A stretch of DNA of 64,000 nucleotides, taken from NCBI GenBank assembly GCA_016781525.1, contig JADDQE010000218.1:1-64000 (forward strand). The letters run 5' to 3'. The notes beneath the pieces were generated by a model. It saw only the letters and a program-made list of their open reading frames with translations. It was not told the origin of the DNA and did no database searches. Source of the DNA: a bacterium (lineage in GTDB: Bacteria; Chloroflexota; Chloroflexia; Chloroflexales; Kallotenuaceae). The position numbers and the translations under genes were made by a program. Positions 1 to 64,000 of this stretch are shown here, piece by piece. Every line of letters starts with the position of its first letter. Within the stretch, counting starts at the first letter, position 1.

Positions 1-336
1 CCCACATCCTGGCCCCTTGACAAAGGATGCATGAGCTGGAACAGCGGGACCAGACCACCAGCGGTGCTTCGTTTGCTTCGGCGGCCCTTTCGAGGGCAAT
101 GCCGTCGACGGATCGGTCCTTGCTTGCGCGAAGCCCTCGGATTCTATCGAGGTGTACGCATGGACTATCTGCCAGGCTTGTTTGTTGCGGCGCAGTGGCC
201 TTCGATGGGAAAAGCAAAGCCGGGCCCCTCGGCGAGGCGCAGCACTGCCCTCAATTCGGGTCGCGCTGCCCCTAATCGGGTCGGCAGCAGATCCGCTTGC
301 ACCAGTCGTGAGTGAGATCGAGGTGCTCAACTCGGC

Positions 337-1155
337 ATGAACCAGCATCTTCAGAATTATGCAGCAGCAGCGGAGTTCCTCAGCCGTGACCCACACGCCA
401 ACCGAGAGCTCTTGATCGCGCTCCGCTATGAGCCGCTGGCGACGGTCCGAGTGACTTGGCGCAATGAAACTGTCGCAGGGGCGCTTGTACGCGGACCTGG
501 CCCAACCGCCCTACGTCCCGAGTGGATTCGCTTTGACGCCGACGATCAGGATGCGGTCGTGGCGCTGCTCGATCAACGCGACTTCGACGACAACGCAATC
601 CTGTCACTGCATCGTCCCCAGTTCGGGGACTTCGTCGCTCAGCACTTCCGCCTTCTTCCCACCGGCGACGGCGTGTATGGCTACCTTGTCGACCGCCAAA
701 GCTTGTTACGGCCACCTGGCGTCCCCGTCCGACTACTGACAGCGAGCGATATTGGCCTCGTCGAGCGCAGCGGCTGTGGCTGGAGCCGGTCGTACTTCAT
801 GCGCCTCTTTCAGGAGCGGCGGCGCCCTTGGGCGATCGTCAAAGATGGTATGATTGTGTGCCGCGCGTCGAGTGGCTACCCTCATGCCAATAGTGAAGAG
901 GTCGTCGGGGTTTGGACCCATGAGCGCTGGCGGGGTCGCGGTCTGGCACGTGCCCTCGTTGCCGCTGTTGCAGCCGATATTCTTGAGCGCGCCAGCTTCG
1001 CGGCGTACACGACGACCTTTGATAACCATGCTTCACAGGCGGTAGCACGAGCAGTCGGCTTCCAGCCCTGCTTCACTGCTTACTCATACGCGCGGAAAAC
1101 CGATTCCTGGCCTGCGGGAGGTCATATTGTGGTAGACCAATTGGTACTCCCCTAA
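337..1155 (+). CDS. GNAT family N-acetyltransferase
   Basis: 272 aa ORF; C-terminal acetyl-CoA binding style motif VVGVWTHERWRGRGLARALVAAVAADI and FDNHASQAVARAVGFQ. Confidence 0.8.
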   Translation: MNQHLQNYAAAAEFLSRDPHANRELLIALRYEPLATVRVTWRNETVAGALVRGPGPTALRPEWIRFDADDQDAVVALLDQRDFDDNAILSLHRPQFGDFVAQHFRLLPTGDGVYGYLVDRQSLLRPPGVPVRLLTASDIGLVERSGCGWSRSYFMRLFQERRRPWAIVKDGMIVCRASSGYPHANSEEVVGVWTHERWRGRGLARALVAAVAADILERASFAAYTTTFDNHASQAVARAVGFQPCFTAYSYARKTDSWPAGGHIVVDQLVLP

Positions 1156-1204
1156 TAGGACCAGAACCAGCTCACGCTTTTGAACAGCTGTTTATAATGG
1201 AGGC

Positions 1205-3502
1205 ATGGCAGCGCCTCCTGCTAGCCGGCCTTCCGACCGAGAAGATAGTGCTATGCCGCTACCTCCGCGTCCACGACTGCGCCTGCGCTTACGACAACGC
1301 CCAGTTTCGAAGGGTTTTGCTCTGCTTGCCGAGATTTCGGCCGCGCCGGGCCTCGCCTCGGCTGCCACTCTCGCACTTGGCGGCATCCGAGCAACACTTA
1401 GTATACCGGCGGCGGCTCTCGTACTGTGCGACCGAACGAACAAGCCGCAAATTATCCTCGATACTGCTCATGGATATGATCGCAGGAGCAGCACACAGCT
1501 GGGGGTAGCGCTTCTGGATGCGATGCAGCAACACCCCCGAACGCTCGAGTACCCTCGCTTCTTATCGGCTCATCTCGAGCTGCAACACGAAGCAGAAATC
1601 GCCAGCAGTGTTCCAGGGGCGGTCCTTGCCACGCCACTGCTTATCGGCGACCAGCTGCTCGGTGTTTTAAGCGTCGAGGCTGATCGTCTACATCGTTGGA
1701 CGCGCCGCGAGGTGGCACTCGCGGAAGCTATCGCCGCACAGCTTGCCCAAGCGTTCCACAGTGAACGGCGGATCGCGCAGCTGCAGTATTCCGAAAAGCT
1801 ATCTTCGGCGTGCCAGACTCTTACGGCTCTCACCGCCGGCATGGACGTAGCCGGCACGTCACGGGCGATCGTCGAGCAAGCAGCCTTGGCAACTGGGGCA
1901 GCCGGTGCTCAGCTCTTTCTACGTCGCCGGAATCGGGGAGAGCTTGAGCCGGTTGCAGTCCACGGTGTCGTCTTAGTCACAGAAGGACGCCACGCCCGCA
2001 TAGACTGCGATCCGGCGGGCGGTAGAGCACTCAGCCACAGGCCTGAATGGCTGTTTGGGAATGAGCCAGAACCAGCGCCGATGGGACAGGGGGAACCCTG
2101 CAATCCGGACGAAGCGCAGTTGGCAGTATCTCTCCTCGATGGCAACGAGCTCGTCGGGGTAATAACGCTCTCTTTCACAGCCGCTGCGGCTCGCCCGTGT
2201 GATGCCATGCTGCCCGCGATTGAGCGCTTCGCCACTCACGCCGCCGCCGCCCTCAGGAATGCCCACCAGTACGACTCGGCCGCACAGCGGGCGCGGCGAA
2301 TGGTGGAGCTAGCACGCGCTACTCAGGTGCTTGACGCCCAAGCGAACATTGCCGCATCGATTGAACCGCTCGCACAGCAGAGCCTACATATATTGGACGC
2401 TCAAGGCTGTATCGTAGCGCTGCACCGCGAAGGCCACGAGGACGCAATCTATGCTGTCGGCCTATCGGATACCCAGCGTGGCACGATTTGCGACAACGAG
2501 GCATTCCAGAGCTTATTGTGCGGCACACCGTTGAGCCAGGACATTCCACAGCGACAGCCTGCCATTAGACAACCCGAGGCGCAGCTGGATCAAGCAGCGC
2601 GCGACGCCGGTTTCGCCGCTCAGCTGACGTTGCCCCTCACGCACAAGGACGCAATGGTCGGCGTAATTACCTACCTGTACGGTGCCGACCATACCTGGAA
2701 CGACGATGATTTTGAGACTGCAGGCCTCATCGCCAGCCAGATGACAACACTCATCGCTAACGCGCAGCTGTACCACGAAGTGCACGAGGCAAACCGTCTC
2801 AAATCGGAGTTCATTGCGACGATCAGCCATGAGCTGCGGACGCCGATGGGCGCGATCATGGGCTACGCCGAGCTTCTCGCCAGCGGCTCATACGGCGCCA
2901 TCCCCGACATGATGCATGAACCTTTGGGCCGGCTCAAGGCCAACGCGGACACACTATTGCTGTTAATTAATCAAATGCTTGATTTGTCACGGATCGAGGC
3001 CGGTCGCCTCGAGCTACATTCGGAGCCATTTCATCCTGCCGATCTGCTTCGGGCCGTGGCTTCGGCAGCGCAGCCGCAGCTTCGCGGCAAGCGGATTACC
3101 TTTGAGACAGTGGTCGAAGACACGGTGCCCGGCATTGTCCTTGGTGACGTCGGTCGACTCCGGCAAATGCTCGGTAATTTGGTCGACAATGGCCTCAAGT
3201 TCACGCAGTATGGCGGGCTTTTGGTCCGCTGCTCACGGGTCGATGAGCCGAATGGTGCCAAGCTTGTTTTCGATGTCAGCGACAGTGGACCCGGTATTCC
3301 AGAGGATAAGCTCCGAGTTATTTGGCAGCCATTCAGGCAAGGTAACAGCTCTGAAACGCGGAGCCATAGTGGTGCCGGGCTTGGACTCACAATCGTACAC
3401 AAGCTCACGGAGCTCATGGGCGGCACCACCGCGGTCGTCAGCCGACTCGGCATTGGCAGCACCTTCTCGATCAGACTGCCGCTGCATCTGCCACCGTCCT
3501 AG
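1205..3502 (+). CDS. GAF-domain sensor histidine kinase
   Basis: GAF-like repeats; HisKA H-box EFIATISHELRTPMGAIMGYAELL; HATPase N/G boxes LGNLVDNGLKFT, DSGPGIPEDKL, GAGLGLTIVHKL. Start could instead be the ATG at 1253. Confidence 0.9.
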   Translation: MAAPPASRPSDREDSAMPLPPRPRLRLRLRQRPVSKGFALLAEISAAPGLASAATLALGGIRATLSIPAAALVLCDRTNKPQIILDTAHGYDRRSSTQLGVALLDAMQQHPRTLEYPRFLSAHLELQHEAEIASSVPGAVLATPLLIGDQLLGVLSVEADRLHRWTRREVALAEAIAAQLAQAFHSERRIAQLQYSEKLSSACQTLTALTAGMDVAGTSRAIVEQAALATGAAGAQLFLRRRNRGELEPVAVHGVVLVTEGRHARIDCDPAGGRALSHRPEWLFGNEPEPAPMGQGEPCNPDEAQLAVSLLDGNELVGVITLSFTAAAARPCDAMLPAIERFATHAAAALRNAHQYDSAAQRARRMVELARATQVLDAQANIAASIEPLAQQSLHILDAQGCIVALHREGHEDAIYAVGLSDTQRGTICDNEAFQSLLCGTPLSQDIPQRQPAIRQPEAQLDQAARDAGFAAQLTLPLTHKDAMVGVITYLYGADHTWNDDDFETAGLIASQMTTLIANAQLYHEVHEANRLKSEFIATISHELRTPMGAIMGYAELLASGSYGAIPDMMHEPLGRLKANADTLLLLINQMLDLSRIEAGRLELHSEPFHPADLLRAVASAAQPQLRGKRITFETVVEDTVPGIVLGDVGRLRQMLGNLVDNGLKFTQYGGLLVRCSRVDEPNGAKLVFDVSDSGPGIPEDKLRVIWQPFRQGNSSETRSHSGAGLGLTIVHKLTELMGGTTAVVSRLGIGSTFSIRLPLHLPPS

Positions 3503-3577
3503 GCCCTTCACGGTCGCTGGTAGCTGGTGACGACGCAACCTGAGCCCAGACGACTATAAGCTCGTTTGTTCGCATGG

Positions 3578-3583
3578 TATAAT
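3578..3583 (+). promoter_or_regulatory. putative -10 element (TATAAT) upstream of ruvB
   Basis: ggTATAATaaagg; lies downstream of the ORF-track start (3566), so favours the ATG at 3611 as the real start. Confidence 0.5.
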
Positions 3584-3610
3584 AAAGGCCGAGCCGTGGA
3601 GCACCCGAGC

Positions 3611-4648
3611 ATGGACGACGAACGTCTGGTCAGCCCGAAAAGCCGCGAGGAAGACACAGCGGCCGATAAGAGTTTGCGACCGAAACGCCTGAATGAGTAC
3701 GTTGGGCAAGAAAAGGTCGTCGAAAATCTCAAGATCGCGATTGCGGCGGCGCAAGCCCGTGGCGAGCCGCTCGACCATATTCTCTTTTACGGACCGCCCG
3801 GGCTCGGCAAGACAACGCTGTGCCAAATCGTCGCGAACGAGATGGGCGTCAACGTACGCATCACCTCGGGCCCTGCAATCGAGCGCGCCGGGGACCTGGC
3901 CGCGATCCTGACGAATCTCAAGAAAGATGACATCCTCTTTATCGACGAGGTTCATCGCCTTAACCGTGCCGTTGAAGAGGTGCTGTATCCGGCGATGGAA
4001 GACTTCGCACTGGATATTGTCGTCGGCAAGGGGCCCAGTGCCCGCTCCCTACGACTGAAGCTGCCCAAGTTTACTGTGGTGGGTGCGACGACCCGCGTTG
4101 CGCTGCTGACCTCGCCACTCCGCGATCGCTTCGGGTCGGTCCATCGCCTCGAGTTCTACTCGGTGGAAGCGATGGATCAAATTATTCGACGCACTGCCGC
4201 GATCCTGAAAACAGGCATCGATCCGGAGGCAGCGCTTGAGCTTGCGCGCAGGGCACGCGGCACACCCCGTATCGCCAACCGCATCCTCAAGCGTGTGCGC
4301 GACTTTGCCCAGGTGAAGGCAGATAACCATATCACTCGGGAAGTCGCGCGCGACGCGCTGGAGCGTTTGGAGGTCGACGAGCTTGGATTGGACCCCAACG
4401 ACCGACGCGTGCTGCACGCCATCATCGATCTCTTTGGGGGTGGTCCTGTCGGGTTATCGACACTCGCTGCCGCCACCGCGGAAGAGGTCGACGCCATCGA
4501 AGACGTGTACGAGCCGTATCTCTTGCAGCTTGGCTTTATCCAGCGGACGCCGCGGGGTCGCACCGCTACCCGCCGTGCATACGAACATCTTGGGCTACGC
4601 TACCCCGAGCGAAATCAGCCCGACGAAATACAGGGCACCCTCTGGTAG
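3611..4648 (+). CDS. ruvB: Holliday junction branch migration DNA helicase RuvB
   Basis: [66 protein letters not shown]; start chosen as [10 protein letters not shown]. Confidence 0.95.
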
Positions 4649-4682
4649 CAGCCCCCATGGTGATCCACGGGATCGAGCCCGC

Positions 4683-4916
4683 TTAAGGCCTATCGCCGAT
4701 CGCCCGCCGGCATAACCATACGCCTATGGCAAGCACCACCCCGATGCCGCGTGTCGCGCCGCGCTGCAGAGCCAGCCAGTCGACCATGCGGCGCCACGCT
4801 TGGCTCGGAATGGCATCCCGCCACAAGCGCATATGCCCTTCCGGTGCCACCATCGATACGAGCCCATCACCGACGAAGAGCTCGCCTGCAACTTCCAACA
4901 ACCGGTTCTTCCACAT
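4683..4916 (-). CDS. small hypothetical protein
   Basis: MWKNRLLEVAGELFVGDGLVSMVAPEGHMRLWRDAIPSQAWRRMVDWLALQRGATRGIGVVLAIGVWLCRRAIGDRP; C-terminal hydrophobic segment. Confidence 0.55.
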   Translation of the reverse strand: MWKNRLLEVAGELFVGDGLVSMVAPEGHMRLWRDAIPSQAWRRMVDWLALQRGATRGIGVVLAIGVWLCRRAIGDRP

Positions 4917-5027
4917 AACCCTGCTCCCTCCTATCTGCTGGTTGCAGCAATACGCGCACCACCTTAGCCGAGGAACATTCGCCGCTTGAATGCGAGGGCG
5001 GGAACCGGCTAGCGTGAGGCGTAAACA

Positions 5028-5066
5028 ACGCATCGCCGCTCCAATGTAGGAGCGGCGATGCGTTCA
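5028..5066 (-). terminator. strong hairpin, likely terminator of the pilin-like gene
   Basis: AACGCATCGCCGCTCC-aatgta-GGAGCGGCGATGCGTT, perfect ~16 bp stem downstream of the minus-strand ORF ending at 5109 (coordinates +/-2). Confidence 0.65.
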
Positions 5067-5108
5067 TGTTCAACTCCTGATTAACGGACCGCAAGGAGGC
5101 CGCTTCGA

Positions 5109-5408
5109 TTAGCCGCCTCCGCGATTGCCAGGATTCGTAGAACATGCCCGATTCCGACCGTTATTCGTCGGCCCTTCGCCATTTTCACGGGCCAGCGTAC
5201 AGTTTATCTCCTCGTATGTCGAGCTGACCCGCCGGCCTGTGCTGGTCACAGCTCCAGCGACCACAATCGCGACCAACACCAGGATGATTGCATACTCGGT
5301 CAGACCCTGAGCCGTGCGATACCGCGTCGCACCTTTCGGTGCGATCAGTCGGCACATGTGCGCCAGCAACGCGACCATCGCCGTCAACAATTGCGAAAAA
5401 TGTTTCAT
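5109..5408 (-). CDS. Flp/TadE-like type IVb pilin family protein
   Basis: AQGLTEYAIILVLVAIVVAGAV matches Flp pilin processing/hydrophobic segment; start at MKHFSQLL. Confidence 0.7.
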   Translation of the reverse strand: MKHFSQLLTAMVALLAHMCRLIAPKGATRYRTAQGLTEYAIILVLVAIVVAGAVTSTGRRVSSTYEEINCTLARENGEGPTNNGRNRACSTNPGNRGGG

Positions 5409-5673
5409 GAAGAGCCTTCCTACAAACAACAGCGTTACGTCAACCCTACCTAAGTCCGACTGCCGCGGCAATAGAGCGGCAGTACCGACAGAAAGGACCA
5501 AAGGTCCTGAGAAAACGGGTAACGTTTTACCGGGCTGGGGAGGGACCCGTCTCTTGGTTTCTCTTGATACGGTCGACGCGACGCCGCAATCTCAAGCGGA
5601 ACCATCTCGGCTATGCTACAATGCCGACACCTCAGCAGTGCGCGGCGCGGCGCAAGTCCCATAGGAGCTCTAT

Positions 5674-6717
5674 ATGTCGCTGTTAGAACGCTACCGCGAC
5701 CTTTTACCGATTACCGACACAACTCCGTTGATTTCCCTCGCCGAGGGTAATACTCCGCTCATCTCAGCTCCGCGGCTTGCCCGTGAAATCGGCGTCCGCG
5801 AGCTTTGGCTGAAGTTCGAGGGCATGAATCCCACGGGCTCATTTAAAGATCGTGGCATGGTCATGGCAATCGCCAAAGCTCTCGAAGAGGGTGCACGCAG
5901 CGTTGTTTGTGCCTCGACGGGCAACACGTCGGCGTCGGCAGCCGCATATGCGGCACGGGCCGGGCTTGAGGCGGTTGTGATCGTACCCGCTGGAAAGATC
6001 GCGCTCGGAAAGCTGGCCCAGGCCCTCATGTACGGGGCAAAGCTCGTCGCGGTCGACGGCAACTTCGACGCGGCGCTCGACATTGTTCGCAAGATGGGTG
6101 ACAATTATCCGATTACGGTGGTCAACTCAGTTAACCACTATCGGATCGAGGGTCAAACCACTGCGGCCTACGAGATCGTCGACACCCTCGGCGACGCACC
6201 CGACGCACTCTGCCTACCGGTGGGGAACGCGGGCAATATTACAGCCTACTGGTTAGGCTTTCGTCGCTACCACGAGCGTGGGAAAACTACCCACTTACCG
6301 AAGATGCTTGGCTTTCAGGCCGAGGGTGCAAGCCCAATCGTTCAGGGAGCTCCGTTCGAGAAACCGCATACCCTTGCCACCGCAATCAACATTGGCAACC
6401 CGGCGAGCTGGCGGTTTGCAGTTGGCGCCCGCGACGAGTCGAAGGGCTGCATTGACTGCGTGAGCGACGACGAGATTGTGGTAGCTTGGCGGGACCTTGC
6501 CCGCTGCGAAGGCGTCTTTTGTGAGCCTGCCTCGGCTGCAGGCATTGCCGGGCTGCGCAAGCTGATGCAGCAGGGCGCGGCAGAGCCTGATGCCCGCTAT
6601 GTAGCGGTATTGACGGGCCACGGCCTGAAGGACCCGGCCATGGCGGTCGAGCAGTTCGCCGCGCCAACGCCGATCGCGCCAACCATGGCCGCGATTGAGC
6701 GCGCTCTTGGCTGGTAG
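5674..6717 (+). CDS. thrC: threonine synthase
   Basis: [33 protein letters not shown] (PLP lysine), [17 protein letters not shown]. Confidence 0.93.
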
Positions 6718-7020
6718 CAGAGCAGGTTGCCCGGCAGACGGTCGGCTGTCGCGCATACATATGCTAATGATGCGTGCCCGTCCAGATCAGCAGAAGGCTT
6801 GGGGCCTCGCCTCATGTAAAGGAGACGCAGCAATGGCTCGCATTGCTGCGTCCCGCCGCCGTTTGCCCCTGAGGCTGAAGTGCAGTGTAGAGAGGCACAC
6901 AATACTTAGGGAAGCCCGACGCATTGGGCAAGCGGCACGCTGCTTAGTCAGGTCACCTCACCCGCTGGAATAAACGCCCGGTTGACTGCAATTCGAAGCT
7001 ACGTCTGGTGGCAACACGTT

Positions 7021-7320
7021 CTACCGGGTGACATCGTCGCAGGTGAGGGAGCTGCTAAAATCGTTGCACCACTGCTGTTCGTCAGCGCCGTTGTTACGCA
7101 CAACGATGTTGGACCCCGTCAGCTCCTAGAGGCGTACGTTCCACTCGGCACCGGCGTTCGAGAAGGTATTACCTTCCACGATAATATTGGCACTGTTCGA
7201 ATTCCCAATCACCAGATCCGCCTGCGCGGCACTGTTCCAACCAAATTTCAAGCCGCGCAGGGTACGCACCGTGGAGCGCCGACGGCCGTGTTTCGACGTA
7301 GCACAAGACTCTGCCCACGC
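7021..7320 (-). pseudogene. remnant of a right-handed parallel beta-helix protein
   Basis: minus frame reads ...ADLVIGNSNSANIIVEGNTFSNAGAEWNVRL*ELTGSNIVVRNNGADEQQWCNDFSSSLTCDDVTR* with an internal TAG (7126-7128); beta-helix style repeats on both sides. Confidence 0.55.
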
Positions 7321-7618
7321 CAACGCAACAGTTCATACGCCACCAAAGCTCCGTATGACACGACACGTTTTCGCACTTTCCGGCATTGCACACCTGCTTG
7401 TGAGTGACTGGCGTGACGCCGCCGGTATGTCCTTTCAGGGGCGGCTGGATACGCGTTCGGAGTTGTGGTCGCCAGTAGCCTACCGGTGGTGCCCCCTTTA
7501 TCGTCCGCCAATGAGGACTTCATACCCACTTCGCGGGCAGTGCGGCAACGTATAGTGCTGGCTCACCAATCTAATCTGCAGCCTCCCGGCTGAGAAGCGA
7601 AATACAAGGAGATGGGGC

Positions 7619-7882
7619 ATGGATACGGTTTGCGTCGAGTTCGCATGTGACTGCAGTGGGTCGGCCCTGGTGTCCCTTCCGGACGACCAGGTAGAGACGT
7701 TTATGAACGAGTGGCGAGCCAGCCATCAAGATCGTCGCTGTATGCCAAGTGTGATCGTGATTGAAGCGACGGACGCGCTGGCGCTGGCAGACGACAACGT
7801 TCCCGAGGCCCGACCGGAGCAGTGCGCCTGGGTCGAGCGTCAACTTGCCGCGCTCGACCAGGAACTCGCCGACCGACGCTAA
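7619..7882 (+). CDS. hypothetical protein
   Basis: 87 aa ORF with GGAG-like RBS (caaggagatggggcATG). Confidence 0.45.
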   Translation: MDTVCVEFACDCSGSALVSLPDDQVETFMNEWRASHQDRRCMPSVIVIEATDALALADDNVPEARPEQCAWVERQLAALDQELADRR

Positions 7883-8241
7883 CCAGTACCCCTTCTGCTA
7901 GTCGCCGCCCACAGAGGTCGGACATGCGCTGCATAGGTCCGACCTAACCCACCAGCGGCGTCCGGGACATCCCATTGTGTCCGAACCGCCGCCGACGCGA
8001 CACGAGACGATCTTTGCACGCGCACGCGGCTTCGTGTACAAAATTTTCGTCCTGCCTTCATTTGCCAGCGATCCACCGGGCCACCTGTCGCAGCTACACC
8101 TCGATCGAAGCGCAGTCCCCGCCACACGCCTCCAGCTTCAGCGCTGCCGGCGCGTACCTCGCGGTGCATGTTGTGGGCACAAGCTGCGAAAAAGTGGCAT
8201 CCAGAGCGGCCCGATCGACCGCTCTGGGATTGTGAAGTAAC

Positions 8242-8270
8242 TTGACATTCGACTTAAGATAAGCTATAGT
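8242..8270 (+). promoter_or_regulatory. sigma70-type promoter for riboswitch-met operon
   Basis: TTGACA (8242-8247) - 17 bp - TATAGT (8265-8270). Confidence 0.8.
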
Positions 8271-8298
8271 CCTCGTCAACAAGCGAATATAGGCAACG

Positions 8299-8409
8299 CT
8301 CTTATCCAGAGGGGTGGAGGGACCGGCCCGACGAAACCCCGGCAACCGTCCTGGCAATGATGCCAGCTACAGGTGCCAAATCCGGCAGAAGCATTCTGGA
8401 AGATGAGAG
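8299..8409 (+). promoter_or_regulatory. SAM-I (S-box) riboswitch aptamer
   Basis: CTCTTATCCAGAGGGGTGGAGGGACCGGCCCGACGAAACCCCGGCAACC ... GGTGCCAAATCCGGCAG ... GATGAGAG; P1 CTCTTATC/GATGAGAG. Confidence 0.96.
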
Positions 8410-8452
8410 GACGCGCCAGCACAGCTACTCCGGCTGCTGCTCTGTGTATGCT

Positions 8453-8482
8453 CTCTCATCAACTACCGATGAGAGATTTTTT
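8453..8482 (+). terminator. riboswitch-controlled intrinsic terminator
   Basis: CTCTCATC-aactacc-GATGAGAG-atttttta; 5' arm also perfectly complementary to aptamer P1 3' strand 8402-8409. Confidence 0.92.
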
Positions 8483-8565
8483 ATTTTGGGTTTTCGATGC
8501 GACATTCGCGGCCGCAGGCAAGCGAAACCGCGAAATCATCGGAAATCCGGGTCGGGAGAGCAGGC

Positions 8566-9849
8566 ATGGCCGATCAGCAGTTCAAGGGCTTTGATACGTT
8601 GGCGCTTCACGGTGGGCAGGTGGCGGACCCGGCAACCGGGGCACGCGCAGTTCCGATCTACCAGACAACCTCGTATGTGTTCCGCGATACTGAGCACGCG
8701 CAGGCGCTCTTTGCCCTGCAAGAGGTCGGCAATATCTACACCCGCATTATGAATCCCACGAGTGACGTGCTTGAGCAGCGCATCGCTCTGCTCGAAGGTG
8801 GCGTTGGGGCACTGGCCGTGGCATCGGGACAGGCAGCAGAGGCGCTGGCGATCATGAACATCGCCGAGAAGGGCGACAACATCGTCTCGGCGACAAGCTT
8901 ATACGGCGGCACCTATAACCTGTTCCACTATACCCTTCCGAAGTATGGTATCGACGTCAAGTTCCAAGATCCGGACGATCCGGAAGCGTTTATCGCACAG
9001 ATCGACGATCGGACACGTGCCGTATTCCTGGAAACGATCGGCAACCCACGGCTTAACGTTCCCGACATCGAGACGATTGCGCGACTAGCGCATGAAAAGG
9101 GTGTTCCGGTGATCGTCGATAACACCGTGGCAACGCCGTATCTGCTCCGGCCCTTCGAGTGGGGCGTCGATATTGTTGTTCACTCGGCAACGAAATTCAT
9201 CGGCGGGCATGGCACGACGATCGGCGGACTAATCGTCGACAGCGGCAAGTTTGACTGGGCCGGAAGTGGACGCTTTGCGAACTTTACGACGCCCGATCCC
9301 AGCTACCGCGGAGTACGCTTCGCGGACCTCGGCGCGCCGGCGTTTATCCTGAAGGCGCGAGTCCAGGGCCTACGCGACCTCGGCGCGTCGTTGTCGCCAT
9401 TCAACTCGTTCATGTTCATCCAGGGAGTGGAGACGTTGAGTGTCCGGATGGACCGTCACTGCCAGAATGCACTGGGCGTTGCGCGCTTCCTGCATGAGCA
9501 TCCGAAAGTTGAGTGGGTCAACTATCCGGGACTGCCGTCGCATCCAGATCATCAGCTTGCACAGAAGTACTTACCCAAGGGCCAGGGCGCATTGATCGGC
9601 TTCGGCATCCAGGGCGGTAGGGCGGCCGGGCATAAGTTTATCGATAGCCTGCAGCTCTTCTCGCACCTGGCCAATATTGGCGATGCGAAGTCGCTGGCGA
9701 TCCATCCGGCGAGCACAACGCACTCGCAGCTAACGCCCGACGAGCAGGTAACGACGGGCGTAACTGATGACTATGTGCGGCTATCGATCGGGCTCGAAAC
9801 GCTTGACGACCTGTTGACTGATCTCGATAGCGCGTTGAGCAAAGTATAA
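8566..9849 (+). CDS. metY: O-acetylhomoserine aminocarboxypropyltransferase (sulfhydrylase)
   Basis: [59 protein letters not shown]; downstream of SAM riboswitch; start at MADQQFKG. Confidence 0.94.
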
Positions 9850-9933
9850 CGAGGCGGCGGGCACCGGGTACAGGTTATAGGAGAACCTTGCGCCACAGTA
9901 CCTGGTGTCTGCAACCTGACTGAAAACTAAAAA

Positions 9934-11100
9934 ATGTTGGCAGCATTAGAGCGCGAATTAGCAACCTTGAACACTGACGTTGGGATTGTCCAAACGCAGT
10001 ACGCGACCTGGGATGAACCGTTACGGCTGAAGAGCGGCGTGGAGCTGACGCCAATCACCCTGGCGTACGAAACCTACGGCGCGCTGAACGCGTGCCGTGA
10101 CAACGCCGTGCTGGTCATGCACGCACTGTCGGGTGACGCGCATGTCGCTGGACGGCACGCGCCGACGGACCGCAAGCCGGGATGGTGGGATGCGATCGTC
10201 GGGCCAGGGCGCGCGCTCGACACGGCACGCTACTTTGTTATCTGTGTCAATGTGCTCGGCGGCTGCAGCGGATCAACCGGGCCCAGCTCGCTTGATCCCG
10301 AGAGCGACCGACCGTATGGCGCGCGCTTCCCGATCGTGACGGTCCCCGATATGGTCGCCGCGCAGGTCCGGCTGCTCGATCGCCTTGGCATCCAAACATT
10401 GCACGCCGTTATCGGCGGCTCGATGGGCGGCATGCAGGTGCTTGAGCTCGCGATTAACCATCCTGACCGCGTGCGACTGGGGATTCTTCTGGCAACGACA
10501 GCGCAGCATGGGGCGCAGCAAATCGCGTTCAACCATATCGGCCGTCAAGCGATCATGCGTGATCCGCTCTGGCGTGGCGGTGATTACTATGGTCACGAGC
10601 CACCTGCCGCGGGGCTTGCGACTGCGCGGATGGTCGGGCACATGACCTACCTAAGCGAAGAGCGGCTACAATGGCGCTTTGGACGTGAGCTGCAAAAGGC
10701 GGAGGAGCTGAGCTTCGCGCACGGCAGCGAGTTTGCGGTGGAAAGCTATCTCGACTACCAAGGCAACTCGTTTGTCGGGCGCTTCGATGCGAACTCGTAC
10801 TTGTATATCACCAAGGCGCTCGACTATTTCAACGCCAGCGATGGCTACGCCTCGCTCGCGGAAGCTTTCAAGCACGCGCAGGCGCGCTTCCTGGTGGGAT
10901 CATTCTCGTCGGACTGGCTATATCCACCGCACGCCTCAGAGGAAATAGTCGCAGCGCTACAGGCGGCGGGGCGTGACGTCGAATACATTACGCTTGAGTC
11001 GCCGCTCGGTCACGACGCGTTTCTGTTGGACCATGAGCGCCTGACGCCAATTATTCGGGAGTTTTTGACATCAACGGAGGAGTCAGGGGCTAGAGGCTAA
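9934..11100 (+). CDS. metX: homoserine O-acetyltransferase
   Basis: LAYETYGALNACRDNAVLVMHALSGDAHVAG, GGSMGGMQVLELA (nucleophile elbow), LGHDAFLLDHERL. Confidence 0.93.
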   Translation: MLAALERELATLNTDVGIVQTQYATWDEPLRLKSGVELTPITLAYETYGALNACRDNAVLVMHALSGDAHVAGRHAPTDRKPGWWDAIVGPGRALDTARYFVICVNVLGGCSGSTGPSSLDPESDRPYGARFPIVTVPDMVAAQVRLLDRLGIQTLHAVIGGSMGGMQVLELAINHPDRVRLGILLATTAQHGAQQIAFNHIGRQAIMRDPLWRGGDYYGHEPPAAGLATARMVGHMTYLSEERLQWRFGRELQKAEELSFAHGSEFAVESYLDYQGNSFVGRFDANSYLYITKALDYFNASDGYASLAEAFKHAQARFLVGSFSSDWLYPPHASEEIVAALQAAGRDVEYITLESPLGHDAFLLDHERLTPIIREFLTSTEESGARG

Positions 11101-11176
11101 GGGGCTGGGGGCTAGCGGAAGCTGGAAGGCATCATGTTCCACGCCTCGCCCCTCATACCTATTCCCAAGAGAACCT

Positions 11177-12610
11177 ATGGCGTTACACGTGTACAAGTTT
11201 GGTGGAACATCGGTTGGCAGCCCGGCAGCAGTTGAGGCAGTCGCGCGTATCGTGCTCAACGCGCGCGCTGAGCATCAGGTTGCGATCGTTGTTTCCGCGA
11301 TGAGCGGAGTGACAGATGCATTGCTGCGGGGGGCGCATACAGCTGCGGCCGGCGATCCCGCAACCTTTGGAGCAATCGCAGACGAGCTGCGCGCCCGCCA
11401 CGCAACGGCGGCGTTGGAGCTGGTTGCCAATGCAGACGAGCGGCGTGCATTACGGATCGAGACTGAGCGGCTTCTGGGCGAGTTCAGGACACTCTGCCAT
11501 GGCGTTAACGTTCTCGGCGAGCTGACACCGCGTGCGCTGGATACGATCGGCGCGCTCGGCGAGCGCTTAAACGCGCCGCTTGTCGCGGCTGCGCTGCGCG
11601 CAAAGGACATTCCAGCACAAGCGGTCGATGCGGGGACCCTCATCATCACCGACGACCGCTTTGGAGACGCAACGCCACTGCTGGACGAGACCAACCTCCG
11701 CGTCAACCGCGAGCTCCGCCCGCTCTTCGAGCAGGGCAAAGTGCCCGTTATAACGGGCTTCCTTGGTACGACCCGTGAGGGCAGAACCACCACGTTGGGC
11801 CGCGGCGGCAGCGACTACAGCGCTGCGATCATTGGAGCCGCGCTGGATGCCGACGAGGTTGTTTTTTACAAGGAAGTCGACGGGGTGCTGACGACCGATC
11901 CGCGGGTAGTTCCCGAAGCACGGGTCCTGCGGCGGCTAGGCTATGACGAGATCAGCGAGCTGGCCTATTTTGGCGCGAAGGTACTGCATCCGAAGACGAT
12001 CCAGCCGCTCGTCGAAAAGAACATCCCCGTTCACTTTAAAAACACCTTTAATCCGGACCATCCGGGTACGGTTGTGCTGCCACGCGGCACTGCGGGCGCG
12101 GGCACAATTAAGGCCGTCACCGCGATCCGTAATCTGACGATGCTGACGGTTGCAGGCCGTGGTATGCTAGGTGTACCGGGCATTGCTGCCCGCACCTTTA
12201 CTGCGGTTGCCCGATTGCACGCTAGCGTGCTCATGATCTCGCAAGCCTCGTCGGAGCAAAGCATCTGCTTTGTGATCCCCTCGAAGCTCGCGGAAGAGGT
12301 GCAACAGTCGCTGGAGACAGAGCTGGCGAGCGAAATTGCACGACGGGACATCGATGGCGTGTTTATCCAGGATCAAGCGGTGATTATCAGCGTCGTCGGC
12401 GCAGGCATTCGCACGACACCCGGTATTGCCGGCCGCATCTTCGCTGCCGTGGGCGAGGCCGGCATCAATATCCATGCGATCGCACATGGCTCGTCCGAGT
12501 GCTCGATCAGCTTGGTCGTGGATGCCGCCGACGCCGACACGGCCGTGCGAGCGATTCATCCGCTGACCGCTCCGCTGGAGACTACGACTACCACATCGGA
12601 GCGTCTCTAA
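11177..12610 (+). CDS. lysC: aspartate kinase (with ACT domains)
   Basis: VYKFGGTSVGSPAAVEAVA, TTLGRGGSDYSAA, VDGVLTTDPRVVPEA, C-terminal ACT-type GIAGRIFAAVGEAGINIHAIAHGSSECSISLVV. Confidence 0.95.
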   Translation: MALHVYKFGGTSVGSPAAVEAVARIVLNARAEHQVAIVVSAMSGVTDALLRGAHTAAAGDPATFGAIADELRARHATAALELVANADERRALRIETERLLGEFRTLCHGVNVLGELTPRALDTIGALGERLNAPLVAAALRAKDIPAQAVDAGTLIITDDRFGDATPLLDETNLRVNRELRPLFEQGKVPVITGFLGTTREGRTTTLGRGGSDYSAAIIGAALDADEVVFYKEVDGVLTTDPRVVPEARVLRRLGYDEISELAYFGAKVLHPKTIQPLVEKNIPVHFKNTFNPDHPGTVVLPRGTAGAGTIKAVTAIRNLTMLTVAGRGMLGVPGIAARTFTAVARLHASVLMISQASSEQSICFVIPSKLAEEVQQSLETELASEIARRDIDGVFIQDQAVIISVVGAGIRTTPGIAGRIFAAVGEAGINIHAIAHGSSECSISLVVDAADADTAVRAIHPLTAPLETTTTTSERL

Positions 12611-12638
12611 GGCCAGCGGCTAGTCCATGTTTTTCTCA

Positions 12639-12665
12639 AGCCCCGCTGGCATCAGCGGGGCTTTT
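12639..12665 (+). terminator. hairpin plus T-run between lysC and asd
   Basis: AGCCCCGCTG-gcat-CAGCGGGGCTTTT; ends 16 nt before asd start. Confidence 0.75.
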
Positions 12666-12681
12666 CGTGCACCTGAAAGGA

Positions 12682-13758
12682 ATGCGTATGCATCCATCAT
12701 CCAAATTGCCGGTCGCGATCCTCGGAGCGACGGGCGCTGTCGGTCAACGGTTTGTGCAACTACTCGCCAACCATCCTTGGTTCGAGATCGCAGTGCTCAC
12801 GGGCTCCGATCGCTCGATCGGCAAGCCGTACGGTGAAGTGACTCGCTGGATTTTAGGCGAACCGATCCCGGAAAAAGTCGCCGGCATGATTGTGCAGCCG
12901 ACGACGGATGTGGCGGACGTACCGATCGCCTTTGGCGCGCTGCCAACGGAGTCAGCGGTCGAGGCGGAGCCGCAATGGGCCGCGAACGGCGTCTACGTCT
13001 GCTCCAATGCCTCGGCCTTTCGGATGGACCCACTCGTGCCACTGCTCATCCCCGAGGTCAATCCCGAGCATCTCGGGATGCTCGAGCGCCAGCAGCGCGA
13101 ACGCGGCTGGCGCGGCGCGATCGTCACCAATCCGAACTGCTCGACAATCACAATCGTGATGGCACTCAAGCCGCTCCATGATGCGTTCGGCATTCGACGC
13201 ATGTTTACCACCACCTTGCAAGCCGTCTCTGGAGCTGGCTATCCCGGGGTTGCCTCGCTCGACATCATCGACAACATCATCCCCAACATTGGGAATGGCA
13301 GCGAGGAGGCCAAGATCGAGACCGAGCCGCTTAAGCTCCTTGGTCGTTTTGAAGATGGAGCATTCCGCGACGCTCGGATCGCGATCAGCGCACAGGTAAC
13401 GCGCGTGCCGGTGATTGACGGGCATACCGCGGCGGTCTCGGTTGAGCTTGATGCTAAGGCGACGCCCGGCGAGGCAAGCACGACGCTCAGCGAGTTTCGC
13501 GCCCCAGCCATCGTCCGCGGCATGCCGAGCGCACCTGAGCGTCCAATCGTGGTGCGACCCGAGGCAGATCGTCCGCAGCCCCGGCGAGACCGTGACCTGT
13601 ATGGCGGCATGGGGACCACTGTGGGACGTGTCCGGCCCTGCAACCTGTTCGACCTCAAGTTCGTCGCGCTTTCGCACAACACGATTCGAGGCGCTGCCGG
13701 CGGAGCGGTCCTCAATGCAGAGCTTCTCGTCGCCGAGGGACTTGTCGGTAATCGCTAA
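12682..13758 (+). CDS. asd: aspartate-semialdehyde dehydrogenase
   Basis: VAILGATGAVGQRFVQLL, VTNPNCSTITIVMALKPLHDAFG, RVPVIDGHTAAVSVEL; start at MRMHPSSK. Confidence 0.94.
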   Translation: MRMHPSSKLPVAILGATGAVGQRFVQLLANHPWFEIAVLTGSDRSIGKPYGEVTRWILGEPIPEKVAGMIVQPTTDVADVPIAFGALPTESAVEAEPQWAANGVYVCSNASAFRMDPLVPLLIPEVNPEHLGMLERQQRERGWRGAIVTNPNCSTITIVMALKPLHDAFGIRRMFTTTLQAVSGAGYPGVASLDIIDNIIPNIGNGSEEAKIETEPLKLLGRFEDGAFRDARIAISAQVTRVPVIDGHTAAVSVELDAKATPGEASTTLSEFRAPAIVRGMPSAPERPIVVRPEADRPQPRRDRDLYGGMGTTVGRVRPCNLFDLKFVALSHNTIRGAAGGAVLNAELLVAEGLVGNR

Positions 13759-13773
13759 GCCCCCGGTAAACAC

Positions 13774-13813
13774 AAATGGGACTGAGAGAGTAGTAGCTCC
13801 CTCAGTCCCATTC
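13774..13813. terminator. bidirectional hairpin between convergent genes
   Basis: AATGGGACTGAGagagtagtagctccCTCAGTCCCATT between asd (+) and the 13850-15649 (-) gene. Confidence 0.75.
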
Positions 13814-13849
13814 GCGTTTCGTTCGCGTACTTGCGCCTAGCTGTCGAGG

Positions 13850-15649
13850 CTAGCGATTGGTAACAACCGGCAAGTAGGCCCGCCGCAGATCCCTCACAAC
13901 TACGACCCGTACGGGCAGCTCAAGCACTCCCGAGCCATTTGACCCAGTGATGGTGAGCGAGCCGGTATGCGTGCCGAGGGACATAGACCGCGTATCTGCG
14001 CTCAACTCCACGACGCTTGGCGTTACGCCACTAGATGTGCCAAGGCGCAGCCAAGATGTTGGCGTGCTGGCCGACCAGCTAATGATGCCACTGCCACTAT
14101 TGCTGATGACCAAGGTGCTTGCCGCAGTGGAGCTTCCCACCTCAACCAGAAATGTCACAGGATTTTGGCTGACCGCGAGCCTCGGTTCTACGTCGCCCTG
14201 CACCACCAGGATTGGCCGTTCTGAAACCGTCAGCTGGATCGCACCATTGGACGGAGTAACCGCTCGTCGCTCGCCGTCACGATCCACAACGGTAACTTGT
14301 ACCCCCTGCTTCACCGGAAAGGAGAGCTGCGTACTGTCAGTTGGCCGCCACAGGACGTCGATTACCGTCCAGCCCCGCGTGTAGCGGTAGTTGTAGGTAC
14401 CACCGCTCCCAGTGTAGGGCTGGCTCGGATCATAGACATGCGTATGCACGGGACCAGTTCCCGCTACCTGAGCATTGCCCAGGTAGCCGGCGAGAGTCCG
14501 ATAGGCGTTGTAGGCGGGCTTCACGGGATAGCTCGACCCATTGTAGTTACGCACAATCGCGGCGTTGCTCCATTCGCGGTTGGGATCATTGAACGCATCC
14601 TCGAACTGGAACCAACTGCTGTGCTCCACGCCGTTGTGCTGCGCCACGACCAGCGACCGCACCAGGTAGTTGGCCTGCTGATCCTCGGTCACCTGTACGT
14701 CTCCCGGACATACACCACTCGCAGTACACCAGCCCATCTCGGTAATCCAAAGCCGCGCGTCACTCCGGCCACTTGCGTTCAGCCATGCGCGGGAGTTCCG
14801 GACGCGTCCCTCGACCGTAATCAACCGCGGAATATTGGGCGCGTCGGGGCGATCAGTAGGAATATAGGGGTGGATCGCAAGAATGTCGAAAGCTTGGCGT
14901 GCCGCCGGCACCTGCTGAAAGACACCGCTAAGAAAGACAAGACCGTCACAGTTTTCCCGCACGCAATAGCTGCCGTCGTAGACATAGACACCCCCAGTGA
15001 GCACTAGCGCCGATGGGTCTGCTGCCTTGATCGCGCGATACGCGGCAACCATCATCTCGCCGTAACGCCTCCGCCCGGCGTCCGTTGCCGGCCCTAGCTC
15101 CCACGTGCCCGATGCGTTTGGCTCGTTCCAAAGCTCCCAGGCGGCGATGCGTGGCGATCCCGGGGCATCGGCGACTCCGTCCCCGTCGTAGCGCTCGACC
15201 ATCCAGCCCGCAAACTGAGCGTACTCGACGGCGTTGGCTGGCGGACACCAATAACGATCATTTCCAGCACAAGCGCTGTCACGTGCCCACGCGGGGGTTG
15301 TCAGCAGCATACCGATGATGCCAAAGCCCTGTTCGGCTGTTAGTCGCAACGAGCTGTCGTACACTCCCCGGAAGTCGTTATTGTTGGGCTCGATCAGATC
15401 CCATGGCAACTCCTCGCGCGTCCAGCGTACTCCCGCCGACCGAGCCATCGAGGCAAGCAGCGGCAAGTTATCCTCATAGTTAGATCTCAAGCGCTCGCGC
15501 TTCGTCACGTAAACATTCATACCCCAGTATGAAATATCGTGGGGTTGAGCAGATGATGCAACCGCCGCGGCACGGGGCAGCACGATCGTTGAAAGTATCG
15601 AGAGGCAACCGACAAGCGCCAGCATCCAGCGGGCGGGGCGAAAAAACAT
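13850..15649 (-). CDS. secreted glycoside hydrolase-like (cellulase/xylosidase clan-A TIM barrel) protein with C-terminal BACON-like domain
   Basis: signal peptide; IAAWELWNEPNASGTW and LWITEMGWCT acid/base and nucleophile-like motifs; C-term VSQNPVTFLVEVGSSTAASTLVISNSGSGIISWSAS... ending RRAYLPVVTNR. Confidence 0.75.
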   Translation of the reverse strand: MFFRPARWMLALVGCLSILSTIVLPRAAAVASSAQPHDISYWGMNVYVTKRERLRSNYEDNLPLLASMARSAGVRWTREELPWDLIEPNNNDFRGVYDSSLRLTAEQGFGIIGMLLTTPAWARDSACAGNDRYWCPPANAVEYAQFAGWMVERYDGDGVADAPGSPRIAAWELWNEPNASGTWELGPATDAGRRRYGEMMVAAYRAIKAADPSALVLTGGVYVYDGSYCVRENCDGLVFLSGVFQQVPAARQAFDILAIHPYIPTDRPDAPNIPRLITVEGRVRNSRAWLNASGRSDARLWITEMGWCTASGVCPGDVQVTEDQQANYLVRSLVVAQHNGVEHSSWFQFEDAFNDPNREWSNAAIVRNYNGSSYPVKPAYNAYRTLAGYLGNAQVAGTGPVHTHVYDPSQPYTGSGGTYNYRYTRGWTVIDVLWRPTDSTQLSFPVKQGVQVTVVDRDGERRAVTPSNGAIQLTVSERPILVVQGDVEPRLAVSQNPVTFLVEVGSSTAASTLVISNSGSGIISWSASTPTSWLRLGTSSGVTPSVVELSADTRSMSLGTHTGSLTITGSNGSGVLELPVRVVVVRDLRRAYLPVVTNR

Positions 15650-15821
15650 GAACTGCTCCTCTAGCTATTCAAACAGCATAATCCGCAGCAGACGAGACAT
15701 CACAAGAGTGGGGGCATCGACCGAGCATGTAAAACGTCGGTCATGGGAATTAGGGCAGGCGAATTATACCGAATAGCGAGGAGAATTGGTAAAAACAAGG
15801 TTAATTAGCTTGAACCAAAAG

Positions 15822-15851
15822 AACAGGTGTAGCTGCACGGCTGCACCTGTT
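15822..15851 (-). terminator. hairpin with minus-strand U-run, terminator of zinc-ribbon gene
   Basis: AACAGGTGTAGctgcacggCTGCACCTGTT; on minus strand followed by CTTTT. Confidence 0.65.
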
Positions 15852-15901
15852 GTCTACGACTCTGGGTTCACTGCAATTAGCACAGCCCCAAGAGGAAACT
15901 C

Positions 15902-16495
15902 CTAGTGGAGCTGTACGCCGCACCGGTTACAAAAATTTGCCCCGGGTGGGTTGGTATGTCCACAGTTGGAACAGGCTGAGGGGGTGGTCAGACTTGCGCC
16001 GCAGGCAGAGCAGCGCTCCGCCCCTTGCGCATTGGCCACACCGCAGGATGGGCAGGGAATTGTTGCCAGACGGCGGGTCGCGCCCGTGGCGGCGCCAGAA
16101 TTACCCGTAGCGCGTTCGATCGATTGCCAAACACGCGCGGGCAAGCGCTGGTCGATGTCGTCCTCGCCGCCAAAAAGCTGTCCAAGCGGAAACGCGAAAA
16201 AGAAGGGAAATAACCCGATCAACCCACCGCCGATAAATTGAATGCCCCCGTTCTTGTACCATTGCTGCTGGCCCATGGTCACTTGCACACCGTCGGCTAG
16301 CGGCTCGATCCCAAGGGTCAGCGCCTGACGTGGCTCGTCGCTGAACCAACCGGCGGAGCGCTGGCCAATCTGCACAATGATCCGGCCTTCATCGCCAAAG
16401 GCCTGCGCCATGGTATCGCCTTGATCCCACTCATCAAGCAGCGCCTGCGCTACATCCTCGGGCGAGATCCGTCCGTGATACACCCGTTGCTCCAT
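15902..16495 (-). CDS. zinc-ribbon domain protein
   Basis: C-terminal CPSCGVANAQGAERCSACGASL...CSNCGHTNPPGANFCNRCGVQL (two zinc ribbons) plus N-terminal conserved domain and one TM-like segment. Confidence 0.75.
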   Translation of the reverse strand: MEQRVYHGRISPEDVAQALLDEWDQGDTMAQAFGDEGRIIVQIGQRSAGWFSDEPRQALTLGIEPLADGVQVTMGQQQWYKNGGIQFIGGGLIGLFPFFFAFPLGQLFGGEDDIDQRLPARVWQSIERATGNSGAATGATRRLATIPCPSCGVANAQGAERCSACGASLTTPSACSNCGHTNPPGANFCNRCGVQLH

Positions 16496-16656
16496 TCGCA
16501 GTCCTCCCCTGACCGGTTGCGCCCGTGCTGTGGCGATCTACCCGCCAGTACTCAGCAATCGGTATGCCCGAAGCGAAACGTCATCGGCTAAAGGTCGACT
16601 TGACAGCTCAGCCATCCACAATGTATTTTCAAGCTATCCTAAAAGGGATATTTATC

Positions 16657-17361
16657 ATGCCATCAGAAAAAGTCAGCAAACATGTACAAGACTATGTCAA
16701 GACCATTTATGCGCTGCAGCAAGAGCAGCGCCCGGTCTCGAATGGCGCGCTAAAGGCCAAGTTAAGCGAGATCGAGCCACGCTCGGCGGCCGCGGTCACC
16801 GAGATGATTCAAAGCTTGGTCAAGCTAAACCTGGTGCACTACGAGCCATACCAGGGCGTAGAGCTTACGGCGACTGGTGAGCGGGTAGCGCTAGAGGTTA
16901 TCCGCCACCACCACCTATTGGAGCTGTACCTTTTCGAGGCGCTGGGCGTGCCCCTCGACGAAGTTCATGGCGAGGCAGAGCAGCTGGAGCACGCGCTATC
17001 GGCCAGCTTGGCGGAACGGATTGCGGAGCGGTTGGGCCAGCCGCAATACGACCCACATGGCGCGCCAATTCCAACGCGTGAGCTTGCAATTCCAGCGCAG
17101 CAGGGCGATCCCCTGCTCACCGCCGAGCTGATGCAGCCGCTGCGGATCGTCGAAGTCGACGACGCGTCGCCGGAGCTTCTGCGCTATCTCACGACGCTCA
17201 ATCTTGTGCCCGGAAGGATCGTGACTCTGTGCGAGCGGGCACCATTCGACGGTCCGCTGCACGTCCAGGTTGGCGAACACCGGGTTGCCATTGGGCAGCA
17301 GACGGCCGCCGCTATTCGCGTATGCCCGGTAGGGGACCACACAGCCGGCGAACAACGTTAG
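16657..17361 (+). CDS. DtxR/MntR-family metal-dependent transcriptional regulator
   Basis: VSKHVQDYVKTIYALQQEQRPVSNGALKAKL, YQGVELTATGERVALEVIRHHHLLELYLFEALGV, HALSASLAERIAERLGQP; C-term SH3/FeoA-like. Confidence 0.9.
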   Translation: MPSEKVSKHVQDYVKTIYALQQEQRPVSNGALKAKLSEIEPRSAAAVTEMIQSLVKLNLVHYEPYQGVELTATGERVALEVIRHHHLLELYLFEALGVPLDEVHGEAEQLEHALSASLAERIAERLGQPQYDPHGAPIPTRELAIPAQQGDPLLTAELMQPLRIVEVDDASPELLRYLTTLNLVPGRIVTLCERAPFDGPLHVQVGEHRVAIGQQTAAAIRVCPVGDHTAGEQR

Positions 17362-17385
17362 GCCAGCCAATTTTATCGAGCTGCT

Positions 17386-17978
17386 ATGAGATTACTTATG
17401 TACAACAATTCCAAGCTCGGCGTCATCTGGCTGATTGGAGCGCTGTTCCTCGCGAGCTGTGGCACACCCATCGCGGGGCCCGGCGGGACGATCGATTTCA
17501 GCGGGCGCACCATCCAGGTTGCAGCGACAACGGGTTACGTCGCCGACGTGGTCCGCAACGTCGGGGGGTAGCGCGTCACGGTAACAGCCCTCATGGGCCC
17601 GGGTGGCGATCCGCATCTCTATAAAGCGAGCGCCGGCGATGTCATGACGTTACAGGGCGCCGATGTCGTTTTCTAACTGGGCTCCATCTCGAGGGACGCA
17701 TGATCGAAATCTTCGAGCGGATGGGTAGAACCAAGCCGGTCTATGCCATTACGGACGGGCTACCGAAGGAGCTGCTACACCGGCCTCCGGAGTTTGAAGG
17801 CGCGTACGATCCCCACGTCTGGTTCGATCCGGAGCTCTGGTCGTACACGGTTGATGTGGTAGCAGACAAGCTGAGCGTGCTCGATCCCCGGAGCGCTGGA
17901 CAGTACCGGACTAACGCCGCTGCCTTCGAGCAACGGCTTGCCGAGCTCGACAGCTACGCTCGGAGCAAGCGCTGCTAG
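17386..17978 (+). pseudogene. decayed zinc/manganese ABC transporter substrate-binding lipoprotein (ZnuA/MntA-like)
   Basis: lipobox LFLASCGTP; VAATTGYVADVVRNVGG* then in-frame RVTVTALMGPGGDPHLYKASAGDVMTLQGADVVF* then frameshift to MIEIFERMGRTKPVYAITDGLP...YDPHVWFDPELW; C-terminal part missing. Confidence 0.88.
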
Positions 17979-18077
17979 CCGAGCGCATCACACACCAGCT
18001 CACTAAGCAGGGTAGCTCGACGGGTCCGCCACGCCTGATGTGGTTTCAGCCGCGACGGGCGTGGGCCGGGGCTTTGA

Positions 18078-19250
18078 TCAGATGTGACTGGGCGGCAGTG
18101 CGTCGAGCGCGGCAATCAGGCGTTGCAGCCCCTCCGCAAGCTGATCGGGGGCGGTAAGACACGAGAGCATCAGATGGGCTCCGCGCTCATAGCCATAAAA
18201 ATAGCCCGGATGTACCAGCACGCCATGCCGCAAACAGTGCAGAACCAAGGCATCCTCGTCGTCCCAGCCGAGGACCTCGGGAAACAAATAGTAGCCGCCG
18301 TCAGGCGCGTGCACGCGGAGCGTGGGATGTGCACCGAGACGAGCTAGGGCCAAATCTAGGTTGCGCTGCACATAGAGCCGCATATCGTGGGCGAACCACA
18401 TGCCCTGGCGAAATAGATGCGGCAGCATATGCTGCGTCAAGCTATTGCTGCCCAGGAATGTATCGTTGAGCAGCTCAAGCCGGTCGGCGAAGGGCCTGGC
18501 CGCCCCGTTCAACGCGATCCAGCCGAGCTTTAGATCCGGCAGAGCAAAGAGCTTCGAGATGCCGTTGAGGTGGAACACCGGCAGCTCAGGATGCAGCACG
18601 CCTAGCGGCGGTGTGGATGGCTGACGATATGTAAATTCGGCGAAAACCTCGTCACAGATCACCGGGAGCCCCAGCGTTGTCAAGGCGGGCAGGGCCTGGG
18701 TTACAATCACGCCCGTGGGGTTGTGCGGTGAGACGATCAGCACCGCGCGCGTCCGCTCGTCGACCTGGGCATGGAGACTCGCCGGATCGATGCGCCACCC
18801 GCGCGCCTCGTCCAGGGCATAGGGTCGCAGCTCGATATGGTGGACCTCCGCCAGAAAATCGAAGAGTGGATAGGTGACGACCGGCGCCAGCACATTGTCG
18901 CCTGGCTCAGTCAAAAGCGCGAACAGGAGCGAGTACGCCTCGCTGGTGCTGGCGGCAACAAAAACGTCGTCGACGTCAAGTGCAAGCGGCGGGCTGCGAC
19001 GCGCGTAATAGTCGCGGATCGACGCGCGCGCAGCCAACTGGCCACGTGGCTGCGGGTCGTAGCGGCGATTGGACCAGTAGCTCGCTGCAGCGGACTCCAG
19101 CACATGCTGCGGGAACAAGAGACCCTGATGCGTCGGGTTGCTGCTCGTCAGGTCGATGTATTGCCCGTTAGCCGCGATGCGTGCCTGCTCGATCCGGTTG
19201 GGCGAAAGGTCACCATTGGCGAAAAAGCCAGTCATGCACCATCCTGTCAT
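18078..19250 (-). CDS. pyridoxal-phosphate-dependent aminotransferase class I/II
   Basis: LLFALLTEPGDNVLAPVVTYPLFD, LIVSPHNPTGVIV, VICDEVFAEF, GISKLFALPDLKLGWIA. Confidence 0.88.
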   Translation of the reverse strand: MTGWCMTGFFANGDLSPNRIEQARIAANGQYIDLTSSNPTHQGLLFPQHVLESAAASYWSNRRYDPQPRGQLAARASIRDYYARRSPPLALDVDDVFVAASTSEAYSLLFALLTEPGDNVLAPVVTYPLFDFLAEVHHIELRPYALDEARGWRIDPASLHAQVDERTRAVLIVSPHNPTGVIVTQALPALTTLGLPVICDEVFAEFTYRQPSTPPLGVLHPELPVFHLNGISKLFALPDLKLGWIALNGAARPFADRLELLNDTFLGSNSLTQHMLPHLFRQGMWFAHDMRLYVQRNLDLALARLGAHPTLRVHAPDGGYYLFPEVLGWDDEDALVLHCLRHGVLVHPGYFYGYERGAHLMLSCLTAPDQLAEGLQRLIAALDALPPSHI

Positions 19251-19463
19251 GATCTCGACGGGGATAAGCTACAAGTATAGCAGCTAATTTGTCAAAGCTG
19301 TACGCTGTAAGGCAATATTAATCTGTTTCAGTCAGCGGCGATCCTGCCGGGATCGAGTGAATAACCTTGTCTGTAGCCATGATGCTGTCACTACCTGAGC
19401 CGGGCACACTTCGATATAGCCCATCTCGACCGTGCGATTCATGCCCGCTAGGTATTTTAAGGC

Positions 19464-19492
19464 TTGACTCGGCGATCCCGCTATGGTAGCCT
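19464..19492 (+). promoter_or_regulatory. putative promoter of GH18 gene
   Basis: TTGACT - 17 bp - TAGCCT; start ATG 19503 only 10 nt after the -10. Confidence 0.45.
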
Positions 19493-19502
19493 GCGCCGCG
19501 TT

Positions 19503-20825
19503 ATGCAACGCTTACGGATCGCAATGGAAAGCGGTGTGCGACGCATTAGCGTCCTTCCGCGTCCCCTGCTCATTGCCAGCTATCTTGGGCTCTTCGCGCT
19601 GTGGGCGCTGCTGGTCGGCGATACACTAACCCTATGGCAAGAGCGGCAGGTGCTGATCGAGCGCCGCAAACTGGCGGCCGCGCTGTACCCTACACCTATC
19701 CCGCCGCCGCCACCGACGGCGACGCCGACGATCGCGCCGACATCGACTCCGGTGCCAACCCCAACGGTGCTGCCTACTCCAACTCCGCGCCCTATCGCCG
19801 TGGTGCACCCAAAGACGGGGCGAACGATCGCGGCTTGGCTGCCGACCTCGTTCGACGCCGAGGATGCCCGGGCCTCGTTCGAGGCCAATAAAGATATCCT
19901 GGACGAGGTTAGTCCCTTCTGGTACATGGCCAACGTCAGCGATGGCACCCTCATTCCCGAGGCAGGCGCACGCGACGCTGCTCTGGTCGCAGCGGCGCAC
20001 GAAGCGGACGTGCTGGTGATCCCGACCATTCATAATGTGCTTGACCCGGAAGAGATTTTGCCGATGCTGCAGGATCCCGAGCGCCGCCGTCAGCACATTG
20101 CGCATATCATGGCCGAGGTTCGCGCGTACAACTACGACGGCATTGACATGGACTACGAGACCTTGCCCGCCAGTAGCCGCGGGGTGTATAGCGCCTTTAT
20201 GCAGGAGCTCTCGGCGGCCCTTCACGCCGAACAAAAGCTACTTACGGTTGCTGTTCATGCCAAGACCGAGGATTTTGGCGGTTGGGGCGCGTTTCAAGAT
20301 TGGAAATTGCTCGGCGAGATTTGCGACCGTGTGCGCATTATGACCTACGACTACAGCTGGCGAGGTGGCGGCCCAGGTCCAATCGCACCGTTGAGCTGGG
20401 TGGCAAGTGTCGCGGAGTACGGCCGCTCGGTCGTTCCCGCCGAGAAGCTCCAGCTAGGTATTCCATTCTACGGCTATAACTGGGGCGAGGACGAAGATGC
20501 GCTGCCTCAGACCTGGACCGAAATTCAGGAGTTGATCGCGCAGCATCAGCCCGACGTAAACTTCCGGGCGCGGGATTACACTGGGCCGATCGAGGAGTCG
20601 TTCTTCAACTACCAGCATCGCGGTAAGAAACGCACCGTCTGGTTCGCCGATTACCGCTCGCTTAGCGCAAAGCTTGAGCTGGTGGAGCAGCTGGATTTTT
20701 CTGGCATTGCCATCTGGCGCCTCGGAAACGAGGACCCCAAGAACTGGACCGCGGTGCGGGAGGAGCTCGTGCAGCGTCCCTCGCTGATTCAGCGGGTCGT
20801 GAACACATACCTCCCTGACCACTAG
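19503..20825 (+). CDS. glycoside hydrolase family 18-type protein (YaaH/chitinase-like), membrane anchored
   Basis: N-terminal TM, Pro/Thr linker, YDGIDMDYETLPASSRGVYSAFMQEL (DxxDxDxE), LGIPFYGYNWG. Confidence 0.88.
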   Translation: MQRLRIAMESGVRRISVLPRPLLIASYLGLFALWALLVGDTLTLWQERQVLIERRKLAAALYPTPIPPPPPTATPTIAPTSTPVPTPTVLPTPTPRPIAVVHPKTGRTIAAWLPTSFDAEDARASFEANKDILDEVSPFWYMANVSDGTLIPEAGARDAALVAAAHEADVLVIPTIHNVLDPEEILPMLQDPERRRQHIAHIMAEVRAYNYDGIDMDYETLPASSRGVYSAFMQELSAALHAEQKLLTVAVHAKTEDFGGWGAFQDWKLLGEICDRVRIMTYDYSWRGGGPGPIAPLSWVASVAEYGRSVVPAEKLQLGIPFYGYNWGEDEDALPQTWTEIQELIAQHQPDVNFRARDYTGPIEESFFNYQHRGKKRTVWFADYRSLSAKLELVEQLDFSGIAIWRLGNEDPKNWTAVREELVQRPSLIQRVVNTYLPDH

Positions 20826-20902
20826 CCCAATCATTCGTGCACGCCGATCACGTTCCGGATACGTGAGCCTGATCGGTAGCCGGAGTTCGTGACGAAGAGC
20901 CT

Positions 20903-21877
20903 ATGCCTGAAACCGGCGTTAAGATATTTGCACAGCAGGCCGAGCAGCTATACCAGCGTGGCGTGGCAGCTGCCAAGGGCGGGCAAAAGGCCGTGGCCGA
21001 AAGGCTGTTGCGCCAGGCCGTAAAGCTCAACCCAGCCCACGAGCAAGCCTGGCTCTGGCTCAGCGGTGTCGTGGACAAGCCCGACGATGTTGCGTTCTGC
21101 TTGCGCTCCGTGCTGCAAATCAACCCTGAGAACGAGCGTGCTCGGCGGGGCCTCGCCCTGATCGAGCAAGCAGCGACGAGTGGCGCTTCCCTTGCCAAGA
21201 CCGTGACTTCCAGTCCCAGAGTGCCGGTCGTGACCGAGAGCTGGTGGGCCGGCTGGCGCGATGCCCAGACGACCTGGCGGCGCACCATCCGCGTGCTGCT
21301 CCTGATACCGATTGCCCTGATTGGCTCAACCCTTGGCCTCCGCGCGGTGATCAATACCGTACCGCTGCCGACCTTCGCCACGGTGCAAGATATTCCGACT
21401 CCGACTCCGCCCCCGCCCGCGCCGACAGCTAGCCCAACCGCCACCAGTGCGCCAGCCTCGACGAGCGCGTCGGCCGTAGAAGCCTACTTCGCGCATGTGA
21501 ACGCCGAGCGAAGCGTGCTTCAGACGGCAACCGATGAGTACCGCCTCACAACCGACGGTGGACGCACATCAGCCGAGCGGGCAACTAGCGCTCGTGTGCT
21601 GCGTGACCAGGTGCAGCGCAGCCAAGCAACGCTTGCCGCAATCCAGCCGCCGCCTGAAATAGCGGCGACGCATCAACTGTATATAGACAGCTTAAAGCTT
21701 GAGCGAGAGGCGCTGGACCTCATGCTTCAGTTCTATAGCAACTACGACGTTGCCCTCGCCAACCGCGCTGCGCTCCAAATGCAGGAGGCACGCGCTCAGA
21801 TCGCGACTGCAACGGCAAGCTGGGATGCGTTTGTTAAGCAGCAAGGGTTAACTCAGCTCGCACCGCGTGGAGACTGA
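20903..21877 (+). CDS. TPR-like domain membrane protein
   Basis: AVAERLLRQAVKLNPAHEQAWLWLSGVVDKPDD...INPENERARRGL (TPR), TM LLLIPIALIGSTLGL, Pro/Thr linker. Confidence 0.65.
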   Translation: MPETGVKIFAQQAEQLYQRGVAAAKGGQKAVAERLLRQAVKLNPAHEQAWLWLSGVVDKPDDVAFCLRSVLQINPENERARRGLALIEQAATSGASLAKTVTSSPRVPVVTESWWAGWRDAQTTWRRTIRVLLLIPIALIGSTLGLRAVINTVPLPTFATVQDIPTPTPPPPAPTASPTATSAPASTSASAVEAYFAHVNAERSVLQTATDEYRLTTDGGRTSAERATSARVLRDQVQRSQATLAAIQPPPEIAATHQLYIDSLKLEREALDLMLQFYSNYDVALANRAALQMQEARAQIATATASWDAFVKQQGLTQLAPRGD

Positions 21878-22072
21878 TTGGATGCATCCCCGCATCGCCG
21901 CGCAGTAGGCGCTTAATACAACGTGAGGTCCTGCTTGGCACCATTAGCAGAAGGCGGATGCCTTGTGATAGCGCACCTGGCGCTCGGCGGCAGGTGCCCC
22001 ACTCGGTGCCACAGCCGTACGAATTGACAACTCCCCTCCCGGCGCCGATCAGCACAAGAAGGAATTGAGTCC

Positions 22073-22714
22073 ATGCCAGGCCGCATCGTACGGGCATTGA
22101 CACCGGTCGTCATAGGCATCGTGGTCCCGCTGCTATTTATGGTTACGCTTAATCCTGGACCATTACCGGGTGATGTTGCACTGACGCGGAGCTTGCAGGG
22201 CGTGAGTTTCGGCTGGGTCGTCGCCGGCGCCGACGCGCTCATCTGGCCGCTTGGGGTGGCGCTGGTCGTGGGAGCGCTCCTGCTGCGGCGTTGGACCGAG
22301 GCAGCATTCTTGTTTGTGGCAGGCGTGACGAGCGTGGTGCTCGGGGATGGTATTCTCAAACCGCTTGTCGCGCGGCCCCGCCCGACACCGCAGCTCGTCC
22401 AGGTGTATGAGAAGGCGGACGGCTTCGGCTTTCCCAGCACAACGGCCTTGTTTGCGGTTGTGCTCCTGGGAATGCTTGTCTACCTGGCCTCGCGTTCCCT
22501 GGGTGCGGCACCGTCTCCCCGTAGCACTCTTCTCGTCAGGGTCATGCTTGGGGCGGTGATGCTGCTCGTGCTAGCAGTTAGCCTATCGCGCGTGTATATG
22601 GGCGTACATTGGGCAAGCGACGTCATCGGCAGCTGGCTCATCGGCGCAGCCTGGCTCGTGGCGCTGATCCATGGACAGGAATGGTGGCGGCGTCGACGTA
22701 GCGTGAATGGCTAA
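22073..22714 (+). CDS. PAP2-family phosphatase
   Basis: KPLVARPRPTP ... GFPSTTALFAVV ... SRVYMGVHWASDVIGSWLIG, matches KxxxxxxRP-PSGH-SRxxxxxHxxxD with SGH replaced by STT. Confidence 0.85.
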   Translation: MPGRIVRALTPVVIGIVVPLLFMVTLNPGPLPGDVALTRSLQGVSFGWVVAGADALIWPLGVALVVGALLLRRWTEAAFLFVAGVTSVVLGDGILKPLVARPRPTPQLVQVYEKADGFGFPSTTALFAVVLLGMLVYLASRSLGAAPSPRSTLLVRVMLGAVMLLVLAVSLSRVYMGVHWASDVIGSWLIGAAWLVALIHGQEWWRRRRSVNG

Positions 22715-22800
22715 GGCCTTGGGAGAGGCTGCTCCAGCGCGACGGCCCGGCCTATATCCCGACGTTCGGGCACGAATCGTGATCCCCTACCTGGCGTGGC

Positions 22801-23145
22801 TCGATAGGACCTCGACGCTCGGAGCTTCTGACCGACCAGCAGTTGAGCGCGGCACTAGGCCGAGAGGCAGAATCGCTGATTGCGGTAGCCGCTAGCAACG
22901 CGGGACAGCCGGCGAGTGTGGAGACCCAAGTCTACCAGGCCGATGGTGAGCCAATCGACGTCATCCTGTTCTGTGTTCCGCGCTTGGAACCTGGAACGCT
23001 GGCCAGCATGATTACCGTTATCACCGACCTGCGTGAGCTCAAGCTCGCGGAGGCGGCCCTGCGTGCGGCGGTGCTTACACGAACGCTACGTGAGGCACTC
23101 GACGAGGTCGTGCAGCGCGGTGTGGCCGTCCACCACTGGCTGTAG
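22801..23145 (+). pseudogene. PAS-domain sensor fragment
   Basis: SELLTDQQLSAALGREAESLIAVAASNAGQPASVETQVYQADGEPIDVILFCVPR...MITVITDLRELKLAEAALR resembles a PAS fold followed by coiled coil; no intact start or output domain. Confidence 0.4.
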
Positions 23146-23227
23146 CCCATCCGCTCCCATACGGCGTTGCTTGGGAACAGCGTACCACCCGACGGGTGTA
23201 CGCAACGGGGCCCTGGACGGTCTTTAC

Positions 23228-23659
23228 TTACTGAGTACGGTGATGACAGAGGTTACTGACCGTATCGAGCAGCCGGTCGATATCTAAGGGCTTCTCGAGA
23301 TATGCGACGGCTTCGAGGGCGGTAGCGCCGTGGCTTACGCTTCGGTCGGCTGAGAAGACGACTACCGGTATCGCAGCCAGCTGCGGATCCTGCTTCTGGA
23401 TGCGTCGAAACTCCCAGCCGGTCATCACTGGCATATTGAGGTCAAGTAAAATCAAGCAGGGCCGCGTCGGACGCTCACGTAAATATTCGATCGCTTCCTG
23501 GCCATTCGCGGCTTGGCTGACGTTATACCCCTCGTCGGCCAGCAGCTCGCCCATCGCCTCGCGAATACTCCTATCGTCGTCGACGATCAGCACTTCAGTA
23601 TACAACCCCGTCTGTGACACCGGCGCCTTCCTTTTCTTATGCGGACGTCGTCTGCTCAT
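23228..23659 (-). CDS. response regulator receiver-domain protein
   Basis: VLIVDDDRSIREAMGELLADEGYNV, CLILLDLNMPVMTGWEF, VVVFSADRS, YLEKPLD. Confidence 0.9.
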   Translation of the reverse strand: MSRRRPHKKRKAPVSQTGLYTEVLIVDDDRSIREAMGELLADEGYNVSQAANGQEAIEYLRERPTRPCLILLDLNMPVMTGWEFRRIQKQDPQLAAIPVVVFSADRSVSHGATALEAVAYLEKPLDIDRLLDTVSNLCHHRTQ

Positions 23660-25715
23660 CCGCCGCGTTTGGAATATTGTCGACTGCGGGCCGGTCCCCG
23701 TCACTTCGTTCCGCTGCTGCCGTATCGATCTCGGGTAAGCTCACGACAAACCTACTACCCTGGCCCTCGCGGCTTTCCACCGTTATCGTGCCCCCGTGAC
23801 GTGTGACGATCTCGTGAACTACGTATAAACCTATTCCTAGCCCGCTAATTCGCCGCGGGTCGACGTTTGCGGCTCGGTAGAACTGGCTAAACACAAAGGG
23901 CAGCTCTGTCTCCGGAATACCCATGCCCTGGTCGGTTACAGACAGGAACACCCGACCCAACCCCTGCTGTACGTCGACCTGAATCGTGCCTCCCCGCGGG
24001 CTATACTTAACCGCGTTATTGAGCAAGTTGTGGAGCACTTGCTCCAAACGAAGATCATCGCCGCGAACCTGGACCTCTTGAGGCGCTTCAAGCTGAATCG
24101 TGTGAAGTTCTAGCTGCGATTGTACTTCATCTACAACGCGCCGCGTGAGGGCCGCAAGATTGGTCGGTTGGAGATCCAAAGCGAAGCGCCCCAGCTGTAG
24201 CCGGGATAGGTCCAGCAACGCCTCGATTAACTTATTCAGGCGCGTCGCCTGGGCCGTGATGGAAGCAAGCCCACGCTGCTCACGTTCCCCAACACCGCCT
24301 TGGCGCTGTGCACGCCGTTGCAGACCATACGCATAGCCGAGCAGCGCCGTGAGTGGAGTGCGCAGCTCATGGGCGGCAATCGAGAGAAAAACATCACGGG
24401 TATGGACCGCTGCTTCCGCCTCCGCGCGGGCTGTTTGCTCACGAATGAGTAGAGCCGCCCGCTCTGCCTCGGCCCGTTTGCGCTCCGTGACATCGCGGTT
24501 GATCTCAAGAATTGCCATCGCCCCATCAGTTTCAGCAGGACGCAATGCCCACCGGCTTGAAACCGTCACCTGATGGCCATCCTTGCGCGTATGGATCAGC
24601 TCACCTTCCCACGCCCCCTCCTGAGCCACGATGGCCTTAATCTCCTGGAGCGCGATGGGAAACTGTGTCTGCAACAGGCTGTGTGAGCTCTTGCCGAGCG
24701 CCTCCGCCTGGGTCCACTGGTACATAGCCTCGGCGCCCCGGTTCCACAAAGCGATCGTGCCTTGCTCCAGGTCATGAACCATGATCGCATCGTAGGCGAG
24801 ATCCAGCAGCTGGGCTTGTTCCTTCAGCGTAGCCGTCTGCTGCGTTAACGCCTCTTCAGCCCGTTTACGCTCCGTGACATCGCGAATAATCACCGTGTAC
24901 AGCTTCTGACCGGCGGCGTCAACCTGGGAGATGGACGCTTCGATCGGGAACGTTGTTCCATCAGCACGCAGCGCAACCAGCACGCCCGGTGAATGCATCG
25001 AGCGGTTTGTCACGCCAGTTGCACCAAATGCACGAATGTATTCGGCATGGTTTGGTCGTGCGCTCGGCGGCAAGAAGCGATCGATTGTGTGTCCGACAAT
25101 GTCCTGCACGCGACAGCCAAACATTTCCTCAGCTGCATCATTGAACACAACGATCCGCTGCTCGCCGTCGAGTGTGATAATCGCGTCCATGGCCGAGTCG
25201 ATGATGCCCGCGAGGCGCGCCTCCCCGGCCCGCAGCGCTTCCTCGGCCTGTTTCCGAACGGTGATATCTCGCGTGACCTTCGCAAAGCCCGAGAGCGCAC
25301 CCTGGTCGTCATAGATCGCAGTAATCACTACATTGGCGATAAAGCGCGACCCATTCTTACGAACACGCCAACCTTCGACTTCAACCCGGCCTTCACGCCG
25401 CGCGGTCTTAAGTACGCGCTCAGGCGCGTGCGCGGCAACATCTTCTGGTGTATAGAAACTTGCGACGTGCTTGCCGATGATCTCGTCGGCTGTATAGCCT
25501 TTGATGCGTTGGGCGCCTGCATTCCAGCTGACCACATGGCCGGTCGGATCGAGCATAAAGATCGCATAATCTTGAACGCCCCCAACGAGCAGGCGGAAGC
25601 GCTCCTCGCTGGCCCGTAGGGCGCGTTCCCGCTCGAGCGAGCTTGTCTTGGCAGACCGAAGACGCGCATTGAGCACGGGTAATGACGATACCCTCAGCCG
25701 TAAAGATCGTGACAC
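23637..25715 (-). CDS. multi-PAS sensor histidine kinase (N-terminus likely frameshifted)
   Basis: three or more PAS/PAC repeats, FLSIAAHELRTPLTALLGYAYGL H-box, LHNLLNNAVKYSPRGG, GLGIGLYVVHEIV; upstream DUF4118-like TM region in another frame. Confidence 0.88.
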   Translation of the reverse strand: MSRSLRLRVSSLPVLNARLRSAKTSSLERERALRASEERFRLLVGGVQDYAIFMLDPTGHVVSWNAGAQRIKGYTADEIIGKHVASFYTPEDVAAHAPERVLKTARREGRVEVEGWRVRKNGSRFIANVVITAIYDDQGALSGFAKVTRDITVRKQAEEALRAGEARLAGIIDSAMDAIITLDGEQRIVVFNDAAEEMFGCRVQDIVGHTIDRFLPPSARPNHAEYIRAFGATGVTNRSMHSPGVLVALRADGTTFPIEASISQVDAAGQKLYTVIIRDVTERKRAEEALTQQTATLKEQAQLLDLAYDAIMVHDLEQGTIALWNRGAEAMYQWTQAEALGKSSHSLLQTQFPIALQEIKAIVAQEGAWEGELIHTRKDGHQVTVSSRWALRPAETDGAMAILEINRDVTERKRAEAERAALLIREQTARAEAEAAVHTRDVFLSIAAHELRTPLTALLGYAYGLQRRAQRQGGVGEREQRGLASITAQATRLNKLIEALLDLSRLQLGRFALDLQPTNLAALTRRVVDEVQSQLELHTIQLEAPQEVQVRGDDLRLEQVLHNLLNNAVKYSPRGGTIQVDVQQGLGRVFLSVTDQGMGIPETELPFVFSQFYRAANVDPRRISGLGIGLYVVHEIVTRHGGTITVESREGQGSRFVVSLPEIDTAAAERSDGDRPAVDNIPNAADEQTTSA

Positions 25716-26001
25716 GAACTGCGTCCGCGGCTGTAGCTACACGGAAGCCGTATAGGGGCTCGATAAATAAGTAGGTACCAAAAGCTGCACTCAGCGCAGT
25801 CGAAAGTAGGCCCGGCCCGAGGCCACCATACCAACCACTTAGGTAGACAGGAATGACGAGCAGCAACAGCGGAGCTTGTGTCCCTAGTATCGGCATCAAC
25901 AGGAATCTGAGAAGTAGCATGAGGCAGGTGATAACCACTGCGAAGCCGTAGAGCAGTGCTGGGTGGCGTCGCCTGTAACCACGAAGTAGCTTCTGACTCA
26001 T
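25680..26001 (-). CDS. DUF4118/KdpD-like transmembrane N-terminal region of the kinase, separate frame
   Basis: GFAVVITCLMLLLRFLLMPILGTQAPLLLLVIPVYLSGWYGGLGPGLLSTALSAAFGTYLFIEPLYGFRVATAADAVRVTIFTAEGIVIT, then frame shifts to VLNARLRSAKTSS of the kinase ORF. Confidence 0.7.
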
Positions 26002-26493
26002 ACAGGTTCCTACAGATTCTCCATGCTCTTGGTGGTGCTCATCATACTCGAATTTATCTGTTTGCATTATTCATGCCCGGTTCCGTTACCGGCAGCGCTT
26101 CAGTCTGCCCCAGCTCCGGTACCAGCCCAAAGCTCTTGCCTCCCTGACCTGCTCAATGCCACGATAGGACCGGGATAGGTCGGGTCGTCGGGGGTACATG
26201 TGCCCAAGAGGGCGACCCAAGCGGGCCGCTGTGTTGCCAGCTTCCCCTGACAACCGGATTCAGGGCCACTTATTCTCCGGCCAGCGCCATTATAGCGCAG
26301 GCCGACTCTTGCCTTTGGCATCGGCTCCACCCAACGAGTAAGATCCGGCTGGCCCAGCCAGGGCAACCGGGAGACGGGCATGTTCCCTGCTAAAGTCGGT
26401 GCTGGACCCGGCTAGCAGGTCGACCATAACCTGAATAGGCTGAAAGCTGACTGCCAGGCCATAGAGGCGGAATTCGACGACAATCCGAAAGGC

Positions 26494-27288
26494 GTGCATA
26501 TGCCAACAATTGAAACCAACGGCGTGACCATATTTTATGACGACGTCGGCGAGGGGCCGGCCCTGGTGCTGTTGCACGGCTTTACCTTGTCGAGCGCGAT
26601 GTGGCGGCCCCAGCAGGATGCTCTCCGCGACCAGTTCCGGGTCATTACCCCTGATTTGCGCGGGATGGGCCAGAGCAGCGTGCCGACCATGGGATATAGC
26701 ATGGAGCTGTATGCCTCGGACATTGTGGCGCTCCTTGATCATCTCAAGCTCGAGCAGGTGATCCTAGGCGGCATGTCGATGGGCGGGTACGTTGCGCTCG
26801 CCTTGCTGCGTCGCTTTGCGGGACGGGTACGCGGGCTCATCTTGATCGACACTCAGGCCGAGGCGGACGACCACGTCACACGCTCCAAGCGCTCCGCGTT
26901 GATTGATCGTGTGCGCGCCGTGGGTAGTGAGGCGATCGCCGACACAAGCAAAATGTTCAACGAGCAAACCCACCGTGAGCGACCCGAGCTGGTGGAGCAG
27001 ATGCGTGCGATCATGGCGCACACAGTCCCGGATGGTATCGTCGGTGCGGTAACGGCAATGGTCGAGCGTCCCGACGCGATGGAGGTACTGCGCAATACAA
27101 CCATCCCGGCGCTGATTATCGTGGGACGTGACGACCCACTCACGCCGCCGTCCGATGCCGAGGCCATGTGGGAGGCCCTCCCATACGCTCAGCTGCTGGT
27201 ACTGGACGGAGCCGCGCACGCCGCCAATCTTGAGCAGCCCGATGTGGTTAATCAGGCCATCCGTGACTGGGCGGCAAAGCTGGCTTAG
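26494..27288 (+). CDS. alpha/beta-fold hydrolase
   Basis: LVLLHGFTLSSAMW, VILGGMSMGGYVALALL, VGRDDPLTPP. Confidence 0.88.
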   Translation: MHMPTIETNGVTIFYDDVGEGPALVLLHGFTLSSAMWRPQQDALRDQFRVITPDLRGMGQSSVPTMGYSMELYASDIVALLDHLKLEQVILGGMSMGGYVALALLRRFAGRVRGLILIDTQAEADDHVTRSKRSALIDRVRAVGSEAIADTSKMFNEQTHRERPELVEQMRAIMAHTVPDGIVGAVTAMVERPDAMEVLRNTTIPALIIVGRDDPLTPPSDAEAMWEALPYAQLLVLDGAAHAANLEQPDVVNQAIRDWAAKLA

Positions 27289-27399
27289 CTCGTCCCTGGC
27301 GTGCTACCTCAAACGGCCAGTCCCTGAACTGCGGGCACCATCCTTGCTTGACGACCCGACCGCAGAGACGACAACACGGTTGAGGAGGAAGAGAAAGAT

Positions 27400-28080
27400 A
27401 TGCCACGATTTCGGGGGGTCATATTCGATGTGGATGGGACGCTGATCGACAGCAACGACGCCCATGCCCGCGCGTGGGTCGACGCACTCGCCGAAGCCGG
27501 TATCGACGTGCCCTTTGAGCAGGTCCGTCGCTTGATCGGCATGGGTGGCGATAAGCTGATGCCGGAGGTGTGCACCATCGAGCAAGAGAGCCCCCAGGGC
27601 AAGCAGATCAGCGAGCATCGTACCGAGATTTTCAAAACGCGGTATCAGCCAACGGTGCAAGGGTTTCCCGAAGCAGCGGCACTGCTCAAGCGCCTTGCGG
27701 AGGATGGCTACAAGCTTGGGGTGGCTACGTCGGCCAAGGAGGACGAGCTTCAGGATCTCCTGCGGATTGCGAGTGCGAACGATTTCTTCACAATCACAAC
27801 CACCTCGAGCGACGCGGAGCAGTCCAAGCCGGAACCCGATATTGTACAGGCGGCGCTGGCGCGTATGGAGCTCCAGCCCGACGAGGCCGTGATGATTGGC
27901 GATACACCATACGATATCGAAGCGGCTACCAAGGCCGGCGTTCCCATTATTGCAGTACGCTGTGGTGGGTGGAACGATCCCGACCTCAAGGGTGCCGTCG
28001 CCGTCTACGACAATCTCGCCGATCTTTTAGCAACTTATGACGAGTCACCTTTGGCCACTGAGCGCGCTCTGGAGCGCTAG
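27400..28080 (+). CDS. HAD-family hydrolase (phosphoglycolate phosphatase-like)
   Basis: GVIFDVDGTLIDSNDAHARAW, GVATSAKEDEL, MIGDTPYDIEAATKAGVPIIAVRCGG. Confidence 0.9.
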   Translation: MPRFRGVIFDVDGTLIDSNDAHARAWVDALAEAGIDVPFEQVRRLIGMGGDKLMPEVCTIEQESPQGKQISEHRTEIFKTRYQPTVQGFPEAAALLKRLAEDGYKLGVATSAKEDELQDLLRIASANDFFTITTTSSDAEQSKPEPDIVQAALARMELQPDEAVMIGDTPYDIEAATKAGVPIIAVRCGGWNDPDLKGAVAVYDNLADLLATYDESPLATERALER

Positions 28081-28167
28081 GGCAGAACCGCAGTATCATC
28101 GGGATACCAGAGGATCTTTTGGAACGGTCTGCGCGATAGCAGCGCATTAAAGAGAGGGAAGGAAGCA

Positions 28168-28506
28168 ATGAGTGATCGCTTCGTGCCGGTAAAGGATGCC
28201 GGCGAGCTAGACGAGCTTTTCGCGCGCTCGCAAGACGAGCCAGTCCTGCTCTTCAAACACGACCCAGTCTGTCCGATCAGTGCGCGCGCCCACCGGCAGC
28301 TGCAGCAAATGGAAGCACCCGTACCGCTGGTCGATGTCGCAAACAACAAGGATTTGGCTCAGGACGTGACCGATCGCACTGGAGTGCAGCATGCATCACC
28401 ACAGGTGCTTGTGCTGCGCAACGGTACTGCCGTCTGGTCGGCGTCGCTGCATGACATTACATCGGACGCGGTCCAGCAGGCCGTTGCACAGCACAGCCAA
28501 GCCTAG
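28168..28506 (+). CDS. YtxJ-like monothiol thioredoxin-fold protein
   Basis: VLLFKHDPVCPISARAHRQL, LVDVANNKDLAQDVTDRTGVQHASPQVLVLRNG. Confidence 0.8.
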   Translation: MSDRFVPVKDAGELDELFARSQDEPVLLFKHDPVCPISARAHRQLQQMEAPVPLVDVANNKDLAQDVTDRTGVQHASPQVLVLRNGTAVWSASLHDITSDAVQQAVAQHSQA

Positions 28507-28574
28507 CGGTGCCGGGGTTTCGCGTAGCGTTCCTGAGCGAGACACCAAGGACCTGATACCGTTGCAAGGACGGC

Positions 28575-28619
28575 GGAGGACAGCGCGCGTAAGGCCGTGC
28601 TGTCCTCCTTTGCGTTTTT
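28575..28619 (+). terminator. intrinsic terminator
   Basis: GGAGGACAGC...GCTGTCCTCC followed by tttgcgttttt. Confidence 0.8.
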
Positions 28620-28765
28620 GACGTCCGACCATTGCGATCATTAGCCCAGACGGCCTCGCAAACAATCGTCCAAGTGGGCTGAGCCCTTCCAGGGCGAACA
28701 GATCAGAAGCCTTGGTTAACCCGTGCATGCGGCAATACACCGCTCCACCACAGCACAGCGTACGG

Positions 28766-28791
28766 TATAATGTGACAGTTCTTTGTCACAT
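28766..28791 (+). promoter_or_regulatory. -10 element overlapping a perfect operator-like palindrome upstream of the CPBP protease gene
   Basis: TATAAT then ATGTGACA-gttctt-TGTCACAT (28770-28791). Confidence 0.6.
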
Positions 28792-28835
28792 AGCCGACCC
28801 ACGCGCCCAACGATTCGGCCGAGAAAGACCACTAC

Positions 28836-29588
28836 ATGACTTTGCTCCCGCTGCTTGTCCAACGCGGGCTCGCGTTGTTTCTCTGCACCCTCGCTTGTCG
28901 GAGCGTCACGCTGCATTATGGCGGCGGTTCGAACCGAGCTACGCGAGGATGGCGCCTCCGGCGCTATTGGAAAACCATCGGCTGGCAATGGTCTGCCGTT
29001 AGTATCCTCCTGTTGACAACGCCATTGGCAGAGCTTGTGTACCTTCGTGGACACAGTCCACGATCAGTCTCGCTCCATGCACTCTCATTTATTCTGACGG
29101 CGAATATTGTGGTGCTGCTCTATGGCCCGATCGCACTCGCCTGGCTAAGCCCTCGTATTCGGCGTGGTGTCCTCGCGCCATTTGCACCAATCCGCGCTTT
29201 GCTCCCCGTAACCTTGCCTGAGCGCGGCTTATGGTTGCTATTGAGCCTGACGACTGGCATCTGTGAGGAGCTTATGTTTCGAGCATTTGCGATCAACTAC
29301 CTCACGAGCAGAGCCTTTGGGCTCAACCTCCTGCTCAGCGCGCTCGTTGCCTGCCTAGTGTTTGGCGTTGGGCACGCGTATCAAGGCATGCGCGGCCTTG
29401 TGCGGACAACAGCTTTCGGGGCCGCTCTGACAGGCTTGTTTCTTGTGACCGGCAGCATTATGTTGCCGATCGTTGTTCACACCCTGGTGAATCTCAGAGT
29501 CGCGTTTCTCCCCACGGGTCGAATGCCCACGCGGCCCATTAACACGACCGCCCACGCCGTTCCCCAGCTACAGCTCACGGATGCTTGA
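28836..29588 (+). CDS. CPBP-family intramembrane metalloprotease
   Basis: multiple TM; GICEELMFRAFAINYL, FGVGHAYQG, VVHTLVNL. Confidence 0.85.
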   Translation: MTLLPLLVQRGLALFLCTLACRSVTLHYGGGSNRATRGWRLRRYWKTIGWQWSAVSILLLTTPLAELVYLRGHSPRSVSLHALSFILTANIVVLLYGPIALAWLSPRIRRGVLAPFAPIRALLPVTLPERGLWLLLSLTTGICEELMFRAFAINYLTSRAFGLNLLLSALVACLVFGVGHAYQGMRGLVRTTAFGAALTGLFLVTGSIMLPIVVHTLVNLRVAFLPTGRMPTRPINTTAHAVPQLQLTDA

Positions 29589-29804
29589 GGCCCGCTCGAG
29601 GATGACTGCATTCCCCGCGAATAAGTCGGCCAGCTGAATGGTTCGTCTGCTCATTGGCCCACTAGCTCCAGGGCTATCCGAGCGTGCAGGCATGCTAGGG
29701 CTGTGTGGCCCCGGGCTCCGAGGGAATGTCGCTTGCTAGGGCGGTGCGGCTTGAGGAGATCTGCCTACACACGGGAGAACGGGTGAGGCAGTGGAAAGGT
29801 TTTC

Positions 29805-30773
29805 ATGAGGCAACGTTTCGATGATACGCGGCAGCCGAACCGACGCCGCTTCCTCGGTCTGGCCGGAGCCGGTCTCGTCGGTCTCACAGTCGCAGCCTGT
29901 GGTAATAACTTGGGCCAAACAAGCGCCAGCCGAGGAGCACAGAGCACTGCGGGTACGACCAGCACTGAGGGGCCGTCTGTTTCGGCAATGATCGACAGCA
30001 CCTCGACGCCCACCATGACGCCGGCGCCGACGCCTACGATGCCGGCAGTGACGCCGACACCCAATGCGCGAGCTGGGCAACTTGGAGCGCGTCCGGCTGT
30101 CAACCCTACGGCTGCGGAAGGGACAAGCGGGACGCACCAGCTCGGCGTGGCACAAGAGCGTGACGCGCTCCTGTACGTACCACCGGGATATCGTCCCGAT
30201 CAGTCCCATGCGATGGTGCTCCTGCTACATGGTGCAGGAGGTAATGCAGAGGCTGGGTTATCGCTCCTGCAACCGCTCGCGGATGCCGCTAATCTCGTGC
30301 TACTGGCCACGGCATCGCGCCAGCAGTCCTGGGACGTTATCGTCGACGACTATGGCCCGGACGTAGAGCTGATCGATCGCGCCTTGATGGAAACGTTCAG
30401 CCGCTACGCAGTCGATCCACAGCGGCTGGCGATCGGGGGATTTTCAGACGGCGGCTCGTACGCGCTCTCGCTCGGGCTTTCGAACGGCGAGCTTTTCACG
30501 CATATCATCGCCTTCTCGCCGGGGTTTATGGCGCCTAAGCGAACCGCCGGTAATCCTGGCATCTTTATCTCGCACGGCATCCACGACGACGTACTGCCAA
30601 TTGACCGCTGTAGTAGACAGATCGTGCCTCGGCTTGAGCGCGCCGGATACGCTGTGCGTTATCGAGAGTTCGACGGGCCACATACCGTCCCGCCAGAGAT
30701 TACCCGCGAAGCGCTGGACTGGTTCATTGGTTCAGAAAATGGTTCAGCCGCTGCCGCGAGTGGAACGCGATGA
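29805..30773 (+). CDS. Tat-type lipoprotein alpha/beta hydrolase (esterase/PHB depolymerase-like)
   Basis: RRRFLGLAGAGLVGLTVAACG Tat+lipobox; MVLLLHGAGG, IGGFSDGGSYALSLG; HGIHDDVLPID. Confidence 0.82.
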   Translation: MRQRFDDTRQPNRRRFLGLAGAGLVGLTVAACGNNLGQTSASRGAQSTAGTTSTEGPSVSAMIDSTSTPTMTPAPTPTMPAVTPTPNARAGQLGARPAVNPTAAEGTSGTHQLGVAQERDALLYVPPGYRPDQSHAMVLLLHGAGGNAEAGLSLLQPLADAANLVLLATASRQQSWDVIVDDYGPDVELIDRALMETFSRYAVDPQRLAIGGFSDGGSYALSLGLSNGELFTHIIAFSPGFMAPKRTAGNPGIFISHGIHDDVLPIDRCSRQIVPRLERAGYAVRYREFDGPHTVPPEITREALDWFIGSENGSAAAASGTR

Positions 30774-30794
30774 TTGAGGGTTAGGAAGAGAGCT

Positions 30795-31364
30795 ATGGCT
30801 AATGCAGACAACGCTCCGGCATGTCCACGCTGTGGTGTCGCCGGTATGCCCTCAGATCCGGATGATCCGGTCGTCGAGGATTTTCCCTGGACTTGTCCGC
30901 AATGTGGCACCCTTTATGTGGGCGACGACACGGACGAAAATCTGCTTGAGGAGCCCGAGGCGCGACTCCTCGCCACCATATCCGACATGAACGGAAGGAC
31001 CTACCCGGTCTTCGGTGCGGGTGATGCAGATTGGTACGACATCACCATCCGGGATGAGCAGGCAGTCGCCGCGGCAGCCGGCGTTAGCTGGCGATATGGA
31101 GACACGCTGATGATCGCCCAGCTCTCCGTTTCCGGACCGTACCGAGAGCGCGGCCTCGCCGTGCCTTTAATCGGCGAGATCATCACGCTGGCTTGTCGTC
31201 AAGGAATTGCAATGATTCGCGGTGTGGTCGTGCACACAGAGCTCGAGGATAGTCCCGAGCTCCTTAACTGGTATGAACGCAGCGGGTTCGATATCGCGCT
31301 CGCATCAGTAGAAGGCGAGGTTGTCGCCTCGATCGAGCGACGGATTGCCCCAACGGATTGCTAG
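30795..31364 (+). CDS. zinc-ribbon plus GNAT-like N-acetyltransferase
   Basis: CPRCG...CPQCG then MIAQLSVSGPYRERGLAVPLIGEIITLACRQG, LLNWYERSGFDIA. Confidence 0.6.
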   Translation: MANADNAPACPRCGVAGMPSDPDDPVVEDFPWTCPQCGTLYVGDDTDENLLEEPEARLLATISDMNGRTYPVFGAGDADWYDITIRDEQAVAAAAGVSWRYGDTLMIAQLSVSGPYRERGLAVPLIGEIITLACRQGIAMIRGVVVHTELEDSPELLNWYERSGFDIALASVEGEVVASIERRIAPTDC

Positions 31365-31426
31365 AGCTCAAACGCCACAACTCAAACAACCGAGAGCAGG
31401 GCTCACACACGTCGCGGTGTCTCAGC

Positions 31427-31640
31427 TTATGCACCTACAATGTGCTTGGCGAAGTGCTCGCCCCAGTTCGGCTGTCGTCCGTCGTAATCGGTAAAGCCGT
31501 ATTCCCGCGCCAGCCCCCATGAGGTAAAGACGCCGCCGGATTTCGCACCAATCTGCGTATCCGCCGCCAACACGGTCACAGCTCGACCAACATAGAGCGG
31601 AGACGTGGATGCGATGAAATGGGGGTCCTGCTCCGCTGGA
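31427..31640 (-). pseudogene. C-terminal relic of a short-chain dehydrogenase/reductase
   Basis: minus frame: QDPHFIASTSPLYVGRAVTVLAADTQIGAKSGGVFTSWGLAREYGFTDYDGRQPNWGEHFAKHIVGA*; no N-terminal Rossmann part nearby. Confidence 0.6.
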
Positions 31641-32164
31641 GTGGTGGATTACATCAATGGCTTCGCCCTAGCCGAAGCTTCGGGTCGGATTGGGCAACCG
31701 GGCGAGCCTGAAGAGCTGGTGTCATGCCTCGACCAGCCCCCGCCTGAACAGGCCGGGACGTTGCGTCTGGTCTACGAAGACGTAGCTATCGACGAAATCG
31801 TATCGGATGTCGACTCCGGGCTTGACATCATCCTCGCTGGGATCGAAGCGCTCAAGAACAAGTGGGGCACCGTGCCAGCCGAATGAGCAACCGGCAAGGA
31901 AAGAAAGAGGACGAACCGTTTTGGCTCGTCTCGTTGCTCATCTTCCACGTTTAAACACCAGCGGTCAGGTAGTATCCTCACCGTTCAGCCGTGGAATAGA
32001 GGAACCCGAGGGGAAGGAACGATTGGACACCGGCAGCAGGACCACCACAACCGAGCGCCAACAGGCCAGCTCCTAGCGATCGTTCGCTGCTCGCCAGGAT
32101 TTACGTACCGGGTGTGCCACAACCCTGGGCGCTCCAAGATTAGGCAGTCCAAAGCACTCGGACG

Positions 32165-33313
32165 CTAGCCACGTTCCGTGAGCGGCACGTAACGAACATC
32201 CATCGGTCCAGTATATAAGGCAGCAGGACGCATAATTCGATTGTTCGCAATTTGCTCGATGACGTGCGCGGTCCAACCGGACACACGACTGATTGCAAAA
32301 ATTGGGGTGAACATATCGATCGAGATTCCTAGGACGTAGTACAGCGAGGCCGAGTAGAAGTCCACGTTGATCGGCAAGTTCGGTTTGAGCTCGCCCATGC
32401 GCTGTTCGATGCGCTCGGTCAGCTCGTACCACTGGAGATCCCCATTCGCCTCGCCCACGTCCCGAGCGATAGTGCGTAAGATGAGCGCCCGTGGATCGTC
32501 AGCGCGGTAGACACGGTGACCAAACCCCGGAATCTTCTTTTTGTTGGCTACTGCGTCGTCAACCCAGGCTGTTACACGCTCAGGAGACTGAATCGCTTTC
32601 AGCATGCGCATAACTTGCTCATTGGCCCCACCGTGTAATGGCCCCTTGAGTGCACCGATGGCCGATGTAATTGAAGAAAACATATCAGCAAGTGTCGACG
32701 CAGTTACCCGCGCGGCAAACGTCGAGGCATTCAAGCTGTGGTCTGCGTGCAAAATAAGGGCGATATCTAGCACTGAGGCGGCGCGCTCGTTGCCGACTTC
32801 TCCGTTCAACATGTACAAGAAATTGGCAGCATGGCTCAGATCATCACGCGGCTGCACAGTTTCCTTGCCTTGCCGAATCCGCTCCCACGCCGCAACAATT
32901 GTTGGCGTCACAGCGGTCAGGTAGGTCGCGTGCTCAACGAGCGCCTCGTGCGATGTATCATCGCTGTTCGGCGCGAACACCGAGAGCGCGGACGTAACTG
33001 TACGCAAGACCGCCATGGGATTGGAATTTTGAGGTAGCCGCTCCATGGTACGCAGCAGCTCCTCGGGCAAGTGACGGTGCCGCTTCAGCGCTCGATCTAG
33101 TTCATCAAGCTGCGCTCGCGTAGGCAGGCTGCCATGCCACAAGAGATAGACCGTCTCTTCAAAGGTTGACGCTTTTGCCAACTCGTTAAGTTCGATCCCT
33201 CGATAGTATAATCGGCCGTTCTCACCGTCGACGTGGCTGATTGCAGTTCTTGCCGCGACGACTCCCTCGAGCCCCCTATCGGCGGTCGAGGCATCTAGCG
33301 TGTTATTGCTCAT
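32165..33313 (-). CDS. citrate synthase/2-methylcitrate synthase family
   Basis: GLEGVVAARTAISHVDGENGRLYYRGIELNELA, PLHGGANEQVMRML, IPGFGHRVYRADDPRALIL; start at MSNNTLDAS. Confidence 0.93.
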   Translation of the reverse strand: MSNNTLDASTADRGLEGVVAARTAISHVDGENGRLYYRGIELNELAKASTFEETVYLLWHGSLPTRAQLDELDRALKRHRHLPEELLRTMERLPQNSNPMAVLRTVTSALSVFAPNSDDTSHEALVEHATYLTAVTPTIVAAWERIRQGKETVQPRDDLSHAANFLYMLNGEVGNERAASVLDIALILHADHSLNASTFAARVTASTLADMFSSITSAIGALKGPLHGGANEQVMRMLKAIQSPERVTAWVDDAVANKKKIPGFGHRVYRADDPRALILRTIARDVGEANGDLQWYELTERIEQRMGELKPNLPINVDFYSASLYYVLGISIDMFTPIFAISRVSGWTAHVIEQIANNRIMRPAALYTGPMDVRYVPLTERG

Positions 33314-33513
33314 TCTTCCCTCCTTACACGTACACCAACATCCAGCAGGCAGCATTTGCATGTTCTACGCATTAGTCCCGGCCAGTAAGCTAGGTTCGTT
33401 GTCGACATGCCTATATCACAGGTTATGCACCTGCCGGATACCATGGGAGCCAAGCAAGTCGCTCCGTGTCGTTCGCTCACTGCAATGGGCACCAGGGCAT
33501 TTCAATGTTTACT

Positions 33514-33540
33514 TGTTCCGTATTGTGGAATGTCGGTCCA
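33514..33540 (-). promoter_or_regulatory. three-half-site operator-like motif upstream of citrate synthase
   Basis: minus strand TGGACCGACATTCCACAATACGGAACA; 19/27 identical to the motif at 38371-38397. Confidence 0.55.
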
Positions 33541-33858
33541 CCTGTTAGACATACACCTCCTTTTGGGGTATCATGAGGCTTGGGCATTGCGTCTTTTACG
33601 TGAGCGCGGGAATAAGGAGCCTCAGTGATTGGTCTCTCCTCCGCTAAGGCCAACCCCGGCGCAAAGGCAGCGTATTCCGGAGCACGATATGGCGGCAGTA
33701 CGATTGCCGCGAGCTCGCTTGGTTCTGCGTTATGTAACACCGAGCTGGCAGCTTAGCAGTGATCTGCAGCGTTCTCGTGTCACAATAGTTACCCGTACAG
33801 TAAAGATTGCGACAGACGCTCCGGAGGGTGCGACTAGCGCTAGTTCGGGAGGAAGATT

Positions 33859-34629
33859 ATGACCGGTTCCGAACAGATTTCGGCAACGTCGGCACCAAGG
33901 GTCGCCTTGGTAACGGGTGCCGGACGCAACATTGGTAGAGCTATCGCGCTCGCCCTTGCTGAGGGTGGCGCCGATATCGTGGTGAACGTCCGGACTAACC
34001 AACACGAGGCTGAGCAGGTCGCGGATGAGATACGGGCGATGGGGCGACGCGCGATAACGTACTGTGCCGATGTGCGTGACGGTACTGCTGTGGCGGCCAT
34101 GTTCGCCACGGCACAGCAGCAGCTCGGGCCGATCACCATCCTTGTAAATAACGCAGCTATTCGTAGCGAAGCCACGTTTCCCGAGTTGTCATTTGCGGAA
34201 TGGCAACAAATCCTCAGCATCATCCTCGACGGTGCATTTATTTGTAGTCAGGCGGCGTTGCGCGACATGACGCAGGTCGGCTGGGGACGCATCGTTAACA
34301 TTGCAGGCATGACTGGGCAAAGCGGTGCTGCAAACCGTGCCCACGTCGTCGCTGCGAAGGCTGGGCTTATCGGCCTCACCAAAGCGCTCGCCCTTGAATT
34401 TGCCGCCGGCGGGATCACCGTCAACGCGGTATCCCCAGGTATGATCGAAACGGCACGGGGCGGCAGTGGCTCTCTACACACTCCTGCACACCACAGCGAG
34501 CGCTCCGTGCCGGTTAAGCGACGCGGAACCCCCGAAGAGGTTGCAAGTTTGGTGCGCTATCTGGTCTCAGATGCGGCGGCCTTTATCACCGGCCAGACGC
34601 TCGGCATCAATGGAGGAGTGTACTTATGA
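33859..34629 (+). CDS. SDR-family oxidoreductase (FabG-like)
   Basis: ALVTGAGRNIGRAIALALAEGGADIVV, LVNNAAIRSEATF, YLVSDAAAFITGQTLGINGGVYL; catalytic Tyr position reads AANRAHVVAAKAG (YxxxK Tyr not evident). Confidence 0.88.
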   Translation: MTGSEQISATSAPRVALVTGAGRNIGRAIALALAEGGADIVVNVRTNQHEAEQVADEIRAMGRRAITYCADVRDGTAVAAMFATAQQQLGPITILVNNAAIRSEATFPELSFAEWQQILSIILDGAFICSQAALRDMTQVGWGRIVNIAGMTGQSGAANRAHVVAAKAGLIGLTKALALEFAAGGITVNAVSPGMIETARGGSGSLHTPAHHSERSVPVKRRGTPEEVASLVRYLVSDAAAFITGQTLGINGGVYL

Positions 34630-35996
34630 CGGACCAGGTTCAACTACCCTCAGAAGAGCTTGCCGAATTTATCGCGACGGCTCCCGCCTCATCAATTCCG
34701 GCTGAGGTGCTACGTAACTGCAAGCGACACATCCTCGATACGCTTGGAACAGCAATTGGCGCCCGGGGTACGCCTGCATTCACAATTTTGCGCGACGTCC
34801 TCCGTGAGCAAGGAGGTGCACAACAAGCGCACGTGGTGGGCGATAATCTGTTCACCTCGATCACAAACGCTGCTCGACTCAACGGTGTGATGTCGCACCT
34901 CCTTGACTTTGACGACACGCACATTCCAACTATTTTACATCCCAGCGGGCCGACGCTCTCGGCAGCACTCCCGCTTGCCGAGCTACGGAAAACAGCGGGT
35001 CGTGAGGTGCTCGTCGCATTCGCGCTGGGTCTTGACGCCGGGTGCCGCGTCGCGCTTGCGCTTGGGAAGGCGCACTACGACATTGGATGGCATGTGACGG
35101 GCACGGCTGGCCCGCTTGCCGCCGCGGCGGCAGCAGCACGCCTCTTGGGACTGGATTCGCCGCGGACTCACACCGCACTGTCGATTGCCGCGACCGAGGC
35201 AGCGGGCCACCGCGTACAATTCGGGGCAATGACGAAGTCCCTCCACACCGGTAACGCGGCGGCGAACGGCCTGCTTGCTGCACTGCTTGCCGAGCGTGGG
35301 TATACCGCGAGCCGTGAAGGGCTGGAAGGAGCTCGCGGCTTACTCCATGTCGCCTCGACGGAACCTGCGCCCCAGGAGCTGTCGGCCGAGCTCGGCAAGC
35401 GCTGGGAGATCTTTCGAGTTGGGATCAAACCCTACTCTTGTGGTGTAGTCACGCATCCTGGTATTGACGCCGTTCGGCAGCTGGCTCAGCGTACCGGCGC
35501 GGCCGCAAGCGAGGTTGAAACGATCGAGCTGGGCGTGCATCCCCTCGTTCTAGAGCTGACCGGGAAGTCGCGACCCCGTACAGGCCTCGAAGGGAAGTTT
35601 AGTATCGCCTTCGCCAGCGCAATAACGTGGCTTGAAGGCACCGCACGTCAAAACCAGTTTACGGATGAGAAGGTACAGCGTCCAGATGTGGAGGACTTAC
35701 GCGACCGCGTGCATGCATCCGTCGATCCAAGCCTCAGTCACACTGAGGCCAAGGCCACTGTACGGCTACGCGACGGCCGCGCCGAAAGCGTACACGTGAC
35801 GGACGCGACAGGCACGCCCGGTAACCCGATCAGCGATCAAGAGCTACGCGAAAAATTTATCGAGTTAACAGCGCCGCATTTGAAACCCGGCGCTGCCCAA
35901 GCAGTGATTGGGTACGTTGAGCGGCTGGAGGAACTCGAAGACTTGACGCCACTGCTCGATGCTCTTCGCGCTCCGACGGGAGGTGCGCTCGACTAA
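34626..35996 (+). CDS. MmgE/PrpD family protein (copy 1)
   Basis: MSHLLDFDDTHIPTILHPSGPTLSAALPLAE, GWHVTGTAGPLAAAAAAARLLGL, MTKSLHTGNAAANGLLAALLAERG. Confidence 0.9.
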   Translation: MTDQVQLPSEELAEFIATAPASSIPAEVLRNCKRHILDTLGTAIGARGTPAFTILRDVLREQGGAQQAHVVGDNLFTSITNAARLNGVMSHLLDFDDTHIPTILHPSGPTLSAALPLAELRKTAGREVLVAFALGLDAGCRVALALGKAHYDIGWHVTGTAGPLAAAAAAARLLGLDSPRTHTALSIAATEAAGHRVQFGAMTKSLHTGNAAANGLLAALLAERGYTASREGLEGARGLLHVASTEPAPQELSAELGKRWEIFRVGIKPYSCGVVTHPGIDAVRQLAQRTGAAASEVETIELGVHPLVLELTGKSRPRTGLEGKFSIAFASAITWLEGTARQNQFTDEKVQRPDVEDLRDRVHASVDPSLSHTEAKATVRLRDGRAESVHVTDATGTPGNPISDQELREKFIELTAPHLKPGAAQAVIGYVERLEELEDLTPLLDALRAPTGGALD

Positions 35997-36100
35997 GCAT
36001 AGGCTGGCTTCGCCTTGCGCAGCGAAAAGGTACACAGGGACCAGCGTTGCGCTTCGCGTAAGAGGAACCGGGAGCCGATGAGCGCAGGTAAGGTAATCGT

Positions 36101-37168
36101 ATGAAGGCATGGCCAGTTCTTTTGGGTTCCGTCGTGGCCGGGTACCTGGCACAGCACGTCGGTCTGCCTGCGGCTTGGTTGATCGGCCCCATGCTTGTGG
36201 CTCTGGGCTTATCGCTTACCAACCGCGGCTACCTTCGATTACCCAAGTTTGCTCCGGCCGGAGCCCAGGCAATCATCGGCGTTGCCCTTAGTGCCTCTGC
36301 GGACCCCGAATCACTAAGAGTCTTACTAAGATACTGGGCGCCTGTTCTCTTACTAGCCGTCGCGGTACTCGTCATCAGCATCGGCAGTGGGCTTGTCCTT
36401 TCACGAGTTGCCGGGCTTGACTCGGTCACAGCTTTGTTCGGGACATTGCCTGGCGGTTCTGCTGGAATGGTCGCGATGGCCGACGATTTGGGCGGCGATG
36501 TACGCATGGTTGCGTTCATGCAATACACGCGCCTGATCCTTGTCGTCTTGTCGGCGTCGCTGCTTGCCCGCTTCGTCCTGGCACCGTCGCAGGTTCCACA
36601 GCTCCACCAGCAAATTACCGGAGCCCCGCTCGTGGCGCACCCGCTCAGCGACTACCTCCTGACGCTACTGGTCGCGCTTGTTGGGGGCGTTGCTGGGGTG
36701 CGCCTTGGCGTTCCGGCTGGCGCGCTCGCTGGGCCGGTACTGTTGGGAGTAGCGGTTGGGGCAGCAGGCCTATTTCACATGGTCTTACCGCCGGGATTGC
36801 TGCTCGTTGCGTATGCTGTAATCGGGATCCGTGCTGGTTCACGCTTCGATCTCGAGGCGATCCGGCGGCTCCGGCACTTAATGGCTCCGGTCCTAGCGTA
36901 CGTCGTACTGCTAATGGTTGGTTGCGGATTACTAGGCTGGGTTCTTGTAGCTGCCGCCGGAATCGAGCCGCTTACGGCCTACCTTGCGACCACGCCGGGC
37001 GGTATCGATTCCGTCACCGCCGCGGCGATTGACACGGGGGCTGATACGACGTTAGTTCTCGCAGTGCAGCTCTTTCGAATGCTTGCTGTAGTCATCGTTG
37101 GACCCTTGCTGTCACGCTGGCTCGTCGGCCGAGCGGGACGGGTCGAAGTTGATCAGTCGCCGAGCTAG
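36101..37168 (+). CDS. AbrB-family (AbrB duplication domain) membrane protein (copy 1)
   Basis: two repeated halves each with conserved LPGGSAGM / TPGGIDSVTAAAIDTGADTTLVLAVQLFRML. Confidence 0.82.
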   Translation: MKAWPVLLGSVVAGYLAQHVGLPAAWLIGPMLVALGLSLTNRGYLRLPKFAPAGAQAIIGVALSASADPESLRVLLRYWAPVLLLAVAVLVISIGSGLVLSRVAGLDSVTALFGTLPGGSAGMVAMADDLGGDVRMVAFMQYTRLILVVLSASLLARFVLAPSQVPQLHQQITGAPLVAHPLSDYLLTLLVALVGGVAGVRLGVPAGALAGPVLLGVAVGAAGLFHMVLPPGLLLVAYAVIGIRAGSRFDLEAIRRLRHLMAPVLAYVVLLMVGCGLLGWVLVAAAGIEPLTAYLATTPGGIDSVTAAAIDTGADTTLVLAVQLFRMLAVVIVGPLLSRWLVGRAGRVEVDQSPS

Positions 37169-37294
37169 TTTCCAATTGGTTCGAGGGTTCGCGGCAGGGT
37201 AAACGGTTACGCGCAGCGACCATGTCTGGCACCAGCAAACCATAATCTTGCGTTTGATCAAGGTGGCCCAGAGTGAAATAACGGACAGCTTCGG

Positions 37295-37300
37295 TATAAT
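37295..37300 (+). promoter_or_regulatory. putative -10 (TATAAT) of IclR gene
   Basis: cttcggTATAATcctcc about 60 nt upstream of the start. Confidence 0.4.
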
Positions 37301-37356
37301 CCTCCGACTGGCCGACGACCACGCGTCGCGTATGTAGAGCCGATATATCAGGTTGA

Positions 37357-38178
37357 GTGGATATGAATAGATCTTCGCCAGCGGAGGCGCAGGACCGTAG
37401 CGCTGTCCAATCGTTCGATCGAGCCATCGCGATCCTGAACGCCTTTACGCCAGAGTGTCCGTCGTTGAGTGTTTCACAGCTCGCCCGAATTACAGGGCTA
37501 AGCCGCAGCACAACCCATCGTTTGCTCACAAGCTTGCAGCATCATGAGCTCGTCGTCCAGCTTGGAAATCGAGACTACACGCTTGGCCCGCATATACTGC
37601 GCCTCGCCCACGTCGCCTGGAGTCGCGTCAACATTCCTGCGATCGCGCGTCCGATCATGGAATGGCTACGTGACGAATGCAATGAAACCGTTGGTCTACA
37701 TTTACCACACGGAGATTTTGCGAGAACCGTGGTCGATCAGGTCGAAAGCCGGCAACCGTTACGCCGAACCTACACGGATATGGGACAAGCGATCCCAATC
37801 CATCAGGGCGCACCGGGCAAAGTTCTACTGGCGTTCCGGCCGCTGGAACTGCAAGAACGGATCCTTGTGCGACAGCTCGAGGAGGCTACCCCGTACACAA
37901 TTACCGATGGGGAGGAGCTTCGAGCCGAGCTGCGTCGGGTAGCCGAGTGCGGCTTTGCGATCTCACTCGAAGAGCGCGTTGTGGGCATTGCAACAGTGGC
38001 GGTCCCCATTCATAACCATACCGGCGAGGTCGTCGGAGCGCTTGGGGTTACTGGACCTAAGACGCGCTTAACACCAGAACGTCTCCTAAATCTGGCACCT
38101 CTGACACGGCAAGCTGCGGATCGAATCTCAAGCAGCCTGGGCTATATCCCGCGCGAAAGCGCAGCGCAAAGCTCGTGA
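37357..38178 (+). CDS. IclR-family transcriptional regulator
   Basis: AVQSFDRAIAILNAFTPECPSLSVSQLARITGLSRSTTHRLLTSLQHHELV; effector domain HQGAPGKVLLAF, VGIATVAVPIHNHTGEVVGALGVTGP. Confidence 0.93.
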   Translation: MDMNRSSPAEAQDRSAVQSFDRAIAILNAFTPECPSLSVSQLARITGLSRSTTHRLLTSLQHHELVVQLGNRDYTLGPHILRLAHVAWSRVNIPAIARPIMEWLRDECNETVGLHLPHGDFARTVVDQVESRQPLRRTYTDMGQAIPIHQGAPGKVLLAFRPLELQERILVRQLEEATPYTITDGEELRAELRRVAECGFAISLEERVVGIATVAVPIHNHTGEVVGALGVTGPKTRLTPERLLNLAPLTRQAADRISSSLGYIPRESAAQSS

Positions 38179-38331
38179 GTGATCACGAGCGGTGTTTGGT
38201 CACGCGCTGCTAAGACACGTTTTCCAGCGACGCTTGTTTTGCAAGGCGGGTTGCCCGCGTTTGCACGCCATGGACCTGGTTACACTTCGCAAAACGTTCA
38301 AGCTCTGGCACCGTCAGTCTCTTAACAATTC

Positions 38332-38360
38332 TTGACTTAATTGTACCTTTAGGGTAGGCT
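38332..38360 (+). promoter_or_regulatory. putative promoter of the tctBAC operon
   Basis: TTGACT - 17 bp - TAGGCT, 10 bp upstream of the operator-like motif. Confidence 0.5.
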
Positions 38361-38370
38361 AACGCGAGAC

Positions 38371-38397
38371 TGGAATGGCGTTCCGTCATGCGGAACA
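38371..38397 (+). promoter_or_regulatory. IclR-like three-half-site operator
   Basis: TGGAATGGCGTTCCGTCATGCGGAACA: GGAA-N5-TTCC overlapping TTCCG-N5-CGGAA; the first palindrome has the same spacing as the known IclR consensus (TGGAAATNATTTCCA). Confidence 0.6.
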
Positions 38398-38635
38398 GAA
38401 TTACTCCACCAACCATTGACATCGCGCAAGGACATCCTCAAGCGCGGAGGAGACCTGACAACCGCAGCAAGGAGGCTCTAGGGCGCAGGCACCTTGTTAA
38501 CTATCGTTCACAATCCCTTCTCACTCTCATCCCGCCAACTGGCACTGCGCTGCTAAGGAACTACGTGCCCTGCTGAGGGCTCCGAACGGCCGCGGAAGCC
38601 CTGTATCGACAACGTGTTGATACAAAACCCTCACT

Positions 38636-39133
38636 GTGGAGGTTTGCCTGGTGGAACCGAACGCGAACAAGAAACGAGATGTATGGACGGCAGTCGTGCT
38701 CTTAGCCCTGGCAGGCTTTTACTTATTCAGTACCTTCCAGTTTTCGCCCGGTGGCAGTGGGAACCTTCCAACCGCACGGACCATCCCTTTTTTGCTCACA
38801 GGTGCGCTAGTGCTGCTTTCGATTGCGCTCTTCTGGCAGAACCGCTTCCAGCAAATCAAGCGCCCTGCCGCTCTTTCCGAGGGCGACGATGATGAAGCCC
38901 TGTTGATTGAGGACCCGAGCCGACTCCGCCTTGGGTTATTCCTCGCCATCCTCGTAATCTATGCCCTGACCATGCCCTACATCGGATTTTTGATTGCTAC
39001 AATCGCGCTTGGTGTTCTGTTGTTAGCAGTCGTGTTTCGCTCCGTATCGTTGGTCAACTTCATAGCAGTCCTTGCCCTTACAGGCTTTAGCTACTGGTTA
39101 TTCGCCCGGGTGCTCAGTATTCCGTTGCCGTAG
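38636..39133 (+). CDS. tctB: tripartite tricarboxylate transporter TctB family small membrane subunit (copy 1)
   Basis: 4-TM small protein immediately upstream of TctA; GFYLFSTFQFSPGGSGNLPTARTIPFLL. Confidence 0.82.
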   Translation: MEVCLVEPNANKKRDVWTAVVLLALAGFYLFSTFQFSPGGSGNLPTARTIPFLLTGALVLLSIALFWQNRFQQIKRPAALSEGDDDEALLIEDPSRLRLGLFLAILVIYALTMPYIGFLIATIALGVLLLAVVFRSVSLVNFIAVLALTGFSYWLFARVLSIPLP

Positions 39134-39155
39134 AGCGTATCAGCGAAGGTCTGCC

Positions 39156-40703
39156 ATGGAAGCATTTACGGGATTAATGGGTGGATTTGCAGTGGCGTTG
39201 CAGCCGGCCAACCTTTTGGCCGCGTTCATCGGCTGCCTCATCGGGACCATCATCGGGGTTCTGCCCGGCATCGGACCGGTCTCGGCTGTTGCACTACTCT
39301 TACCACTGACCTTTGGCCAGCCCGCGGTTACATCAATCATTATGCTAGCCGGCATCTACTACGGCGCCATGTACGGGGGTGCGCTAACCTCGATTTTGAT
39401 TAACGCCCCCGGCGAATCTGCGAGCGTTGTAACGACCTTAGACGGCTACCAGATGGCAAAGCAGGGACGGGGAGGTGTAGCCCTCGGCATCTCGGCCATC
39501 GCCTCATTCGTCGCCGGCACCATCGGTGTGCTGTTGCTCATGCTGTTGGCACCCGCCATGGCCGACGTTGCGCTCAGCTTTGGCCCGGCCGAAAACTTTG
39601 CGCTCATGATTCTCGGCCTAACAACCGTCGCCGCACTTGGCTCAGGCAATACAGTCAAAGCGCTCATCAGCGCAGTGCTAGGCTTGATGCTGGCCACCGT
39701 CGGAATAGACGCGGTCTCGGGCCGCACGCGCTTCACCTTTGGATTTGTGGAACTGCTTGGCGGCATTGATTTTGTTGTCGTCGCGATTGGTATTTTTGCC
39801 CTTGGTGACATCCTGGCCAATGTGGAGCGCTCGCGGGAGCAAGTCAATGTGCGCATTGACTATGGAGGCTTTCGTAATTTATGGCCGAGTTGGCAGGATA
39901 TTCGGCAAACATTTTTTCCAATGTTGCGCGGCACCTTCATCGGGTTCTTCGCTGGAGTTCTACCAGGCGCAGGCGCTACCATTAGCTCATTTTTGAGCTA
40001 TATCGTGGAAAAGCGCGTATCAAAAACGCCTGAGCGTTTCGGAAAGGGTGCGCCAGAAGGTGTGGCAGGGCCCGAGGCTGCCAATAATGCCGCAACGGCC
40101 GGCGCAATGGCCCCCATGCTGGTGCTTGGCATCCCAGGATCAGCCACGACCGCCGTGATTTATGGCGCGCTGTTGATGTTTGGATTACGCCCTGGTCCAA
40201 CCTTGTTTATCCAGAACGCCGACTTCGTCTGGGGCTTATTTGCCAGCATGTATGTTGGCAACGTGATGCTCTTGATCTTGAACTTGCCCCTGGTCGGCGT
40301 CTTCGCGCAAGTCGTACGACTGCCATATCCAATTCTCACCTTCGTCATCGTCCTCTTTTCGGTGCTTGGAGCGTTTGGCCTCAACAACAGCTTGTTCGAA
40401 GTATACCTCCTCTTCATATTCGGCATCGTTGGATATGTGCTCAGCAAGGCGAGCATTCCGGCCGCACCACTTGCATTAGGGCTCGTGCTCGGGCCGCTCA
40501 TGGAGCGCGCGTTTCGGCAGTCCTTGATCGCCTCCCGCGGATCGTACCTCGTCTTTGTCCAGAGGCCGATTTCATTAGGCATTCTGGTGCTTGCCTTGTG
40601 CTTTATGGCACTACCCACTCTGCTCGGCCTGTACACCAAGCGCCGGGAACAGCGCCAGGGCCCGGCGGGTACCGCAGAAATGCTGGGTGAGAGAAAGGGG
40701 TGA
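39156..40703 (+). CDS. tctA: tripartite tricarboxylate transporter TctA family permease (copy 1)
   Basis: [96 protein letters not shown]. Confidence 0.95.
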
Positions 40704-40783
40704 TAGCTAGAGCAAACTAAAGTCGGGCTTCCAAAAGCGTTTTGTAATGTTGAACAGGACACCTTCCTGAAAGGATCAAACAT

Positions 40784-41950
40784 ATGATCAGCTGGCAGCA
40801 CTCGTGGAAACGTCTCGTGTTAGCGTCAATTCTCGCTCTCATCATGCCGATCATCGCTGCCTGTGGCAGTGCTCCGGAAACCAGCACTGCACCAGCGCAG
40901 AGCACGGCTCCAGCTGCGGCAGCCAGCCCCGCACAGAACACCGAAGCAAGTCCCGCGGCGAGCGTAGCCGCGGAGCCAGCGGCCAGCGCCTCCGGTCAGG
41001 GAACAACGGCTGCGGCTAGCGCCTCCGGTGCAGGGACAACGGTCGCCGCCAGCTGCCCCGAGGGCTTTCCTAACAAGCCCATCACATTCGTAACCTGGTC
41101 GAACCCCGGTGGCGGCGGCGATGTGCTTGGACGCGCGATGATCACCGCGATCGAGAATCAGAACCTCCTATCCCAGCCTGTCGTGATCGAAAACCGAGCG
41201 GGCGGCTCCGGAGCCGTCGGAATGGCGCACGTCGTTCAGCAGCCAGCCAATGGCTACACCGTTCTGATCGTCACCAAGAACCTGACGTTGACGCCGTTGA
41301 CGCAGAACCTCGATACCGACTACCAGGATTTCAAGCCGATTCAGCGCACACAGCTTGAGCCGTTCTTTGTCGCCGTGCGGACCGATTCACCTTGGAACTC
41401 GCTCAAGGATCTGGTCGCGGCGGCCAAGACCGAAAACGTGACCTTCGGCGGTGCCTTTGCCGGTTCAACCGATAACATGATGTTCTCGTTGCTCGCGGAT
41501 AAGGCCGGCTTCGAGCTCACGTATGTACCCTTTGAGAGCGGTGGTGAAGCTGCAACGGCGCTCGTGGGCGGCACGGTCGACGCCATCTCGGCATCACCAC
41601 AGGAGGTTGCAGCCCTCGTCGATGCGGGCAAGCTGAAGTTCCTTGCAACTCCGTCGGCCCAGCGCGTGCCTGACTTCCCCGATCTCCCCACATTCAAGGA
41701 CGAGGGATTTGACATCACCTTGGAGCAGTGGCGCGGCTTTGTGTATCACAAAGACGTTCCCGATGAGATTGTGGAGTGCATGGACACCGTCCTGCGGCAG
41801 GCCTCACAGGACCCATCATTCCAAAAATACATGGAGGAATCGGGCCTTGCTAACGGGTACCTGCCCGGCGACGAGTTCTATGCACTGCTGGAGAAGGAAA
41901 CCAACGAGAACCGAGCCTTCCTAGAGGAAGCCGGTTTACTTAACCAGTAA
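40784..41950 (+). CDS. tctC: tripartite tricarboxylate transporter substrate-binding lipoprotein TctC (copy 1)
   Basis: lipobox MPIIAACGS; Ala/Ser-rich linker; FPNKPITFVTWSNPGGGGDVLGRAM, VENRAGGSGAVGMAHVVQQPANGYT-type BugT motifs. Confidence 0.93.
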   Translation: MISWQHSWKRLVLASILALIMPIIAACGSAPETSTAPAQSTAPAAAASPAQNTEASPAASVAAEPAASASGQGTTAAASASGAGTTVAASCPEGFPNKPITFVTWSNPGGGGDVLGRAMITAIENQNLLSQPVVIENRAGGSGAVGMAHVVQQPANGYTVLIVTKNLTLTPLTQNLDTDYQDFKPIQRTQLEPFFVAVRTDSPWNSLKDLVAAAKTENVTFGGAFAGSTDNMMFSLLADKAGFELTYVPFESGGEAATALVGGTVDAISASPQEVAALVDAGKLKFLATPSAQRVPDFPDLPTFKDEGFDITLEQWRGFVYHKDVPDEIVECMDTVLRQASQDPSFQKYMEESGLANGYLPGDEFYALLEKETNENRAFLEEAGLLNQ

Positions 41951-41959
41951 ACACCGCCT

Positions 41960-41991
41960 GCTGGGAGAGGACCATGCGCTCCTCTCCCAGC
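41960..41991 (+). terminator. intercistronic hairpin downstream of tctC
   Basis: GCTGGGAGAGGA-ccatgcgc-TCCTCTCCCAGC perfect 12 bp stem, weak T-tract (gttt). Confidence 0.6.
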
Positions 41992-42043
41992 GTTTAAAGG
42001 CCGAGCTGGAAGAAAATGTTCTAGCAAAAATGGAGGATCCTGC

Positions 42044-43123
42044 GTGCCCTACAACATCGGCGTGCTGAATGGCGATGATATCGGCCTCGAGGTTGTGCCA
42101 CAAGCAGTACGTGTTATGCAAGCAGCGATTGCTGCTGAGACCGGTTTAGATGTTCAGTTCCACGATTTTCCGGTCGGTTGGCCGAGTTATCTTGAGTATG
42201 GACACACACTACCCCAGCAGACCATGGATGGCCTGCGCCAGATGGACGGATTTGTGCTTGGACCGATCGGCCACGCCGCCTACCCCAAGGGTGACCCCAA
42301 CTGCGTCAACGCCCACCCGATCTTGCGCAAGCAATTCGATCTCTTTGCAAACATGCGCCCGACTAGGTCGTACCCGACGCTGCCATCTGTGCAGCGCGAC
42401 GTTGACCTTCTAGTCGTGCGAGAAAATAACGAAGGCTTTCAGCCTGACCGCAACATGATTGCGGGCTGCGGTGAGTTCCAGCCCACGGAAGACAGCGCTT
42501 TTAGCGTCCGGGTCATCACCAAGCGGGGCTCGGAGCGGGTCGCGCGTGCGGCATTCGAAGCAGCACGCCAGCGCGGAGGCAAACGGCGCGTCACCGCGAT
42601 CCATAAACGAACCGTCTTCAAGCTGACCGATGGGCTATTCATGCGGACCGTTGAGAGCGTCGCGAAAGAGTATCCCGATATCACGCTGGATGATTATCAG
42701 GTGGACACCTTTGCGATGCATTTGGTCATGCGGCCGCAGCGCTTCGATGTGATCCTCTGCACCAACATGTTCGGCGATATCCTATCGGATCAAGCTGCTG
42801 GCCTAGTCGGCGGCCTGGGCATGGCGCCCGGGCTCAACATCGGCGATACACAGGCAATGGCCCAGGCTACGCACGGGTCGGCACCAGACATCGCGGGCAA
42901 GAAGCTGGCAAATCCGTACGCCATGATTATGTCTGGGCAGATGCTGCTGGAGTGGCTGGGAGCCAGGAACCAGGATGCGCGGATGGTGGCGGCAGCACGT
43001 CGCATCACCACGGCAGTTGAACAGGTCCTGGGCGAAGGCAAGGCGCTGACCCGCGACCTGAGTGGTACCGCGACGACGGATGAAATGGGCGCGGCAATCG
43101 CCGAAGTTTGTCGGGCGCTTTAG
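42044..43123 (+). CDS. isocitrate/isopropylmalate dehydrogenase family protein (copy 1)
   Basis: IGVLNGDDIGLEVVPQAVRVM, LLVVRENNEGFQ, VILCTNMFGDILSDQAAGLVGGLGMAPGLNIG, HGSAPDIAGKKLANPYAMI. Confidence 0.9.
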   Translation: MPYNIGVLNGDDIGLEVVPQAVRVMQAAIAAETGLDVQFHDFPVGWPSYLEYGHTLPQQTMDGLRQMDGFVLGPIGHAAYPKGDPNCVNAHPILRKQFDLFANMRPTRSYPTLPSVQRDVDLLVVRENNEGFQPDRNMIAGCGEFQPTEDSAFSVRVITKRGSERVARAAFEAARQRGGKRRVTAIHKRTVFKLTDGLFMRTVESVAKEYPDITLDDYQVDTFAMHLVMRPQRFDVILCTNMFGDILSDQAAGLVGGLGMAPGLNIGDTQAMAQATHGSAPDIAGKKLANPYAMIMSGQMLLEWLGARNQDARMVAAARRITTAVEQVLGEGKALTRDLSGTATTDEMGAAIAEVCRAL

Positions 43124-43140
43124 CAAACAGGAACGGATCT

Positions 43141-44529
43141 ATGTCACTTACAGCATATGTAGCGGATTGGACGCTTGGTCTCGGCTACGACGATATACCA
43201 GCGAGCGTACGGCAGAAGGCCATCGAGCATATCCTCGACGGTTATGGACTATCTCTGAGCGGCCATGATGAGGAAGGCCATGCCATCATGCGCCACTACA
43301 TTGCCACGATCGAGTGCAAGGGTGAAGTGCAAGTCTTCGGCACGCCGCTCCGTACTTCCGCAGATGCGGCAGCGCTGGTCAACGGCCTCGCGATGCACGC
43401 AATGGACTACGATGATACCCAGCTGTCGACCAATCCCGAAAGCGTGTATGGGCTACTCACCCACCCGACCACGCCGGTGTTGGGCGCTGCCTCGGCTGCA
43501 GCGGAGCTTGTCGGCGCATCCGGCCGCGAGCTCCTTGTCGCCTATGTGGCTGGTATCGAAGTTGCCTGCCGCATTGCCGACGCCGCCAATCCCCGTCATT
43601 ACAACGAAGGTTTCCACTCGACAGGAACGATGGGGGCGTTCGGAGCGGTTGCCGCTGCGGGCAAGCTCCTCAAACTTACGCGGGAGCAGCTGATCTATGC
43701 TCTGGGGATCGCCGCACCACTTGGCGGCGGCTTCCGCGAAAACTTCGGAACGATGAGCAAGCCCTTGCACGCGGGGCATGCAGCACGAGCAGGCGTGATG
43801 GCCGCACGACTGGCCCAAGCCGGGTTCAACGCCACCACAACTATTCTGGAAGCCAAGCGTGGTTTTTATCGGGCTGCAGCGGGCGGCTATGAGCCAGCGC
43901 GTATCGAGGGCAAGCTAGGCAAGCCCTTCTTTTTTGACGATCCGGGCATCTCAATCAAGCCCTACCCCTCGGGCTCACTCTCGCACCCCGGGCAGGACGC
44001 GGTGCTGGAGCTTGTCCGCGAGCATAATATTCAAGCTGAAGATGTGGAAGAGGCGATCGCCGGCACCAACTCCGCGATGCCCAATGCGCTGATCTACGCA
44101 CGGCCCCAGACGGCGCTCGAAGCCAAGTTTTCGTTCCCGTACTTCCTGGCAATTGCGATCCTGCGCCATAAGGTTGGACTGGCCGAGTTCAAGGACGAAG
44201 TTGTGCTCAGCCCCGAGGTGCAAGAATTCTTACCGCGCTGCCACCACGTCGTCGATCCCGAGATTGACGCGCGCGGCTTTCAGCATATGGAGACCAAGAT
44301 CACGATCCGTATGAAGGACGGCCGGGTCTTCGAGAAAACAGCCATGGCGGCAACCGGCCATCCGATGAAGCCGATGACGCGCGAGCAGCTTGAGGCCAAG
44401 TTTTTCGAGTGCGCGGCCCTCGCAATCGATACGGAGCAGGCCCGGAAGGCAGCGGACGTGATCTGGCAACTGGATTCCTTGAAGGATGTTAGCGAGCTAC
44501 ATCGGCTCCTGGCTGGGGAACGCGACTAA
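43141..44529 (+). CDS. MmgE/PrpD family protein (copy 2)
   Basis: HAMDYDDTQLSTNPESVYGLLTHPTTPVLGAASAAAELVGASGRELL, GFHSTGTMGAFGAVAAAGKLL, GTMSKPLHAGHAARAGVMAARLAQAG. Confidence 0.9.
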   Translation: MSLTAYVADWTLGLGYDDIPASVRQKAIEHILDGYGLSLSGHDEEGHAIMRHYIATIECKGEVQVFGTPLRTSADAAALVNGLAMHAMDYDDTQLSTNPESVYGLLTHPTTPVLGAASAAAELVGASGRELLVAYVAGIEVACRIADAANPRHYNEGFHSTGTMGAFGAVAAAGKLLKLTREQLIYALGIAAPLGGGFRENFGTMSKPLHAGHAARAGVMAARLAQAGFNATTTILEAKRGFYRAAAGGYEPARIEGKLGKPFFFDDPGISIKPYPSGSLSHPGQDAVLELVREHNIQAEDVEEAIAGTNSAMPNALIYARPQTALEAKFSFPYFLAIAILRHKVGLAEFKDEVVLSPEVQEFLPRCHHVVDPEIDARGFQHMETKITIRMKDGRVFEKTAMAATGHPMKPMTREQLEAKFFECAALAIDTEQARKAADVIWQLDSLKDVSELHRLLAGERD

Positions 44530-44647
44530 GCAGGAGGCACCGCACTAGTTCGGTCGGCAAGGACCCGCACCGGGTCGTTCTAGCACGGCCCGATCGGGTT
44601 TGGCATAGCATGGCAGCCCTGTCCTGCCAAAGGCAAAGCAGACCCAT

Positions 44648-46159
44648 ATGAATGAGCACTACGATGTCGTCATCGTCGGCGCAGGCAACGCAGCGTTTTC
44701 CGCGGCTCACGCCGCTCGTGAGCGCGGAGCGCGGGTGTTGGTGCTTGAGAAGGCGCCGCGCCAGTGGGTGGGAGGCAACAGCTATTTTACAGCCGGAGCC
44801 TTCCGCACGACGTGGGAAAGTCTCAATGAGCTTCGGCCACTGCTCGAAGAGATGACCGACGAGCTCGCTGCTCAGACGGAACTGCCGGCATACACCCCGG
44901 AGCAGTTCCGATCCGACATGGAGCGCGTGACCGAAGGGCGTTGTGACCCAGAGTTGACCGCTATACTCGTCAACGACGCGGCGCCCGCAATCCATTGGCT
45001 GCATGAGAAAGGCTTGCGCTTCCGCCTGATGTACGACCGCCAGTCATTTCTGGTCGGAGGCAAGCGGCGCTTCTGGGGCGGGTTGGCGGTCGGCACCGTA
45101 AACGGCGGCAGGGGCTTGATCGAGCAACACGTTGCGGCCGCCGAGCGTACTGGAATCGATGTGCGCTACGATTCTCCGGTGATCCGGTTGTTAGGTGATA
45201 ACGACGGGAGGATTATTGGCGTTGGCGTACATGGCCTGCAGGGTATGCAAGAGATCCGGGGCGGATGCGTTATCCTTGCGGCTGGCGGCTTTGAGGCGGA
45301 TCCACGAATGCGAGCGGCATATCTTGGGCAAAACTGGGATGCCGCGAAGGTCCGGGGCACCCCCTACAACACCGGCGAGGTGTTGCAAATGGCGCTCGAT
45401 CGCGGAGCGCAGGCCTACGGGCATTGGAGCGGCTGTCACGCGATCCAATGGGACGCTGCGGCGCCTCCAACCGGCAGCCTCGAGCTAACGAACTTGCTGT
45501 CGAAGCAATCATACCCAATTGGCCTGCTCGTCAACATTGAAGCGCAGCGCTTTTTGGACGAAGGCGCCGACTTTCGGAACTACACCTACGCAAAATATGG
45601 AGCGGAAGTGCTTAAGCAGCCCAACGCGATCGCGTTTCAGCTCTTCGACGCTAAGACTGAGCCGCTCCTACGTCAAGATGAGTATACCGCCCCCGGTGTA
45701 TCACGCGTCGAGGCGGCGACCGTTCGTGAGCTCGCCAGCAAGCTGGGACTCGATCCTGACAGGCTTGAGCAAACCATCGGCGCCTTCAACAAAGCTGTAC
45801 AACCGGGCGAGTTCAACCCGGCGATCAAGGACGCGAAGCGGACGGAAGGTATTCGACCGCCCAAATCGAACTGGGCCCAGCCGCTTGACACCGCACCGTT
45901 CTATGGCTTCCCGGTGACCTGCGGCATCACATTTACCTTCGGCGGTCTGCGTGTTGACGCAGATGCTCGTGTGCTGGATCGAGTGAACCGCCCCATACCT
46001 GGGCTGATGGCGGCTGGCGAACTAGTCGGCGGTCTCTTCTATCACAACTATCCCGGCGGGAGTGGACTCATGTCTGGCACCGTGTTTGGGCGACGCGCCG
46101 GATACAGCTCAGCAACATACGTCGCGAGCCTCGCTACAAACCGACGGCATGATCCATGA
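44648..46159 (+). CDS. tcuA: FAD-dependent tricarballylate dehydrogenase-like flavoprotein (TcuA family)
   Basis: YDVVIVGAGNAAFSAAHAARERGARVLVLEKAPRQWVGGNSYFTAGAFRTT; FYGFPVTCGITFTFGGLRVDADARVLD; PIPGLMAAGELVGGLFYHNYPGGSGLMSG. Confidence 0.88.
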   Translation: MNEHYDVVIVGAGNAAFSAAHAARERGARVLVLEKAPRQWVGGNSYFTAGAFRTTWESLNELRPLLEEMTDELAAQTELPAYTPEQFRSDMERVTEGRCDPELTAILVNDAAPAIHWLHEKGLRFRLMYDRQSFLVGGKRRFWGGLAVGTVNGGRGLIEQHVAAAERTGIDVRYDSPVIRLLGDNDGRIIGVGVHGLQGMQEIRGGCVILAAGGFEADPRMRAAYLGQNWDAAKVRGTPYNTGEVLQMALDRGAQAYGHWSGCHAIQWDAAAPPTGSLELTNLLSKQSYPIGLLVNIEAQRFLDEGADFRNYTYAKYGAEVLKQPNAIAFQLFDAKTEPLLRQDEYTAPGVSRVEAATVRELASKLGLDPDRLEQTIGAFNKAVQPGEFNPAIKDAKRTEGIRPPKSNWAQPLDTAPFYGFPVTCGITFTFGGLRVDADARVLDRVNRPIPGLMAAGELVGGLFYHNYPGGSGLMSGTVFGRRAGYSSATYVASLATNRRHDP

Positions 46160-46196
46160 TGGAAGCGCCAGCATTGTCGGAAAGGAGCATACCCGT

Positions 46197-47354
46197 ATGT
46201 ATCGAATGATCCGTTTCATTGCACTGCCTCTCCTGGTTCTGCTGCTTCTCGCCGCATGTGGTGCCGCGGGCGAGCCAACGGGCGCAGGTGGCCAGGACTC
46301 GCCTGCGACTGCGGCATCCACATCAGCGAATGCGCCATCGGCAGCAGCTGAAAGCAGCATCACGGCTTCGGCTGTGGCCAGCGCTTCCGCAGGTGGAGCT
46401 GCCGCCTCCACAGGTGGAACCACCACCTCCGGAGCCGCAACCACTGCAGGCGGTTCAGCGACATTTGGAACTCAGCCGATTAACATCATGGCGCCGGCAG
46501 CACCAGGTGGTGGCTGGGATCAAACCGCCAGAGCGGTGCAACCTGGCCTCGCCGCCGCCACGAACCAAAATGTTCAGGTCTACAACGTGCCAGGTGCGGG
46601 CGGCACGGTTGGCCTGGCACAATTTGTCAACGATCATCGCGGAAACCCCAACCAGCTGATGATGACCGGGCTTGTCATGGTCGGCGCCATTCAGACCAAC
46701 AACGCGCCCGTCGACCTTACTCAGGCCACGCCGCTCGCTACTCTCACCACGGAGTGGGAGGCGATTGTGGTGCCAACGAACTCAAAGTATCAGAATCTGA
46801 AAGAGCTTATGGACGACTTCAAAGCCAATCCTTCGGCAATCAGCTGGGGTGGTGGCTCGGCAGGCAGCACAGATCATGTCCTGGTCGGGTTGCTTGCGAA
46901 GGAGGTCGGAGCTGATCCATCGAAGATCAACTACATAGCCCACTCCGGTGGCGGAGAAGCGCTGTCTGCTATCCTATCCGGCGCAGTCTCGGCTGGTGTC
47001 TCCGGGCTGAACGAAGTTCGTGATCAAGTACAGGCCGGGCAACTGCGCTTGCTCGGAGTGTCGAGCGATGAACGCCTCGAAGGGCTTGATGCGCCTACCG
47101 TCACGGAGGCGGGCTATAACGTCACGCTGCCCAACTGGCGTGGAATTGTCGCTCCTCCTGATATCTCCGCCGAGGAGCGTGCCGCCATGATCGCCGCATT
47201 GGAGCGGATGCACGAGACTCCCGAGTGGCAGCAGGCGCTTGAAAAGAATGGATGGAACGATTTCTTCCGTACGGGGGACGAGTTCACTAGCTTTCTGCAG
47301 GAAGAAACGACTCGCCTCCAAACGGTCCTGCGCGATATCGGCCTAGTTCAATGA
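46197..47354 (+). CDS. tctC: tripartite tricarboxylate transporter substrate-binding lipoprotein TctC (copy 2)
   Basis: lipobox LLLLAACGA; Ala/Ser/Thr-rich linker; INIMAPAAPGGGWDQTARAVQPGL; PNWRGIVAPPDIS. Confidence 0.93.
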   Translation: MYRMIRFIALPLLVLLLLAACGAAGEPTGAGGQDSPATAASTSANAPSAAAESSITASAVASASAGGAAASTGGTTTSGAATTAGGSATFGTQPINIMAPAAPGGGWDQTARAVQPGLAAATNQNVQVYNVPGAGGTVGLAQFVNDHRGNPNQLMMTGLVMVGAIQTNNAPVDLTQATPLATLTTEWEAIVVPTNSKYQNLKELMDDFKANPSAISWGGGSAGSTDHVLVGLLAKEVGADPSKINYIAHSGGGEALSAILSGAVSAGVSGLNEVRDQVQAGQLRLLGVSSDERLEGLDAPTVTEAGYNVTLPNWRGIVAPPDISAEERAAMIAALERMHETPEWQQALEKNGWNDFFRTGDEFTSFLQEETTRLQTVLRDIGLVQ

Positions 47355-47860
47355 GCACTTCCGATCCGCAGCCTGGGCCACGTCGCAGCTTCGTTGGTCC
47401 ACGCATCCTGAGCGGGGCCATCCTTGGCCTTGGCCTTGTCGTGCTCTACGGGTCGTTCCAGATCCGGCAAGGCGGTGGATATAGCGCGGTGGGACCACGC
47501 TTTTTTCCACTAGCCGTTGCAGTCGGCCTTCTTGCGCTCGGCCTGATCTTTTTGCTCCGCACAACGCTGATCCCCGATCTGGATCTCGCCGAACATGCAG
47601 CCATCGAGGAGTCGGCAACGCACTGGCAAAGCGTAGGGCTGCTTTTAGCCGCCCTGGTGACCTATGCTTTTGCGCTCCAGCTCCTGGGGTACGTCGTCGC
47701 AACAGCTCTGTTCATTTCAGTCGTAGCCCGGTTTCTCGGAAGTCGCAGCGTGGTGCGCGATCTCGTCGTCGGCGTCGGCATTGCCCTAGTAGTCTATATC
47801 GGGTTTACACGCTTCCTGGGAGTCCGGCTACCGGCCGGACTCCTAGACTTCATCCTGTAG
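47351..47860 (+). CDS. tctB: TctB-family small membrane subunit (copy 2)
   Basis: YGSFQIRQGGGYSAVGPRFFPLAVAVGLLALGL; 4-bp overlap with upstream tctC and just upstream of tctA. Confidence 0.88.
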   Translation: MSTSDPQPGPRRSFVGPRILSGAILGLGLVVLYGSFQIRQGGGYSAVGPRFFPLAVAVGLLALGLIFLLRTTLIPDLDLAEHAAIEESATHWQSVGLLLAALVTYAFALQLLGYVVATALFISVVARFLGSRSVVRDLVVGVGIALVVYIGFTRFLGVRLPAGLLDFIL

Positions 47861-47875
47861 CCTAGAAAGACGAAT

Positions 47876-49414
47876 ATGGACGTCTGGAATAGCCTGCTCA
47901 ACGGATTTGCAACGGCGCTTAGTCCAGAATACCTGCTCCTCGCCGCGATCGGAGTGACGCTTGGCACGTTGGTCGGCGTCCTTCCCGGCATCGGTCCCGC
48001 GCTGACCGTCGCCTTGTTGTTGCCGATCACGTATAACTTTGATCCGACCGGGGCCTTTATCATGTTCGCCGGCATCTACTATGGTGGCATGTACGGTGGC
48101 TCGACAACCTCGATTTTGCTCAACACGCCTGGCGAGTCAGCATCCGTGGCGACAACGATTGAAGGTTTTGCCATGGCCAAAGCAGGGCGCGGCGGCGCTG
48201 CGCTCGCTACGTCTGCGATCGGCTCGTTTGTGGCAGGGACGATTTCGACCATTGCGATCACATTTGTGGCGCCCGCCGTGGCACAGCTTGCGCTCCTCTT
48301 TCAGCCTGCCGATTACTTTGCCCTCACAGTGCTGGCGTTTGTTAGTGTCACGGCGCTGGTAGGCCGCTCCCTGCTGCGTGGAATGCTCAGTCTCTTCGTC
48401 GGGCTATTCGTAGGCTTGGTCGGCATCGATGTCCTCAGCGGTCAAACCCGCTTTACATTTGGTGTACGCGAACTGCTTGATGGGCTAGACATCGTGGTCG
48501 TCGCCGTCGGCCTCTTCGCGGTTGGCGAGGCGCTGTATGTAGCCTCGCGCATGCGATACGCAGCCGAAGAGATCGTGGGCGTAAAAGGCAGTGTTTGGAT
48601 GACCCGAGATGAGTGGCGCCGGTCGTGGAAGCCGTGGCTACGCGGTACCTTGATCGGCTTTCCACTCGGGAGCTTGCCGGCGGGTGGTGCCGAGATTCCG
48701 ACGTTCTTGAGCTACAGTCTCGAAAAACGCTTGTCCAAACACAAAGAAGAATTTGGCCGAGGCGCGATCGAGGGTGTCGCTGGTCCCGAGGCAGCCAACA
48801 ACGCCGCCTTCTCGGGCGTGCTCGTCCCGCTGCTCACGCTAGGTATTCCGACATCGGCAACGGCGGCGATTCTCCTGGTGGCCTTTCAGATTTACAATTT
48901 ACAGCCTGGCCCACTCCTGTTTCAAAACGCTCCTGACCTCGTATGGGCACTGATTGCCAGCCTGTACATCGGCAATGTCATGCTTCTGGTGCTGAACTTA
49001 CCGCTCGTAAGGATCTGGATCAAGCTGCTAGAAATCCCACGGCCGCTGTTATACAGTAGTATTCTTGTCTTTGCCACGCTTGGCGTCTACAGCCTCGCGA
49101 ATAGTGTCATCGATGTCCTTATCATGTACGGGATCGGCTTGGTCGGTTTCTTTATGCGGCGCTACGACTTTCCAGTCGGTCCAACCGTGCTAGGCGTCAT
49201 CTTGGTTCCCTTGATGGAGGCGCAATTTCGTCGCGCACTTTCGATTAGCCAGGGAGACCTCACCATCTTTCTCCGGCGCCCAATCTCACTAACGATCCTG
49301 CTCCTCGCAGTCGCGGCAGTTCTGTTGCCATACGTACCCGCCCTCATTGCGCGCTTGCGAGGGAAGAAACGAACTGAAGGACGCTTTGTCTTTGGAAGCG
49401 GAAGTGAGGATTAA
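47876..49414 (+). CDS. tctA: TctA-family permease (copy 2)
   Basis: [109 protein letters not shown]. Confidence 0.95.
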
Positions 49415-49529
49415 CTATTAGCGGGTCGCGGCTGGGGAGCGCCGTTGAACCGGCAAACCACATGGTTAAAGGTGTGCCGGGGCAGGCTCTCAGATCGTTG
49501 AAACATGACGCACTACGGGAAGGCTACCG

Positions 49530-50747
49530 TTGAGCTGGATCTGCTTAATCGGGGCGGCGGTGCTCGGGGCGTACCTCGCGCAATGGGTTCACCTGCCTGC
49601 CGCCGGCATGCTTGGCGCCCTCGCCGGCACAGCTGCTGTGCAATCATTAGGACTCAGCGCAGTTCCTTCCGTCCCGAGCTGGGTGCTGCTGGTGCTCTAC
49701 GCAGCAATTGGGCTGTTGCTCGGCCTCAAATTCACCCGAGCATCACTCTCCTATCTTCAGCGTATTACCTTGCCGGCGCTCCTTGTGCCGATCGTGATGA
49801 TCCTCAGCGGCTGCGGGCTCGGCTTTCTGTACCGCGCTCTGGCACCCGCGGCAGCAGCTTCCACGCTCGACCTCGCCACAGCTGTGCTTGCGATAACCCC
49901 AGGTGGCTTCCAGGAGATGTCAATTGCGGCCCAGGACCTCGGAGCGGAGCTGCCGGCTGTCATTTTCACTCATCTGGTGCGCATCATCGTCGTCATCGGC
50001 GTTTATCCTTGGCTTCTCCATCAAATCGTCAAATCGCAGGCAATTGTGCGCCCGGCAACGATCGAGCAGCGGGCGCTCGCGGTCGCACCGATTACGGCGG
50101 CTGGATCACCGGCAAGGCGAAGAGATCCAATCATAGGCCATGGCGAACAGTCGGCTGGTGGGGGAAGTTTGAGCCGAAGCGAAATCGGCGAGCAAGCTGC
50201 GGACGTGCGGCAGCCTGCCGCTCATGCGCGGAGCGAGCTACCCCACTGGTTGCAGTGGAGCATCGTAGGTGCCGGGACTATGGCTGGTGGTGCCTTCGGC
50301 CGATGGTTAGGCATTCCCGCCGGGGCTGTACTAGGCGCTGTGGTCGGCGCAATCATGTCTAGGACGATCGTCGGGGCGGAGGCGCTAGCCGTGTCAAGTC
50401 AAGCACGCTTCGGTATTCAGATCGCGCTAGGCATCAATCTGGGGTTACAGTTCGAGCTAGGCTCGCTGGCCACAATGCTGACCTTGATCGTGCCGATCGC
50501 GGTATCGCTAGCAGCGCTCATTATGCTCTCACTTGCGACCGGCTGGCTCATCCACAAGCTAGCCGGGCTCGATCTTGCGCTAGCACTGTGGACGACGGCG
50601 CCCGCCGGTCTATCGGAAATAACGTTGCTCGCCGAGGCGGATGGGATCGAGCCACTGCCGGTGCTGACCGTGCATTTGATGCGGGTGATCCTGATCATCG
50701 CAATCCAGCCTAGCCTGGTGCGGGCACTAGCGAGCGTGAACCTATAA
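49530..50747 (+). CDS. AbrB-family (AbrB duplication domain) membrane protein (copy 2)
   Basis: halves ITPGGFQEMSIAAQDLGAELPAVIFTHLVRIIVVI and TAPAGLSEITLLAEADGIEPLPVLTVHLMRVILII; hydrophilic insert between halves. Confidence 0.85.
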   Translation: MSWICLIGAAVLGAYLAQWVHLPAAGMLGALAGTAAVQSLGLSAVPSVPSWVLLVLYAAIGLLLGLKFTRASLSYLQRITLPALLVPIVMILSGCGLGFLYRALAPAAAASTLDLATAVLAITPGGFQEMSIAAQDLGAELPAVIFTHLVRIIVVIGVYPWLLHQIVKSQAIVRPATIEQRALAVAPITAAGSPARRRDPIIGHGEQSAGGGSLSRSEIGEQAADVRQPAAHARSELPHWLQWSIVGAGTMAGGAFGRWLGIPAGAVLGAVVGAIMSRTIVGAEALAVSSQARFGIQIALGINLGLQFELGSLATMLTLIVPIAVSLAALIMLSLATGWLIHKLAGLDLALALWTTAPAGLSEITLLAEADGIEPLPVLTVHLMRVILIIAIQPSLVRALASVNL

Positions 50748-50779
50748 GCCACAAGCTGTACGTTAGGAGCTAGATCGAT

Positions 50780-52060
50780 ATGCCGCAGACATTAACTGAG
50801 AAGATTTTGAGCCGCGCAGCCGGCTACCCGGTGCAGGCGGGAGACCTCGCCATGGTCAAGATCGACTTTGCTATGGTGCAAGACATCAACGGACCAAGGG
50901 TTGTGGAAGTACTGGACGAGCTCCAGGTTGATCGGCTGTTTGATCCAGAGCGCGTGATGTTTGTCTTTGACCATTATAGCCCTGAGCCTACGCCCTTGGC
51001 CAGCAACTTCCACACCCAAATGCGCGCGGTCGCCGAAAAGTTTGGTGTCTCGCTGCGCGATGTCGGGGCTGGAATTTGTCACCAGCTAGTCGTCGAGGCG
51101 GGAGCTGCGCGTCCGGGTGCGGTCGTCGTTGGCACGGACTCGCATAGCTCGACCTATGGCGCACTTGGTGCGTTTGGGGTTAGCCTAGGCGCGACCGAGA
51201 TGGCGGTGGCGCTGATGAGTGGCGAAACCTGGTTCAAGGTGCCCAGGTCGGTCAAAGTCAACCTAATCGGCAGCCCGCCGGCGGGAGTGTCAGGCAAGGA
51301 TATTGCACTGCATCTGCTTAAGCTCCAAGGTGAGGAGGGTGGGCTCTATCAATCATTTGAATTTCAAGGTTCCGGCTTAGCAGCCGTCCCTGTTCACGAC
51401 CGACTAACCATCGCCAACTTGGTCGTTGACTGTGGAGCCAAGGCCGGCATCTTTACCGCGGACGAAGTGACGCGTGCCTGGTTTGCCAGCCGCGGCTTTT
51501 CCGCGGAAGGCTTCGAGGCATGGCGCCCGGACGACGACGCCGAATATCAAGCAGTGCTTACCATAGATCTCTCGGACCTCGAGCCAGTCGTGGCTGTACC
51601 TCACAGCCCAGCGAGTGTGGTTCCGCTCTCAAACGTCCGTGGAACTTCGGTCACGACTGTGTTTATCGGAACTTGTACGAACGGTCGCATCGAAGACTAT
51701 CAGGCGGCGTGCGCGGTGCTGAAGGGCCGGCGCGTGGCTCCCGGAGTACGCTTGCTCTGCTATCCAGCCTCGCGTGATATTCAGCTAGAGCTCCTCCATA
51801 CCGGTATGGCCCAAATCCTCGTGGAAGCGGGCGCAGTGCTCATGCCGCCCGGCTGCGGCCCCTGCGCTGGGCTCCACGGTGGGGTGGCAGGTGATGACGA
51901 TGTCATCTTTTCGACAAGCTCGCGCAACTACCGAGGACGAATGGGGGCGAGCGGGGCACAGATCTATCTTGGGTCGCCTGCCGTTGCAGCTGCTACCGCC
52001 GTGACAGGCAGAATTACCGACCCACAAGAGTTGGTCGAGAGCGACAAGGTGGTGGTATGA
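50780..52060 (+). CDS. aconitase/3-isopropylmalate dehydratase large-subunit family protein (LeuC-like)
   Basis: TEKILSRAAG, VGTDSHSSTYGALGAFGVSLGATEMAVALMSGETWFKVP, FIGTCTNGRIEDYQAACAVLKGR, PPGCGPCAGLHGG (Fe-S cysteines). Confidence 0.92.
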   Translation: MPQTLTEKILSRAAGYPVQAGDLAMVKIDFAMVQDINGPRVVEVLDELQVDRLFDPERVMFVFDHYSPEPTPLASNFHTQMRAVAEKFGVSLRDVGAGICHQLVVEAGAARPGAVVVGTDSHSSTYGALGAFGVSLGATEMAVALMSGETWFKVPRSVKVNLIGSPPAGVSGKDIALHLLKLQGEEGGLYQSFEFQGSGLAAVPVHDRLTIANLVVDCGAKAGIFTADEVTRAWFASRGFSAEGFEAWRPDDDAEYQAVLTIDLSDLEPVVAVPHSPASVVPLSNVRGTSVTTVFIGTCTNGRIEDYQAACAVLKGRRVAPGVRLLCYPASRDIQLELLHTGMAQILVEAGAVLMPPGCGPCAGLHGGVAGDDDVIFSTSSRNYRGRMGASGAQIYLGSPAVAAATAVTGRITDPQELVESDKVVV

Positions 52061-52557
52061 AGCTGCGTGGCCACGCGATCTGCCTGGGAGACAACATCAA
52101 TACAGGAGTGATCATCTCGGTGAAGCATTTATCGCGGGCCAGCACCGCACACGAGCTGGTGCCGCTGCTCTTCGAGGCGATACGTCCGGAGATCGGGCCA
52201 CAACTTTCAGGCGCGGTTCTGGTTGGCGGTATCAACTTCGGGAGCGGCTCATCTCGCGAGCATCCGGTGCATGCGTTGAAGGCGGCTGGAGTTCAGGCGG
52301 TTATCGCCGCATCCTTCGCCCGCTCGTTTTTTCGCAATGCGATCAACTTGGGGCTGCCTGCCGTCGAAGTGGATACCGCTGGCATTGAAGAGTTTCACCA
52401 GCTTGAAGTCGATTTCGACAGCGGCATCATCGTCGACGTCGACACTGGCCTGACTAAACAGATTAGCCCGCTGCCGCCGATGATGCGGGACTTACTTGAG
52501 GCCGGCGGTCTTGTGCCATATTTCAAACTACGAGGGCGGTTAGGAGCCAAGGATTGA
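52057..52557 (+). CDS. 3-isopropylmalate dehydratase small-subunit family protein (LeuD-like)
   Basis: GDNINTGVIISVKHL, GGINFGSGSSREHPVHALKAAGVQAVIAASFARSFFRNAINLGLPAVEV; 4-bp overlap with leuC-like gene. Confidence 0.9.
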   Translation: MKLRGHAICLGDNINTGVIISVKHLSRASTAHELVPLLFEAIRPEIGPQLSGAVLVGGINFGSGSSREHPVHALKAAGVQAVIAASFARSFFRNAINLGLPAVEVDTAGIEEFHQLEVDFDSGIIVDVDTGLTKQISPLPPMMRDLLEAGGLVPYFKLRGRLGAKD

Positions 52558-52666
52558 AACCGAGGATTGTGGGGGCATCCACACGTAGGGCATCGGTTGG
52601 CGAGGCATCCATTCGCCGGCAAAAAGACCTTCAGCAGCCAGTCTGTCACGGGAGCAAAGTGAAGCC

Positions 52667-53593
52667 ATGAATTCAGGGCAGCCGTCTCATGATCGATCTT
52701 CGTCCCTGGCGTCGCTTGCGGGACCCCTCGCCGAGGGCGTGCTCCAGGTACCTGGAGTCTACGATGCGCTAAGCGCCAAAGTCGCGCAAGCAGTCGGATT
52801 CAAGGCTGTTTCGGTCAGCGGTAACGCGGTGTCTGCCTCACAGCTAGGCCTCCCCGACATGGGGATCCTGACCATGACAGAAATGGTGGAACAAACGCGG
52901 CGGATCGTTCAGGCGGTGGACATTCCGGTCATCGCCGACGCGGACACCGGGTACGGGGGCCCGCTTAATATCATCCGCACCGTCCGCGAGTACGAATCCG
53001 TGGGAGTCGCCGCGCTCCACCTTGAAGATCAGGTACTACCAAAAAAATGCGCATACCTACCCGGTGAGCTTGAGCTGGTATCGATCGACGAGCAGCGGCG
53101 CCGACTGCTGGCCGCGCTCGAGGCGCGCACGCGGGCCGAGATCCTGATTATTGCACGTACCGACGCAAGTGGAGCAGTCAGCTTTGAGGAGCTCCTGCGA
53201 CGCTGTAAGGCTTATGCGGCGCTGGGTGTAGACTGGCTCTTCTGCGCCAAGCTACAGTCCTTGGAAGAAGCGCAACGCATTGCCACGGAGATTCAAATTC
53301 CTCTGATGGTCAACATGAATCTTGCAGGAGCTCTGAAGGCGGTGACAGCTGATGAGTTAAAGGCGGCGAATGTGGCGATAGCGCTGTACCCATCGGTTGT
53401 TCGCAATACCGTCGTCAAAGCCTTGACAGATAACCTTGCGGCGCTGCTCAGCACGGGCAGCCAGGAGGTCCTGGAGTCGCAGGTAGCAACTAGTCAGCAA
53501 TACGATCAGCTTCTAGGCACCGAACGCTGGCAACAGCTTGAGCGTTCCCTGGGTAGGAACGCAGAGGATAGCGAACGGGGAAATGCGAGGTAA
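52667..53593 (+). CDS. isocitrate lyase/PEP mutase superfamily lyase (2-methylisocitrate lyase / 2,3-dimethylmalate lyase-like)
   Basis: QVPGVYDALSAKVAQAVGFKAVSVSGNAVSAS, PVIADADTGYGGPLNIIRTVREYESVGVAALHLEDQVLPKKCAYLPGE, IIARTDA. Confidence 0.9.
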   Translation: MNSGQPSHDRSSSLASLAGPLAEGVLQVPGVYDALSAKVAQAVGFKAVSVSGNAVSASQLGLPDMGILTMTEMVEQTRRIVQAVDIPVIADADTGYGGPLNIIRTVREYESVGVAALHLEDQVLPKKCAYLPGELELVSIDEQRRRLLAALEARTRAEILIIARTDASGAVSFEELLRRCKAYAALGVDWLFCAKLQSLEEAQRIATEIQIPLMVNMNLAGALKAVTADELKAANVAIALYPSVVRNTVVKALTDNLAALLSTGSQEVLESQVATSQQYDQLLGTERWQQLERSLGRNAEDSERGNAR

Positions 53594-53701
53594 CGGTAGC
53601 GCAATCAAGGTACCGGGCACGACCTAAAGTAACCGAGGGTGCGCTTGCAGTGATGGATGGCGCGAGGGCGAACGCGTCTGATGATGCAGGAGTGGGAGAC
53701 A

Positions 53702-55240
53702 ATGGCCAACGACCAGCAGCAGAAAACGGACGGGAGGATGCCGGCTTCCGTCCCAGAAGCGTTCCTGGAGCGAGCCGAGCAAGCTCCCGAGAAGATAGCC
53801 TTGCTGTTCGATGGAGTGGGATACAGCTACCGACAGCTTCAGGAGCGGAGCCTGGCGCTCGCAGCCGCGCTCCACGGCTCGGGGCTCCAACCGGGAGATC
53901 GAGTTGGGCTGTTCATGGATAACAGCCCGGACTTTGTAGGCGCTTACCTCGGGACGTTTCTAGCTGGCGGCGTGGTTGTACCCATCAATACGCAGTATCG
54001 ACAAGTCGAGCTTGAACATATTCTGAGCGATGCCGGCATTCGGGTATGCTTCACGGAACCTCGGCTTGCACCCGAACTCGCACGAGTCCGGAGTGGATTG
54101 CCGTCGCTTGAGGCAATCATCGAGACCGGCTTCCTGCTGGAAGGCTTCCTGGCGGGACACGGCGAGCAACGCAGCATCATGCCCAGCGGCGATGCTATCG
54201 CGATCATTGCGTACACCTCAGGGACAACCGGACGCAGTAAAGGGGCGATGCTGCTTCACCGCAATTTAATCTCAAACATTCAAGCTGTGTGTTCGGCCTG
54301 GCAATGGTCCGCCACCGATCATCTCCTGCTGACGCTTCCGTTATTTCACGTCCACGGCCTACTGGTGGGGTTGAACGGAACGTTGGTCTCGGGCGCGAGC
54401 GTCGAGCTCCGCCGGCACTTCGATGCTGCACAGGTGTACAATGCCCTGAGATCAGAGCCGATCACGATGTTTTTCGGTGTTCCAACCATGTACACACGCC
54501 TGCTGGCCGAGGCTGAGCTTCGAACAGAGCCGCCGCGGCCAATCCGTCTCTATGTATCGGGTAGCGCCCCGCTGAGTCCGCAAACCTTCCATACATTCGA
54601 GCAGGTTTTTGGGCAACCCATTCTCGAGCGCTACGGAATGACTGAAACAGGGATGAACCTGACCAACCCGTATAACGGCGAGCATCGGCCGGGGTCCATA
54701 GGAATGCCATTTCCTGGACAGGAAGCGCGCGTCGTCGACGTTCGCACGCGCGAGCCGGTAGGGCCAGGCACCGTAGGCGAGATCGAGGTACGGGGCCCGC
54801 ATGTCTTTGCCGGCTACTGGAACCAGCCGGCAGCAACAGCCGAGAGCTTTACAACGGATGGGTGGTTTCATACGGGAGACCTGGGCTTTGTCAGCGACGA
54901 CGGCTACTTCACCATCACGGGACGCGCGAAGGAGCTGATCATCAGCGGCGGCTATAACATCTATCCACGTGAGGTCGAAGAGGTACTCCAGGGCTGCCCA
55001 GGCGTCGCCGAGGTGGCAATTGTTGGACACCCCGACGGCGATCTTGGCGAGCGGGTAGTTGCTGCCGTTGTACGTAGCGACCCTAGCCTGACAACAGAAG
55101 CAGTCGTGGCCTTCTGCCGTAGTCGTCTCGCGAGCTATAAAAAGCCGCGCGAGGTATTTTTTGTCGATGCCCTTCCTCGGAACGCGTTGGGCAAGGTGCA
55201 AAAACACATCCTAAGTGCTCAGCTCGACTCCGGTGAGTAA
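53702..55240 (+). CDS. AMP-dependent acyl-CoA synthetase, MatB (malonyl-CoA synthetase)-like
   Basis: YTSGTTGRSKGAMLLHRNL, LPLFHVHGLLVGLNGTLVSGASVELRRHFD, ERYGMTETGMNLTNPYNGEHRPGSIGMPFPGQEARVVD, GGYNIYPREVEEVL, LPRNALGKVQK. Confidence 0.88.
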   Translation: MANDQQQKTDGRMPASVPEAFLERAEQAPEKIALLFDGVGYSYRQLQERSLALAAALHGSGLQPGDRVGLFMDNSPDFVGAYLGTFLAGGVVVPINTQYRQVELEHILSDAGIRVCFTEPRLAPELARVRSGLPSLEAIIETGFLLEGFLAGHGEQRSIMPSGDAIAIIAYTSGTTGRSKGAMLLHRNLISNIQAVCSAWQWSATDHLLLTLPLFHVHGLLVGLNGTLVSGASVELRRHFDAAQVYNALRSEPITMFFGVPTMYTRLLAEAELRTEPPRPIRLYVSGSAPLSPQTFHTFEQVFGQPILERYGMTETGMNLTNPYNGEHRPGSIGMPFPGQEARVVDVRTREPVGPGTVGEIEVRGPHVFAGYWNQPAATAESFTTDGWFHTGDLGFVSDDGYFTITGRAKELIISGGYNIYPREVEEVLQGCPGVAEVAIVGHPDGDLGERVVAAVVRSDPSLTTEAVVAFCRSRLASYKKPREVFFVDALPRNALGKVQKHILSAQLDSGE

Positions 55241-55390
55241 TGGAGCTTTAGCAGGGCAAGGGATGCACGCGCCAATCACTTCAGGCTGCTGCGAGGCGTC
55301 CTTGTGGTTCAAGCCGTTCCAACGTTTGGACGACGATTATCGTTGCGAATATGATGTAGCTTCCAAGAATTGTACGGCAGGAGTTTATTC

Positions 55391-56482
55391 ATGCAACATT
55401 ATCGCATAGCGCTCTTACCCGGTGACGGCATCGGGCATGATGTAATAGCTGAGGGTGTCGAGACATTGCAACTGCTGGCAGAGCTTCACGGTGGTTTTCA
55501 GCTCGAGCTTGAGGCATTTGATTGGAGCTGCACCTACTATTTGAAGCACAACCGCATGATGCCTGCCGACGCCCTCAAGACGCTCGAGGAATTCGATGCG
55601 ATCTATTTGGGAGCCGTCGGCTTTCCAACCGTTCGCGATCACGTCAGCCTCTGGGGTATGCTGCTGCCGATCCGGCAGGCCTTCGACCTGTACGTCAACC
55701 AGCGTCCAATCCGACTGCTTCCCGGCATTGAGGGACCCTTACGGGGACGCGGGACTCAAGATATCAACTTTATCTGCATTCGCGAAAACACCGAGGGAGA
55801 GTACGCGGGCGTTGGCGGCCGGCTTCGCCAAGGTGAGCCCGACGAGGTCGCCCTACAAACGAGCGTATACACGCGGCGCGCCACCGAGCGGATCATACGC
55901 TACGCCTTCGACCTGGCTCGACGTGAGGGACGCCGCAAGGTCACCAGTGCGACAAAATCAAATGCCCAGCAGTATGGGATGGTGTTGTGGGATGAGATAC
56001 ACGCGGCAGTTGCCACTGACTACACTGATATCGCAACCGAGAAGTGGCATGTTGATGCACTTGCCGCGCGGTTTGTAACGCACCCGCAAACGTTTGATGT
56101 CGTCGTAGGCTCCAACCTGTTTGGTGACATCCTTACCGACCTTGGCGGTGCGCTACAGGGCAGCCTGGGACTACCGCCGAGCGCTAACTTTCACCCGGAT
56201 CCCGCGACTCGTCGTGGCCCGGCGTTATTCGAGCCGGTTCATGGCTCCGCGCCGGATATCGCAGGAAAGGGGATCGCGAATCCCATCGCCGCAATCTGGT
56301 CAGCGCAGTTGATGCTGGACTACCTAGGGGAGCGTGCCGCCGCGATCGCCTTGATGCGAGCGATTGAAACAGTGACCGGACAAGGCCAGGTCCGCACTCC
56401 CGATCTAGGGGGACAGGCGACAACCAACCAGATAGGCAACGCGATCCGGGGCACGCTTCGCGACCAGCTAAAGCGTAGCTAG
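55391..56482 (+). CDS. tartrate/D-malate/isopropylmalate dehydrogenase family protein (copy 2)
   Basis: YRIALLPGDGIGHDVIAEGVETLQ, FPTVRDHVSLWGMLLPIRQAFDLYVNQRPIRLLPG, FICIRENTEGEYAG, GSNLFGDILTDLGGALQGSLGLPPSANFHPD. Confidence 0.9.
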   Translation: MQHYRIALLPGDGIGHDVIAEGVETLQLLAELHGGFQLELEAFDWSCTYYLKHNRMMPADALKTLEEFDAIYLGAVGFPTVRDHVSLWGMLLPIRQAFDLYVNQRPIRLLPGIEGPLRGRGTQDINFICIRENTEGEYAGVGGRLRQGEPDEVALQTSVYTRRATERIIRYAFDLARREGRRKVTSATKSNAQQYGMVLWDEIHAAVATDYTDIATEKWHVDALAARFVTHPQTFDVVVGSNLFGDILTDLGGALQGSLGLPPSANFHPDPATRRGPALFEPVHGSAPDIAGKGIANPIAAIWSAQLMLDYLGERAAAIALMRAIETVTGQGQVRTPDLGGQATTNQIGNAIRGTLRDQLKRS

Positions 56483-56665
56483 GGCGGGTATCGCGTGGGT
56501 GAGCGACCGTAACCAAGCCGAACGATCCCAGACACGAGTGGTGTAGGCAGGAACAGCATGCTGTCGTCGCCCTAGCAGTGCCGCCGCATGCGCTATGCAG
56601 GCGTTGGGGCAGCAAACGCGCGAGGCGATACGTACTGCAAGATCTTGTACGGAAAGTGAAGAAAC

Positions 56666-58390
56666 ATGAAGATACCTGCATTCCGGGTCGCCCGCGACGA
56701 ACAGACTGGCGAAGAAGTTATGGAAGTGCGCTTGGCTGGCTGGCCACTGCTAAACAGCCCACTATTGAACAAGAGCAGTGCTTTTACCGACGAAGAGCGC
56801 TATGAGTTCGATCTGCTGGGACTGCTCCCGCCACAGGTGTCTACCCTGCCCGAACAGGTGGCACGGGCGTATGCCAGCTACCAGTGCAAACCAACCGATT
56901 TAGAGCGTTATATCTATCTTCTGAGCTTACAGGATCGCAACGAGACACTCTTTTACCGGCTGCTGCAAGAACATATTAGCGAGCTCATGCCCATCGTCTA
57001 TACCCCAACCGTTGGACTGGCCTCGCAATCGTACAGCCATATCTACCGGCGGTCACGCGGCCTGTATATCTCCTATCCCCAGCGCAACGACATCGATCGC
57101 ATCCTCAACAACGCGCCGCATCCGGACGTCCGGGTGATCGTGGTAACTGACGGCGAGCGCGTACTCGGTCTGGGCGATCTAGGTGTTGGTGGGATGGGCA
57201 TTCCGATTGGCAAGCTTTCACTCTACACCCTCTGCGCCGGAATTCATCCCGCGACTACTCTACCGATCCTGCTTGACGTCGGAACCAATAACCAACAGCT
57301 GCTGAGCGATCCGATTTATCTAGGCTGGCGCCACGGGCGGGTGCGCGGGCAAGAGTACGACGATTTTATCGAGAGCTTTGTCGCGGCTGTGCAGCGCCAC
57401 TTTCCGAGCGCGCTTTTGCAGTGGGAAGACTTTTCCCGCGACAACGGGCCGCGAATTCTTGCCCGATACCGGGATCGGCTGTGCAGCTTCAACGACGACA
57501 TCCAGGGTACCGGAGCAGTTACACTGGCAGGACTGCTCGCGGCCGTGAGCGTAACGGGCTCGCGGCTGAGCGACCAGCGAATCGTCGTGTTAGGCGCCGG
57601 GCAGGCCGCGGTAGGCGTTAGCGACCAGATCGTATCGGCGATGGTACGTGAGGGTCAGGCAGAGGAGCAGGCGCGCCGCGCAGTCTGGCTGATTGACGTC
57701 GGTGGGCTGCTGCATACGGGGCGTATGGATCTTGAGCCAGGCAATCACATGTACGCGCAGCCGGTGGAACGCCTTGTCGGCTGGGAGGTTGAGCGTCCGG
57801 ATCCGATCACATTGGCCGACGTGGTGCGGAACGTGCATCCGACGATCCTGATAGGCGCGGCTGCCCAGCCTGGAGCATTTACCGAAGAGATCGTCCGGAA
57901 CATGGCCCAGCATGTGGAACGCCCGATTATTTTTCCGCTCTCCAATCCGACATCGAAGAGCGAGGCTGTGCCGGCGACGTTGCTCGCCTGGACCGAGGGA
58001 CGCGCTTTGATCGCGACCGGCAGCCCATTTGCGGATGTTGTGTACAAGGGCCAGACCTTCCGCATCGGTCAGTGCAATAACGCATTTATTTTTCCGGGCG
58101 TTGGACTTGGCGTGATCGCCAGTGGCGCTACGCGTGTGACCGAGTCGATGTTTGTTGCGGCAGCACAGGAGCTTGGCCGTCTGTCGCCAGCCCACCACGA
58201 TCCAACAGCCTCTTTGCTGCCGTCGATGGAGCAGATCCGCGATGTATCGCAGCGGGTCGCGTTAGCAGTCGGCGCCGAGGCGCAGCGCGCCGGCGTCGCC
58301 CCGTCGACGAGCGCAGAAGAACTGCGCCGGCGTGTAACCGCGACAATGTGGTCGCCCGAGTATCTGCGATACAAACGGGTTGCTCGTTGA
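56666..58390 (+). CDS. NAD-dependent malic enzyme
   Basis: [100 protein letters not shown]. Confidence 0.95.
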
Positions 58391-58677
58391 GCCGATGCGA
58401 GAGCTGGAAGCAAAGCAGCCTTGAGTAATGCTGCACTGAGGGAAAGCTGTGCTCTCGAATAGCACCGGCGCAAACAGGTAATGAGTCCGGGGCGTGGGCT
58501 TGAGGAGTACCTGGCCGCGCTGTACCGTTTCCTGACGAACCGGATCCCTGAGCAATAAGGAGCTGGCACTGCTCCCACGTTCGCTAGCTCTTGAGTCACC
58601 CCTGACTTCCCCTCTGGGCGGAGCGGCCATGAACGCAAGCGGCGGCGACTTGGAGTACCTAGAGCGAGGTAGGCACA

Positions 58678-59184
58678 ATGCTGGACATTGCACAGTTCGA
58701 GCCGGAAACGCATCGACGAGACGTACGCGAGCTCTTTGAGGCATACTTATCCTCGCTTGTTCCATTATTTGAGCGGGATTTTGGGCTTAGCTTCGACGTC
58801 GGCCTGATAGTGGACCGCGACATGGAGCAGCTGCACAAGTTCACGCCGCCGCACGGGCACCTTCTCGTCGCCTATGCGGACGCCCAAGTGGCTGGGTGTG
58901 CCTGCCTGCGCAGGCTTACGGACGAGATTGGCGAGGTGAAACGGATGTATGTCCGTCCGTCACAGCGCCGCCAGGGCATCGGCCGCGCTCTGATGGCGGC
59001 CATCATCTCCGAAGCGCGCCACATCGGCTACACACTCCTACGCCTCGACAGTGCCCCATTCCTGCTGGAATCGCATAGCTTGTACCGTTCCTTTGGCTTT
59101 AAAGCGATACCGCCGTATGCGGGCTGTGAAATTCCCGAAAGCTTCCACTCGCGGTGGGAATTCATGGAGCTTCCGCTGAAGTAG
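58678..59184 (+). CDS. GNAT family N-acetyltransferase
   Basis: GEVKRMYVRPSQRRQGIGRALMAAIISEARHIGYTLLRLDSAPFLLESHSLYRSFGF. Confidence 0.9.
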   Translation: MLDIAQFEPETHRRDVRELFEAYLSSLVPLFERDFGLSFDVGLIVDRDMEQLHKFTPPHGHLLVAYADAQVAGCACLRRLTDEIGEVKRMYVRPSQRRQGIGRALMAAIISEARHIGYTLLRLDSAPFLLESHSLYRSFGFKAIPPYAGCEIPESFHSRWEFMELPLK

Positions 59185-59206
59185 CAATCAGGACCGTCTC
59201 AAGCAC

Positions 59207-59731
59207 ATGACCGAACTCGAGCAGCGCTTGGTTGAGGCCCTAATTACTGCTGCTTGGCCCTTGCACGGGCAGGTTAGCTTCGTCATCGGCATTGTGCTAG
59301 GCTACTTCATCTGGTCGCGGCTGTACTTCCGGGTTATCGATCCAGGCATACGTACTCGCGTGGGCGCTGCTCTGGGCGTCCAGCTGATTTGGGTACTGCG
59401 GCATAGCGCGAGCTATCAAACAGCTTTTGAGTGGGAATTTGCTCGCTATTACCGCTGGTCATGGGGCATAGCTCAGGAACAACAGCGCACTTTTCTCTGT
59501 GACGGAGCGGTTCTTGTGCTATCACTTCTCGTCGTTAACATCGTCGCCGGTCTCTGGCCCATCGGCGTGTTTCTGGCGGTTGCCCTCTGGCTCGAGGCAC
59601 TATCATACATCGTCTTTTTTCCCACATGCTGCTTGATGCTTGCACTCTACGCGATTTTCTGGAGCGGGCGGTACGCAGTAGCCGGCATGCGTGAAGCAAC
59701 GCCGCGTGCCGGAGTCCGCTCCTCGCACTAG
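59207..59731 (+). CDS. hypothetical membrane protein
   Basis: 174 aa with several TM-like segments. Confidence 0.55.
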   Translation: MTELEQRLVEALITAAWPLHGQVSFVIGIVLGYFIWSRLYFRVIDPGIRTRVGAALGVQLIWVLRHSASYQTAFEWEFARYYRWSWGIAQEQQRTFLCDGAVLVLSLLVVNIVAGLWPIGVFLAVALWLEALSYIVFFPTCCLMLALYAIFWSGRYAVAGMREATPRAGVRSSH

Positions 59732-59807
59732 CCCATGCACCCGGAATAGCTCTATCGTCATGCGCTGAGCAACGTTTGCTCGATTTAGCCTGCTTGGAGG
59801 TAAAGAC

Positions 59808-60110
59808 ATGAGACGCCGCCTGTCAGCCATCTCCACCCCTTTTTACAAGTTTGTCCTTCCAGCGATATGGCTTGCCGCCAGTCTCGCAGTCATCGTGCTG
59901 CTCATCGGCCAGTTGCCCAACATAGCGCTGTGGAGCCTCCTTTTGCTCCTTCCTCCCGTGCTGATGGCATACTTCTTCGCACCACTAAAATACGTTGCCG
60001 CCGACGACACCCGCCTGTATGTATCGAATTACCTGAACGAAACACGTCCGTATCGCCGGAGTGTGGCCAGTGGTCGCACACAAGTCGGCACCCGATTCTG
60101 TTCAGGTTGA
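59808..60110 (+). CDS. hypothetical small membrane protein, possibly truncated by frameshift
   Basis: two TM segments then DDTRLYVSNYLNETRP (bacterial PH-like start); the following frame continues DSVQVEWRSQAEAAR. Confidence 0.45.
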   Translation: MRRRLSAISTPFYKFVLPAIWLAASLAVIVLLIGQLPNIALWSLLLLLPPVLMAYFFAPLKYVAADDTRLYVSNYLNETRPYRRSVASGRTQVGTRFCSG

Positions 60111-60155
60111 GTGGCGCAGTCAGGCGGAGGCCGCGCGGTGCGAGTTAATGGCCTG

Positions 60156-61504
60156 CTACTTGAGCGGCGGGTTGGCGAGGCTCACGAGCTCGAGCGCCTG
60201 CACCGGGAACCACACGCCCGCATCGGGGTCTACCAGATCCCAGACAGGATCAACCACATTGTTGCCAGAGCCGAGACCACGGCTGCACTGGCCGTCCGAC
60301 TCACCGGGCACCTTAATCCACAGGAAGGCGTCGACCAGCTCGTTGCCGGTGTCGGTAGTGGGGCGAATGCCAATACCACGGCCGGGAGGGTTGCACCATG
60401 TCTGCGCGTCGGGGAAGGACTCCGTTGGCGTCCACGGACCCTGGCCGTTCCGGCTGGTGTCGATGACGAAGTGCGTGGTCGGCTCGGTCTTTCCAAGGAT
60501 CAGCTCGTAGCGCGAGTTGATGCCGGCGGTGTTCGGCTGGGCTCGACTGCAGAGTCGCTCCAAATGTTGGCCGCATCGAGCGCAACTCCGGTCTGGTTGT
60601 TCGCGGGTCCACCGCTCCAGTACTGGTTGCCGCAGCTGTCGAAGTCACCCGGCTGCACCTGCGTGACGTAGGCGATGCACGAGGAAATCCAGGTACCATA
60701 CTGAACAAGGTTTTCCGTCCACTGGTAGTTCGATGCGTTGAGGAAGAAGCCGTCCGCCTCCTGCACGCCCGCTTTCAACAGGCGGTCGGTAACGTCGCCG
60801 ACACTTAACCACGCGTTGTGAGTGGCATCCAGGTAGACCTGTGTGTTCGGAAGAGCGCCGAGAACGTCGACGGCGTAGTTCAGCATCTCGAAGCGCTCGG
60901 CTGCCGCGGTCTCGCGGTTGGCCTCCGCAGGCTGGCACCACTCCAGCTGACCGTCGATATTGGTGTACCAGGGGATGATTCCTAGGCCATCCGGCTCGAG
61001 GATGATAACTGCCCTGCGGTCCTCGATGCCGCGGACGACGCCGTCAATCCAGGCGTTGTACTCCTTGACGGAGGTGGCCCCACCCGCAGAGTACTGGGCG
61101 CAGTCACGGAACGGGATGTTATAGAGCACGATGACGGGGAGACTGTTCTGCCCAGCCGCCTGCCGCGTCAGCCGGCGGACCTGTTGCTCGGCGTCCTGCG
61201 GCGAGCCGCTTCCTAACCATACCGCCGTCGGGGTATTGATGATAACGTCGATCTGATCGGCTTCGACCTCGCGGCCATCCGACCTTAGCTGCGCAATCTG
61301 CTTAACCGCATCTTGGTTCGGCTGCGGGATATAGAACGGAGTACCTGAAGCGGAGCTACCCTCGGAACTGCTCTTTATGCCGCGCAGCGCAACCAATGAG
61401 ACCGTAACGACGATGAGTGCCGTTAGAACGACGCCAACAACCAGCCAGTGTCTGCGCTTGCTGCGCTCTGCCATTTGCCTTGCCTTCCGTCTGTCGATGC
61501 TCAT
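60156..61504 (-). pseudogene. glycoside hydrolase family 6 (cellobiohydrolase/endoglucanase), frameshifted
   Basis: 60500-61504: IPFRDCAQYSAGGATSVKEYNAWIDGVVRGIEDRRAVIILEPDGLGIIPW; 60156-60563 in another frame: NTAGINSRYELIL..FVIDTSRNGQGPWTP..WCNPPGRGIGIRPTTDTGNELVDAFLWIKVPGESDGQC. Confidence 0.85.
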
Positions 61505-61961
61505 GCCGGCAGTTGTCGAAAACCCGCTTGGCTCCCAGCGCGGGACTGATTGCGCGATGGGCTACACGTAGCGCATCGCGGCCACAGCAGAAAGTGAGGT
61601 ACCTAGACAGTGATTGCAACGCCACTGCGCAAACGCGGCGGATCGTACTGTACCATTTGGCCTCCAGTCAACTTCATTCCGCTTAGGATAAGCGCGCTAG
61701 GTCGGTGGGGTCAAGATATTGCCGGCCCTGCAACATCTGCTATCATACCGACCTGAGTACGCCGCCTGACGACTAGATGCCTGACCGAGTATTTTCCAAG
61801 CATAGCAGGTTACAACGGACACGAGCGTCAGGCACACGTGCGAGATGCAGGACCATCTCCTCTCGGCAGCTGCCGTTCCGCCGCTTCAGGTGGCGACCCT
61901 TCGGCTGCGCTCGTCGTGTTTGTGCAACCAGAATCCGCCGCACATTGGAAGGACACCTCGC

Positions 61962-64000
61962 ATGTTCGCTATTGCCATCATAGCCAGCCTGTTGCTCGTC
62001 TCCGTCGTTCTGGCGGTCGACATCTTGGGCGCACCCTCGCCCAACCATCTTCCAGGGGTCAGAAGGCAGCCCGGAGGAGGCCGCTACATGCTCCTTGATG
62101 TGCTGAGCACCCTAGCGATTGTGGCGGTGACGGCTGCCGGCTGGTACTTACCGAACCTAAGTGGGCTCGCGCCCGAGCTTGGAGGACGCGCAAGGTTCGC
62201 GCTTATTGCGGCCAGCTCCGCGCTGCTTTTCCTCATTGCCCTGCTCGAATTCATGCCCGCGGTGCACAGAAAAGCGGTAATACTGCATTTCAGCCGGGTA
62301 GTTGTCCGTGTCATCCTCTGGCCACTGGCCGTCCTGGCGATGAGCATCCCACTGCTACTGATTGACACGCCGCTCTCTACCGCTCGCAATGCGATTGTCG
62401 CGGGCCTGCTCTTCTGCGGTGCGCTCACGGCCTATCGCGAGTGGCGGCGGCGCTGGCGGACGGGAGACCGGAGCCGCGCGAGCTTGCTCGGTGGTGCCAA
62501 GGTCGTCAGTCAGTTCCTAGCCTTGGTGCTGGTTGCCGCCGGCTTCATCGCCTTCGGCTGGACGATCATCCTCTGGGCTGGCTCCCTTATTCAAAGCTTT
62601 CAGAAGGCCTGGTTCGAGACGACGAGCTTGTTTGTCGTGCTCATCTCCATCGTCTACCTTGTGGTCTACCTCACGCGCCGCATCATCGGCGCACGCGGCT
62701 TCTCATGGGTCGACCCTCCCCAGTGGCGCACGCTCTTCGCCGATGTCAAGTACAAGCAAACGCTGCGGCTGTCGGGACGACTACCCTTTCTCCACATTAG
62801 CACCAGTGGGCTGGCAGACACAGTCAGGATGGCCTACACTCGCCATATCGTGGCAGGCGACGGTGAGCTAGCGCATGCGATCGACGAGGCTGCACGAATT
62901 TCGCCGCCGCGCCAATCGAGGTGCACGGTCGCCTTCACCATTCTTGGCGACCCTGGAGAGGGCGATGATAGCCAGCTCTACGACGTCCATCGGCCGGAGA
63001 AGCAGCACAAGATCGATGTGCTCAATCGCGCCGCCTCGGATAATACCCAGGGCGGCAGTCCAGCATCCAAGGCGGGAGGCGCCGAGGGCAGCCAGAACGT
63101 GCTGTCGCCCGATTTTGTGCTTGTAAGCTCCGACGTGGTGTATCCGGCCGGTGAGCTCATGGACTACGAGCGCACCGTGTACCGCGTGTACTGCGGCACC
63201 AGCGTCCCGATCTATGCTATTCCGGGCAATCACGACTGGTACGATCACCTCAATGCCTTCTTCATGAACTTTTCCTACGCCGCAGTCCAGCAAGCTCAGG
63301 CCGGGTCATCTCGCGCGCCCGACGCGGGAGGACGCTACTTTTGGGTCGGAGGTCGCCAGCAGTGGGACGAGATTTCCAAGCTACGGGACGCCTACGATCT
63401 CCATTCCCTGGGTGGTTTTGTCGACGACCCGACGACGCAGCAGCGCCTTCCGTTCTTTGAGCTTTGCTTCTTGGAGGCGCCGCTTACCGTAGTTGGCGTC
63501 GACACAGGGTGTACCGGCTCGGTGGATGCCCTCCAGTTTCGCTGGCTCGAGCGCCGCCTCAGACAAGCGCGGGCTCAGGGACACATTTTGCTTGTGGTGC
63601 TCAGCGAGCCGCTGTACGTCGACGGCAAATTCGCGCATAAGCCTGTGCCTGGGGAGCCGCCGGCAGACGGAAGCGCGGGACGGCAGCTGTGGGAGGTCTA
63701 TGCGCTTCTGCGTAAATACGAGGTCGATGTGGTAATGGCCGGCGATACCCACGCCTATCAGCGCTACGAGGTGTACTACCACACTCCGGATGGCCGCCAG
63801 CGGACAATGCACCATGTGGTCAACGGCGGCTCGGGGGCCTATCTATCGCTGCCCATGGATTTTGGCTGGGAGATCGCGTGGGCGGCCGGCTCGCGTCTCG
63901 CCAGGCGCTTTGTGTTTCAGGATGCTGAGACCCATGAGTACGACGATGTCGTCATCCGCGACCTCTTTCCAACAGCGCAACAGATGCTGGACAAGTTCAT
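61962..64000 (+). CDS. membrane-anchored calcineurin-like metallophosphoesterase (runs off window)
   Basis: open frame from ATG 61962 to window end, not in ORF track: TM segments, then FTILGDPGEGDDSQ, DFVLVSSDVVYPAGE, YAIPGNHDWYDHLNAFF, VVMAGDTHAYQRYEVYY. Confidence 0.88.
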   Translation, partial: MFAIAIIASLLLVSVVLAVDILGAPSPNHLPGVRRQPGGGRYMLLDVLSTLAIVAVTAAGWYLPNLSGLAPELGGRARFALIAASSALLFLIALLEFMPAVHRKAVILHFSRVVVRVILWPLAVLAMSIPLLLIDTPLSTARNAIVAGLLFCGALTAYREWRRRWRTGDRSRASLLGGAKVVSQFLALVLVAAGFIAFGWTIILWAGSLIQSFQKAWFETTSLFVVLISIVYLVVYLTRRIIGARGFSWVDPPQWRTLFADVKYKQTLRLSGRLPFLHISTSGLADTVRMAYTRHIVAGDGELAHAIDEAARISPPRQSRCTVAFTILGDPGEGDDSQLYDVHRPEKQHKIDVLNRAASDNTQGGSPASKAGGAEGSQNVLSPDFVLVSSDVVYPAGELMDYERTVYRVYCGTSVPIYAIPGNHDWYDHLNAFFMNFSYAAVQQAQAGSSRAPDAGGRYFWVGGRQQWDEISKLRDAYDLHSLGGFVDDPTTQQRLPFFELCFLEAPLTVVGVDTGCTGSVDALQFRWLERRLRQARAQGHILLVVLSEPLYVDGKFAHKPVPGEPPADGSAGRQLWEVYALLRKYEVDVVMAGDTHAYQRYEVYYHTPDGRQRTMHHVVNGGSGAYLSLPMDFGWEIAWAAGSRLARRFVFQDAETHEYDDVVIRDLFPTAQQMLDKF

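Follow-up and report, generated by a model that had tools for sequence, protein, structure and literature searches.

A probable second three-box IclR-type operator between a citrate synthase paralog and a divergent gene run near a tricarboxylate transporter cluster of a Chloroflexales bacterium

Operators of IclR-family regulators are the subject of a survey by Suvorova and Gelfand (2021, PMC8222616), and the parts of this survey used here give the consensus GKTYCRYW3-4RYGRAMC for group 1 and describe sites extended by a third box that continues the alternation of direction (three-box sites). Such three-box operators are reported there for 32 orthologous groups and for regulators like PcaU, PobR and HmgR. 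The same parts give 20-80 bp ahead of the start codon as the usual position of the sites, as a trend and not as a definition, rate sites at -300 to -400 as very rare, and name COG3181 and COG3333 among the members of IclR regulogs (PMC8222616). The three-box IclR operator is an already described type. Regarding a regulon composed of an IclR regulator, a tricarboxylate transporter and a citrate synthase, nothing specific was found in the literature.

The window, which is the whole 64-kb stretch of DNA analysed here, contains a group of genes which, from its predicted products, reads as a cluster for importing and degrading tricarboxylic or related acids. An IclR-family regulator (37357..38178, plus strand; PF09339 and PF01614) is located upstream of genes for TctB, TctA and TctC of a tripartite tricarboxylate transporter (38636..41950, plus strand); COG3181 and COG3333 are presumably the TctC and TctA families. 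The rest of the cluster (42044..58390, plus strand) encodes, in this order, an Iso_dh family protein, a second MmgE/PrpD-family protein, a TcuA-like protein, a second TctC/B/A set, a second AbrB-type protein, LeuC/LeuD-like proteins, a PrpB-like lyase, a malonyl-CoA-synthase-like ligase, a second Iso_dh family protein and a malic enzyme. The two AbrB-type (PF05145) proteins (36101-37168 and 49530-50747) lie one beside each TctBAC set. In the second of them, the best stretch, located at the N-terminus, covers the family model in its second half only, and the start or the domain order of this protein may be unusual. One other family of the class (f10) contains close relatives of the TcuA-like protein (63-66%); the searched genomes of the genus and of the family yielded none at E <= 1e-60, and the stretches read around the TcuA relatives (49-66%) lacked the other cluster genes. 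The flanks of the window carry a glycosyl hydrolase family 6 protein (60500-61504, minus strand) and a family 18 protein (19464-20825, plus strand).

Upstream of the regulator gene, a run on the plus strand consists of an SDR-family oxidoreductase (33859..34629), the first MmgE/PrpD-family protein (34626..35996) and the first AbrB-type membrane protein (36101..37168), the latter being separated from iclR by 188 bp. A citrate synthase paralog of 383 aa and of the TIGR01800 type (32165..33316, minus strand), whose start codon at 33316 stands behind AAGGAGGGAAGA, is transcribed divergently from this run. The intergenic region of 542 bp between the citrate synthase and the SDR gene harbours the site at 33514-33540.

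On the minus strand this site reads TGGACCGACATTCCACAATACGGAACA and forms a putative three-box IclR operator with GGAC (33536-33539), TTCC (33527-33530) and GGAA (33516-33519); the sequence, strand and coordinates given in the earlier note were verified in the letters of the window. The first operator copy, upstream of tctB (38371..38397, plus strand; TGGAATGGCGTTCCGTCATGCGGAACA), comprises GGAA (38372-38375), TTCC (38381-38384) and GGAA (38392-38395), and the centres of both sites are about 4.86 kb apart. The earlier note had counted 19 of 27 identical positions in an ungapped alignment, and our recount gave the same value. The alignment also reproduced the order, spacing and orientation of the half-sites, which are equal at both sites and alternate in direction in each of them; of the 12 core box bases all but one are identical, box 1 of the 33514 site having GGAC in place of GGAA. 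An open frame of 16 codons (MSNRWTDIPQYGTSKH, after AAGGAGGTGT; 33502-33552, minus strand) overlaps the operator; it could be a chance occurrence or encode a leader peptide for the citrate synthase transcript. Furthermore, a possible third, degenerate operator (40730..40756, plus strand; TCCAAAAGCGTTTTGTAATGTTGAACA) was detected in the gap of 80 bp between tctA and tctC of the first transporter set. It shows 18/27 identical positions to the tct site and four mismatches to the consensus described below, and a match of this quality arose in 5 of 2000 shuffled versions of this gap, a number that precedes correction for the approximately 12 gaps examined. This weak match in front of the first tctC fits the same regulon.

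Both sites agree well with what is described for the family. Boxes 2 and 3 match the group-1 consensus at 16 of 17 positions in each site, the mismatch being at a different place in each, and most differences between the two sites in these boxes are exchanges inside the degenerate R, Y and W classes. Boxes 1 and 2, compared by hand with the group-2 consensus TGRAACAN1-2TGTTYCA, fit at about 10 of 14 positions in each site, where the outer bases fit and the inner ones do not. A three-box search consensus (TGRAANNNNGKTYCRYWWWRYGRAMCA) was written from the group-1 consensus as it appears in the parts of PMC8222616 used here, and the four free spacer letters of the pattern were chosen after both sites had been viewed. 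The 33514 site deviates from it at two positions and the 38371 site at one. Neither site lies at the usual distance of 20-80 bp, as the start codons of the citrate synthase and of tctB follow at about 211 bp and about 252 bp, respectively, from the centre of the site in front of them.

With up to three mismatches, this consensus occurred twice in the window, compared with 0.05 expected matches. Across the 4.9-Mb genome (assembly about 86% complete), scanned by pattern matching with mismatch counts and not with a weight matrix, three sites with <=2 and six with <=3 mismatches were found; in 119 related genomes, the background at <=2 mismatches amounts to about 0.35 sites per genome. Two of the three sites are those at 33514 and 38371, which flank iclR on either side. 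A stricter pattern of the letters common to both sites, and hence built from these sites themselves, was present twice in this genome and gave one exact match in the 119 others. The earlier note had named similar sites in front of many unrelated genes as an argument against its reading; since the genome contains so few sites at these thresholds, such a distribution is not seen, and the pattern scan does not refute the reading. The sole other site at <=2 mismatches is C255:1599-1625(-) (L188, G000:C255), and neither an IclR gene nor a gene of the cluster was found within the 6 kb read around it. The agreement with the consensus of the family, together with the rarity in the genome, supports the claim that the IclR-type three-box operator of tct is present here a second time, and judged by these properties of its letters the stretch at 33514-33540 is probably a true operator of this kind.

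It could be argued that the 33514 site is an unrelated sequence which resembles the tct operator by chance. The raw identity speaks for caution, as 9 of 40 shuffled motifs reached 19/27 somewhere in the 64-kb window, and it was for this reason dropped as sufficient proof. Within the intergenic region itself, only 1 of 1000 dinucleotide shuffles reached 19/27, and none of 400 shuffles came within two mismatches of the three-box consensus, the nearest having four. A comparison of conservation would be a further argument; the related genomes examined yielded no orthologous cluster, so that operator conservation is no usable test, a fact which leaves some room for chance. No IclR ortholog with more than 41% identity was present in 120 relatives, none at E <= 1e-48 occurred among 400 genomes of the phylum with the exception of one at 39%, and none was confirmed in the genome contigs searched. 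Plasmid relatives were all below 60%, and next to the IclR relatives in G104, G113, G057 and G099 the rest of the cluster was absent in the stretches examined. Nevertheless, the fit to an independently derived family consensus, the genome-wide rarity and the place next to iclR make a chance resemblance quite improbable. If the sites are real, their binding partner might also be a different regulator, such as the second IclR-family protein of this organism, which is encoded on C111 and possesses an IclR HTH as well as an effector domain. This is very improbable, because the regulator at 37357-38178 lies between both sites and the strongest sites of the genome cluster around its gene. Since only these two genes with an IclR_C domain exist in the genome and this one is located between the sites, its predicted product is the likeliest binder of both.

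The target of the second operator is less clear, because the site lies between both gene sets and adjoins a promoter-like sequence facing the SDR run; it may be the citrate synthase, the run SDR-MmgE/PrpD-AbrB-like-(IclR), or both. According to a further reading, the operator is real and serves only the divergent SDR, MmgE/PrpD and AbrB-like genes together with iclR in the sense of an autoregulation, the citrate synthase being a mere neighbour. Regulators often control their own cluster, and the run indeed leads to iclR. Moreover, the sole promoter-like sequence in the region, TAGACA-17-TATCAT (33546..33574, plus strand; 10 of 12 consensus positions), faces the SDR gene and starts 5 bp beyond the operator, and no clear sigma-70-like promoter for the citrate synthase was recognised on the minus strand of the intergenic region. 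However, this promoter match is only modestly above chance (0.3 such matches expected in the region). The centre of the site is about 332 bp away from the SDR start, a distance at which IclR sites are very rare according to the parts of PMC8222616 used here, in comparison to about 211 bp for the citrate synthase. In addition, the orientation and the distance of the operator relative to the citrate synthase resemble those at tctB. Control of the SDR run alone is therefore considered unlikely, and joint control, or control of the citrate synthase, is more likely. Regarding the link of the citrate synthase to the transporter regulon, which the earlier note had proposed, the same rare IclR-type operator was found as described, and the citrate synthase as its target remains the weaker part of this proposal, the site lying between divergent genes and no clear citrate synthase promoter having been recognised.

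In the genome, three citrate synthases are encoded, i.e. the copy in the window and two others on C138 and C171, which answers the question of whether further copies exist elsewhere. By the named relatives of its citrate synthase and by the kinship classes, the organism is a member of the Chloroflexota, most probably of the order Chloroflexales. The copy in the window shares 74% identity with that on C138, and C171 carries a more distant one (47%). G001 and G003, which belong to the same genus, each yielded a single close copy, whose flanking genes are shared by the C138 copy. The genes flanking the copy in the window are not those of G001 and G003, and this copy has a longer branch, although its precise placement in the tree has weak support. 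Because the neighbourhood on C138 is kept as elsewhere in the genus, the C138 copy is, by gene position, the housekeeping citrate synthase, and the paralog in the window is an extra copy, just as had been presumed. No operator was detected upstream of the other two citrate synthases, where the best matches had six and eight mismatches. The paralog reaches 497 bits against TIGR01800 (cut-off 421.3), and in the alignment its catalytic His/His/Asp motifs (GPLHGGANE, GFGHRVY and NVDFYS) are intact, which suggests an ordinary working enzyme; the idea that it might be a sensing enzyme found no support. A more specialised role is doubtful in our opinion: the duplicated citrate synthase, recruited to the IclR regulon, might act alongside the LeuCD-like, Iso_dh, MmgE/PrpD and PrpB-like enzymes in breaking down tricarballylate-like or alkylated tricarboxylic acids, where it would carry out a dedicated reaction with an acyl-CoA or an acceptor that differs from acetyl-CoA and oxaloacetate.

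Starting from the observed site, its rarity, its consensus fit and the paralogy, we infer a regulation of which the binding, the repression, the effector and the controlled promoter are all to be read conditionally. We consider it rather likely that the site at 33514 is a true second operator of the regulator at 37357-38178 and that one binding event there could control the citrate synthase, the SDR run, or both. The regulator would bind three alternating boxes, of which boxes 1 and 2 would form an IclR/group-2-like palindrome and boxes 2 and 3 a PcaU/group-1-like one. A possible tct promoter, TTGACT-17-TAGGCT (38332..38360, plus strand), was found by eye, scores below the threshold of the program and ends 10 bp before the first operator; a position directly past the promoter is the classic place for a repressor. 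Bound at 38371, just downstream of this plausible promoter, IclR would keep tctBAC blocked as long as it senses no organic acid, be it imported or derived. Its binding at 33514 could control the citrate synthase, the SDR-MmgE/PrpD-AbrB-like run leading to iclR (autoregulation), or both. The citrate synthase in the window would then be an induced duplicate supporting the catabolism of a tricarboxylate-like substrate, and the C138 copy would serve the ordinary TCA cycle. If this is true, the entry enzyme of the citrate cycle is co-induced with tricarboxylate uptake in a Chloroflexales bacterium, apart from the housekeeping copy, and the small regulon gives a hint at the substrate of the organic-acid cluster.

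In comparison to tricarballylate utilisation systems, the product of 44648-46159 (plus strand) exceeds the cut-off of the TcuA model (NF006130, FAD-dependent tricarballylate dehydrogenase TcuA; 591.6, cut-off 369), and no partner of the TcuB or TcuC type was identified among the genes examined. As in TctCBA loci, tctB, tctA and tctC are adjacent here; in contrast to these, two TctBAC sets occur together with TcuA-like, LeuCD-like and PrpB-like proteins and two MmgE/PrpD proteins. The citrate synthase passes the model of citrate synthase/2-methylcitrate synthase type II (TIGR01800) with the catalytic motifs present, but differs from the organism's own C138 enzyme as an extra, faster-evolving copy beside a transport and catabolic cluster. 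With the three-box IclR operators of PcaU, PobR and HmgR, the sites described here have the three boxes of alternating direction and the group-1 match of boxes 2 and 3 in common, and boxes 2 and 3 of the tct site are of the GTT-11-AAC type found in such operators. In the parts of PMC8222616 used here, three-box operators belong mainly to the catabolism of aromatic compounds or sugar acids, whereas the neighbours of the present sites, which occur in a Chloroflexales genome and at distances above 200 bp from the start codons, are genes for tricarboxylate transport, MmgE/PrpD proteins and a citrate synthase.
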